A stretch of DNA of 64,000 nucleotides from Cladochytrium replicatum (Eukaryota; Chytridiomycota; Chytridiomycetes; Cladochytriales; Cladochytriaceae), in contig JAHLKD010000056.1 of the NCBI GenBank assembly GCA_025526935.1, positions 286,035 to 350,034 of the forward strand, read 5' to 3'. Of this stretch, positions 1-64,000 are shown in pieces (position 1 is the first letter of the stretch; each line of letters opens with the position of its first letter). Under the pieces are notes generated by a model. The model was not told the origin of the DNA, did no database searches, and saw nothing but the letters and a program-made list of their open reading frames with translations. The position numbers and the translations under genes are program-made.

Positions 1-1405
1 CCAGACATTTTGACTAACACCTACAGAACGTAAACTTGGATGGTTGAACCATTTCTGCTGCTTGCGCACCCGGTTAAGCAGTCGAATGAAAGCGTATTCG
101 GGTGTCGACGTGGAGTATCCGGAGGTCCACAATGGAACTCGGTTGTAAGGGTCGTTCACTTGGCCGTCCGAACCGGTGAACCCTTGCTCGGTCCCGCTGT
201 AAACGACCGGGATACCGCGAGTCGCGTATATGTACGTAAGTGCATTCCTCCAGAGAGCACGATCAGGTTGCAATGCCAAGAATCGTGGACCATCATGGTT
301 GTCGATAAAGTTTCCGAGAAGATCGGGATTCTTGTAGGTTGCATTCAACTTCGTCCAGAAAGCGGCCAGTGCATCCATTCCGATCCTTCCTGTGGTGTCT
401 CTGAACGCATGGTTCGCATTCAGATACGCAGGGAAGTTCAGCACTCCGTCCATGTACTGCTGATACTCGGCGGAATACGTCAATCCAAACTCGGCTCGAC
501 CTTCTTCTTCCCCATATCCAATCTCCCCCACAATATACATCCCTGCATTGGCGTTGAACTGAGGCCAAAAGCTTTTGCGGATGAATCGCGCCGTGTCGAC
601 CCTGAACCCGTCGACACCGCCGTAGTTGGTTTTGACCCAGTTGACCCAATTGTTCAGCATGATGATGACCGTCGGATCTTCCGTGTTGAGATCCGCGAGC
701 CCAAAGAACCACACGAGTTCGAGCGCGGTTTGGTTTGTTACTGTCGCAATCCAGTTCGGGTTGCCCGGGTCCGTGTACGTCGGAGGAAGGTGGAAGTACT
801 TAGGAGCGTTGAAGGGGTTGAAGCCAGAAGCCCAGTCGGCATTGTTCAGGTTGTTGTCCGCACCCATGTGGTCTATTTGTAGAAATATGATTTTGGGAAT
901 CTATTACTGAGTTGGTACTACTTACTGGGAACAACGTCGAGCATGAACAGCATTCCACGCCTATGAAGCGCCCGAGCGAGCGCTTGGACATCTGGCAAGG
1001 TTCCATAGTGCGAGTCAATCGAATACAGATCCTTTGCATGGTACCCGTGGTACGGCGCGTAAGTGGTATCCGAAGAAACCTTCTGGCCAACAATTGGGGC
1101 AATCCAGATGGCATCGAATCCCATGTTCTGGATGTAATCAAGGCGCTCGATGACCCCTATAAAATCCAATTTAGTTAAGAAGGTGGGTATTCTTGTTTGT
1201 CGACCTAACCTCGAAGGTTGCCTCCGCACCATTTGCGAAGGTCAGTGCAAGCAGCCGTGGAATAGTTTCCACCTTGGGCGAACCTGTCGACGAGGAGGAA
1301 GTAGATGTTGCGAGACTTCCATTCAGCCGGTGTGGCCGCGCTACTTGATTGAACGAGCAGCGTAACGACAAGAGAGAGTCCACCGATGAGTGCTCGCAGG
1401 TGCAT
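1..1405 (-). CDS. Secreted GH13 alpha-amylase, copy A (3' end beyond window)
   Basis: Secreted endo-acting starch hydrolase, partial because exon 3 runs off the left edge. Exons read on the minus strand: 1405-1210, 1156-926 and 872-1, with 53-bp GT..AG introns placed exactly as in copy B. The start ATG at 1405 opens a hydrophobic signal peptide ending near SSSAATPAEW. Then come the GH13 N-terminal strand (RNIYFLLVDRFAQGG), the FDAIWIAPIVG strand and the DVVPNHMG region I, which is created by the exon 2/3 junction. Exon 3 carries the GFRVDTARF nucleophile motif, IVGEIG and the FIDNHD aspartate. The catalytic barrel looks intact. Whether this copy also ends in trefoil domains cannot be seen. 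It is a tandem paralogue of the gene at 2207-4277; about 850 bp are nearly identical, including intron 2, while exon 1 and the first part of exon 2 have diverged. Confidence 0.93.
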
Positions 1406-2206
1406 CTGAAAATTTGGGTTCTTTGAGGGATCCTTTCAGTCTTTTAAAGGGAACGAACCCACGGACCAATTGTTGAGTCACACGACCACCAAAAAATGTA
1501 GCAAAAACAGAGATCAGCACGAACAGATATCAAGATCTCAGACAAAGTTCTAAGCACCACTAAAACAATAAGAGCAGAACAGCTCCTCCCATTTCACGCG
1601 CTCTTCGATGAAGAGCGATTGCTTTGCAATTGCAATTGTGGAGCTCAGTCTTTATTGCCACAACAGCATTGGTGGCGTTGCGACAAAATTTCACTCGCTC
1701 AGATCTGATTAATAAATATGCTGGCCCAGAGACAATATTTGTTTCCCTCCCTACAGATTACAGGATGCAGATCGAGCCATACCTCCGCAAACATACAGCT
1801 TTCAGAATAAACCGCTTCGAGGAATGTTCAACTCTCAGCTTCACTCAAACACTCCAAAGAGACTTCAGGATTGATCCAAGATTATGCTCACAAGATGTCA
1901 GTTCAACTCTTTCACGCGCACGTGAGTGAATCTGATTGAACGGTGCAGTGAGCAGCTGTTGCAAGAGTACTGAATGGACTGGCATTTGCTTACAGGTATT
2001 GCAGTCACTTGCAGCTTGCTTCAAAATTTTATATTGACATGAGAACACGGGCTAAGAATCATCCTAGATATAAACTGCGTAGTACAACAACAATACAACA
2101 GCGGATCAACGTCATAATGATCCAAAACGTTTCCGCCGATGCTTGGCATCATAGAAATCTAACCAGAACATCATTTCACAGTCTCACATAGATCCTATGT
2201 AAGTCA
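1406..2206. other. Spacer between the two amylase genes (promoter of copy A)
   Basis: About 800 bp without an intact gene. It should contain the promoter of copy A and the terminator of copy B. Around 1610-1680 it shares short blocks (GCTTTGCAA, GCATTGGTGGCGTTRC) with the region upstream of copy B near 4510-4560, so the promoter was duplicated with the gene and has since diverged. The nexin-gene scrap at 1830-1930 lies here. I see no other gene. Confidence 0.6.
1830..1930 (-). pseudogene. Copied fragment of the 3' end of the neighbouring sorting-nexin gene
   Basis: This stretch, upstream of amylase copy A, resembles the last ~100 bp of the gene ending at 4818, just upstream of amylase copy B. 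Shared strings include GATTGA(A)TCCAAGAT, CACAAGATGTC and GTTCAACTC, in the same order, spacing and orientation. Read on the minus strand it still suggests the Nexin_C end (a leucine-rich helix with L-x-SI-x-K). It is too short and diverged to code. It indicates that the tandem duplication that produced the two amylase genes started inside the sorting-nexin gene. Confidence 0.6.
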
Positions 2207-4277
2207 TCAAACTCTCTTGAAGCACCACGGGGTGTTATTTGGGTTAGGATTCACGGGAACCCAGCAACATCCCCGTCCTTCACAGACAGCTTGGTTCAAT
2301 CCCGGAGTATTGGGGGCGCAATCGGCACGAAGAGAAGACGCTACTGAGGTACATGGGACCGACGTGGATGTGGTGGTGGTCGCACTGACCGTGGTGAGAG
2401 TTGTCGACGGCCTGCTGAAACACCAGGGAACATTGTTTGGGTTCGGGTTCACTGGGACCCAGCAGCAACCACGCGACTCGCAAACGGCTTGGCTAAGTCC
2501 CGGGGTATTGGGGGCGCAATCTACACGGCTAGAGATTGAAACAGCTGGACAAGAGGTCGCTACGAGAGTGGTGGCGGTGATCGCGGTGGTCGTGGTGATG
2601 ATCGTGGTAGTTTGCGTTGTAGCAGGGGAAGGGAAGGCTGACGTCGTAACATTGGACCTTTGAACAAAAATTCTTGGGTTCCCATCGTCAACGGTAATCG
2701 TTGTGCTTCCCGATGCAAGTGAAATGCAGCCTCCGTAGCCGAGAAGATCGCAAAACTGAGACAAGCCATCCAATACATCCTGCGTGTTGATAGTGATCGA
2801 AGCAGTTGAACTGGCACCAACGTTGCTCAGCACCACAAGCGCACTATTAGATCCCGATCCTCTCACGAATGCCCAAGCGTTTTGATTGACAGCTACTGTA
2901 CGCAAACTTGGGTAATTGAACCATTGCTGCTGCTTGCGCACACTGTTGAGCAGCCGAACGAAAGCGTATTCGGGTGTTGACGTGGAGTATCCGGAGGTCC
3001 ACAATGGAACTCGGTTGTAAGGGTCGTTCACTTGGCCGTCCGAACCGGTGAACCCTTGCTCGGTCCCGCTGTAAACGATCGGGATACCGCGAGTCGCGTA
3101 CACGTACGTAAGTGCATTCCTCCAGAGAGCACGATCAGGTTGCAATGCCAAGAATCTTGGACCATCATGGTTGTCGATAAAGTTTCCGAGAAGATCGGGA
3201 TTCTTGTAGGTTGCATTCAACTTCGTCCAGAAAGCGGCCAGTGCATCCATTCCGATTCTTCCTGTGGTGTCTCTGAACGCATGGTTCGCATTCAGATACG
3301 CAGGGAAGTTCAGCACTCCGTCCATGTACTGCTGATACTCGGCGGAATACGTCAATCCAAACTCGGCTCGACCTTCTTCTTCCCCATATCCAATCTCCCC
3401 CACAATATACATCCCTGCATTGGCGTTGAACTGAGGCCAAAAGCTTTTGCGGATGAATCGCGCCGTGTCGACCCTGAACCCGTCGACACCGCCGTAGTTG
3501 GTTTTGACCCAGTTGACCCAATTGTTCAGCATGATGATGACCGTCGGATCTTCCGTGTTGAGATCCGCGAGCCCAAAGAACCACACGAGTTCGAGCGCGG
3601 TTTGGTTTGTAACTGTCGCAATCCAGTTCGGGTTGCCCGGGTCCGTGTACGTCGGAGGAAGGTGGAAGTACTTAGGAGCGTTGAAGGGGTTGAAGCCAGA
3701 AGCCCAGTCGGCATTGTTCAGGTTGTTGTCCGCACCCATGTGGTCTATTTGTAGAAATATGATTTTGGGAATCTATTACTGAGTTGGTACTACTTACTGG
3801 GAACAACGTCGAGCATGAACAGCATTCCACGGCTGTGCAAGGCCTTAGTGAGCTCTTGAACATCTGTCAAAGATCCATAGTGCGAGTCGATCGAATATAG
3901 ATCCTTTGCATGATATCCGTGGTATGGCGCGAAAGTGGTGTCAGACGAAGCCTTCTGGCCAACAATTGGCGCAATCCAGATGGCATCGAATCCCATGTCC
4001 TGGATGTAATCAAGACGCTCGATGACACCTGCATATCCCGTTGAATATGAGAACGATCTGATTGAAAGTCAACACACAAACCTCGAAGGTTGCCTCCGCA
4101 CCATTTACGAAGGTCCAGGCAAGCCGCCGCGGAGGAATTGCCGCCTTGTGCGAACCTATCGACAAGCACGAAGTAGATGTTGCGAGACTTCCAATCAGAC
4201 GGAGTGGCTGCTGTACTTGTATGGACCAGCAGCGCGAGCAATAGCGAGAAACCAACGATGAATGGTTGCAGACGCAT
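2207..4277 (-). CDS. Secreted GH13 alpha-amylase with two C-terminal trefoil domains, copy B
   Basis: Complete gene of three exons (4277-4082, 4028-3798, 3744-2207), 654 codons. A signal peptide (MRLQPFIVGFSLLLALLV...) precedes a GH13 catalytic domain with NHMG near residue 144, nucleophile Asp in FRVDTARF (about 235), acid/base Glu in IVGEI (about 259) and Asp in FIDNHDG (about 336). After the beta-sandwich domain come a Thr-rich linker, a P-type trefoil (about 541-584), a second Thr-rich linker and a second trefoil (about 607-650), each with the DCAPNTPG...CCWVP...PWCF cysteine pattern. The Thr-rich linkers are probably O-glycosylated. Expected role: extracellular starch or glycogen breakdown. 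The two trefoils are nearly identical, so they look like a recent internal duplication. Trefoils are known mainly from animal mucosal proteins and glucosidases, and are unusual here. Confidence 0.95.
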
Positions 4278-4817
4278 CGGGCCAATTTTGTGTTCCGCGA
4301 GTGATGAGGCTTGCCTTTTATTGAAGGGATGGAGACCCATGAGGAGATAGATTGTTTGGTCACACGACTGACACCACGGATAGCAACAACAGCAGGTCGA
4401 ATCGACAACCAAGGTCTCGCGAACAAAAATATGAGCACAAAAATAGGCAATCTATAAGTAAGAATCTGCCATTGCACTTCAGGCTCTCCTCCATGACTGT
4501 GATCGCCTGCTTTGCAAATAATCAGCCGCCAGCGACTGCCACAATGCATTGGTGGCGTTACAGTTTTACGTTTAATGGGCACATGTCCACACGAAAATTT
4601 GTGGAGAATGGCGAAGATATCACTGCCATGAATGCCGTACTAAGTATGATTATCGTTTTTCATTGTCGGCTTTCTACCGACAAGTGCTGGCAGCTGCCTG
4701 AGTCAGGTCAGCGGGATGCCCGGACATGGTGTTGAATGATCATCTGAGTGCTTGAGAAAAATATTCAAGAAATCTGAACAAAACGGTCCCAAAAATCGTG
4801 CATTTGCAAAAACATCT
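4278..4817. other. Spacer upstream of amylase copy B
   Basis: About 540 bp between the amylase B start and the 3' end of the sorting-nexin gene. It should hold the copy B promoter. Short blocks match the copy A upstream region. Both strands have open frames of up to 190 codons here, but they are extensions or shadows of amylase exon 1 and show no protein character. Confidence 0.5.
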
Positions 4818-7800
4818 TCATTTAACGCTCAGCTCCACTCCTCCACTCAGAACGCACTTCACGATTGAATCCAAGATCATGCATACAAGATGTCTGTTCA
4901 ACTCCTTCTCCTGCAGCATGTTGAAAACGCGAGTGCGTCCCGATTGCACGTTGTGAGGCCCGACAATAACTTGAGCCGACCCTGCGCCGGGGAAATTGTT
5001 AACAATCAATCCCTTTGCTTTCGCTTTGTCGTCGGCTTTCTGCTCCTCCGTGCGTGGTGGAATGGTTCTAGTCTCTGTGGTAGTCGTCGACGTCGTAAGA
5101 CACACAATCTTTCCGTCGTCGTGAACCATCGTAGTTTTGGACTCTTTGGTTGATTTTGGCAGGGTATAGCAGACGCCATCGGGCCACATGCTATCCGTAA
5201 ACCCGGAGATGGAGCTCACTACAGAGCTTTCGGACATGAACGACAGGATACTTGACTGGATCTCGGTTGTGCCCGTACGTCGTCCGACGAAGTAGATTTT
5301 TTTCACCGTCTGTAGACCCTTCTGACGAATCCAGCGGTCCATGGTTCCTCCACAGCTAAGGTCGAATACCTCTTCCAACGTCACGAAAATGCATTCTATG
5401 ATAATCTCCAACTCGGCTTCGGACAGCGTCACACTCGCTGACGACGCCGCAGCGAGCTTCGAATTGCTTCCAGCCGCTTGTCGGGCATTCTCAGAAGTAG
5501 AAGCCAGTGTCGCACTGACCGATTTGATGCTTCGCAGGGATGGGGAAGGCGAGGGAGTTCGGCTACGCTCTCGTTCCACTGTGACGTCCGGTAGCGACAA
5601 AGGAACGGAAGTTTCGTCGCCTACAGAGTTTGCACCAAGTAACGATGAACGCGGAATATACTGTGACTGCCGAGAACTGTCTCCAGGGATTGAAGGTTGC
5701 GAATCCAAGTGACTCATCGCTTAACACTAATTCCCCTGCACTGTCCGGATATCTATCCGGAACACCACCAGATATGGCTGCATCAATGCTAGCAACACCG
5801 CTAACCGTAACACAGACCCAGTGTAGCGCAATGCACCTAAAGTGCCACAGTTTCTGCTGCAACCGGATCCGACACAAGAAGGTTTGCCCATCGCTCCAAC
5901 TCACTCCCCAGCTGCTCGCGAGCTTTTGCGGCTTGACTGTAAGTTCGCATCGCCGCCTCGCGCTCTCGTGACGTCGGTAGCGGCAAGCTATTCGCCGCGG
6001 CCATTTCCGGCTTGAGGATGTGCGGCGGTGGTGGAGCGGGAATTCGTGATCGAAGGGGAAAGCCCGTTCGGCTGGTCATAGGTAGGGCCATTCGGAGCTT
6101 CTCGTATGCATTCACAAAATCAACGTAGCGTCGTGTCACAACCCAGCCCGCCGCGCCAACGTCCTCAACCATCATAAAATCACGCGCAATTCGCTCAACG
6201 TGCAACATGAAGACAATTCGCGCTTTAAAGTCCGTTTCGGTGTAAACCGGACGAGAGGGATCTATCTCGTTGTATTCTGGCGTTCCGTCAAATACCCGAA
6301 CTCTAATACCGTGAAGATCCAATCGACGCAATGGTTCTGGCGCTGGAGGTGGAGATGGGGACCACATGCGAATAGCATCCCGGTCTGCACCTTCCAGATC
6401 TGCAATCTGCTCCATGCATTGGTGAATCTGACCCTGCAAGTCGAGCTTTGTTGTCATCAGACCTTCAAGTTGATCATCTAATCCCGAGCTTGTTGTCATC
6501 AGATCTTCAAGTTGATCATCTAATCCCAGCGCCGCGCTCTGCAGTGTTGCTTCGAGCGCTCTATCTATATTGGCAATGCGCTCACGTAGCTCTGAGACCC
6601 TTTCTTTCAGCCTGTCAGCATCCATGGGTCGAGAGGGAGACTCTCTCCTGGGCGGTCGGGGAGGTTTTGGTGGAGGGGTGCCATTGTCAGATTCAACTGG
6701 GAGCCGACCTTCGGTACTTCCTCTTTCTCGGTGCATGTCAACTCCAGGTCTCTCTGGAGATTTATTCAAAGTTGAGTGGAGTCTCGAATCGAGCGACGCA
6801 GAAGAAGGTCGCCTTCGTGGGGAGAGTTGAGGTTCATCTTCCGAATTCCGCCTAGCATGAGCGTCTGCGTGCTCGATGACAATTGAGTCGGCGCGTCGAA
6901 GTCCCGAAGGCTTGGGCATCTCCCTACGTGATCGCAATGGCAACTTTGGCGGAACGTCACCATTGTCGTTATGTCGCGATGAATCAGCTGGTGACAAAGC
7001 GGGGGTGAGAAGCTCTTGGTGATGGTGTATTGAAGCCTCAGCTGGTTCTCGTGGAGGCATAGGTGGGGGCCGTCTTGGACTCTCTGAAGATGTGGATGTG
7101 GAAGGAGACTGATCGATAGCAGCAGGCAGGGAGATAGGCCTCTTTGGGGTTAGAGGGGTTTGGTCTATCTGCTGCTCGGACTTATTCAGTTCGTTCCAAG
7201 CGCCAATATAGACAGGGCTCGAAACAAAACCTGACCAGAACCGCTTCATCAAGACAGCGACAAATCTGAGCGCAAAACTTTCGAGAATCTCAATCGCCTC
7301 CTCTGGACTCCGTAATCCTTCGATTCTTCGTTCAATCCAAGCTGTCCAACCAGCACCAACGTCACCATCGAGAACTTCACGAAGTGCAACATTTGAAAAG
7401 AGAGACTGACAAATTACCAAGGCATCCTCTTGGAAAGTTTCGTCGTAGTTCACTTTCGCCCGATGGAGGAGAGATGAGAAAGCAGATATGGCCCTGGCCA
7501 ACGGAATGTCTGTTGCTGTAGAATGAATGTGCTCTACGAAAATGTGTAGTGCCGAGGGTGTGTGTAGGAGTTTATCAGGGGTAATACGGAGAGGCTGTGA
7601 AGCTAGTTGTGCTGTAGTCGTTGTTGGCTGGCTTTGAATGGATGCCCGCCTGAGCTCAGCTTCATCTTTAGCTGAAGCATCGACATAGGTGATTCGCTGC
7701 TCGTAGTTTGTTCAATAGATGAAACGCTGCTCGTAGGTTGTTCAATAGATGAAAGGTCGGACCGGCGGTCTTCGATCCTGACCGGCCTGACGTCCTCATT

Positions 7801-9407
7801 TTGATCCTCCATCAACTCTTCTAAAATATCGGAATCGGTGACAATGTGCATCATCTCAAGAAAGATTTCTGCGCCATCATGATCCGAAAAGCGATTGCTA
7901 TCGCTCGTGTCCAATGGGAACCATTCCTTTCTGTATTTGTTCGGTGGAAGCATCGAGAGTGGTACAAATGCTGAGCCAATACGCTCGTCACGAAGGACTC
8001 GAGTGTCATAGATGTCAATCACGACTCCATTAACTGCTGCTCCGGCAGCTGCGTGACCCGGAGTGATTTTGAACCCAAATTGAAAATCCTCTACCCACAT
8101 GGGATTGGATTCAGCTTTGACTTTCCGCGTGGGGGCATTTTCTCTTCCACACAGAATGTTACAATAAAAACCTGCCATATAATGTCAAACTCAGCAATGC
8201 TAATCGTTGCAGCCAATTTACCAGTTGCATTCGCCATTGGCAACCGTCGTGCTTCAACAACTGTTTTTGAAGATCAACTTAGCGTCAATTTAGAGGGTCA
8301 TAGTAGTGTTCTAACCTTTGACATATACGCTCTGTGGAGAATTTGCTCCTTTCTTCGTGGGTTCCTTTTTGTCTGGTGTTCCTGCATTCGCGATGCTGGC
8401 CTGCCTCGCCTTTGGCGCAACCGGTGTTCCAGCAGCGCTCCCAGCATCAAGAGCTTCCAAACTTTCGAAGTCTTCCACAGCGGGCTGGTCAGCCACAGCA
8501 TAAATGATAAACTGGTTGAGAATCAGGGTCTGCCACTTTCTCCACAAGAGGTTCAAGAACGCTAGTGGCTAAAATCTCTCGGATGAAAGCAGAGACAGCC
8601 GGATTGGCTCGATGAACCGGAGAAAGCACACGGTCAGCGATGTGGCGGGCAAGATCGCGAAGGTGCGTGCGAATCTTGACGGGGTTATTGTGGCGATGGA
8701 ATGAAGATGAAGGATGCGAGCCAAATAAGTTTTGATGAAGTTGCTTCAAATTCTTTATATTCACGCTACAGAAGTTGTTTGGCTCATCGTGGCTGGATAT
8801 CAATCGAAACATATCACTTACCATGTGAAGCACGATAGTATTGAAGATAGGCAGAGCTGTTGTTGGGATGTTTGTGTTATTCCCATAGTATCCTAGCCGG
8901 ACCATAGCACTCTTGATTGCAGAAAACACCAAATCCGTGAACTCTGTCGTTTTCGATACGTTCAGGTTGTCCCACCAATTATTGATGTAGTCGCGGATTA
9001 GCAGGTTCAACATTCGATCAAGTTGCTCGTCAATTGCTGGAGATACCGGAAGTGGGCTTGGATCAGCCTTCAAATAAGTAGTTAGCACCGTTCGAACATA
9101 AATCGGCATCCAGACTCACCAACTCCACAGGAAGGTCGTCCTTAATGGTCAGCAATGACGAGAATAATGAGCTCCTTCGTCTTCCGGAGAGCAGGGCCCG
9201 TCTCACCTGTCCATCTTCCATAGACCCTAAACTCCACAGATATCCAGCTCCAACGCACAGACCCACCAGCGCAATCCAAGCAAATACCCGCGGAAACAGA
9301 ACGAGCGCTGCTAAAACATAAGCCGCATATGATAGCTGGCCAGGAGGTGTGGTGAGAATGGTCTGTCTTACTGAACAGTACGTTGTCCAGTTGCAGACGC
9401 TCCCCAT
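4818..9407 (-). CDS. PXA-C2-PX-Nexin_C sorting nexin (Mdm1/SNX13-like)
   Basis: Predicted membrane-anchored lipid-binding protein of the Mdm1/SNX13-SNX25 family, which acts at ER-endolysosome contacts. From ATG 9407: a hydrophobic N-terminal segment (exon 9407-9120); a PXA domain from 9067 (LLIRDYINNWWDNL) that ends at FIIYAVADQPAV; a C2 domain across about 8360-7840 (VVEARRLP...GFYCNILCG...NPMWVEDFQF, IYDTRVLRDERIG); a disordered Ser/Pro-rich stretch with two short internal repeats (7690-7755 and 6455-6525); a PX domain at about 6330-5900 (VTRRYVDF); and a Nexin_C domain at the 3' end (SMWPDGVCY, LNRHLVCMILD). The domain order makes one gene, although three joins are unresolved: near 8740-8822, 7600-7800 and 5720-5840. 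At about 8519 the frame shifts by one base inside a conserved PXA stretch. An alternative upstream ATG at 9480 is out of frame. Confidence 0.82.
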
Positions 9408-9858
9408 ATCGCTTGATGCCGTTCGGGAGTCGGTTCCATAAGGCGATCGTCGTTTCAGAAATCAGAGAGACAGTCACCATGAGAATTTGTGCAGAGAATG
9501 GAGTTTGTTTAGGTTCGGGGTAAGGGAGGGAGGTATCGGAAATCGAGGAGAGCGGAGACGCCAGCTCCTGCTCCGTCGTGCCATGCGGTGCACTCTTTGC
9601 TGAAATCCGAGATGTCCAAGGTTCTTGCTAAGCAGTTCTGGATCGTCGGCAATGATGAGCCAACTGGAAGGTTGATCTCCAGCACAGCTTTGAGTGGTGT
9701 TCTTTGCCGCCTTTTTCTCGGACTATTCAAACCAATGAGGGCTACAGATCTCACGCCTGGCCCATTCGAGTATCGAGCAGTAGTTCCCCACACAAATTGG
9801 CTGGTGATTGCATTTAAAAGATAGCATTTCAAAAATTGAGAATTTCTGTCGTTTTTAT
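9408..9858. other. Spacer between sorting nexin and RPC1
   Basis: About 450 bp. It contains the 5' region of the sorting-nexin gene and the 3' flank of the polymerase gene. Open frames of 78-117 codons exist on both strands but match nothing I know and overlap each other. Confidence 0.4.
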
Positions 9859-15131
<5,273 letters not shown>

Positions 15132-15302
15132 CCCAGATGATTATCCGCTGTACTTTAAAGTGTTCTCATGTCGGTCCTTCCTTACACTCGCTTCGGTGCT
15201 GCGTCTACTACAGGCTTCTTCATTTTGGAGGCCGAGCAACTGCACGTGATGTCAAACTGGGCCTGGGAATGGGGAATGTTCCGCTATGGGCCAAAGAATG
15301 TA

Positions 15303-15366
15303 GAGAGAATAGAAATCATTGCTGATGTTCGCTAGAGAGAATTGAAATCAGTGCTGATGTTCGCTA
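15303..15366. repeat. 32-bp tandem duplication
   Basis: Two adjacent copies of a 32-bp unit beginning GAGAGAAT and ending GATGTTCGCTA, at 15303-15334 and 15335-15366, differing at two positions. The repeat is non-coding. Confidence 0.85.
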
Positions 15367-15783
15367 GATGCGAGACGTCCAAAGTCTGAAAGCGGAAGCT
15401 GCCGATCTTGAAGTTCTTGCATCAGAGGTGGACAATCCACGTCTCGATATTGGTCGGCAACCTTCACCGGATCAAGTCAGACTGACGGTGATGCGCTGGG
15501 TCGTGCTTTTTTTCACCCAGCAAGCGCGCCGTACGTCCCGCGTGCATAGCGGCGCTCACATCTCTACTTGGTCCCATAAGACTAGTTCGCGGAGGAGACT
15601 TTTCACCGACGGTGACATGGGCAAAGTTGGCACGAAGAGCATGGTCTTGCGCAGATTTTCAAAGATTCTGTGCAAATTCTGCAGTGATAACGATGGGATT
15701 GCCCGTGCGATGGATCTTGATGAATCAGTGTTGCAATCTAGTCCTCACGTCGTGATTGCAAGCAGGTTTGCGCTTGCTGATGC

Positions 15784-15951
15784 AGATTGACAATTTATCG
15801 AGTGATTTTCTTCCACGACTGATTGAAAATTACTCGCTCTTCGTATCGGATGCAAAAGCGTCCGGCGCATTCGTCCACGGTTTGGAAGATGGATACGAAC
15901 TCGTCAGAAATACCGCAGTTGCTAGACATTAAGCTCTTCCGGATTTCATTG
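15784..15951 (+). pseudogene. Integrator complex subunit 4-like HEAT-repeat remnant
   Basis: In one plus-strand frame (about 15800-15948) the translation contains SGAFVHGLEDGYELVRNTAV. I recognise this as resembling the characteristic CGAFVHGLEDE-x-YEVR-x-AAV block of INTS4, a HEAT-repeat scaffold of the Integrator 3'-processing complex. Upstream it follows a plausible L-x-x-LIENYSLFVSDAKA helix. A stop follows within about 10 codons, and no continuing HEAT repeats are visible in any frame, so this is read as a decayed or broken gene. It could instead be a real exon of a gene whose splicing I cannot follow. Confidence 0.4.
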
Positions 15952-16604
15952 CATTCCAAACGTCTCTTCTGTCAGACGCTAGTAGAGAGCTATGCCTAGC
16001 TTCCCAGGGCTTTGCGGGTAAGGCTCTTTTTCGTTTCATTGGTAAAAAGCTCCGATAACTACAAGTTATTCTGATTTAATGCTTTAGATTTGTTTAATGA
16101 AGAGGTGCACTCTGTCCGACTACACTGTGTCAAGTTTTCGCCCCTGCTGATTGAGGCTCGAGCAGCTCTGCAATTGCATAACTGTACAGAGCAATTTCGC
16201 CTAAAGGGCTTGACGAGACGGCAAACCGCTATATCATAAGTAAAGTGGAAGAAGAAATTGAGCAAGAATGGGTACGGAATAACTCGAAGTATTCCAGAAG
16301 ACACTTTTTCGGTCGAAACTCTGGGATACTCATCCATTTTTGATAAAATTGCTTGAGATCACCAGGATGCTAGCCATTCACGTTCGCGTATTCTGAACCA
16401 AAGTACGATGGTTGTACGTTCCTTCAAGCTAATTAAAGTATGTTTGGTAGTGAGCAAATTGTCAAGCCTTGCAACGGTCATTATTCATTCACTCAGAATA
16501 TCAAACAAAGAATCTGCATTTGTTTAAGCATTTCCAGTCCGTCAGGGCTATCAAGAGTATGCAACGATGATTGAATGGTGTGTATGAGTCTCAAGATCGA
16601 CTCT

Positions 16605-16670
16605 ACTTAATCACGTTCAAACGGAGCATACCCCACTCCTGCTTCGCCGATTCACCACAATATCGAATAC
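16605..16670. repeat. Dispersed repeat, copy 1
   Basis: About 65 bp starting TAATCACGTTC and containing TTCACCACAATAT, about 75% identical to 34475-34542. Because the second copy lies just downstream of a copia relic, both may be fragments of the same transposon or LTR. Confidence 0.6.
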
Positions 16671-17431
16671 CTTCCAAACATACAGATTAGTCGGCATCGT
16701 GCAAGACCATGAGAATGTTTGTAATCGATGACAACCATCAACGATGACACCTCCTCTCCTCGGTGTCTCCTCGTCGGAACCACCGTCCATGAAGGGAAAA
16801 GAGACAAAAACCGTTCCTTGTGAATGCTGACGAGGGCATCGGCGTAGCTGTGCGGGCGAGAGTTTTTGACGATTTCACGAGAAGCCCGATTCAGGTAAGC
16901 TATCGTTTGCATTTCTGAAATCAATTCCTCTTCTTCTCTGGAGCAATGCGGATATCCGCACATTTTTCTCACCGTCGCAGGATATCAAAACCAGAAGGGA
17001 AAAGGCTTTTATCTGATCGACACGGTCATAGACAGGTACGATGCCCAATCTTCCGGAAAATATGATCCAGCGGGAGCTACTACAGGTGGGCCGCCAAGCT
17101 ACGGCGGTCAAAGAGAGTTCACTCCTTTCAGGAGTGAGCAAACTAAAGTCTTGACCTAACCAAAACCAACTCAGCGCTCTACACATACTTCAAACAGAAT
17201 TGATGGATGGACTTTCGATGTACCAGGATGTAAACAGATCCACAGGCTTCTGTCGACCCCCATGTCGACCAAACAGAACCAATAAACAAAAACTTCGAAA
17301 ACAAACATAAAAAAATCTTTCTCCGCAAAAAAACAACGGATTTGGGGCGCGCAAGTCCCCCCTTCACCGGGTTCCTTGTAAGTCCACTGAAAACATTCCC
17401 TTCATCATCTGTCGTCTATCATTTTGCATCA

Positions 17432-20400
17432 TCATTTGCACCGAATACAGAACCATTCGGAATCACCCAATGCGTCGGCAGTCAGCAAACCCACACATCG
17501 CCCATGGAACCACTTTGCGCAACTATCGCACGCCACCATGAAACTCCCGTCGTCCATGTGCGCCTTTTCCGGCGCGCAGATGCACTGTATCTCTGGGTCG
17601 TAGACGCTGACCACCGCTGCCGGAGGAGCCGGTGGGAGAGCTGAGGGGGCACCAGGTGGAGCGGGTGGGAGTGCGAGATCATGGTGAGTTGTTGCGGCGG
17701 TCCCGTTTCCGACGCGTTTGCCGTTCGTTGCTGGGGACCGCGCCGTTGCAATAGAGAGCTTCAGTTTGATCTTTGGTTTCTCGGGAGCTGCTGTGAGTGC
17801 TACTGGAGTTTGTGTTGAAGGTGGTTTTGGATCGTTGGGTATGATTGGAGTTTGGGAAGATTGTCGGGTCGAGACAGCGGAGGGTCGAGGAAGGGGAAAG
17901 GTAGGTGGGACCTGCGGCTCCACAGGGGACATGGGGTCAGACGACGCACGGCCGTTCACTTTTTCGATTTTCACAATGTCGCTTTCGGTCCACGAACTCG
18001 TTGCCAATGGCGAGGCGGCTCGCACAGGTGACGCCGCTCGAGCTGGTGAAGCTGCCCGTGCTAATGAAGCGGGAACACTGTGCGTCACACTCTGAACAGG
18101 TGACTCGTTCCTCTTTGGCTTCTTTCCTTTGGCTTTCTCCTCTTTGTCTTTACCCTTTTCGCTTCCCGCGGAAGAATTCAGCCTCAACACGACTGGTCGT
18201 GCTTTAGGCTCCGTGGAATCTCCTGATGATGCTGAAGAATGATGGTACAATGATTGTTGCTGTTGTGTCTCAACCCCAAAGAACCCAAGCAGCTGAGGAA
18301 CGACGGTTGAGAGCATAGTCCCAATGGCCCCTTCTGTCCCGCCTGACCCTCTGAACAAAGTGTCTGATTCTGAAAGAGTGGGGCCGGGCACAAAGGTTGC
18401 AGACCTGTAATGCATCAGCTTAAGCGCAGTCTGCTCGGATACAATTGGACGGTCCACCTTTCGAGACGCAGCTATCTTCCCGTCTGTGTGATTTGCCTTC
18501 CTTGACCCATCTTCGTTGTTGTCATCAGACGTGTGGGAAGATAGCTGCGCTTTGAGGCAACCCGGCTGCAAGAAATTTGGACCTAACGGCCCTGAATCTG
18601 CTTTGGGGGGAACGGAAGAGCTGAGTGCATTGGCGAACAGATAGGAGAGCTGTGAAGGGCGCAGGTCTCGTTCATGTGCGGGAGCTATAGAAGCAATCGT
18701 CAAGCCATCAGGACCCCAGTTTCCCTCATCAATCAACAATTCATGGTCCGAAGACGATGGCCCTTCGCTCTCCTTCGTCGAATCTACTTCCAATGACTCA
18801 TCGGTTGAACTCTTTTTCAGTAACCGCTCCGAAGAATCGTTGTTGGCGACAGCTACATCCCTACGCTTCCTCAACAACTTTGACTGATCCAAAGGAACAG
18901 TTTCCTCGAACGGTGTGATTGAAATTGTGGTTTTCCGCCGTTTCTTGTCGGCAACATCCTTTTCCGCAACTGCCCCACTCTCTGCTTTTCGCTTTGTCGA
19001 AGCAATACCACCGCTTGTCGACTTCAACATTTCACTTGGTGACTTGGCATGATCAGAGAATGGTGGAGGTTTTTGAGATGATCCTGATGACGGAGTCGAT
19101 GTTTCATTGCTGGAAGGTTCACTCGAAATGGTTTTGCAAACAGGGAATGGCGGGAAGTGATCGGGAACGAATTGAGGACGATTTGTCTTGTCTAAGACAT
19201 CTTCAGCACATTAAATATGAAGCCCGGATGATATAAATACCGGAGGGTTGCGACTTGGAAGCGTGAGGGCTACTCCCCGGATTCTTTTTCGGCGGCTTCA
19301 GCTCGCCCGTTTCTGTGGTGGGAAAATAAACGTGGTGGACAGAGTGGTGAAAAAGATCGCTTTGAAAAGCCAAAACATGTTGAAGTTTTGGGCAACCAAT
19401 ATGGTGCAAAGCATGGCAAAAAGCAGAATTTAACGCAATTGGTCATTGACAGTAAGAGTCACTGAGATCACTCAGCCTGAGATTTGCAATAATGAGAGTA
19501 GCGAGTAGAAATAACCGGCAAAAAGGAGCGGAACTTGAACAATCAAGGCTTCGAAACAAAATCTATGAAAATAAGAAGGTTACTTACTGAGTGGGAAATC
19601 ACCAGGTTCCAATCTCGGAAATGCCGCCGCACCTGATGCCTGTACAATCTTTGCTGTTCGAATCGCCGATGCACCGGTGGGCATACCGCTTCCGCTCAGC
19701 ATCCCCAAACCGTCCCCAATAGCCTCGCTCGCCGCATTGGCAGCTTTCTCCCTGTTGACAATCCAAAGCCTCGCAAAGTCTGCCATCGAAACAGTATCGG
19801 CTCCCATTTCATCAAGTGCAAACGCAACATCTTCAAGTTGTATTGTTACCCTGCATGATTGTTCCGCAAGCGCTTTTGTTTTTGTGCATAGTAGAGCCAG
19901 GTATCGTTCAAAGATGTCTGCGAGAACCGCGCAAGTCGATACGTGAGCACGATCGAAACCAGTGAGTGAAACCAAGTGTGAGACGGCAATGATTGAAAGA
20001 TGATCCGCAAAACCCTCTGAGCCCCGAGAGCTCGTCAACGCTGTTGGGGGGAGAGGTGGTGGTCCAGGTATAGATTGCGATGGACTGGGGCCGGATTGAT
20101 GTGAAGCATTCGGTAGGTAAGGGAAATTCAAATTTTGTGGGATCAAGGGTCGCGGAAAACTCAGTGCCCCGGGCGCACCAGGCTGTAATGGAAATGGCAG
20201 ACCCATTCCCATCGGGAAAGGAACAGGAGGCCGATTGGCCATTCCAGGCAGATGTGGGAAACCTGCACTGAAGCCGTACGGAAATCCGAGAGGCAGAGGA
20301 AACGAGGGAAACTGGTTTGCAAAAGGTGGTGGAGCGGTTTGCGACATTGGTGGAAGAGGCGGCACATTGAGAACCGGGGGGAATCCGGAAGGTGGAAAAG

Positions 20401-20587
20401 GTGAGTTGAAAAGCGGCGGTAATGGCATCAATTGCGGCGCTGCCGATCCGGCACCTGGAGGCCTGTTACTTCCTACACCACCACCGACAGCACCCAAATC
20501 CTGCTGAGGGGGACGCATTTGCATTGCCGCAAGATATTGAGCAGCGATAGCAGAGACCGTCGGGGGAGGGTTAGTTAGGGTCGCCAT
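17432..20587 (-). CDS. TAF3: TFIID subunit TAF3 (histone fold plus PHD finger)
   Basis: Transcription initiation factor TFIID subunit 3. Three exons give an open gene of 946 codons: 20587-19588, 19312-19241 and 19200-17432. An N-terminal Pro-rich low-complexity region (residues 1 to about 190) precedes a Bromo_TP histone fold (HLSIIAVSHLVSLTGFDRAHVS...LEDVAFALDEMG), which pairs with TAF10 in known TFIID. The exon 2/3 join creates the family signature FVPDHFPPFP. A long acidic and Ser/Pro/Lys-rich disordered middle follows. The last ~50 residues are a C4HC3 PHD finger (CIC...CDSC-x-KWFHGRC...CIRC), with the Trp expected for binding methylated H3K4. Yeast TAF3 lacks the PHD, while animals keep it. 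Confidence 0.92.
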
Positions 20588-21291
20588 CGTCGATGGGACC
20601 CACGCACGCAGCCCCCGCGCTTAATTGGTATTCAGGGTCTGTTGCTTGTACGAAATTCGAAATGTAGTCTGAGGCGAATAGTCGGTTCTGTGCGAGGAGC
20701 TTGGATCTCTCAGTTCGATGGATCCCGGAAGTAAAACGTCCTCAAGGCGTGCGTGGCTCTTCAAAGTTGCAGCGAGTGATACTAAGTCGTCCAGCTCCAG
20801 CGATCTTCTCAGCAGCACCAGCACCACGGCAGACAGTCGCGGGTCGCTCTGGATTTGGGTTTGGGGGTCTTTTTGTGTGGTGTGGCAGTGCGGGTGATGG
20901 ACACTTGACAAAACTAAAAACAGGGGAGAAATGAGCGGAGGGGGAGGGCGGGAGGGCGGGAGTGCAGCTGGAGAGAACTTGTAGCCGTATCTGGAGCAAA
21001 GGGGGCCATTTTGAGGGGAAATCTCACTTTTGGCAAATATCTAGAGTTTCTGTATTTAATTCTTATTGTTATTCTACAGTGGAGCACAATGCTAGTAAAA
21101 GCACTAGAGTAGCCGAAGTCTTGTTCAGAGCTTTAGGTTCAGTTGTGTGTGTGTTGTGGGTGTGTCGGTGTGTGTGTGTGTGTATGTGTGTGTGTGTGTG
21201 CAGGGATGAACTGACCGACTGGAGAAGTCAAACAATGATACCTGCACAAAGATCAACATCACTGTTAGGAATCCTGGTTTTTATCCATAGA
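20588..21291. other. TAF3 upstream region with GT repeat and G-rich tract
   Basis: About 700 bp. It should hold the TAF3 promoter and the 3' flank of the small membrane-protein gene. It contains a G-run tract (GGGGGAGGGCGGGAGGGCGG at about 20940-20959) that could form a G-quadruplex, and a (TG)n microsatellite. A 96-codon minus-strand frame (20621-20911) is open but unrecognised; I do not call it a gene. Confidence 0.5.
21143..21200. repeat. (TG)n microsatellite
   Basis: About 58 bp of imperfect TG dinucleotide repeat with a few interruptions. Confidence 0.95.
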
Positions 21292-21621
21292 TTATATCAT
21301 ACTTTTGCTGGCATTGTTTTGTTGTGATGGTGTTGCTTTCGTTGCGGTACTTGCTGGGGACAGCCCTGCATCTGATTTTTGTGCACTTATTCTTATCTCC
21401 ATCGTCCCTTTGGCGATCGCGAGCTCCTCCCTCCAACTCCGCAACTCGTCCTCGAGCTTCACCCGTCGTGCCCCGCTCACGAACTTGTAATCCTCAAAGC
21501 TTCCTCGCACTTCGCGCAGCTGTATAGCAACCGATGCGAGCCCCAGCCAGAGCAGAATCTGCGGTGCGCTCACGACCAGGCTCCTCCCCATGCCCTTCAC
21601 AAAGTCCCAACTTCTTCCCAT
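21292..21621 (-). CDS. Small single-pass membrane protein, unidentified
   Basis: 109 codons from the ATG at 21621. The protein has a short basic N-terminus (MGRSWDFVKGMGRS), one hydrophobic segment (VVSAPQILLWLGLASVAIQL, about residues 16-35), a charged helical stretch (KLEDELRSWREELAIAKG) and a polar tail. The size and layout resemble small mitochondrial inner-membrane or ER proteins, but I recognise no family. The frame stays open about 57 codons further upstream, but that part overlaps the ALG14 coding region on the other strand. The ATG at 21621 is preferred because it leaves a 33-bp gap to the ALG14 start. Probably a real gene: it is conserved-looking, and shares a divergent promoter with ALG14. 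Confidence 0.6.
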   Translation of the reverse strand: MGRSWDFVKGMGRSLVVSAPQILLWLGLASVAIQLREVRGSFEDYKFVSGARRVKLEDELRSWREELAIAKGTMEIRISAQKSDAGLSPASTATKATPSQQNNASKSMI

Positions 21622-21654
21622 CGTCGTTGACCTAGGGGTGTGGCTTTCTGCTTG

Positions 21655-22549
21655 ATGTCCGTCGTGTGGGTGACTCTGTGGGTGCTGACTCTCGTCGCGA
21701 GAGCTGCGTACTTTGTCCTGCCAAGATTCGTACGAAAACGCTCCCGCAATGCTAAGAGGTTCGATGCGAATCAGTCTAGGAAATCCACGCAACTGTGGAT
21801 CGTTCTGGGTTCAGGTACTTCGGTGATGATTGCCCGAAATCATCATGTCTAAAGAATTTAGGTGGACACACGACTGAGATGCTTCGAATGCTTCATACGC
21901 TCCCCATCCGTCGCTTCCAGAATCGTCGCTACTTGATTGCCCAAACAGACTCCATCAGCGCAACAAAGGCAATTGAATTCGAACGTGCTGTGACAGAGAA
22001 AGAGCTTCCGAAGCAGTCGAAGAAATCCAGATCCCCACCTGCAGGAAACAATAGCGGATCTTTTGAAATTCTTCGAGTTCCGCGGTCTCGTGAAGTGGGT
22101 CAGTCTTGGGTGTCAACAGTCATTACGACGGTTCTGGCATTCTTCCGAATCATGGCGATGATGACCGCACTCCCTGATATGGTCAGTCTTGGATTGGAGT
22201 AAAGAGAATTTTAAACCGAGTCCTGATCCGAATCCACACTGTAGATCATCTGCAATGGGCCTGGAACGTGCATTCCAGTAATCTACGCAGCGTTTCTCCT
22301 ACGAGTAAAGAGCTACTATAAAACTTTATTTCCACTATTTCTTGCTCAACGAGCCCTTTGTAGGTATTTGGAATCAAACATATCAAGGTCATATTTGTAG
22401 AAACATACGCCCGTGTACGCAAGTTGTCGTTGTCTGGCATCTTGGCCTATCCCTTTGTCGACCGATTCCTCGTCCAATGGGAGTATTTGGCTTCGCCGAC
22501 AACATATCCATGGATGCCTCAGATTGAATATCTCGGACGGCTCGTTTAG
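21655..22549 (+). CDS. ALG14: UDP-GlcNAc transferase subunit ALG14
   Basis: Membrane anchor subunit of the UDP-GlcNAc:GlcNAc-PP-dolichol transferase. It recruits catalytic ALG13 to the cytosolic face of the ER for the second step of N-glycan assembly. Four exons (21655-21814, 21862-22181, 22245-22304, 22364-22549) give 241 residues, the usual family length. There is an N-terminal membrane segment (VWVTLWVLTLVARAAYFVL). Exon 1/2 splicing creates the GSGGHTTEMLRML motif. Then come the RSREVGQSW block, PDM joined to IICNGPGTCIPVIYAAFLL, VIFVETYARVRKLSLSG, and the C-terminal QWEYL. Everything expected is present. The frame extends upstream with a GTG codon at 21640; the ATG at 21655 is taken as start. 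Confidence 0.96.
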
Positions 22550-22757
22550 ATTATTACGCAATAGTCGTCAATTGCACACTTACGGCTGTATAGTCTATTT
22601 CAGTGGATCTACTTTTGAAAAAATACCTGAGATGATACTCCAATGGACAAAATAGAAAGAGAATAAAACAGGACTTCTAGGAGCTCGGCCATATGCTGCA
22701 ATATACACAACCGCCCCCAAAAGTCACTGAAGATGCTCATTGTTTTCCTACTCTACG

Positions 22758-23658
22758 TTAAACGAAACCTTGTCCCTCACGTTTTTCTTCACGAAAACGC
22801 CCCAGCGCTTCTCCATAATACTGCTGCCCGCGCGAGTTCGGGTACCGCATCACGAGGTACTTGTCCTCTTTCAGCTCCCCAGAGAACGTGAACACCGGCG
22901 CTCCGAGCTGGATTTGCTCGGGAGTGGGCTTTACGCCGCGCTGGGGCAAGAAGTCACCCTGAATTTTGTGGCGGAGTTATAGCCGACCGTTGCGATTGGA
23001 TTAGCGTTGACAGAGATATTGTAGAGTTCGCGAGAGCCTTTGGAAGGCAAGTCGTTGAACTGTTTGGTGAGTTCTCCAGCAATGAGTCGCTGTGGGGTGA
23101 CAAAGATATCTCCTTTACACCCACAACCGACGATCTATTGTCATAGATCGTAATGTGCCTTTGTGAAAAAGAGAGATGCTGTAGCTCGTTTCATACCTTT
23201 TGGAGTCCCACTGTTTCAAGTTGACATTAAAGATTTCCATTCCGCACTTTTGTTTTTACGATCTGAATCTTCTTCGCTTTCAACGCTCCGGTCTGGAATA
23301 TCACAGTAAACTTCAGCCTCGACGTGAGACTGAACATATTCTGAGGGTTCCTCTGCATCACTTGCTGTATAGTGGTGTTTTGCGCTGGCTTCAGCTTCAT
23401 TGACCGACCTTCGTCGTCCGGCATTGTTTGGAACCCGGGCCCTATTTTCGGGTTATTTAGTTCTCTTTCTATCTTTTTGTGCTGCTCGTAGATTTGATTC
23501 TCGATCTGCCTCGTCTCCTCTTCGAACTGACGCTGGTATGGATCGATCACGGGACTGTTGATGACGGGTATTCTCGACTTTAGCATGTGAAGCTCTTCCG
23601 CGAACTTTCGTTGCTCCGGAAGCTGCCTTTGCTCCGAGTTTCTCGGTCTGTAAGACAT
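22758..23658 (-). CDS. Uncharacterised charged protein, gene model incomplete
   Basis: The minus-strand reading from ATG 23658 (MSYRPRNSEQRQLPEQRKFA...) is a helical, charged stretch (EEETRQIENQIYEQHKKIEREL), followed by a more structured region. After at least one intron comes a segment with FVTPQRLIAGELTKQFNDL and NISVNANPIATVGYNSATK. The end (VFTFSGELKEDKYLVMRYPN...EEKREGQGFV, stop at 22758) is in another frame, reached across a one-base shift near 22970 with no plausible intron. I do not recognise the family. It could be the 3' part of the gene described at 23700-26030. It is convergent with ALG14. Confidence 0.45.
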
Positions 23659-23699
23659 ATTCAGTCGGCGATCCTAGAAATGGTTGTTTTCTCTTGAAA

Positions 23700-26030
23700 C
23701 GTAAAAAGCTTGGGGCCGGGTTTTTGTTTTTGAGTCCTGAGGACTGATTTTCGTTCAAGATATGGACGATAACAGAGAATTCGGCACTTGCTGAAGCTGT
23801 AGTTGGTACATTGGTGGAGGAATTAGTGACTGAAGTCGAATAGATCGAGGAGGTGGGGAATAAGGAGTCTGAAATGAAGGGGCAGTCAGAGGGTGGACAG
23901 GAGATGCTCGAGCGAAGGACAATCAAGATCTGTGTTTTCACACTGATGTCTTGCTGAAGCGAAAAAGACTATTCAAAACCAAGAACTTAAGCAAAAAGGA
24001 AAATTTGGATCCTTACGCTCGACCGGACCATTTGGATCATCGCCTTCTTCAATGTAATCCTTTCCCAGTTGGATGCAATCTCGAGCGGGCTCGGACACGT
24101 TCCCCGCTGGACTTCACCGCGCTCCATTGAACTATCCTCCACTTTGACTTCCAATGTCTTGGATGAAAACCTGGGCAGCAAACGTCTTAACAGTTACTTT
24201 ACATTCCATTATATATGTCGGTTTTGTTATACCTGTCATTTTCCTCCCACACTTCCATGTGATTACTCGATACCACTTGCGACGGGAACGCTTTGGATCG
24301 TTCATGATTCTCTGTGTTTCACCTTCCGGTTGCGCAAGCCCAAGTTGAGGTGGCACAAGTCAAACGTGCCGTTCAGAGGAATCAAAAATGATTTGTGGTG
24401 CCGGGGGAGGTCTCGCGTCGATCGGTCTGCTGATTGACGCAGCTTCTTTGCTTTTGTTCGAGTTAAGCATGGGACGTTGGAGGCTCAGATGACTCCGAGC
24501 TGTGCGTCTGAGATTGTTTGCTTTTGTGGACTCGCAAATCTTCCCATGGAGTGCGATGGCCCCATTGCATTGTGTGAATCAACAGGTGCAGGCTCTTTCG
24601 CGATGTCATTTTTCTCTTGTGCGTTCGGGCACATCACATCTTGGCGCACAGGGAGCGCGGGTACGGGATGAATCTCTGGAGCCTTTTCAGGTGCAGAAGC
24701 ACCCGCATTCTGCTTCACAGTGGGCCGTTTTTTCAAAGATGAAGCCGATGCCGCGATCTCGGCGCTCTTTGTCTCAAACTCTTCGCTTCTTGCTGAACGC
24801 CAAAACCAGTTTCCCCACCGGTGTTCCGAGGCCCGGCGACGTCCCATCAGGCGATTGGGAAAGCGAGGCGGATCTGTGATGGGAGATGGAAAAGCGTCGT
24901 CACATTGATTTGCCGCAGAGACTTATTGGATCTGAATGGAGGAGGGCTGACGAATGGGGAAGCATTCTCTGGAGTTCTGGCCCTCCAAGGACTTGACGAC
25001 GCTGCTCCTTCGGAGCTTTCTGCCAGGACATCGTCTTTTGAATGCTCTTTGCGCCAATCTTTACCTCTTACAGGTTTTCTCATACTATTTATTGGTGGGT
25101 TGCGGTCCAGCGTGAGAGATTTTACCAAGCCGGCTGAGTGAACGTTTTCTGAGACAGCGTCATTACGAGATTTCGTCGCGTCAGTGGAGGAAGCATGCTC
25201 TAAGGCTATCTCTGTACGAGACGATTATTTGATAAGACGACAAGTTAATTTTTTTGGGGAGGGGCGACATACCTACCTTCGTAGGTTTGAGGATTATTTA
25301 TCTCGCAGCCAGTTCCCTTATGAGAGCTAACCGTTGTATTGCGACCGACTTCCTGACTGTGCGAGTCGACCGGGCAAAAAGTTTATAGCCATAGAGGTTC
25401 GCTTAAAGACCATTACAGTGGCCGCAGCAACGGCCGCTGAAGTTGAGGTTTCTCCCACAGTGATCCGACCTTCGAGTTCCTCGTTGCTTGGCGCTCCCCC
25501 ATGATCCTTCCGCTCATTCTGAGCGTCCACGTCCACCATTCTGATGAGCCTCTCTACGTACGTCTTTTACCGAGAACTTGACCGCAGACAGTAGCTTGAG
25601 AATGCAGAAGGGGACGTTGAACTGGCTCGCCTTCATGTCCGCAGCGGCCGCCGTGGTGATCTGCTCGACGATTCGCGACATCTCGTCCACGGAAATATGG
25701 ATCTCTGTTTGAATTCCGTTCAAATTGGACTCCAGAGATGCGCAGAGCAACCTCATGGAGCTCCACTGCTCCGGTAGGGACTTTCCGATATCCGGGTTTG
25801 GAGAGTGCGCCAGGTTTGTCAGCACACGGATGGACTGCAATCGCGCAGATGCTTTGTTTTCTGGTTTATTGTTTTAATGGCAAGCTGGTGCATCTCGGAA
25901 ATGTGCCTAACTATGAGAACGAGCTTCTGTGCTTCTGACGCCAGCTGATCCAACAGGTTGTTTAGCAAGACAGTGTGCCGACTTAGCCGGTTGTCGGGGT
26001 CATTTATCTTCCGGTGATCCGATGATCACA
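23700..26030 (-). CDS. Uncharacterised multi-exon gene, boundaries unresolved
   Basis: Several minus-strand open pieces join plausibly. At about 26010-25570 there is a helical domain (LLNNLLDQLASEAQKLVLI; SMRLLCASLESNLNGIQTEI; SRIVEQITTAAAADMKASQF). A 43-bp GTACGT..AG intron follows, then Ser/Thr-rich sequence. A piece with EINNPQTYE joined to EIALEHASSTDATKS spans about 25310-25130. A disordered Pro/Ser/Lys-rich exon covers 25128-24485. Last is an exon pair across a 62-bp intron, with MEVWEEND joined to RFSSKTLEVKVEDSSMERGE (about 24270-24015). No domain is recognised. Start, end and some joins are uncertain; frames change at places where no good splice site is seen. Confidence 0.35.
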
Positions 26031-26643
26031 AAGGATCACATGAAAGCAACACGTTTCCCACATAAGAAGTTTGGTTTGAGGGAACTGACCTTTTTTTTGG
26101 CATTCGCGTTGTTGTTTTATTTCTTTTTCTTTCCTGCACTGCTAAACAAAAATGTTTTAAGAATGTTGAAGTTTCTACAAAAAAAGGTGGAAATATGTGG
26201 TCCATTGGAGGTGAACACAACAAGAACACGCACTCAAGGGGATACAAAAATAGAGCCCAACGGGCACATACATATCAACAAAGCGAAGCAGATCAAGATC
26301 CTTCGAGTCTAGCAGAAACTGAAAACCCTGGGTATTAAAAAAAACGACCGTGTGTAAAGTAGAGAAGGAAGAAAAGGCGTGCTGGTGAGTGAGAAAGGGG
26401 ACGAGTGATAAGTGAACTAAACGAAGCAAGGAGAGTGGAGGAAGGTCGACTCCGAACGGGGAAGGAAATGAAAAAAAAGACGATCACAGAACCATAGGTG
26501 ACCGTATGAAAAATCCCTGTTGTCAGCAGGTATTTGACGAATTTGGTGTGCTCCGTCGATACAATCCCACTCGCGGTGGACACTCCCTCCTCAGCAAAGA
26601 TAATCCATTGATCCATGCTCAAAAATATTGAAAGAGACTGTCC
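26031..26643. other. Spacer, no gene seen
   Basis: About 600 bp, A/T-rich in places, lying between the 3' end of the LIM-RhoGAP gene and the 5' side of the unidentified gene. The open frames here carry no recognisable sequence. Confidence 0.5.
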
Positions 26644-29600
26644 TTAGTCCTGCTCGATCATCACATCGGTACCCAACACATTATCAGACTCCAAAATGCC
26701 TGCAGTCCTCAGTTCCTGCATCAGAAATTATTAGCAAACATGATCATTGGTTCTGTAAGGGTCATACCGTCTGCTTTAGACGTCCGAGGAATTGTCTTTT
26801 CAAAAGCTTCTCCTCTTTACCAGTCGCATCTCCGATCGAGTTATAGTCTGGAAACTCTTCTCGTAGCTGCTTCTCAATAGAATCTGGCAGCTATAAAATT
26901 GATAGAGTGTTTAGTATCAGGTTGGGTCCAAATTATGATACAAGGACTTACCACCCAAAGCTCATCCTGGTATTCCAAAAGCGATCGAACCGCTTCGATT
27001 GCCAAGAAAGCCTCGTCGTCCACAGGATTTTTGCTTTTCGAATACAAAATATTTGGTGCGATCACCGTTGCGAGGTTGTCCAACGTCATTCGGTTTCCCC
27101 ACTCTGGCTGCTTTGCCTTCCCTGGAGCATACCCCGTCGGAGGAGATGAACCGCCCCCATTGCTGGACAACGGGAACTCTGGGGTAGTGCTCTCAGACGT
27201 CGCTGGCAAGTTTACCGTGCTGTAGTTACTATTTGCAGTGTTCAATACGGTCGTCATGCTAGCCGCTGGAGCGTTGGTTGCAGTTAACGAAGAGTTCGTA
27301 GCGGATTCCGATTCCAAGTTATGGTTGGCGACGTGCCGGAGAAACCAGCAAAGAACTTCGAGAAGGTCAAGGTTCGCTTTTGGAAGGAGGCATACAACTA
27401 GGTGAATCATCTGCTTCCGTGCCTTTGGATCCGGGAGTTCTACAAGCCAAAGTCAGACCCATCCCGATAAACTGAAAAGTTAATTATACATACTTTGCGA
27501 GAGGATGAACAGCTTGTGAAGCTTAAACGTGAGAAGGGGCTCAGGCAGCTCGCGCAAAAACTTTTTGATGAGTGCGGCAATTTGGATGGGGTTATCGTCG
27601 CTCAAATCGATGGCCCTTGGATCCCGGTCAAGTGATTCCGAGACCACTTTCAATCTTCTGATATTTCCGTTCTTTCGGAAAATGCCCTCAGCGGTCAGAT
27701 CTGCAAATACTAATCAGCCGAACTGAGATTGAGGATATACACTTTCTTACCCATTTCCAGAAGAAACCGAATGCACCCATCGACAACCAATGGAATCCTT
27801 GTCTGACTATGATTGCTTGGCCCCATCCAGTCCGCACCGTGCCGATCCACCAGCACGTCCAACGGGACCCCGAAAGTGCCATCCTTGATCTTGCTCTTTC
27901 CAGGGTTCATCATCCCAGCCATCTTACTCCACACACTCTTCCCGTTTCCACCAGGACTCTCCACGTACTCTCTGAGCTGTTCCAAACTGGGAATCTCCTT
28001 CGACACAAGCGGGTACATGTGCAATACTGCAAGTTGCCGAACAACGAGGTGCACCAGTCCACTCAGTTCGCTGAGGTACCTCGGTCCACCCGTCGATCCT
28101 TGAACAACTCCGACCATGTTCATGTTCATGCCATTGAACTGAGTCTGCGGAGAGCTGCCGAAAGAGCCAGCACTTCCGACGGATGCGAACGATCTCGGAG
28201 CACTATTGAACTGGATATTCCGCGTCATCTGCTGATTAGAGTACTGCGGAGGCATTTGCTGTCCGCCATGTCCTTGAGCGTAACTCATGGCGTTGCTTTG
28301 ATAGATCGGGAGGCTGGCGCTACTCGCATTGCTTCCGTTGGAAAACCGCTCAGCTAGCGACGCGTCTCGTGGGTAGATCATGAACTGATCACCAGGGACC
28401 CCCCCAACGTGCAGTCCAGTTTGCGAGTGCGAGAAAGAGTCAGGCTCAATTTGACGCGACTGCTCAGATAGAGCCTTGGAAATTCCAGCTTGGGTATCGT
28501 TGTTATAGTCAAACCCAATGGAGCGTTGCTCCTGTTGCCCATGTTGTGCTCCTCTGTCACCATCCGCATTCTCATTCGCCACACCCATCTCCACATTGCC
28601 TTGCGCAAGTCCAGCCATAATCTTCTCCTGGCTTTTCTTCATTCGGTCAGTGTAGTTGTCCACCTCAATTGCAAACTGCCCCTGTGGTTCAGCTGTAACA
28701 TAATCATTAACTAAATCCAAAATGCTGTCACTGGAAAAACCTACGTTTCACTTTTAGCAAAATACACAACCTCTTTAGCGCGCATCGCAACAGGAACGTG
28801 TACTGCTCCAACTGCGTTACCCTCTCGAAACCTCCTCGCACGGTCCCGGGCGGTGTTCCTTCTGGTAAATGGTCTCGACAATAGACCGCAATGTCCTTTT
28901 TGCTCTTCTCGCCTTCGGCAGCCGATGCAAGTGTCCATTCCACACTGAACGCGTCGCGCATTCTCGGTCCCCTCAAATCAGCATCGCAAGTCCGACACAC
29001 GAAACAACCTAGGTGCCACCGTCGAGACGATAAGGCACCTCCGGTGCTAGTTGTGGTCTGCTGCTTAATGCATTCCTCTTCGATAGACTTTCGACAGTGT
29101 ACACATAGATCTGTCTTTTCACGAGGAAGGAGGTGGCTGGAGCCGTTCGATAGACTACCGAGTGAGGATAGCCGGTCGAGGAAATCATTGATTGCTGTTG
29201 GTGATCCGTGCACTCGTTCCTGAGAGGAAACGAAGATTAAGCGTCATGAAACGAATCCATACGACAGCCGACCAATACCAATTTCAAAGCACCGTTCAAA
29301 GCAGCCCGAATATGTAGTTTCAAAACATGTGCTAAAGTTGTCACCAGACTGATCAGGTCCTGGGTACCCTCAGGTTTCTGTGCACCAGAGCCGGTTGGAG
29401 TTTGACCAGCTCCAGCTGCCGCAGCTGCACCTTCCTTCGAAGTCTGACTTAGCAACGAGAAAAAGTGCACCACCTTTTTCGCGAGCTGTTTTGGTTCCCG
29501 ATTGTGTTGCAACCCCGTTTTCTCACCAAAACCTGCCAGCTGAGCGTCGATCTCGTCGATCCCCGCATACAACGCCTCCACATGGCAAATAAACTTTCCG

Positions 29601-30750
29601 GCTTGAACAATACCGTCTTCGTACGACTGGGAGGTAAAGTGGTGCAGCATCTCAGAAATGCACTCAGCCGAAGACTCTTCAAAAGCGTTCAGCACATAGA
29701 GAATGCGAGCTGCTTTTTCTGTGGTTTGTTGCTGTCTTCGGGTTTCCTCTATTTGTAAATTGTTCATCAGGTTCATATATCATCTGGGAAAGTTCATCGT
29801 ATAGCAGTACCTTCAGCAGTTCCGCTGAGCTCGCCAGGGATCTGTACAGGTAGCGGTCCGTATCGTGAAGAAGCTAGTTTCACATAGAATAGCTGCAACA
29901 ATCACGAGGCGTAAATATTCAATTCTTTCACCATCACTAGTCTTCGGTCGCTAACCTTGTAGATCATATAACACTCTGGGTGCCATTGCTGTACCTCCCC
30001 TTCCTTGTTCATTTCCACGAAATTCTTCAGCACGGCCATCTGACATCCTCCACACTTTGCAGCAAACAAAACCGAGTAGTGATATTGGCAGTAAACCTGG
30101 CCCCCCCGCTCATAGTACGAGTCATGCTGCCGAAATACGGTCGGGCAAGCGGAGCAAGAGAAATGCTCCAAGTGATATTTTTTGTTGAGAGCGTTGATAT
30201 GCGGGCCACGCAGAGCTCCACCGCATTTTGCACAGAGGAGGTCAAGTCGACGGAAGTAGTCTTTTTCACAAAAGATCTGCGGGGTACCGTCGGCGGCTTT
30301 GAGGGGAAAGAACTTCTCTGCCACAACTTGGTGGCAATCCTTACACAAAAAAGATAAATATGCAGCGGATGTACCACGGTCCAATCTAATTTAAAGTACC
30401 ATGCATTGGAAGCAGTCAAGGTGATAATGTCCATTCAGTGCCCTGACAAAGTGCCCTTCAATGACCTTTTTGCAAGCATAGCACACTTTCGGCTCCTTAA
30501 CGGCCGCGGTTGTGCTGCCGGTTGTTGTTGATGTAGATAGAGACGGGGGTGCGCTGGCGGGTTGTTGTGAAGATGGGTCTGGTGGGGGTTGGTTCAGTGT
30601 GAGTGCGGTAACTGGGGTGAGCGATGATCCGTTGGCGTGCTGCAGTTGGAGATTTCGATGCGTAACGGAGGATTCCGACTGCTGAAGCGATTGAGAGTCA
30701 ACGTCGTGCCCTGGCATTTCGACAGCCAATGTCGGTACGGGTTTCATCAT
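26644..30750 (-). CDS. LRG1: LIM-domain Rho GTPase-activating protein (Lrg1 type)
   Basis: Predicted GAP for Rho1, controlling cell-wall and actin signalling at sites of growth. ATG 30750 starts a Ser/Thr/Gln-rich N-terminus, then LIM1 (CYACKKVIEGHF...CFQCM joined by splicing to DCHQVV...CEKDYF), LIM2 (CAKCGGALRGPHI...CSACPTVF...YCQYHY) and LIM3 (CGGCQMAV...WHPECYMIYK). A helical region follows (29776-29250), then a fourth LIM-like module (CVHCRKSI...WHLGCFVCRTC, about 29120-28860), a disordered Gln/Ser/Met-rich linker and a RhoGAP domain (GTFGVPLDVLVDRHGADW...; the intron join gives AEGIFRKNG with the arginine finger; NLATVIAPNIL). The last exon is small (26696-26644). Yeast Lrg1 has three LIMs, so the fourth is an addition or a diverged copy. 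Confidence 0.92.
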
Positions 30751-31457
30751 CGTAGATTGGACGAAGCAGTCAGAATAATTTAGGGGATGGAGAGTCCAGC
30801 ATCGACGGAGAAGTCGAGAGCGAATTAAGCTAAGAAGCTTTCGCGACCTCCGAACTATATAGTACGATCAGCGAAACTCAACCCAGTTTAGCAGGTCGAG
30901 CAATAAAAATCGAATCGCGTCGTCGGTCGTTGGATTGGAGGCCGTTGGGATGGGTGGCCGTGCACGGTGGGAGAAACAAGCCTGGAATAACTAATTTTAA
31001 AGGAAACCAGGTAACAGTATCGGTAACACAGCACAGGTATTGATTATTACGAATATCTGCAATTCTGCATGTGGAGAGTGAACTTGGAACATTCCATATG
31101 TGGACGCTAATTTGATGCGAATTGTTTTGAACTTTTAGGGTTGACAAGAAACAAGAGCAAGCGGAAGGCAAGAGAACCAAGCACAAGATCCGATGAACGA
31201 CAGTTGCACCGCCCCCATGAGGTGCAAAGGTACATCCGGAAACACAGCGCATTCGTCTGATTCAAAAAGGGGCATTATTAACGAATCTCCAACACACAAA
31301 AGAAAAGAGATCCAGTCAGAAAACGTCAAGAAAACCACACGACCCAAGAAAACGAAACATGAAAAAACGCCAAAAGTATAAAATAACCAAACTCCAAAAA
31401 GCACGAAACTGATCAACCGCCCAATAAGACTCGCTTGTCTCTTTTGATGAACGCATT
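30751..31457. other. Spacer between LRG1 and bZIP gene 1
   Basis: About 700 bp containing the LRG1 promoter side and the bZIP 3' flank. A TATA-like CTATATAGTACG lies at about 30855, upstream of the LRG1 start. I see no gene. Confidence 0.5.
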
Positions 31458-33252
31458 TTAGAACAATCCCGCGTTCGCGCTGACCTGTGCTCCCTTTCCG
31501 AGCATCCCGAGCGTAGCTACCGGTGGGAACGTCTGCACTCCAGCCTTCAGCCGTAGCTAGCAAGAAAGAAAACGAATGAGTTCTAGAAGTGAAGAGTCTT
31601 TGTCGTCTCTCTATGCCATCGGTCCCTTTCCATTACCATCAAGTGGTGCCACTATCCAACCAATCGCCCGTCCATTACTGATCCTCTTTCGCTCCATTCC
31701 TACTCCTCGTTGCCTCCATTCTATATCACTTTTTGAAATACTCACCATGTACATCCTCTTCTTCTCGCGGCAGTTGTTGACAAGCTCCAAGAACCCTTCC
31801 TTGTCGTCGTTCTTGCACGCCTCGACCATGAGGCTCTGCACCTGCTGGATCTCCGAGCACGTCGCCTTGGAGCTAAACATGTCGCACAGCTCGTCGAGCG
31901 CGGCCTCGTCGTCGACAAACTGCTTCACCTTGTCCACAATCTCTGCGTTCTCGCACAGTTTGGAACACGGCGCCGACGAGCCAGTGTCGAGCGCGGGCTG
32001 CGATGCCGTGGTGGCGGGGTGTGAGGTGGGGACGTAGCGGTTCGTTGCGGTGTTTGCGGTCGCGATGGAGAGGATGTCGGCTGGGGAGAAGCCGGTGAAG
32101 TCGCTGAGGAGCCAGTCGTCGTCGTCGTTGGGGGCGGAGGTGGGGGGCGTGAGGCGGGGTTGTGCGGCGGCGGGGGTGGAGAAGAGGGAGGAGAAGTCGA
32201 AGGGGACTGCGGGGGGGTTGGCGACGTCAAAGTAGGAGGGGGCGGAGAGGAGGGAGGAGAAGTCAAGGGTGTCGGAGGTCGGGAAGGCAAAGTTGAAGTT
32301 ATTGGTGGGGGAAGGCGGGGCGAGGGGAGGGGGGAAGACGGCGTTGGAGGAGGTTGCGGAGGAGGTGTGGTCGAGGAGGGAGGGGGAGGAGGTGGCTGGG
32401 GAGGCAAAGGTCGGAGGGTTGGGGGTAGAGGAGGTGGAGGAGGAGCGGAGGAAGACGTCGGTTGCTGAGGAAGAGGTTGAGGACCCACGGATGGGAGCTA
32501 CGGCGGGGATGACAGGGGCCGCGGTGGTGTTGCGGAGCGAAAAGTTCTCGGATTGAAGCTGCTTCACTTTGGAGCGTAGGGCTAGGTTCTCAACAATCAG
32601 AGAGACGGTGGAGGGAGCCTGTCCGGGATCGTCGGGGGGGCCGGAAAGCGCAGCAGTGTTGGCAGCCTCGAGTTCTTTGACTCTGGCTTCGAGGTCTTTG
32701 ACGTAGCGCTCTTTGCGGTCGCGGAAAGCACGCTGAGCGGCCCGGTTCTGAGCAGTGCGTTTGCTTGTCGGCTCCGTGGTGGCGGGTTTGCGCCCAGGCT
32801 TCTTTTTGCCGCTGGGGAGCAGGCGGTCTGAAGGGGATAAATATGGGATTTGAGGGATAAGGAAAAGCATGGCGAGCGACTTGTAATGGCATACCATCAG
32901 TTGTCAAATCAATAGTGGTTGATTCCGAGAGGTGGTTGCCCTGCTCCATCTTGAATTGAGGAGCAGAAAAGTCACCGTCGAGCAGGTCGTTGTCGTCCAG
33001 GTCGTAGGGGTCAGCGATGTGCGAGCGCTTAGCGGCATGGGCATGAGCGAGCAGCGACAAGTCGAAAGAGGTCTGGGGTAGAGCGGAGGGCAGGGGGTAG
33101 TGGTTCAAGTTTGAAGAGTTGACGAAGTCGGCAAAGGAGCGTTTCTTTGGGTTGTCCGAGTTGCTAGTAGCAGTAGTGGCGATATTAGACAGCATGAGCA
33201 GCAGGTGGTTCTGCAGGTCATCCGGGACGATAGAGTTTGCAGCAGCCATCAT
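31458..33252 (-). CDS. AP-1-like (Yap1/Pap1) bZIP transcription factor 1
   Basis: Nuclear stress-response regulator. Three exons (33252-32895, 32827-31746, 31556-31458) give 512 residues. The basic region is PGRKPATTEPTSKRTAQNRA followed by AQRAFRDRKERY, the fungal AP-1 type (NRAAQRAFR). A leucine zipper with a second helical block (LALRSKVKQLQSENFSLRN) comes next. A long Ser/Thr/Pro-rich middle follows, encoded by strongly biased GC-rich codons. The C-terminal cysteine-rich PAP1 domain (CSKLC...ELCDMFSSKATC...EAC...NNC) is the redox-sensing region that hides the export signal in Yap1/Pap1. The tiny last exon encodes LRLKAGVQTFPPVATLGMLG, aligned with the last exon of the second bZIP gene. 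The paralogue lies about 2 kb away, transcribed divergently from it. Confidence 0.93.
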
Positions 33253-33589
33253 GGAGGGATAGCAGGTCGGCTGGGGAATGGTTGGCCAGCACCTATTAAT
33301 TTGCTACTTGGCAGATTTATGGCCTGAACCTCTTTATGTGGAGGGGAGTACAACTGGCAGCCACGATATTCGATCTCCACCATAGCCTCGACAATATCTA
33401 TGGTTGTTACTGTTTTGAGTGCATTGATTCCTTTGACAATGATTAGTATTAATTTGAGTACTTAAAGTTTGAGTATCAAGTAATTGTGTATGTGTTCAAG
33501 TGGTTGATGCATGTAAACGAGTTCTGGAGTTCATCACAATGTCTTCCGGAAGATGTTTATTCTTCAAAGTTTTTGCATTAGTATATGAA

Positions 33590-34070
33590 TGTATGTTGAT
33601 GATCCAAATACTCATCCTTATGTTTCAGCTATTGGATCACCTACATATCGATCAATATGTACTTCCAGATAGTTTTTTTCCTGTAATTTATTAGCTAGTC
33701 ACAGTTACAGTCGTGCCCCAGCAATGAGACACCAGAAAGGAGTGAAACAAATCATGAGATATTTACAGGTACATCTGACTATGGTTATTTATCATGGAAC
33801 CAAGGCATGATATTAAAGCTTATGCAGGAGGCAGAGACACACATCACGTGGTTCAGCTTGAGAGCAAAGCCACATTACAATACAATATCGTTACTTGCAG
33901 GTTTTAACAGACAGATAATCAAGTAAATCACAAACAGCACATGTTCTTACTTCTAATGGAACTACTATTGCAATTTAAATCAGCTTAAACAAAGCCTTGT
34001 TATTTCTTCCAGCACACATGCTGAAATTTGTTGGATTATGAAGGTTATAGGACTAATACAGTCACTTTAA
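33590..34070 (+). mobile_element. Ty1/copia retrotransposon relic (RT end to RNase H)
   Basis: Plus-strand translations, broken by stops and frame changes, follow the copia pol order. HPYVSAIGSPTYRSICTSR corresponds to the Y-x-x-AIGSL-x-Y-x-x-x-TRPD block. RAPAMRHQKGVKQIMRYLQ followed by TSDYG corresponds to HW-x-AVKRILRYLKGT-x-DYG. SLVISSSTHAEICWIM corresponds to the KQ-x-x-x-ALSSTEAEY RNase H block. It is degenerate and not capable of activity. No LTR pair was identified with confidence. This is an ordinary fungal retrotransposon remnant, not a virus of people, animals or crops. Confidence 0.75.
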
Positions 34071-34474
34071 CAACCATACACATAACACTCTACAACATAA
34101 CAGATGGACTGGAGACATCCAGGAGTTCTCAATGTGGGATGCAGAGAGATCTGTCGGTTATAATTGTCAAGTTGATAACATTCACTTACTAGGGAAGAGT
34201 AGTATGTATTTATGATGGTGGAAACTCGTACTTAACCATACACATTACACACTACGACATAACAGATGGACTGGATACAGACGTTTAAATCCAACACACG
34301 CTTTTCTGTGGCGTAAAGACACATATGATAAATCAAACACATGCATCCCAAATAAAGAGGATGTGGCAAGGTAAGACACGTTTTGTTAAATTCCTCATCA
34401 ACACAATCAAAAAAAGATGTAACATAGGGGCTGTTCAATTTTTGTGCGAAAAAGCCGCCATATAGGTTGGCTCC

Positions 34475-34542
34475 ACTCAATCACGTTCGAACAGGTATAC
34501 CCTACTCCTACTAAGCCAATTCACCACAATATTCGACAAAAT
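34475..34542. repeat. Dispersed repeat, copy 2
   Basis: Counterpart of 16605-16670; shares AATCACGTTC and AATTCACCACAATAT-type blocks. It lies about 400 bp downstream of the copia relic. Confidence 0.6.
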
Positions 34543-34847
34543 TGTTGCTCTTTATGAAGCTACATGCGAATGTATTTGGATGACGAGCTTCATCAAACTT
34601 AATTTTTGAAGCTGTTTTCCAAAATTATTACTTCCTATTACTCTATGGGGACAACTCTAGTTGTAGATCTCAAATTATCACTGGATATATTAAGAGTGAT
34701 ATTAACAGAGAAGTTGTTCAAGTGAATTTAACCCAAGATTGTGACAATGATGATTATGTCTAATTGTTGGTAGAGTTTTAGCAAGTATCTGTTGTGTTAT
34801 CTTTAGATGCAGGCAGTAATTTGAGTTGTCCCTGTATGTTCATGAGA

Positions 34848-35013
34848 AGATAAAATTTTTGTTCAACAATAACACTGAACTGAGACATTACTTTTTTCCC
34901 TTGCTGATCTTCGATTATCTGGTTGTGTTAAGATAAAATTTTTGTTCAACAATAACACTGAACTGAGACATTACTCTTTTCCCTTGCTGATCTTCGATTA
35001 TCTGGTTGTGTTA
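34848..35013. repeat. 83-bp tandem duplication
   Basis: Two adjacent, almost identical 83-bp units (34848-34930 and 34931-35013), beginning AGATAAAATTTTTGTTCAAC and ending GGTTGTGTTA. There is one visible mismatch, so the duplication is recent. It lies just upstream of bZIP gene 2. Confidence 0.95.
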
Positions 35014-35207
35014 GGTTTTAAACGAGAATGTCAATCACATTTCTTTACTTACCCGGTCCCTCCATAAGATTTTGATCTAAATGCGACATCGATCTGACGT
35101 CGCTATTAGTAGTTGTGTATTTGTGTCTGTTTCGGTTGAATTTGAACCGTTACTTCTAAATTTCATCTCATCGTATTTACCGTCCTTTGCTCCTTCCTTT
35201 CCGCGGT

Positions 35208-36529
35208 ATGGATTCGTATTCCGCGTCCTCGTCGTCACCGTCGTTTGAAACTCAGCAGTCTTCAGACTCTTGTATGTTGTTTATCGCCCTCTATTAGTAC
35301 TGTCCTCTCAGTGTTCCGCTTGTGGGCAGCATCGGACTCGCTTCTCCCTCCTCGCAAAAGACCTGGAAGGAAGCCTGCCACTTCGGACCCCAACAACAAG
35401 CGCGCTGCCCAGAACCGAGCCGCTCAACGCGCTTTCGTCCAGCGAAAGAAAAACTACATCAAGGAGCTCGAGGCTAAAATCGACCGCCTCGAAAAGGAGA
35501 AGAGGGATGCCTTGTTGAGTTGTAGAAACACCAACCATTCCACCGGTCCTTCCGAGTCGAACGCTGTTGTCGTCAGTACGCGGAACGATATCTCTGCCAG
35601 CGGCAGAACTGCTCCTGCTGCTGAAACCATTTCTCTCCGAAGCAAAGTCAAGTTTCTCGAAATCGAAAACGCGGATCTAAGATCGCAACTGCTGCAGTCT
35701 CAACAGGCCATGCGCATGGCTGGGAGTATATCTACTGCCCTCACCAGTAGCACCACCGCGACGCCTGTCTCTCTTCCTTCACCGCTTCCCCTTTCCTTTA
35801 CGACAATACCTCTCTCCCTCCCTTCACCACCGCTCTCTCTTCCCCTTACATACACTGCTTCCCCACCACCACACCAACCACGCACGATCTCTTTCGCTCC
35901 ACCTCTACTCCAACCCCTCGACCCACTGTACAACGACACGGCAGCAATCTCTCTATACCCAACACTCCTGTCCGACCTCTCTGCCCCTCTCTCAACCTCC
36001 CACGGCTTCAACCCAACCTACTATGACGTTCCCATCCCGGACCCCTCGCCCTTCACCTTTGCCCCATTCCAGCCCATCGTGTCCTCATCAACAGACCCCT
36101 CGCCCTTCCACGGCTTCAACACCACAGACATCATCTCCATCTCGGTCGCCCGGAGCGCAGTCGCGCACGTCCAAGTCATGCCGAAGGACGAGTACATTGC
36201 GTGCGAGGACCCCGTGATGACGGCGAAAGGGTTCGAGCTTTTGCTGGAGGACGAGAGCGCGCTCGATGAAATATGCGTGCTGTTCAAGGCGAGGCTGTTT
36301 ACGCCGCAAATAAGGTGGCTGCATTTGGCTATGACCGAAGCGTGCAGGATGGGCGACAGGGTTCAGTTCAACGTGCTCGTGAGGACCGGCCAGGAACAAA
36401 GAAGGGCCCTGGAGGTGAGTGGATGATTGAAGATGGTGCACGGTGCACAATGGGATTTTTGATTGTTCCCCATTGCAGATGAGCCTGAAGATGCATATCC
36501 CGTCGCTCGCACCGATTGTTGCTCTTTAG
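35208..36529 (+). CDS. AP-1-like (Yap1/Pap1) bZIP transcription factor 2
   Basis: Paralogue of the bZIP gene at 31458-33252. Three exons (35208-35271, 35330-36414, 36479-36529) give 399 residues. ATG 35208 starts a Ser-rich leader (MDSYSSASSSSPSFETQQSS). The basic region is PGRKPATSDPNNKRAAQNRA followed by AQRAFVQRKKNY, and a second zipper-like block (ISLRSKVKFLEIENADLRSQ) comes after it. A Ser/Pro/Thr-rich middle leads to a PAP1-like C-terminal domain (LLLEDESALDEICVLFK; LAMTEACRMGD). That domain keeps fewer cysteines than copy 1, so redox control may be weaker or different. The last exon encodes MSLKMHIPSLAPIVAL. A second copy of this terminal exon lies downstream at 36732. Confidence 0.93.
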
Positions 36530-36731
36530 ATCGCTGTTATATTGCCAAGCATGGAATCACCGTCGTATCGATTCGTCATTACCAGCGCTCCTTTTGCCTG
36601 TTATTCCTTTCTTTTGCAAGACACTTGTTTTTTTGTGTAGTGGGCTTTTTGCCATCTCAACATTGTGGATTGGTTTCCGCAACTCTTTTCTTTGTTGAAG
36701 ATGCTGATTTGTTTCTTTTTAACCCCCACAG

Positions 36732-36785
36732 ATCAATTTGAAGGCACAGATCCCGTCGCTTGCACCCACCCATTGTGCTATTTGA
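36732..36785 (+). other. Duplicated alternative terminal exon of bZIP gene 2
   Basis: Preceded by a good acceptor (CCCCCACAG) and open for 17 codons to TGA: INLKAQIPSLAPTHCAI. This matches the normal last exon (MSLKMHIPSLAPIVAL) at the protein and DNA level. It joins in frame (phase 0) to the same donor at 36414. It can act as an alternative 3' terminal exon or be a decaying copy. Confidence 0.7.
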
Positions 36786-37119
36786 AAATAACGAATAAGT
36801 GAAAATAACGATGTGTTTATCATCGAATCTTTGTGTTGCGTCCCGCTTTCTCCCAGCTACTTTCACAAAACCCTTCCTTGCGTTGCCTTATATCCTCTTG
36901 CGCCAACATTATGATGCATTTCCCTTCAAACAGCTGATCTCCAAGCTTTCGCTAGGCGTTGGCCAACATCCAGTGCGGTGCTGAGCAATAATTTCTCCCC
37001 GGGTTAATTTCACAAAATCGAACCATAATGCGTGTATATTAGTATACTGGCGAGCAATTTACAAAAAGAAACCATCCTAGACCTCGGTTGCTCTCCAGCC
37101 GCATCATTGCCCTACAGTT
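36786..37119. other. Spacer, no gene seen
   Basis: About 330 bp between the convergent bZIP gene 2 and RPN5; 3' flanks only. Confidence 0.5.
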
Positions 37120-39129
37120 TTACAGCGATTTTGTAATTCCGTGTACCATTTCCTCCTTCGTTATCAGGTGCGTCTAAAGAACGGACGGGATGAGCATGGC
37201 ACCAGAACCTTAGACTCGGTTCACTTACGGTCTTGACAATAAGTTCCAACAGGTCGTTGATGTCCCTGCTCCACTCGTTCAACACAGTGTTGGCGTCCTT
37301 TCGCGGAACAAAGGACACGATCTCCGCTGGGCGATCGATGCGAGCGTAAATGGTTTTGGACACGACCAGCTTCGAAAGAAATTCTTGTGCATCCTGCACA
37401 CAAGGTTATGTTTGAAGGCTGGCAATGATTGGATGACGTACGTTGGTGTTGAGGTCAAGCAGCTGCGTGAGACGTTTGAGAGTGATTCGTGTGTAATACT
37501 TTGCAATCACACGAATGTTCTATGACGGTTTCTGTTAATGATGAAAACTCACTATCAGCCCTATTTCTCAACTTACGTGCTCAATCACACGCTGGTGCAA
37601 CGTCTCCCATCGCTTCTTTCCTTCCTCGGTCGTTTTGTCAAACACAAATGTCTGCTTCAACGCTGCACCGTACACCTCCTCCATCTTCGGCCACCGCATC
37701 AGCTCATTCGTGATGAAACACTTTACAAAGTCCCTAGAAGCGATCATATATGAGTTGGATCATTTTAAGAGTAGACAGAACATACTTTTCGTGCGGAATT
37801 TTGGAGAGGTTGGAGTCGGCGTAAATTCTCTGAATCAAATCAGATTGCTCGTTGTCGTAGGGCGAGAGTACAACAAAGAGGATCACGTTAGCGAGAACCT
37901 TATGGAAATCATAAATGAGATTCTTAAATGAAAGTTGATGGCATTTATTATACCTGAACCCATTTGGACTCATCCTCCTGGATCGAGGGAGTGTCGTAAA
38001 CGGCTCGGTAATATTTGCATACGCTGAGGAATGCCTCCTCGTGGAGCGCATGCTGGATCATTAGCTCGTAGAACCGAAGTTTAAGATCCTAAGTGAAAGG
38101 AGAGAACGTAGCAATTAGCTTTTCCGAATCACAATCATGAAACTCAAGTTCACCCACATGGTTTTCCTTGTTCTCGAAAAACTTCGTCGAGATCTTTTTG
38201 CTAATGATCTGCATGCGGGTATAGTCTTTCTTTGCGAGGCACAGACGCATCTGCTCCAAAATGAAATCTGTCTTCTCGCGCCTCTCCATGCTCCCAAAAG
38301 TCTCCACCTGGAGCTCCTGGAGGATATCTGCTGCTTCGGCGATTTTGCCTTCATCCTCACGGATTTTTGAGAGCATGCGGGTCAACCTTGCGCGCTCAAC
38401 TTCGACAAAGATCTGAAACAATTCCGAGTTAGAAACGAAAAGAACGATATGAGGCGGCGCACTTTGCCATCAGTGACAAGGCGGAGCGTGTTGATGAGAG
38501 AGAGTTTGGTTTCGAGGTCTGGTGTGGAGTCGAGGTATGTGATGGCTTCTTTCACCATTTTTGTGATTGCCTTTCAACGCAGCTCACCGTAAATAATTGA
38601 TTTCAGTCATCCAACCATGAGAGTATTACCTGCTTCAACATTCCATGCTTCTTTGAAAGCAACACCACGTATTCCCCGATCATCTTCCAGTTCCCTGCAT
38701 TGTAGCAAAGCTTGATGATGTGAATTAGAACTCTGGAGTTTGACGCCAGGTCAGAGGCCTGGTAAGCGTTACGTCATTCAGCATTCAATATCGACTCAGG
38801 AAGCCAGTTTACGCTACCGATCTGGTCTGTTTCTCGAGCAAGAGCAGTTTGTCAAGCGCTTCTTGCAGCTTTCCGCTCTGCAATCCAAAGATGATTTCAA
38901 ATCCAATTTTGAAGAGTCGAAAATCAATGTGCGATACACATTAGGGTGGGAGAAGCGGTGTTGTGAGGTGGTCAGCTCATGACGGCGAGATCGCAGGTTA
39001 CTTTCAAACTTTTCGCACCTGTGCGAGCAAATCGATTTCTGGCATCTGTTGGTCGACGATGGCCGAGAAGTCCTTCTCCATCTTGACCTCTTGTGCGGGG
39101 GGTTCCAAGTCCATTGTTGTGTCCACCAT
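37120..39129 (-). CDS. RPN5: 26S proteasome regulatory subunit RPN5 (PSMD12)
   Basis: Non-ATPase lid subunit of the 26S proteasome. About nine exons are read from ATG 39129 ([20 protein letters not shown]). Segments in order: a helical repeat region ([59 protein letters not shown]), then [20 protein letters not shown] and [20 protein letters not shown] (the sites of PCI-family helices), the PCI winged helix ([27 protein letters not shown]-type), and the last short exon giving [17 protein letters not shown], the family's conserved C-terminus. The stop is at 37122-37120. It appears complete. Confidence 0.94.
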
Positions 39130-39777
39130 AGTTTAAGAAATACAGCTGAGAGAATCGCAAGCACAAACACAATCACGCCGTCCAAGATTAACAGCGTTCT
39201 TCCATAGTCTCTTTCACAATTCTCCTACATTTTCTGTTGTCTTCCAAGTGTTTCTCTCCTCTGCTGACGCGGCGATGAATGCAACTTCAACTTCGCAAAT
39301 GTTCGTGGCGTATTGGAGGGAATAATGAATAATAAAATAATAATACCAATGTGGACCTGCGGTTCAACCATACGGATCCATGCTCTACTTCTGCACTCGA
39401 GTGATGTTCCAGCGGCAAAAATGTATATGTTCACATTTCACACATTGTTATTCCCAAAAGTTCAACGATATTTAGAGTCACAGTGACCTTCAAGGTGTGG
39501 GTGGCGAGTACCACGCGACCTCCGTCTCCCCCACAGACCATACGTGAGTCTCAAAACCCGCTTACCCGCTGCCATGCTGACCCGTGGAAGCGCAAAAGGG
39601 CGCCTTAATTCGCCAGATTGACCTTCACACTTGCCCACCACAATTCACAAACTGGGCAACTGGCTGACTTCCCTCTTCTCGCCAATTGGCGCTGCCGGTT
39701 CTGCCCATTCCGCCAACCACGACAACTGGGCGCTTCCGTCCGATTCATTTGACCTTTCACGTCCTTCACATACTACC
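39130..39777. other. Divergent promoter region of RPN5 and the sirtuin gene
   Basis: About 650 bp between the two divergent start codons. Upstream of the sirtuin ATG the frame stays open but has only a TTG codon, so it is treated as leader. I see no gene. Confidence 0.5.
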
Positions 39778-41115
39778 ATGCCGGGTGATGGGAAGAATGC
39801 GGAGGGAGGGAAACCGGGAAATGGAGAGTGGTCGAGTGGACTGCTGGCGAATAACGTCGATTTCCGCTCTCAAAGTTACGGGCTGAGTGTGCTCGAACAG
39901 CGGATGTACGATCCTGCGCTCACCATCCTTGACGTGAGTTTGGTCACCGTGAATTCTCTCTTGACTCCTATTTTGATCCTGGTTGCTCCTTAGGACTCAA
40001 CCATAGAGGCAGTCGCTCAATTCATTCAAGAAAAGAAAGTAAAGAACATCATTGTCATGACGGGTGCTGGTGTATCAACATCAGCAGGCATTCCTGACTT
40101 CCGCACTCCTGGCACAGGTCTTTACGACAATCTACAGAAATACGACCTCCCGTACCCTGAGGCTATCTTTGACATCAACTTCTTCCGACGAACCCCTGAG
40201 CCGTTCTTTCAACTCGCCAAAGAACTCTTTCCCGGAAACTTTAACCCCACACTATGCCATTACTTTATCCGCCTGCTTCATGAAGAGGGTATGCTGCTTC
40301 GCAACTACACGCAGAACATTGACACGCTCGAGCGGGTAGCGGAAATACCGGAGGATTTGCTGGTGGAGGCGCATGGATCGTTTGGAGGAGCGCGTTGCGT
40401 TGGCACTGCTGTCCCGAGGGAGAACCCAATCGAAAGTCAGGGACGAACTGAATCAAAAGCGGATTCAGAGTCCGAGGACGAATCGGGAGATCAGAAAGAC
40501 AGGAGTGACGATGATGATGAAGAGGGCGAGCAATTCACGGTAATCCCTGGCTGTGGACGGTCGTTCTCTGTTGATTATACGCGCCAGCAAATGGAACTTC
40601 ATAAGGTTCCGCGGTGCCCAGACTGCAATGGCCTGATCAAGTTCGACATTGTGTTTTTCGGCGAGTCTCTGCCAACCCGCTTCTTCCAGATGCTGCCAAC
40701 CGACTTTAAGCAAGCGGACTTGCTTATCGTCATGGGCACATCTCTCACTGTACATCCGTTCGCGTCGCTCATCAACCAGCCAAAGCCTGACGTGCCCCGA
40801 CTGCTGATCAACCGTGAGCCTGCAGGAGTTTATCGGAGTCCAGTGAGAGGCTTTGACTTTAACGGCGACTTGCAAAAGTACAGACGCGATGCGCTGTTCC
40901 TTGGCTCTTGCGATGATGGAGTCGTCAAGCTGGCCGAGTTATTGGGTTTGAAGGACAAACTGCTCGACCTGAGGGATAGGGAGGTCGAAAAATTGGAGGC
41001 TGAGCGCAAAGCGAGGAAGAATGGTGAGAAGGAGGTGCTGTCGGCCGAAGCTGATGCACCTGATTCGCCTTCGGACCACGGGTTGTCCGAATTGGTGAAG
41101 CTTTCAAGTTTGTAA
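39778..41115 (+). CDS. HST2: Class I sirtuin (Hst2/SIRT2-like NAD-dependent deacetylase)
   Basis: Two exons (39778-39933, 39994-41115), 425 residues. NAD-dependent protein deacetylase. Rossmann motifs: MTGAGVSTSAGIPDFRTPGT, then TQNIDTLER, catalytic His in VEAHGSF, DIVFFGESLP, and MGTSLTVHPFASL. The order and wording are closest to Hst2/SIRT2. The zinc site has its four cysteines (ARC, PGC, RCPDC), but the first and second are separated by about 60 residues of acidic low-complexity sequence (ESEDESGDQKDRSDDDDEEGEQ-like) rather than a few residues. The C-terminus is a charged helix rich in Lys and Glu. ATG 39778 is the first in-frame ATG. The insertion is in frame and has no splice sites, so it is protein rather than intron. 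Confidence 0.93.
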
Positions 41116-41206
41116 AATACAAAGACTGCTGTGCAGAACAGTTTCAACCTGTGTCTCTATTTTGTGACCTCCAGCAAACATGTCATCCCTGTACGTTGAT
41201 CTAACA

Positions 41207-42605
41207 TGTCTAATTTGGAAGTTGGAAATCGAATGACTCGTCATCTTGAATCCATTTTGGCACCAGCTGAGGCTCACTTCTATTCTTGTCTCGGTCCCAA
41301 AAAATGCTTTGGTAAATATACGTCCATCTGGATGATCTCCTAATCATTGGCCGCTCCTGTGTTCTGGCTGTACGTAATAGGTGCTTTGGCTTGCGGATAG
41401 GGAAGCATAGCTATTTGGCAAGCCAATCAGCACTCTAATTGCCACAATACCCCAAGAGGCCACACTTCATCTGATAGCCAAAACACCAGCGAAAAACAAG
41501 ATACACCACAGATATTTGTCGAAGATGTCCCAGACAGAGAGACGGAAAGAGCTGTAGAGGAGTACAACCCTTTCGCACCGCCAAAAAGCGATGCAGCAGT
41601 GCTGAGGCAACTCAGCAGCTGAATGAGAGTATGTTCGACGTCCCTCACTGCTCTTTTTGTTTCAGCCTCGAGGACGGTCCAACTCTGCGGTGTCCAATCG
41701 ATTGACTAGCTCTGGGTCGAATTCCAACGTCGACATAGTCGTGGACGCGCTCCGTTAGGACATTGCGATGGAACGATCCAATAGCCGCTCGATATCAACT
41801 TCATCATCGTCCATAGCTATCGATCCTGCAGACTCGAAACCTCCAGGTCCTGCGGCGGTCGGAGTATGTCATTGCCGTTCCACATTTACTTTTCAGCAAT
41901 GCAAGCGTGACATAAGTCACTCCCAATACCACCATCGTCGATGCAGCAATCGCACGACGTATGTCAAAGACTGCACTTGCAATCCCAGCACTTGCCGAGG
42001 GAATCATTTATAATGGTTCAACGGCTGCTGCTTCGATTCATATTCCAGATCACGACGCGGATTCAACATCAACAGCCTAGAAGGTTCGTTGTTTCAAAAA
42101 ACTGGCACACCAACTTCGCGGTCTGCAACTTATATGTATGTTGTCGGGACACTTCCACCGCCCGACAAAGCTTGAAAGAGCTAAGTGACTCCTGGAAAGA
42201 AAACAAACATTCAGTTGTGGCAAGATCAGGAGCAGCCACAGCATTCAAAGTTCAGGGAAAGGCGAAAGTCAACTGTTGTGCGTGGGTGATCGACAAAGCT
42301 TGCAGAATCTCGGTAGCAAAGTAGATCGAAACAACGATGACGAAGAGGGGGACGTGGAGCTTGATCGAATGGGCAGCATGTCTGGAAGATTGAATGTTCC
42401 GGCAACGCAACTGAGTGGTACTGGAGTAGCGGAGGAAGTAGTTCCATTGCCTGGGCGTTTTTCATGGAGCATCATTGAAAGGCCTCGATTGAATGTTAGG
42501 GAGGGAACAAAACCTTCTAGTAAGAAGAACGTGGCCAAGTTTAAAGCGATAGCAAAGGCTTCTTCACTTCTGAATTGGTCGAAAAGAAAGTCGGAAACTG
42601 AGTGA
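41207..42605 (+). pseudogene. Uncharacterised gene, fragmented and possibly decayed
   Basis: Several plus-strand pieces look like protein but cannot be joined into one open frame. One begins MSNLEVGNRMTRHLESILAP (41207). Another has FVEDVPDRETERAVEEYNPF (about 41510). A Ser-rich piece has RSISTSSSSIAIDPADSKPP (41790), followed by a clear GTATGT..TTTTCAG intron. Then comes IVDAAIARRMSKTALAIPAL continuing into AEGIIYNGSTAAASIHIPDH. The last frame (42276-42605) ends LLNWSKRKSETE. Stops and frame changes interrupt them. I recognise no family. It may be a degraded gene, or a real multi-exon gene affected by assembly indels. It is tail to tail with the F-box gene. Confidence 0.35.
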
Positions 42606-42692
42606 CGACGACTGCCACAGACGTTTACGTCGGCTGTCCTGAACCAAACATGCAAAGTAAAAGATTTTGAGTTTAATCAAAACAAGATTATT

Positions 42693-43835
42693 CTAGTACG
42701 CTTCAATAGGCACCCATTTGATCCTCAAGTATGAATTGACTCGGAGCGAAACCAACATGTCATACAATTCCTTTGCAGGGGAGCCAACGGTCCCCAAGAT
42801 GCGGACCAAGTTCACATGTTTCTTGCTGAAAATAGTTAACACCAGTTGCTTAAGATCTTGATCGGTTGTCGAAAGTGAAATTGTGATGGATCTCACAGAG
42901 GGCAGCCGGTTCAAAAGCATTATTGTTAGTGAGCCGTCACATTCAATCAGTTGAACACGTTCCATATCAACAAGCATGCTCCCATCTTTTGTGAAATAGT
43001 CCGCATCTGTGCCGAGCTCACACAACTTCAGCTCCAACGAAGTAATATGTAGTTTAGATAAAAGTCCAAAGAGTTGTCCAAATCCTGTCCAACTTCCCGA
43101 GCTGGCGAGCTTCAACTCTTTCAAGGAAGTTGCCCGCGACAGAAATTCCTCGAGAGGATGTTTCGAATATCGATTCGAAAGCGGGAAGAGTCCAAAGAAA
43201 CTCCATTCGAGTGATGTCAGGCTGCCGGCGTAGCGACACAGTGCAGCCGAGAACGAGAGAATCGTGGGATTTCTTACGATAGCCGTAGTGGTCGAACTTT
43301 CGAAAGAGAGGCGCCGGAGAGAGTTAAGCGACATTGAAAGAGCCTGAGAAAGGGCCGCAAATGCATCTCTTGCCGGAGGATCCCAATTCGTCAAGTTGAG
43401 AATGAATTTCAGAGAGTTGATCTCTCTATTTTGTGAAACTTGTGAAAGGATGTTCGCGAAAAGACGGGAGCGAGTGACCCAGGTGCCTTCAGATAGGAAA
43501 TCGAGATCGAGTCGCAATTGAATAGCACGGACGGTTTTCAGAATACTTGTGCTGGTAGCAATATGCTGAGGGTCAACAATCCCATTTGCATAGCCAGCAG
43601 AGCAATCGATGACGAGGAATTGGATGTGCCTGAGTATTGGGTTTGATCCGACCGATGCAAAGAATCGACGAGAAGATGCTGGTCTGCCGAGGTCCAGAAT
43701 GACGGATCGCAGGAACATTGGAATCAAGAAGTTACGGTAGACTCTGCATGTCTGCGCGAGACTGCGTAGGTCGTCTTGCCCCAGGAATTCCGTGAGGTGT
43801 TCAATCACATCCAGTGGGAGGGACGCAAGGAACAT
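42693..43835 (-). CDS. F-box protein with leucine-rich-repeat-like tail
   Basis: Single-exon gene, 380 residues from ATG 43835. The N-terminal F-box (SLPLDVIEHLTEFLGQDDLRS followed by LAQTCRVYRNFLIP, about residues 5-45) binds Skp1 in SCF ubiquitin ligases. The rest consists of irregular leucine-rich repeats (ATSLKELKLASSG, ITSLELKLCELG, RVQLIECDGSLTIM), a usual substrate-recognition layout. The target is unknown. The frame is open a further 35 codons upstream, but that part lies over the start of the exopolyphosphatase gene on the other strand; the MFLASLPLD start fits the F-box position best. Confidence 0.8.
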   Translation of the reverse strand: MFLASLPLDVIEHLTEFLGQDDLRSLAQTCRVYRNFLIPMFLRSVILDLGRPASSRRFFASVGSNPILRHIQFLVIDCSAGYANGIVDPQHIATSTSILKTVRAIQLRLDLDFLSEGTWVTRSRLFANILSQVSQNREINSLKFILNLTNWDPPARDAFAALSQALSMSLNSLRRLSFESSTTTAIVRNPTILSFSAALCRYAGSLTSLEWSFFGLFPLSNRYSKHPLEEFLSRATSLKELKLASSGSWTGFGQLFGLLSKLHITSLELKLCELGTDADYFTKDGSMLVDMERVQLIECDGSLTIMLLNRLPSVRSITISLSTTDQDLKQLVLTIFSKKHVNLVRILGTVGSPAKELYDMLVSLRVNSYLRIKWVPIEAY

Positions 43836-43849
43836 GGTGGCGCAGAATG

Positions 43850-45239
43850 TTGAAGTTTCTGAGGAGAACACGGAGGACGTGGAGCAAGTTGCATGGAAAA
43901 AAGGGAGTGTACGACGGGGCGGCAGCGACGGCGACTGCATTGGTGCTGGGGAACGAGTCAGCGGATCTCGACAGCATCGTGAGTGCTATCTCGTTTGCGT
44001 ACCTTAAAGACACAGAGGCTTCTTTGATCCAAACCGCTGCACGACCTTTAGTAAGCCGGGAGCTTCTAAAAAGTACCTGCCTTAAAATCTGATCAACTTT
44101 AGTTTGTGCCAGTTGTGTCGGTTCCAAGGGGGGATCTGCGTTTGAGGACTGACTGCATCACCGCATTGACGTGGGCGTTGGAAGCATCGAAACCGAACGA
44201 AAACGATGAAGATGACATCGATTTTACGTCTGCGGAGTCCAGCCTTACATTTTTAGATGACATTCGTCCAGTCCTAGATTCGCTCGAGGAGGGTGAAAAG
44301 GTTGACAATCTGTCTGTCTACCTCACCGACCACAACGTTCTATCTCCGAAGCTCACGCATCTCGACCAATACGTTTCTGGCGTTGTCGATCATCACAAGG
44401 ACGACCGCAAAGCTCCGGAGGGAGCATTGGACCCGTACGAAATCACCACCGTAGGGTCGTGTACGACGCTTGTCGCGGAGCGATGGGCAGCTTTGGTCGC
44501 GCGCACGGCACAGCCGATGGATCCTGTTCTCTCGAGGCTAATGCTCGCACCGATTCTCGTTGACACGATTAATCTTTCCCCTAGTGGAGGGAGGGTTACA
44601 GACCGAGATGTCGCAGCCGCACACTTCCTCAAGTCACAGCTTCCAGATGTAATCGACCAAACGTCGTTCTTTACCGAGCTATTTGGGAGATTGCAGAGTG
44701 CCAAGTTCGACGTTCGCGGACTTGCGTCCCGTGATCTTCTCAGGAAGGATTACAAGGAGTGGGTCTGCGGATCGTTCAAACTTGGAATCAGCAGTGTGAC
44801 CTGGTTTCTCGGCGATGAGCAAGGCATCAATGATGGGGGTTGGCTGGCTCGTGAATCGGAGGCTTCTGGTGATGGAAAGAGTGGTGCTGTGATTCTTAGT
44901 GGGGATCTCCTGTCTTGGGCCAACGAGAATTCTTTGGACGTTGCAGTCATCATGACTGCCTTTGATCATGGAGGCGCGGGCGAAAAAGGATTTGAACGGG
45001 AATTGATGGTAATGTTTTCCGAAAACATGCGAGCACTCAGTACCGGAAGCGTTATGGATGGTGTAATGGAGGCTTTACGTGTAGATGTGGACCTAAAGCT
45101 CAAGGAGAGGCAACTGCATGACGTAGAGCACGATTGGACGAAGTTTTTCGTGCAAGGCGACAATAAGCTCTCCAGGAAGCAAGTCCAGCCCATCCTTCAG
45201 CGAATCTTGGAGGGCACGTCTCCTTTTGGCCAGCTGTAA
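43850..45239 (+). CDS. PPX1: Exopolyphosphatase (DHH family, PPX1)
   Basis: Cytosolic enzyme that hydrolyses terminal phosphates from inorganic polyphosphate. Two exons (43850-44050, 44103-45239), 445 residues, the family's usual size. DHH-superfamily metal motifs: GNESADLDSIVSAISFAYL (I), VYLTDHN (II), GVVDHHKDD (III, the DHH) and VGSCTTLV (IV). The DHHA2 domain follows (KLGISSVTWF; DVAVIMTAFDHGGAG; LQRILEG near the end). The prune-type phosphodiesterases share these motifs, but the DHH-K-D-D form and length fit PPX1. It starts 14 bp from the F-box start codon on the opposite strand. Confidence 0.93.
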
Positions 45240-45350
45240 AACAATATACACACCTTCCCACGCTGTGGCCCACGTGTGGCTGAGCTTCCCCATCAGAAAA
45301 CTCCAAATTTTCTGATTCTCTTGACGTCGTCTGGCCGCTGATTTGCTCGC

Positions 45351-48062
45351 ATGGCTACCCATTGCCCGTATGAAGTGCTCGTCGCACTGGACCTCGAGTC
45401 AACGTGCGACGAGAATCACTCTAACCCGTCCGATGTAAAAGTCCCTCGCGACCAGGGTGAGATCATTGAGCTCTCGTTCGCTGTGATCTCCGTTGCACAA
45501 CTTCGTGTCGTTCACCAGCAGCAGATCTTCGTTAGGCCGGAACAGACGCCGCTCACAGCGTTCTGCACTCAACTCACTGGAATCACCCAGGAGACCATCG
45601 ACGAGAACGGTGTTTCGCTCGCAGAAGCTCTTGGGATTCTTGATGGGTTCATAAAGTCGAATGTGGGTGATCGTCCGTTTAGTTTTGTGTGCCATGGAGA
45701 GTGGGACTTGCGCTACCAGCTGTCGAGGGAATCGCGAGAGAAGAACATCAGTCTCCCTGGGTACTTTTCGGTGTTCTTTGACGCGATTCAGGAGACAAAC
45801 CTGTGGCTTTCTCTTGCGGAGAGGGCTGGACCAAGAAAGGTGCAAGCTAGCAAGAACTCGCTTGTCGGGCTTTGCACTGCACTAGGAATCCAGCATCAAG
45901 GGCGGTTGCATTCGGGGATTGATGACGCGTTGACAATCTCGAAAATTGTGTTGACTGTTATGGAAAATGCTGAGAAGTACGAACGTCAACAGAAGGAAGT
46001 CGCCTCAGGCCAACCTGTTGTGGTTCCGACCCGATGGCCATTCGAAACCCCGGTGAATTTGGCGGAGCAGCTCGCAGAGTTTCATGAGACTAGGTCGACA
46101 GTGGTTCACTTGGGAGGACTGCCATACAAAGCAACTATCAAGTAAGTTCAGCGTCTGGCGAACATTATAGATCCCTTTAGCCATGCAAACTTCATTGTTA
46201 CTGCGAGATTTCGCAGTTGTCTCCAGTATTATGTGTACCCAATCTTCAGAGAGCGAGACCAGAGTGATGTGGTGTGCTGGTGCGGAGTTCGAGTGCGGGT
46301 AGTGCGAACGCTTCACCAACGATTCACCAATTTCTTTCCATTCGTTGCTCTGCTTCGAATATTTCTGCAGCTACCGACATTGGAATCCTCTCGCTGATTT
46401 CAATCATATTTCATCAATCTTCCCTTTGACTTCGTTATAACATTCCCGAGTCAACATTTTCGTTTGCTTAATGCTTCTTAAACCAACCAAAACCCCTTTC
46501 GATGTTCCCCATTGAAGTGAGGTGGATGCATGGGTTGCACAAGCAGGAATCAAGGCAGCCGAACTGTGGATGGTTCGGAATGTGGAAGGACGGCCGGATG
46601 GAACGGGTTTCGCAGTGTTTCATTCCCATGAAGATGCCAAGGCTTGCCTTGCGCTGAACGGACGTATATTGGGAGACCGAACGATTCAGGTTGCACCTGC
46701 CACGGCAAATGATCTTGAGCAGACAGCTCAGTCGCGTACACCGTTCCCGGTAACCGTTGTCCCGATCAGCCAAAAAGAATACACTAATGGGTTTTCACAC
46801 GTTTGATCAAATAGACGCCGGAAGAACTTGCTCACCAGCAACCTGAAATGAAGCCAGGCGATTGGCTGTGCTCTTCTTGCCAATACCACAACTTTGCATC
46901 ACGGCGAAGCTGCTTTAAATGTCATGTGCCCAGCCCGAACTCAGGTGGTGCCAATGGATCTGTGGGTACGTCGAACGGGATGAACGGCGGGTATTCAGGG
47001 CAACCCAGCTCGGCGGCGCTTCGGCCTGGCGATTGGGTTTGTCCTCATCCCTCCTGTCGTTTCCAAAACTTTGCGTCGCGACTCGAATGTATGCGTTGCA
47101 GAACGCGCCGTCCGCCCATGCCCAGTGTGGGAGGTCCACCGATGAACTTTGGCGGAGTTCCATCTGGACCAGCGTCGAAGGTGCTTCCAGGAGATTGGCA
47201 GTGTCCTACGTGCCAGGTCCACAACTTTGCAGCACGGACGAGGTGCATTCAGTGCGGAACTAACTCGCCGCCTGAAAGAGTTTCATATGCCCAGCAACCA
47301 ACCGGCGGAATGCCACGACCGCGAGCAACGGATCGACCCGGAGATTGGAACTGCCCGAATGAGTCTTGCAGATATCACAATTATGCAAGTCGGATGGAGT
47401 GTTATCGCTGTGGGACGAAAAAAGGGCCAGAAAACGATGCTGCAGCAGCTGCAGCTGCAGCTGCCGCCGCTGCTGCCGGGGCTTATCCTTACGGTTATCC
47501 TGCTGCAGGATATGGTGCAGCTGCTGGGTACGGTGCAGCAGCTTATGGATCCGCACCTGGATATGGGGCCGGAGCATATGGACCTGTGGCTGGGTACGGG
47601 GCGGCTGCGGCAGCATATGGAGCGGGGTACGTAGCACCTGCGACCAGCACACCTGGAGCTACGATGAAGCCGGGAGACTGGATCTGCCCGAATGAGGCAT
47701 GCCGCTACCACAACTTTGCAAAACGGGAAACTTGCATGATGTGTGGAACATCCAGCTCCGCGGCAAATGGAAGCAGTGGAATGGCTGCGGCGGCAGCGGC
47801 AGCGGGATACGGGAATGGATACGGAGGTTATGGATTTGGAGGAGCGAGTGCAAACGGAGTTACGGCAGGACAAGGGTCGGATGCTGCCGCAGCAGCCGCC
47901 GCCGCCGCTGCTTACTACAGCGGGCAGAGTGCAGCCGGCTATTACGATTGGAGTCAGGCATCTCACGCTGGAACTGCGGTAGGCTCACAGTATGCAGCAT
48001 ACGCAGCACAAAATGGTGGTACGACCAATGGACACGGAAGCACGACAGGGTTTGGGTATTAG
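45351..48062 (+). CDS. NRP1: ERI1-type exonuclease fused to RRM and five RanBP2 zinc fingers (Nrp1-like)
   Basis: Three exons (45351-46141, 46518-46749, 46815-48062), 756 residues. An N-terminal DEDDh 3'-5' exonuclease shows all catalytic residues: ALDLEST (Asp, Glu), CHGEWDLR (Asp) and LHSGIDDA (His, Asp). An RRM spans the exon 1/2 join (HLGGLPYKATI joined to NEVDAWV; DGTGFAVFHSHEDA). Five RanBP2-type C4 zinc fingers follow, each with a PGDW-x-C-x-x-C-x(10)-C-x-x-C pattern, set in Gly/Ala/Tyr-rich low-complexity sequence like FUS/TAF15 tails. Yeast Nrp1 has the same domain set. Expected to bind RNA and possibly trim it; stress-granule association is inferred. Intron 1 is 376 bp, far longer than others here. 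Confidence 0.9.
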
Positions 48063-48400
48063 CCAGACGAGCAAAGTCGATCCAAACGAGCGAATGGACA
48101 TTGCATGAACTGCAAGTATGTTTTTGGTTTCGTATCAATATTTAGTATAGCAACCACCCTCCCCTCAACATGTGACTGTGATGTCATACCTTGGTTCACA
48201 CGTGAGCACGCTCCCCCGCCCGGCTCGTATTTAAAGCTGGCAATCCCCCGTTGCGATCCGAACATTCCCGGAGAGAATCAGCGCTGCCATTTCCGCTCGA
48301 ACGTTAGGGTTAGTTCCGCACAGCGGATCTACGGGCTGCTGGTCTGGGGGTGCAATGGCCGCTGATCTGTTACGTAGTCTTGTAGATCTATCCAACTATC
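48063..48400. other. Isocitrate lyase promoter region
   Basis: About 340 bp upstream of the isocitrate lyase start. TATTTAAAG at about 48229 is TATA-like. I see no gene. Confidence 0.45.
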
Positions 48401-50257
48401 ATGACGTCTGTCCAATTCGTGACTGCCGAACAGCGTGCCTTCGAAGACGAAGTTGCTGAGGTGAAGCGCTGGTGGCAATCCCCTCGCTTCTCTCTTATTC
48501 GCCGTCCTTACTCGGCGGAAGACGGTACGTCATATCTTTTGCCCTTATTCATGAGGGCCTTTCTGACGTCAACCTGCAGTCGTCTCAAAGCGAGGCACTT
48601 TCAAGCAATCTTACCCTTCGGATACCCAGGCCAAGAAGCTGTGGAAGCTTCTCAAGCAGCACAATGCCAACAGGACTGCTTCCCACACCTACGGCGCTCT
48701 GGATCCCATTCAGGTTGCACAAATGGCAAAATATCTGGAAACGGTGTACGTCAGTGGATGGCAGTGCTCTTCAACAGCGAGCACCAGCAATGAACCTGGC
48801 CCTGATCTTGCCGACTACCCGATGGTAAGTCCACAACTTCAATCAAGTGGAAGTTTGACTGAACAATTCTTGTACCTCAGGACACAGTGCCAAATAAAGT
48901 GGAGCACCTTTTCTTGGCTCAGCAGTTCCATGACCGCAAGCAGCGCGAAGATCGTCTCTCAAAGCCGATTTCAGAGCGAACGAAGGTTCCATTCATTGAT
49001 TTCTTCCGTCCAATCATCGCCGACGCTGATACCGGTCACGGTGGTATCACTGCTACAATGAAGCTTACAAAGATGTTCGTTGAGCGTGGTGCTGCGGGTA
49101 TTCACGTTGAAGATCAGGCTCCAGGCACCAAGAAGTGCGGGCACATGGCAGGAAAGGTTCTCGTTCCTGTTTCGGAGCACATCAACCGTCTTGTCGCGAT
49201 CCGTTTGCAGTACGACATCATGGGCGTTGAGAACGTCGTGGTTGCGCGCACTGACGCCGAGGCTGCAACACTTATCACTTCCAACGTTGACCGCCGTGAT
49301 CACCCTTACATCATTGGCAGCACAAACCCTAAGCTCCAACCGCTCTCTGTTACTCTCGAAGAAGCTCAAGCCCGAGGCATTCTCGGTGACAAGCTCGCTG
49401 CTATCGAAGACGACTGGGTTGCGAACGCTGGCCTGAAGCTATACTCGGACGCAGTGTCTGACGCACTGAAGGCCGCCGGCGCAGCTGCCGCTAAGATTGC
49501 AGAATGGAAATCCAAGTCCGCTGCGCTCTCTAACGCTGAAGCTCGTGCTCTTGCGAAAACGTATGGTGTGGACCCGTTCTGGGACTGGGATGCTCCACGT
49601 GTTCGGGAAGGTTACTATCGCTTCCAGGGCGGTACGAAGGCATGCATTGCTCGCGCCATCGCATACGCACCTTACGCCGATTTGCTGTGGATGGAGACCA
49701 AGATGCCTATCTACTCCCAGGCGAAGGAGTTTGCCGAAGGGGTCCTTGCTGCCCACCCTCAAGTGATGCTTGCATACAACTTGTCTCCTTCATTCAACTG
49801 GGACGCTGCTGGAATGAAGGACGAACAGATTCGTTCGTTCATCGATGATCTAGGAGCACTAGGTTTCACATGGCAATTCATCACTTTGGCCGGGGTAAAT
49901 TTCTGTTATCAACTCCTATTGACCTTCGTACTCACGAGTTTCGTTTCTTGACTCACACAGTTCCACTCCAACGGATTGATCACGGACATTTTCGCCCGCG
50001 ACTATGCGAGTCGCAAGATGCTAGCATATGTCGAAGGGATCCAGCGCCAAGAACGTGCCAACGGCGTCGAACTTCTCGCTCATCAGAAGTGGTCTGGAGC
50101 AGAGTATATGGATGCACTGATTAAAACTGTTCAAGGCGGGGTCGCTTCTACTGCTGCAATGGGCAAGGTGCGTTGCATTTATCAAGCATTTATCAAGCAT
50201 TATTAAGAATCGCTAAAACGTCAAATTTAGGGTGTCACTGAAGATCAGTTCAAATAG
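48401..50257 (+). CDS. ICL1: Isocitrate lyase
   Basis: Glyoxylate-cycle enzyme splitting isocitrate into succinate and glyoxylate, letting the cell grow on acetate or fatty acids; usually peroxisomal or cytosolic. Five exons (48401-48524, 48580-48824, 48881-49894, 49961-50167, 50231-50257) give 538 residues, full length. Motifs: [32 protein letters not shown], the active-site [22 protein letters not shown], and [10 protein letters not shown]. The ending GVTEDQFK comes from a 27-bp last exon. No clear peroxisomal SKL-type signal is present at the C-terminus. Codon use is strongly biased, as expected for a highly expressed gene. Confidence 0.97.
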
Positions 50258-50505
50258 AGAGGTGTTCCAAAAACATGAACTCATCAATGTATGCCAGGAT
50301 TCTTGGCCTTGGTTGTCCTCTGTTTCTTGTTCTACCGGTTTCGCTTGTCAGCCCACCTATTTACTTCTATTGTCAATATAGACACTGTGATTTCTTAAAA
50401 AAGTCTTCAATGTTGATATTGATTGTACCACAACACTAGTATAGTACCCATTCTTCAAGATACTCAGTTAAGAGAGTCAAAGGAAATTAAAGGGAAATAA
50501 GATCG

Positions 50506-52992
50506 TCAATAAACACGGTCCAACCAGCTTTCAACAATTCCAGCGGGACTTCGGTCGTACTGCCTTATCACGACCTCTCCACTTCCCGTCAAAAACGTGT
50601 TGGTCTGCACATACACGTTTCGCGGGTTCGCGACTTTCAAGTAACCCTGCTTGATCTGTTCCCAGTGTTCGTCGACAGTCGTGTACTTTTCGTACAGAGC
50701 TCGCCCGCGCTCAGGGTCGGCCGTGGATCTGCATACCTGGATCAGAAGCAGCGCCTCTTCAATGGCCGGCTTAACCGTCTCCACGATCTTGTCACTCGAC
50801 ACGACGGAGACCTTTGGAACGGGGTCCTCGTCTGTCGGCAATGTGACTGAAGCACCACCCTTTTCCACCAAGAGTCGAAGAATGAAATGGTACATCTGCA
50901 TGTGCGCCTGTCCCCATCCCTTCGAGGTGGTGTGTGCGCTGAGCGCGCGAACGCCCTGAATAATGATGTTCAGGACAACCAGGCGGACGAACTCACGACC
51001 TTCTTTAGTGGTGACTCCTGGGTAGCCAAAAACAGATAGATAAGCGGAGTTGAAGACGGCGTAGAGAGCAACCATCTCGGCACGGGCTTCTTCAAACGTG
51101 ACACCCAACGGACCAAAGACGGTTTTGTAATCTAGAAAAGCCGAGCAAGGGATTAGCAATTGAGAACGTTGGTTATTCGAGAGTCTCACCTTGGCCGGGT
51201 TTGTACCAGCTCGTGATCTTCTCCCCTGTGGTCGGATCGATCGTGTTCACGTCAAAGTTGAAGACCGAGTTCCTGTTCTCATCCAGTATCTCACGGAAGT
51301 CTGTAGAACAGTAAGTGACCAGGTTCAATGAGGGAAAGCCCTCTGATGAGTTACCTCTTCCAGAACCGTGGCCCACCAACTCGTGAAGAGCGGTATTGAT
51401 ATCCATAGCGTCTTGATAGACATCGGAAAGCAGTTTCGCATCTTCAGCATGCAACAGAGGCTCGTTGGGTTCGATACGCTTGCAAAAGTGCAAAAAATCA
51501 GTTTACTCGGATGAACTTCGAGGAAAATGTCAGTACATACAATGCTCATGTTTTCAAAGTTGAACTGCTTCATCCCGATGACGTTTCCTTCATCGTCTGC
51601 GGCACCGTACGCGATACCGATAGGAAAGCCACGCATTCTTGTGAGCAAAGCCGAAGCTTTGAACGACGGCCGGGTATACTTTTCTTTCTCGAATGCGGGT
51701 CCCCAAGGCAAATGATCCACCTTGATTCGCGCATCATCCGAGCCGCTGCCGTCCAACCGTTCCGTCGCGGCCGAAACGATGCCCTCGTAAAGCTGGCTCT
51801 GCTTGGGATCCTGAACCGATACTTCGCTCGTGAACTCCTGGCGAATTCCTCCGAGTGGATCGGCGTAAGGCGAACCAAATCCAATGTAGTAGTCCACAGG
51901 CGGATCCATGTCTAGAACCCACTCCCGATCGATCTCCATGATACGGTCCCCAGAAGTGAACTGCTTGATGTAGAGCTCAAGAACCTTCTTTTGCCGCTGT
52001 AAAATAGAGAATTGTCAAAATAATGAATGAACGTCAAGTTCGAAAACACTAAGTCACCTCGTTTCCTGCATAGGGTATAGCTAGTTGCAGCTCTTCGACA
52101 ACAGAGGATAGATGCTCGCTCAAATGTCCCTTGCTGATCAGAATTCGTCTGCCCTCGAACTCGTATTCTAGCGGAGCGTCGCCTACACCCTCGACTGAGC
52201 ATCGTTTGATCTCAAGAGTTCCATCGGCATGTTTCTGGACGACTGTGTTCTCGACCCATTCCTCCCTCACTTTCAGTGCGTCTCCGATGAATCGTTGGAG
52301 CAACATTCCCTCTTCCTCGGTGACGTCCCCGATGTATATCCCTGCGGCATAGTTGGTTGGGGAGTTGTCGCCTGGCATGCCAACACGGGTGGAACGTTCG
52401 GTGTCGTATATAAAGTCACCGAGGTTTGACCAACGGTTCACAATGTCGGCATCCGTTCCGGCGGCATCCTGAGCCGCTTGAACAACAGCATCGAATCGGT
52501 CTCGTGGAATACGCGGAATCCAACGGTTACCCCCAAAGACGTTGAAGATCGTAAAATAGCCCAAAAAGTTTCCAACCCATATCATGAAATCTTTCATTTC
52601 TTGATCGGTGAGGTCAGCGTGCTTCTGTAACACGTCCAAGTCGAGCTTTCGACCCTTTAGATTTCCGACTGAAAATATAGTGGTCTCCTCCGATTCAGTT
52701 TGGACAAGGAACGCTTTGAATATGTCCTCCATGCACGCAAGAAGATCCAAGCCAAGGTGAAATGCCTGAACAACACCAAAGAAGTTAGGGTCAGAGTTCT
52801 CTATATGGAATTAGAACACAAACTCACTTGAGACATTGTGAGGCGGGATCCACGCCAGGCAGCACGAGAAAGATGATGGGCATAGCGCTTCACTGTCGGT
52901 TCCAACCTGTTGAACGCATCGCCGATTTCCAAGCGAACAACGCGGATGGCTGACGGAGCAAGCAAGTGTTCGGGAACGGAGGCTTCAGGCAT
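50506..52992 (-). CDS. DPP3: Dipeptidyl peptidase III (M49 metallopeptidase)
   Basis: Zinc exopeptidase that removes N-terminal dipeptides in the cytosol. About six exons start from ATG 52992. The N-terminus has YAHHLSRAAWRGSRL joined to AFHLGLDLL. The next exon has WVGNFLGYFTIFNVFGGNRW. Then come IGFGSPYADPLGGI and PWGPAFEKEKY. The M49 zinc motif HEXXGH is present as HELVGHGSGR (about 51355), and the second zinc motif E-E-x-R-A-E is FEEARAEMVALY (about 51085). The C-terminal exon (51130-50506) includes VVLNIIIQGVRAL and AHMQMYHFIL. It appears complete and active. Confidence 0.95.
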
Positions 52993-53651
52993 CTGATTCT
53001 AGCAATTCTTACATCCTGAGGAACAAACATTCGTGGCAATTTATAGGCGCTGAGTGGGCTGTGTAGAGCGCTGAGTGGGCTGTGTAGAGCATTATCGCAC
53101 ACTCAGGGCCCTCTAAAAAGTTTTGATCGGGTTAGTGTCGGACTTGGCGAATTTGACCCTTGAACATCTGGAGCTCGACTCCCAACTCCTTTATAAGTTG
53201 GGTTCCTCTCTAGTTACCCAACCATACAAACAAACTCTCATCGCTTAAAACTTTGCCAAGTGTCTTTATTGTATTTAATATGAGCCCATGAAATTGCACC
53301 CCACGGTCAAGGCGCTAAACTCTGGTAGAACCTAAGTAGAAAAGGGGTCCATTGACAGTTGGTGGTCAATGTCAAGTGTGCAATCGAGCAATGGTTTGCA
53401 CGGTTGAACTTGAACAAAGAAAGGGGGCCTCAACATCCGTTCGAAGAGAAATCTGTACTTTGCGGTACGACATGTATGCCTTTTGCCCCATTGATGGTCT
53501 CGTATTGTTTATTTTCTAGCCTTTGCGAACCAGTGTCTTGCGAACAAGTTTTATTTTCTAGTGAACAAGAAGAAGGCAGTGAAAAGGCAAATAGAATAGA
53601 GCTAGCTATAAATCAATTGACAAAAGCAGTTGGATTTGCAAACAAAAAAAA
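52993..53651. other. DPP3 upstream spacer
   Basis: About 660 bp. It contains a 21-bp tandem duplication next to DPP3. Frames open on the plus strand (53359-53910) are shadows of the coiled-coil exon and untranslated sequence. No gene is seen. Confidence 0.45.
53047..53088. repeat. 21-bp tandem duplication
   Basis: Two perfect copies of a 21-bp unit (starting GCGCTGAGTGGGC), about 55 bp upstream of the DPP3 start codon, probably in its promoter or leader. Confidence 0.95.
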
Positions 53652-55390
53652 CTATGGCATATCCCACTCGGCACTTCTCCCCATCCCCGACGCTCTAGAT
53701 CCGCTTTCTCGATCCCTTCTTAGTGGCCACATCAACAATCGTTTCTTTTTTCTTTGTTCCGCTTCAAGATCTGTTACCAACTGCCTGAGTGCAATCTTGT
53801 CGCGTCGTATTATGGCATTGGTGGCTCCCAGCTCCAAAAGCTCGCGTTCGAGATCCATGATCTTGAGTCTGCTCCCCGCAACAACACGTTCCAAGTCTGC
53901 CAGATTGTAGTTTGGCATATTCTCATCAGCGTTCTCCACATTAGCGTTTGGTCCAGCTGCTCCAGAGGCTTCATTCGCCGCTGCGGTTTGGCCAACCGGT
54001 CAAATAGCATTGATCCTACTGCTACCGCTACTCAAACCGGTGCTTTTCGCAACGTTGTACCGAACGACTGCGCTGTTAAGCTCGCTCAGCTCATCAAATA
54101 GCACTGATGGCGGCACATCGCCCAACTGAGTGGCAGAGTAGCTTCCCTTTCGTTGGAGCACGGCGGTCGAAATTCCTGAACTGGATGCACCGGTTGCAGC
54201 AGATAGATGTCGGATGCGCCCTGCTTGCGATCCTGCCGCCCACGCCGCAGCTCTTTTGAGCCTGTCCATCTATTTCTTCAACGTCGAATGCTCAGCCCGC
54301 TCCTTTTCGAGTTCTTCGGTCAAAGAACTGACTGCAGCCGGATCGTTCGAGTTCAAAATCCAAGTTAGCCAACTCGTCAACTTTCTCCTGGATCCAGTCC
54401 TCAAGTGTACGAACGCGACGGAGACGTCGAACGGAATCCACATTCACACTCTTCACCAGTTCGAAATCCGCAAGGTCTTGCTTTAGTGCAGCCAGTTGGT
54501 TCTCATATAAGCTGATCGAGGCTTTAGCGGCTTCAAGCTCAGATCTGAGTTCCTCAACAGCTGTCATCCGCTCTTCGAGAGTCTTCCTCTCGGCTTCTTC
54601 ATTGACAGGAGTCAGAGGCGATAAGCCTGCTGGTCCAAGTGACCTTGCTTTCGTGCGTACTGTTTGCGAACCCCGTTAAGAGCAGGTTGTGTCCAACAGA
54701 AGACTCTAGCTGACGAATGCGCTCCTCGCGTTGCTCGGCTGCACGTTCCATATCAGCAACAAGCAACTTCAACAAATCTAAATGCGTCGTGGATTGCACA
54801 AGCTGTCGTGCAGCGGAGCACGTTTGCCCATCGCAATACATTACCACGTCGTGATCGGCTTGAGTAGGAACGATCTCTTCCGCTACATCTGCAACATTCT
54901 CCTGAATGCTAGTTGACCGCTAAATTTCAATCTCTGCCTCCAATCGTTCCAGTGCTTCATGCAGACCGACGTTTTGGAGGGTCAGATATTCAACTGTGCA
55001 CATGAGTTCCTCTGCAAGCAGCAATCGTTAAATGACTGAGCTTTGGCCAGCCGTCAACTCGTGCACTGGTAACGCTTCCGGTTCTTCCGGTTCGACATCC
55101 TTCTGAGCACTGAGATCAACAATCATTCTTTGCAACTCTTCGATTTCAAGTGTATATCGCTCAACTTCAGACTCAAGGTCCTTTATCCGTGCGTTTCCAG
55201 CAGTTTCCAGCTCTGTCGTCAAGGATTTAAGCGGGTCATCCAAGCTGTTGATCAAATCAGTCTTCTGTTCAAGCTGTTCTTTAAGATTGCTGCAGTCCCT
55301 GATGGCAGATTTGGATTGTGTGGGAAGGTTCGCAGTTGTAGCAGCAAAAGCGGCATCAAAAGCGGCATCCACGTCATTTTTCGCTGCCTA
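53652..55390 (-). pseudogene. Coiled-coil protein gene, interrupted
   Basis: A chain of minus-strand open pieces encodes coiled coil throughout: SNLKEQLEQKTDLINSLDDP and LEIEELQRMIVDLSAQ (55372-55028), LTLQNVGLHEALERLEAEIE, LLVADMERAAEQREERIRQL (about 54740), ELRSELEAAKASISLYENQL (about 54530), and DLERVVAGSRLKIMDLEREL (about 53890). In-frame stops (TAA 55028, TAG about 54920, TGA 54000) and frame changes separate them. Some could be removed by introns, but the candidate splice sites are poor compared with the strong donors in neighbouring genes. It is read as a broken gene, or one needing a transcript to resolve. The family is unknown; the sequence is typical of cytoskeletal or golgin-like rods. 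Confidence 0.45.
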
Positions 55391-55415
55391 ACAGTTATTC
55401 CAAGCCGGAATGTTA

Positions 55416-55612
55416 ATAACATTCGGACGGACCGTCCGACGCGAATTTATTAAATGCGGACGGACCGTCCACCTCGAATTTATCAGCCACGGACGGACCG
55501 TCCAACGCGTTTTTATTAGCCACGGACGGACCGTCCAACGCGTTTTTATTAGGCGCGGATGGACCGTCCAACCCATTTTTATTAACCATGGACGGACCTT
55601 CCAGATGCAATT
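55416..55612. repeat. 33-bp minisatellite with palindromic core (six units)
   Basis: Six units of exactly 33 bp; the core begins at 55425, 55458, 55491, 55524, 55557 and 55590. Each core is GGACGG-A-CCGTCC, an inverted repeat with a one-base centre, and units 5 and 6 carry single substitutions. Between cores lies A/T-rich sequence with TTTATTA. Because the period is 11 codons, both strands remain open, and on the minus strand this reads as a repeated NKNALDGPSVA-type peptide. It lies directly upstream of the broken coiled-coil gene. Confidence 0.95.
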
Positions 55613-56030
55613 TATTCTGCTTCAACTGTAATTCATGCTATCTCAATCTCTCTTGTAGGTGGATTTTTCACTAAGTCTTTTCATTTCATGGGTTAGGCGA
55701 TGATGCTGTTGGGAGAGACTCCTTTGATTTCGTGGGCTAGAGCATGCTACTGGTGTAGAGAACTGATTCTTTGTATTTGTTTGTCCAAAATCTCCACCAA
55801 CCATACACCTTGATAACAAGCTTCTCTGCCACCCCGGGGGTTATCAGGGCAAGACCTGGCCACAGGGTCTTCCTGCTATAGATAGTGGATCTCAACTTCC
55901 TCTCCGGCCATACCACAGCTTCTACCGCTGCTATTAGTGCAACTTCCACTCTCGTCAAAGCTAGTCAACAATCTGAAGTATGCTCTCACACGGTACAGTA
56001 TACACTAGGTGCTCATGGTCCTACCGTTAG
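55613..56030. other. Spacer left of the helicase gene
   Basis: About 420 bp. It should contain the helicase-gene promoter or the left boundary of the element. I found no convincing terminal inverted repeat, target-site duplication or telomeric repeat. Confidence 0.4.
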
Positions 56031-59000
56031 ATGCAATCTAGCAGCAGTGATGTTTCTGCAATGGACTGCAATGAGTTTGTTCAACCAGGTATCACTGAAA
56101 CCACTCCTAAATCTGCCCCTGGTGAGCTTCTCACTACATGTGAACATACCCAATCTCGACCTTTCTCACTAAAGGGCTCATGTTTTTTGAGTAGCCGGGC
56201 CAATCTCGATCATGTCCATGTTAGACCAGCTGAGCAACCGCATCAAGGAACCCAGGATGGAGTGGATCACCAGGGAAGATGGCATGCTCGTGTGCACGCT
56301 TTGCACTGGCAAGGACCACAGGGAATACAAGGAGAGAGATGCTTTGAGGAAGCATTGTCGAGCTTCCCATCCCGCCAAGGAAGGGTTGGGCACCAATCCT
56401 AGAGTTCATACAGAGGAGTTCCTACGCGACGCGTTCGAGGTTGCGGGCCTCCCGGCTGCTGGCCAAGAAGGGGTTGACATGGTTCTTCGCATTCTGCAAG
56501 GCACTGTCAAGAGAGATAAGAACAGCCTCAACAATGACAGTTACGAAGAGGACCTCGCCAACGTACGTGTAGCACCCCTTCACAATGAGAACCCTGTGAA
56601 CAACCCTCTGATTCAGAGCGCCATAGCTACAGGAAACCTTAGGCGTAAGCTTCCTTCATCAGGACTGCTGAAAGCATCTCACCTCTATCATTTCCTATCC
56701 TCCAGGCATAGCCTTGGATTTCTTCATAGCAGAAGAGTTTGGTGTGCTGGTTTGTATCAGCTGTGGCATTCTCGTGGACGGGTCTTCATGCGGGGCCCAT
56801 GTCCAAAAGTACCACAGTCAGGTCGACAGGAGCACCCGCCTGATTGCTTCAAGAGCACTTTTGAATCTAAACGTGGTTAACCAGCTTACACCGCTGTGGA
56901 ACAACAAGGTCATTCTGGAGCGTATAGACAGAGACAACAACAAGCTTGCCTCATTTACCCCAATCCCAGGAGTCTGTGTACAGGATGGTTTTCAGTGCCG
57001 AGGCTGCGGCTATGTGTGTGGCACCTTATCTACCTTTCAAAAGCATTGTTGCAAGTCCAATCCAGCAGCAAGAGGTACCTCTCCAAAGCAGGTCAAAGTC
57101 CAGAGTATTGTCATGCCGTACTATGGACTTCACGGTTACTGGGTCGTGCAAATGGCTCCTCTGGCACCCTATTCCCCTGATCCATCCTTGCAGCTCACTG
57201 AAATGCAGAAGGCAAGCCTGCAGTTGCTGCTTGCTGACGCATTCACCTCTGTCCCTGCCTTGAAGCTATCTGAAGAGCTTCCTCCCTGGATTCTTGGTTG
57301 CGACTTTCACCATGTGGATCCTAGGCACAGGAGCGGCCAAAAGATCAACGAGCGCATCACGTGGAAAGATGTTGTCGGGGAACAAAACCAGGACATTGGC
57401 CTGGGGTTCAACCGCAAGGAGCTGGGGAAGACTATGGTTGCCTACCACAAGGCACTGCAATCACGGATCATGCGAATGCCCTTCATGGTCAGGCAGGAAA
57501 TCATGAAGCCCAGGTTTGATCAGGAGCAGCAAGTCAACGAGAAGCAGAAATTCCGACAGCTTCGGGACGCAACACTGTCACGCTATGCACAGACATGGAC
57601 CTGTGTTCTGTGGCTGATGATCTTGGTGTGGAAGCGCATTATAGAGACACCCTTTGTGCAGATCAGCAGCTCATTGGGAGCATCTTTGGAGCAGTTTGCA
57701 AGAATGTTGAAGCAGAAGGTTGGAAACTCTGGACCTGAAGAACCAACAGGAATACCACTGTTTGATCCAGTAGGGGATCAGGGGCTAGACGTGGCACAGC
57801 TGCTGTCTGGCGACACCAATCATGAGGACGAGGTGGACTCTGAAGAAAGCTCCAGTGAGTCAGGCGACGAGGATCAGGAAAGTCCGGTGGGGCCAACACA
57901 TCTTCTCCCTGTTGGATCTGCGGCAGAGACAGGAGAAGAACTTTTTGCAGCTCTGCTTGCTGTTACAGAGTCTCTCTTCCAAGCAGAAACTGTCATATCA
58001 ACCATCCCCGAAAAGGTGTTCAACAATCCCCTTTTCACCTGGTGGGTGATTGATTCGAGAGATGTGCTGGGGGCCTGGAGACCTGCCAACAGCGTGTCCA
58101 GAACCGGAGCTGCATTACTCAGATGGGCGTATGTCACAGGTCTGCACCGGTTTTGGCAGGATTGCAAAGTAACTGGAAGTGTGGAGCCAGAACGTTTAAT
58201 GCAGATTGGACACTTTACCTCTCGCTTCAATAGGCACACAATGTCAGGGAGGATCGGGGTAACGTTAGCTTGGATCAAAAAGGTTGCCAGCCAGACAATT
58301 GCCACCAATCGCATGCAGTTTGACTCCCAGGCATGTGCGTACCTGCTGGCGAAGGATACATACTTCAATATGACCACCATAGGGCATGCTTACAGTACCT
58401 TAATCAGGGACCTCAGTCTACTCATGAAGAAGATCGCTTATCCTCTCCAGCCAGATCAAGAGACATGGTTAACTCTATCGTGGCTCATAGAAAATGCTCC
58501 CGATGTTACATGTGAGACAGCGTCAGACTATGAGTGGGCGCAACACACAACTCTCTCCAGTACGCACCTGCAGCCAGCTTTGGGAGGCATATTGGCATCC
58601 TGGGTTAGAAATATTGGGCCAGTGACGGATCACCATGATCTCTGGCAGCAGCATGGACAGCTGCTGGAATGGAACAAGAAGATTGCAGCAGCGGTTCTGC
58701 TTGGATGTGGAGCCCCGCCTCATCTCACGGACCTAGTTGGTCAGAATGCAGTCAATTCTTCTGCAGTTCCTCGCTCTGTTTATCATAAGAATGATCGTCT
58801 GGTGCTGGTGAGCTACCGGTGCAAGACAGAACAGATAAAGGAGGAGCAGACAGTGGTTCCGCGCTTTGTTCCAAGGTCACTGGAGAGGCTGCTCATCTTC
58901 CACCTCTTTATAGTGCGGAGGTTGCTGTTCAGTACATTCAAGTGGGTGCAGAAAAAGACATTCCCCGAAGAATGTAGGCGATCCTTGTTCCTGGGAAAGA

Positions 59001-62000
59001 ACGGGACATTGGAATGTTCAGATTTGTCTACTACCCTCACAGAGACTTTCCAGAGCATTCTTGGGGTGCGCGTGACATATGCCGAGTACCGTAGATTTGC
59101 GAGCAACTTTTCCCAGATTGACTCCCGACTAATGCCTGCACAAGTAAGCACGTTGCTAAGGAAAGGGGACATGGCGAACCTTGGAGAGGGCCATTCGTCA
59201 CACACAGCAGAGGCAATCTACAACCGAACAGGTTCAAGCATCCCTCAGCTTCTGGATGTAGTTGCAGCGGAGCGGCTGAGGATATGTGAGCACTGGTTCC
59301 AACGTTGCGGGATAGCAGATCAGGAACACGAGCAACTGGTCCCAGCAGTGACATCTCCAGAGGCAGTTCTCCGATCAGGGGACAGGTCCAATGTATCTGA
59401 GACAGTAAGAGATACGGCAAAGGTATCAGAGACGGAGACTGTGTTGGGGACCCTGACTGTGTCGGAGGTGTTGGAGACGGTGAATGTCCATGCCACATTC
59501 CGTGAAGATTTCCTAGCGAGTGGGGAGGATGCAGCAAGGGCAAATACTGTTCTGCAAGCCACGGAGCTACTTCGTACTTTTACTGGAAACCGATATGCAC
59601 ACTTCAGATCAGATTCCATCAGAGAGGCCATCTGCAAGAGTGAAAAACTACTCTACTGGTGTCACCAACTGGGTCTGGAAAGACCGTGGTACCGGCCATC
59701 CTGGCAGCGTTGAACACAGCAGTTCTGCATGTGCTGATATCTCCCCTACGAGCTGTTGCAGCGGAGATCAGAAAGCGACTGGAAGAGCTGCGGATTCCTT
59801 GTTACCTGTGGAGTGAAGTGAAAGCCCACAAGAACAAGCTGAACGCAATAGCTGGTCATCTGGGGCTACTGCTATGTCAAGTAGAGCAACTTGACAATCC
59901 CGGCCTGCTTTCCACAGAATTGGTCCAAATATGGGAGAACGGGAGGCTGGGGACAGTGATACTGGACGAATGTCATATTCTCCTCACCCAACGTCACTTC
60001 CGTGAGGCCATGACCAACGTCAGGGAATTTGTACACAAGTCAAAGTATGCTAGTCGACCACTCGGAAGTTGTCGCTTTTTGTATATGACAGCCACCATGC
60101 CTGTAGTTCTCCAGTCCGCATTCGAGCAACAGGTTGGCCTGGGCCGTGGAGAGCTGAGCGTTTGCAGGTCTCCGACCGACCGTCCCGAGTTGGCATATTT
60201 TGTTAAGAGTTGGCCATTAGCGGAAGTGTGCGAGTATGTACGGGCCACATGCCAGCGCACCATCATATATATTGCCAACGAAGAACAACAGGCTCAGATC
60301 AAGAGTTTGCTTCTGGGAGGACCCAGCGCCAAAGAAGCAGTTCCGACAAACATGCACCCGTGCTGTCATCATGGATCGAAAATGTCAGAACTGGACAGAA
60401 ATGTGGATCTGTGTCGATGGCTAGGCTGGGAAGGCCTAGATCAGGGGCGCGACCCTATTGCTGCAATGGCGGACATGTCAAGGGTGATGATAGCAACCAG
60501 TGGTTTGGGTGCAGCTCTGAATGTGGACGACGTTGGCCTTGTAGTTATTGTCAGTTGCTCTGGGATGATGGAGCTCAGTCAGATGGGGGGGAGGGCAGCA
60601 AAAAACGGTTCAGTTGGCATTGAGATCCTCATTCGGAATGAGGGGTTTATGCATGTACGCACCGAAGAAGAACTATCTCCCGACCGAGCTGCACTACTGG
60701 AGTACATGCAAACCAGTTCATGCTTGCGCAGAGCAAAGATCACATTCTTGGACGGAAACCCCAATGCACCCGAGTGTCGCAATTCCTGTGCGAAGCTGTG
60801 CGGAAACTGTGGCGGACAGTCCAACCTTTACCTAAAATTGGGGCAGCAACAGGAGACTCCACCTGGTCAGCAATACAGCGGTACCCTCTTTAGCAGCACA
60901 TCCTCCACAACCACCTCTACGCAATCGGACGTATCGCGCGTTCCAGAAACTCCGAGGATCATCAGGACACAAACTCCAAACTACTGGGACTCACCTACTC
61001 CACTATATGGGCCTCCTGGTGCAACGCAGCCTTTAGGGACTTATCACGAAAGACCCTTCCTGATCAAACCCATACCTAATAGGGGGCACATATCTCCAGG
61101 TAAGTGTTAGTTGAAAAGACAATAAGTTAACCACTAAGGGTTATTGGCAAAATTTGCACTCAGACTCATTCTCGGGCCATCATTTTGGCAAACAACGGTC
61201 ATCTTCCAGCTCATACACCTTGAAGAACCAGAAGGATTATGAAGAGAGTCCATCTTCTAGCTCATACACCATGAAGAACCAGATGGATTATGAAGAGAAT
61301 CCATCTGGTCTGTCTCTGAAAAGGCCAAAGGTTTGGATCCCCGTTTTGACATGTATGTTATACTTCGCCTGATCATCTTTCAAGTAGTTGCTTCAGCACT
61401 CCTCTGTTAAGTCAGATTGGTCTTGGTCACACCCGGAGGATGGTTCAGTTCAGTGGCTTCCAGCGGATGTTGGGAGCACCCAGTCAAAGTGGAGGACCTT
61501 TACTACAGAACACAAACCTAATGATTTCCAGGTAGATATGGGTTTGTCACTGTCACAGCAAAATCCACACCCTAAGGTCTTTCGGCCATCTGCAAACCCA
61601 TTACCTGCTGTCTCCACAGCTTCAGTCATCCCACACCTTAAGAGAGACTTCACAGCTCTATACCATAGCATCTTCAACCGTAGTAGGTGTATTGTGTGTG
61701 AGACTTTCCAAGGTTTCCCCTGTGGTTGCCAGAATGCGGTGCAGACTGTTGCAAGTTCCTCAGCAACACGGCGTGACCATCGTTGCTGGGTCTGCGGAGA
61801 ACCGGGACATCGTCGGTCTGACTGTGCTGCAAAGAAGGCGTTAGACAACTTCGCAAAATTCCGACCTAACCAGTTATGCATCTACTGTCTCCTGCGGCGG
61901 ACACAACAGCATCATTCCTCAAACGAACCGTTCTGCACCACGGACAATAAACGAGCCGCTCTTCACTGCTATTGTCGTCTCCACTACGAAAGCGCCAAGA

Positions 62001-62206
62001 GTAATGACGTTTCGTCCTGGCTGAAGCGGAGATATAGGAGTCAAGAGGTAGTAGATGCTTTGAGGCAGTTAGACAGTTGGGTTGAGTGGGGTATCCAGAC
62101 CTACAGTATTCACGATTTTAGCAACAAGTGCAACATAGCTGGTGGGAATATATGTCGGGCACTTGTTCTGGTGTTCGATATACTTCTTTCAGAGGAGGGC
62201 TGTTAG
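56031..62206 (+). CDS. Very large zinc-finger/RecQ-like helicase gene (telomere-linked-helicase type)
   Basis: Exons 56031-56121, 56195-56644, 56706-61099, 61164-61330 and 61388-62206, about 1,973 codons if one -1 step is taken at about 59642-59648. In order: C2H2-like fingers (CTLC...HCRASH, about residues 64-85; CISC...HVQKYH; CRGCGYVCG...KHC); a long middle region (about 840-1020) with integrase-like features; a RecQ-type helicase with SPTGSGKT (about 1167), DECH (about 1268), MTATMP, MIATSGLGAALNVDDVGLVV, QMGGRAAKNG (about 1473) and a RecQ zinc site (CLRRAK...CRNSCAKLCGNC); a Ser/Tyr-rich linker with two KNQ-x-DYEE repeats; and a zinc knuckle CWVCGEPGHRRSDC with a Cys/His-rich tail. This layout is known from large fungal subtelomeric helicases. 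The helicase motifs look intact apart from an Arg to Lys change in motif VI. Confidence 0.85.
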
Positions 62207-62366
62207 ATTGTTATCTGTGGCAATGTAGAATTTCAACAAAATCGTAATTTACCCTGTGGCGATCTATGTCAATAACAAGCTTAGAATAGAGGAGGATCAG
62301 GTTAGATATAGACAGCTGTATTTAATGACCAAGCAAATTGTCCACGATATTTAACTGCCTCCACAA

Positions 62367-63993
62367 CTAAGTGTTTTCTTCTGTGTTTAAAAAGACACCT
62401 TTGTGCATTTTGAATACAAGGCACACCCGGAATTCGCGTGGGCTAGTTCCCCACTTCTCCAGCATATGTTCAAGGGCGCATGATCTGATGAAAAGAATGT
62501 CACCACTCTTGAAAGGAATCTTAACTCCGAGATCAGGAAGCACGGTCCTCCCACCCTTGAATCTGCCAAAGCACACCATCGCACACCAACCATCTGGAAT
62601 GTCCTTGAGATCCCGGTGTCGGACTATCCATTGATTGAGAACAACCACAAGCATTGCAAAAGTCTTGTTCGTATGGTTGTCCCAGAGTAATTTGCCGCTA
62701 GGGTTCAGCCTCCCCATCGCCGCACTGTACCGCCCCGCCATATCTGGGTCAAGGCGCCTGAATAATGCCTGGACAGTCTCAGCGAGGTCAAGAATATGTT
62801 GGTGGCGTAAGAACTCAACAACCGCATCTGTTTTTCCGCTGCTGCCGGGGAATGTTTCAGCGGAGGTACCGATGTCACCTCCAGGGGCACCTCCCGTTGG
62901 CTGCCACACACCAAGGTGGTAAACGCCGTTGTGAGTGGGTTGCAGATCCCAATTGACATGCCGATTGTCCTTTGCTGACTTAACAGGCGGATATTTTTCC
63001 ACGAACTTTTCAACGGTGCTGGTGATTCCCGGTGCCAGAGCAGAAACAGCGTTCGGAACCCAAAAGAACAATCTACGGCCCGTGCAGTCGACACCCTGAA
63101 GAGGCGCAAGCGGTCGGTGATCCCCCATCCGCGACGTGACATCAATGTAGTCCTCTGCCTCCTTAAGGTCGAGCAAATACGCCTCTTCCGCTGTGAGTTG
63201 TGGTTTCAGGTGTGTGTTGGGTTGTCTGGCTGTAGGTCTAGAAGCGAGGTCCTGCAGCTTGACCCGGAAGCGCAATTCCAGGGTTCTCTCACGTACATCC
63301 TTCAGAAGAGCATCTTGCCGCTCAACAGATAGGTCAGTTGCCGAGGGGATACTGAAGAAGAGTCGTTGTGCAGGGGTCAGTTCCGGGGTAACAACATCAA
63401 TCTGAGTAAATGCAAAAACAGTTAATAGGGGGACATACTGAAAGTATGTTCCATACAGAGGTACTCGGGGCTGCAAGCACTGCCTGGGGTATCGCTGGAA
63501 CGACGTTGTCCGCTGCAAGTTTATGTGCAAGGTGCTCAAACTTGGATCGACAGGAAGCCTGCGCATATTCATGAAGTCAACATGTCAGTACCACTCCTTG
63601 GACGGCTTAAGTCTGCCGGGGGTACCTTTTTTGAGTACTTTATGTTTCCCAACTCCCAGGCACGTTGAAAATTGAAACTTTCCTGCTTGTCAAAAATAGA
63701 GATGGGTTTCATGACAGAATGATTAGAAAAAAGCCCATACCGAAGGTACCGAAGGTTTTCGTGTTTGAAACGCTAGGGAACTTGGGACTGCTTGGTGTCC
63801 CATCTCTGCCGGTGACCCAGACGCATGCTGATAGGTAGGAGAATCAGCAGCACAGGAAGCACCAATTTCCGAACCCAAGTGTTCCAAGACAGTAACCCCC
63901 TCCATATCAATCGCTTGTGTCTGAAAAACAGTGTTGGTAATGGTCCCATACGAAAGGAAAAATCATATTAACCCTTTCACTGGATTGCTCCAT
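62367..63993 (-). CDS. TET/JBP-type 2-oxoglutarate/Fe(II) dioxygenase
   Basis: Predicted nucleic-acid-base oxygenase (5-methylcytosine or thymine oxidation). Five exons (63993-63973, 63920-63741, 63682-63626, 63558-63439, 63401-62367) stay in frame and give 470 residues. The C-terminal double-stranded beta-helix holds the iron site HRD (388-390) in QWIVRHRDLKD, then FGRFKGGRTVLPDLGVKIPF, GDILFIRSCALEHML with the distal His (438), and the 2-oxoglutarate-binding Arg in REFRVCLVF. The wording matches the fungal TET/JBP family. The N-terminal half has PTHNGVYHLGVWQPTGG and a helical region. The frame is open to 63572 without splicing, but the spliced version has far more protein-like sequence (SKFEHLAHKLAADNVVPAIP). 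The true first exon could lie beyond the window. It is convergent with the helicase gene, 160 bp apart. Confidence 0.85.
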
Positions 63994-64000
63994 GCGGACA

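Follow-up and report, generated by a model that had tools for sequence, protein, structure and literature searches.

A repeated unit carrying a helicase and an oxygenase gene appears to have attached repeatedly to broken chromosome ends in the chytrid Cladochytrium replicatum, through one fixed end and usually in the outward direction. We put the chance at about even that this gene pair is part of a mobile element multiplying by attachment to exposed chromosome ends. The pair was found in a stretch of 64,000 nucleotides (the window), and near-identical copies of the unit are present on 22 contigs.

A helicase and an oxygenase gene in one unit

Both genes of the window are real and convergent: an OrsD/RecQ-like helicase on the plus strand and a TET/JBP-type oxygenase on the minus strand. 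The helicase gene (56212–62206), recognized with Pfam, NCBIfam and the public model P0008, consists of several frames at 56212–56880, 56714–59713, 59659–61110 and 61388–62206, which we infer to be joined as exons. Pfam places an OrsD domain in 56714–59710 (E 5.4e-12), a DEAD helicase domain in 59659–61107 (E 2.2e-12; NCBIfam recQ_fam, E 2.3e-8) and a CCHC knuckle in 61388–62203. A RecQ-like helicase core is present, with a recQ_fam score below that model's own cut-off of 219.8 bits. The public helicase model is 1744 aa long and its 90% cluster has 23 members. In the C11 copy the frame stays open over 1479 codons; compared with it, one single-base gap splits the window's helicase frame. Identity to a Flammula OrsD-helicase protein is 23% over 455 aa. 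Helicase proteins of lower identity were considered as diverged lineages and dropped; one of them, P0014, is apparently a near-identical copy whose model was misjoined.

The oxygenase gene occupies 62367–63572 on the minus strand. In the frame list the two convergent frames end at 62206 and 62367, and the facing arrangement originally noted, with 160 bp between helicase and TET/JBP gene, was confirmed by the frames and by Pfam. The oxygenase's Tet_JBP domain (in 62370–63572; Pfam E 3.8e-8) scores 33.2 bits, slightly below the cut-off of 34.9, and membership of the TET/JBP family is indicated by this profile match together with the HxD...H residues. In a six-frame search of the genome, 15 of 22 Tet_JBP matches were marked as over the cut-off, including the window copy at 34.9 bits. 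The HxD motif and the distal His are conserved, H319, D321 and H369 being invariant among seven sequences compared. Structure prediction from a seven-sequence alignment gave a mean pLDDT of 32.5 and did not confirm the fold. Neither the oxygenase nor the helicase core had a match in PDB sequence searches, and one scan of viral contigs found no oxygenase. Purifying selection was not demonstrable between copies, a point against the mobile-element reading: pN/pS lay between 0.3 and 2.4, based on few changes, and the oxygenase showed too few differences to list. Next to the oxygenase, 63573–64000 holds the start of further minus-strand sequence; the C11 counterpart contains frames without assigned function, some of which public model P0002 joins to the oxygenase. 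A 325-aa frame of the element's outer module had no relative at E <= 0.01 in a protein search.

The unit extends further inward than the start at 56031 that had been predicted. The repeat actually begins at 55387 and runs on the plus strand to 64000, sharing 99.8% identity with the copy on C11 across 8.6 kb; since the window's last base is also the contig's last base, the element runs off the contig end and is incomplete here, its outer part being absent. Its fixed inner end, CCTAAC+AGTTATTCC (55387–55401, plus strand), is a telomere C-strand half-unit followed by nine conserved bases. The chromosome-side sequence at the joint (55028–55386) contains a minus-strand frame, 55028–55372, and is apparently cut off by the element. 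Just inside the inner end, the near-perfect palindrome GAATGTTA-A-TAACATTC (55408–55424) may form a hairpin; RNA folding gave z values of -4.6 and -5.2 in two copies and -1.8 in one variant. No covariation was seen in this hairpin, the end being nearly invariant. There follows a 33-bp minisatellite with GGACGGACCGTCC palindromes, in 5.8 copies (55424–55616; Tandem Repeats Finder). On C5, an LTR-type element, Gypsy-like by reading of its frame, sits inside an element copy.

Copies, inner ends and joints across the genome

The inner end C(1-3)TAAC+AGTTATTCC occurs 164 times in the genome, compared with 0 occurrences of the reversed-sequence control (14-mer). Flanks were read at 69 of these 164 sites, mostly around the inner end only, and all 69 flanks differ. 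Two flanks on C86 are near-identical and probably reflect one tandem duplication. Consistent with the original prediction of a mobile or subtelomeric unit, the copies are mostly terminal: 59 of the 69 inner ends lie <25 kb from a contig end and point outward. The other 10 of 69 are not both terminal and outward, which argues against chromosome-end attachment. Likewise as predicted, helicase and oxygenase stay adjacent and convergent, a convergent helicase lying beside 28 of the 34 oxygenase loci; within the C. replicatum genome the genes are neither apart in all other copies nor confined to a fixed single-copy locus.

When copies were found independently of the inner end, via an internal anchor, this end was intact in all 18 that could be assessed (exactly so in 16, with one substitution in 2); a nineteenth anchored copy adjoins an N gap and is outside this count. 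The outer ends vary among aligned copies, some running directly into telomere repeats, and copies stack on truncated older ones. No filled or empty site of a two-ended insertion, as had been envisaged, was seen; the copies instead combine a fixed inner end with a variable outer end. A 20-base form of the end with one extra telomere half-unit exists at two sites only, and no joint showed a longer telomere tract.

For 36 joints an unbroken relative of the flank could be aligned. Flank and element end share bases at 35 of them, usually CT or CCT: 29 have CT or CTA in common with the CTAAC of the element (as do 6.1% of random positions) and six only C, leaving one that shares nothing. When preceding flank bases that fit CCCTAAC are counted, which assumes a template with CC before CTAAC, the overlap is 2–4 nt at 36/36 joints.

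The element also carries a CpG footprint. Its CpG observed/expected ratio is 0.575, compared with 0.89–1.02 in host blocks, and transitions affect 85 of 1578 CpG positions against 70 of 10097 elsewhere. As points against the mechanism proposed below, a Gypsy-like insertion has the footprint too (0.596), and the outer module of the element lacks it (0.88). The depletion of CpG and the CpG-biased decay of the element suggest that it is methylated, which would offer the oxygenase a plausible substrate; this methylation-like footprint supports the enzyme's presumed role indirectly.

Proposed attachment mechanism and alternatives

We propose that an eroded chromosome 3′ end (...CCT-3′) would anneal to an element template whose own 3′ end reads ...AACTGTTAGG(G), the sequence of the telomere G-strand, and would then be extended outward across kilobases on this template, which may be RNA or linear DNA. 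Whatever survives later erosion would receive its cap from telomerase or from the next element copy. The helicase might open chromosome ends or the template, and the oxygenase might oxidise methylcytosine on the element, leading to weaker CpG-methylation silencing. The helicase gene would be antisense to the supposed template RNA, which speaks against this mechanism. No reverse transcriptase or other polymerase was detected in the 12 longer element frames scanned with Pfam, the outer end being known from few copies; the same 12 frames contain no transposase, HUH/Rep or Helitron domain. A reverse transcriptase from elsewhere in the genome may be the driver, since at least 150 RVT_1 matches exist there, some of them less than 10 kb from a contig end. 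Rfam gave 0 ribozyme matches, hammerhead included, at E<=1 in L010, which contains one inner end. More speculatively, the copies may represent a novel class of end element without reverse transcriptase, in which the telomere half-unit is a 2–4 nt landing sequence on CCT ends, the TLH-type helicase is the mobility gene, and the TET/JBP oxygenase shields the element or the adjoining telomere from methylation silencing; this fuller picture is a tentative one.

A serious, if less probable, alternative is that a free linear DNA (a minichromosome or linear plasmid) with about one telomere unit finishing its left side was fused to breaks by microhomology end-joining, its right telomere providing the cap. 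Overlaps of 2–4 nt are typical of microhomology end-joining and fit those at the joints; the extra telomere half-unit kept before the inner end at two sites and the lack of a reverse transcriptase in the 12 scanned frames point the same way. However, end-joining usually trims, and the inner end was untrimmed in 18/18 assessable copies. No longer telomere tract was retained at any joint, and only two sites have the 20-base form. Such a form is also not visible in the assembly, although no direct search was made for one.

The remaining explanations are improbable to differing degrees. A relative of DNA transposons or Helitrons could insert at CCT and always lose its outer end owing to its position at the chromosome end. 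The preference of the joints for CCT agrees with this, and Helitrons have a hairpin near their end, as the element may. Moreover, fungal DNA transposons and Helitrons are known to carry TET/JBP genes, according to the available text of PMC12730594. Against this unlikely reading, the 12 scanned frames lack transposase, Rep and Helitron domains, the genome's sole Helitron_like_N match is internal (C19:272963), and no copy with two defined ends was seen among sites mostly read around the inner end. About as improbable is a conventional subtelomeric repeat with a helicase, of the kind found in fungal TLH regions or yeast Y′, that recombination has carried from one chromosome end to another. The terminal location, the near-identical copies and the TLH-like helicase would be expected of it, but recombination would carry joint and flank along, whereas these are not common between copies (69/69 flanks differ, with the C86 pair near-identical), and CT at the joint is not among its predictions. 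Very improbable is an assembly artefact of collapsed or chimeric contig ends: many copies do stop where contigs stop, the window copy has its single-base gap and one read copy lies beside an N run, but telomere arrays follow several copies, all read flanks are distinct, and CT sharing is well over chance.

Attachment to exposed ends, if correct, may be a new route for selfish DNA to cap chromosomes, and the joints would be a record of chromosome-end breakage and healing in an early-branching fungus. The available portions of PMC7473861 and PMC12857005 leave the role of telomere-linked helicases open. Because the helicase is carried by a unit whose attachment to broken ends seems both repeated and precise, a role in attachment is now testable; a TLH-type mobility gene, if true, would explain the abundance of such helicases at fungal chromosome ends. 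Equally, the element would be a carrier of fungal TET/JBP genes different from DNA transposons and Helitrons, placing a base-oxidising enzyme at chromosome ends.

Relation to known systems

We found nothing on the telomeres of Cladochytrium replicatum in the open-access literature searched, where the titles listed for TTAGGGTTAG concern, among other topics, telomere proteins of humans or yeast. The passages available from PMC7473861 and PMC12857005 describe fungal telomere-linked or subtelomeric RecQ-like helicases as having many near-identical, often truncated copies at chromosome ends. The C. replicatum gene shares the RecQ-like core and the many near-identical, often truncated copies at chromosome ends; it differs in being combined with a TET/JBP oxygenase in one unit whose inner end is precise and whose flank changes from one read site to the next, and such joints are not described in those passages.

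In what is accessible of Kojima 2025 (PMC12730594), the fungal carriers of TET/JBP genes are DDE transposons and Helitrons of Basidiomycota and Ascomycota. These and the present element are alike in being selfish DNA equipped with a TET/JBP gene that probably counters methylation silencing, whereas neither DDE transposase nor HUH Rep occurs in the 12 scanned frames of the C. replicatum element. The text of that paper mentions no chytrid, Cladochytrium or Geranomyces, and "telomer-" appears in one reference title only.

FoTeRs, telomeric non-LTR retrotransposons that encode a reverse transcriptase and adjoin several telomere repeats, resemble the element in their terminal position, an excess of truncated over full copies, and co-occurrence with telomere-linked helicases (PMC12857005, in part); HeT-A/TART share the terminal position (PMC5537684, in part). 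Here, in contrast to FoTeRs, no reverse transcriptase was found in the scanned frames and the joint consists of a telomere half-unit only.

Similar in organization are the Terminons/Athena Penelope-like elements of bdelloid rotifers, which attach at chromosome ends and encode a reverse transcriptase (available sections of PMC6431247 and PMC5537684). As far as those sections describe them, they share with the C. replicatum element the chromosome-end attachment, a fixed inner end, an outer end often truncated beside telomere repeats, a head-to-tail arrangement in arrays, accessory genes within large units, and telomere-like bases at the attaching end. Terminons have a reverse transcriptase, a hammerhead motif and also C-rich repeats whose pairing partner is the G-rich overhang, whereas neither reverse transcriptase nor ribozyme was found in our scans of the present element. 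The attaching end is opposite in sense to that of Terminons: the corresponding strand ends GTTAG(GG), in G-strand sense, which fits CCT-3′ ends.

A repeated element with a convergent helicase–oxygenase pair

The element begins at window position 55387 and extends to the window's last base, where the contig ends as well. A DNA search with the 8-kb stretch against the fungus's own genome (50.5 Mb, 198 contigs) returned at least 26 matches on at least 22 contigs with 99–100% identity, a lower bound on copy number, with scoring covering 22 of 134 candidates. Protein searches yielded 62 matches for the helicase core and 49 for the oxygenase; the 13 helicase matches with the highest E-values (from 2.4e-10) were left out, all oxygenase matches were retained, and merging of neighbouring matches gave 38 helicase and 34 oxygenase loci. 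Both genes of the original prediction are real and convergently oriented, and to its question whether they remain adjacent and convergent the genome gives a largely positive answer, with a convergent helicase within 4 kb of the oxygenase at 28 of the 34 oxygenase loci. The gap between the matched parts of these 28 pairs is exactly 1263 bases at 17 loci, 1253–1283 bases at nine, and 977 and 421 bases at one each. The six unpaired oxygenase loci comprise one on contig C47, where the helicase lies 6.5 kb off in the same arrangement as in the pairs, and five fragments 30–75 residues long. No oxygenase accompanies ten of the helicase loci, among them those on C61, cut by telomere repeats, and C174, cut by the contig end. 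Within the helicase (window 60500–60630), the window copy reads GGRAAKNG, versus GGRAARNG in the C5 copy and the public protein model P0008, a difference presumably falling in helicase motif VI.

The oxygenase relatives found are confined to two in C. replicatum and five in Geranomyces. Because a helicase protein search, in which the best 8000 candidates were scored, returned 12 proteins and none from Geranomyces, the pair is established within C. replicatum only.

In C11, the element reaches further than in the window: it extends 15 kb or more from its inner, chromosome-side end, a length supported by contig C192 as well (97.5%), and the telomere there lies some 20 kb from that end. For the C11 minus-strand frames beyond the oxygenase, no Pfam match (7 frames searched) and no NCBIfam match (5 of the 7) exceeded its cut-off, and a 325-aa frame of the outer module had no match in a protein search; the public model P0002 links the oxygenase with some of these minus-strand frames. 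No polymerase, transposase or HUH domain was detected among 12 frames scanned. A second subfamily has the inner 540 bases (~85% identical) and the outer module in common with the element, without the helicase–oxygenase part. In this subfamily (stretches L003, L012, L016, L020, L023 and L035), the outer module directly follows the inner 540 bases.

Element ends and their joints with the chromosome

Telomeres of this fungus are built of a 10-base unit, TTAGGGTTAG, rather than plain TTAGGG. Its three-unit pattern gave 662 matches (overlapping within arrays) versus 0 in the control; examples at contig ends are L008:9013-9132, L009:4-93 and L026:2-121. Contig C47 encodes a telomerase domain.

Copies aligned to the C11 copy have a common starting point, C(1-3)TAAC|AGTTATTCC, and many different stops. 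Since searching by end sequence favours intact ends, a second start was made from an anchor ~565 bases inside. This yielded 19 copies: 16 carry the 14-mer upstream unchanged, two carry it with one substitution each, and the remaining copy adjoins a run of Ns; the inner end is thus kept in 18 of 18 assessable anchor-containing copies. Similarity of the C61 copy to C11 is lost ~1 kb inside. The outer end is truncated and directly followed by telomere repeats on C82, C183, C86 and C61; on C5, the repeats come after an LTR-type element inserted in the copy. This LTR element, Gypsy-like, lies at bases 7800-15300 of the joined stretch L029/L030, shortened and telomere-capped.

The last ~40 bases of the inner end are nearly invariant across 24 aligned copies, and the adjoining minisatellite is variable. 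As RNA, the end is predicted to fold far more stably than shuffled sequence in two copies (z −5.2 and −4.6), with a contribution from the palindromic minisatellite; no covariation was shown in the end fold. A diverged relative keeping only the terminal 14 bases folds weakly (z −1.8). A diverged relative at L028:382 keeps CTAACAGTTATTCC, followed by unrelated-looking sequence in which a separate hairpin is predicted in the same place.

The inner-end 14-mer occurs 164 times in the genome (reversed control, 0), and a 17-base form with up to two mismatches 198 times, versus 14 in the control. Flanks of at least 25 bases were read at 69 of the 164 sites, drawn mainly from the first 100 in contig order, with some further loci added, and all 69 differ. 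Two C86 flanks differ by very few bases and probably represent one tandem duplication. In line with the subtelomeric position that the original prediction considered possible, most sites read lie near contig ends: 59 of the 69 are within 25 kb of one and point outward. The other ten are on C1 (four), C53 (three), C3, C60 and C70 (one each). Telomere repeats adjoin a copy on C1 (L032:8-57), a short interstitial telomere stretch is present on C60 (L067, C60:18050-18480), and copies with inner ends face each other at C53:116291-132404; the internal sites on these three contigs look like end-to-end fusions or scaffold/assembler joins. Single mutated inner ends lie far inside contigs at C3:476840 (L034) and C70:78519 (L070).

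Across 70 joints, including one whose flank is very short, TAAC is preceded by one C (9), two (37), three (22) or four (2). An unbroken relative, often an older element copy, was found for 41 of the 69 flanks; 36 aligned exactly to the joint, and five alignments stopping some bases short were excluded. At these 36 joints, the unbroken flank has CT or CTA in common with the element's CTAAC in 29 cases, C only in six and nothing in one; at random positions, CT or more is in common in 6.1%. Treating the Cs in front as belonging to the element's end (CCCTAAC) gives an overlap of 2–4 nt at all 36. One extra telomere half-unit is retained at two sites genome-wide. Read outward, the element end is C-strand telomere sequence; a template ...CTGTTAGG(G)-3' would therefore pair with a broken CCT-3' end, not with a telomere overhang.

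CpG depletion of the element

Outside the minisatellite, the element has a CpG observed/expected ratio of 0.575, whereas eleven blocks of host sequence in the window, 5 kb each, range from 0.89 to 1.02. At eight loci with older copies, transitions relative to the C11 state affect 85 of 1578 CpG positions and 70 of 10097 other C or G positions (odds ratio 8.2; p 1.8e-34, ignoring shared ancestry). The depletion is not special to the element, because the LTR-type element is equally depleted (0.596); the distal subtelomere stands at 0.56, and the C11 outer module (L009; C11 reverse-complement 20286-26500) is not depleted (0.88), in contrast to both that subtelomere and the helicase–oxygenase part (0.575). 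Together with five cytosine methyltransferase matches in the genome, this methylation-like footprint makes it plausible, at the level of sequence, that the oxygenase would find a substrate on the element.

Mode of attachment and relation to known elements

Copying primed by a chromosome end would leave an inner end that is fixed, an outer end that varies, copies stacked outward and a few bases in common at the joint. Joining of a linear molecule with a precise end to broken chromosomes fits the same features almost as well; however, the inner end is uneroded in all 18 assessable copies, and we regard end-joining as somewhat unlikely. Because no assessable copy has its inner end eaten into, we prefer end-primed copying, with a confidence that is about evenly balanced; the absence of an RT from the 12 frames scanned counts against it. 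The differing flanks at the sites read argue against spread of the repeat by subtelomeric recombination. Judging from their families, the helicase and oxygenase may have roles in the attachment process.

The element departs from Terminons, end-attaching Penelope-like elements, in features that define them: no RT was detected in the 12 frames scanned, an Rfam scan of one inner end gave no ribozyme, and the Terminon end as described has the reverse sense of that in C. replicatum (PMC6431247). It likewise differs from TET-bearing DNA transposons in that the transposase or Rep that defines them was not detected in the 12 frames scanned. There is a real chance that the element, which behaves as terminal elements do and has a helicase of the telomere-linked RecQ-like (TLH) type, constitutes a new class.
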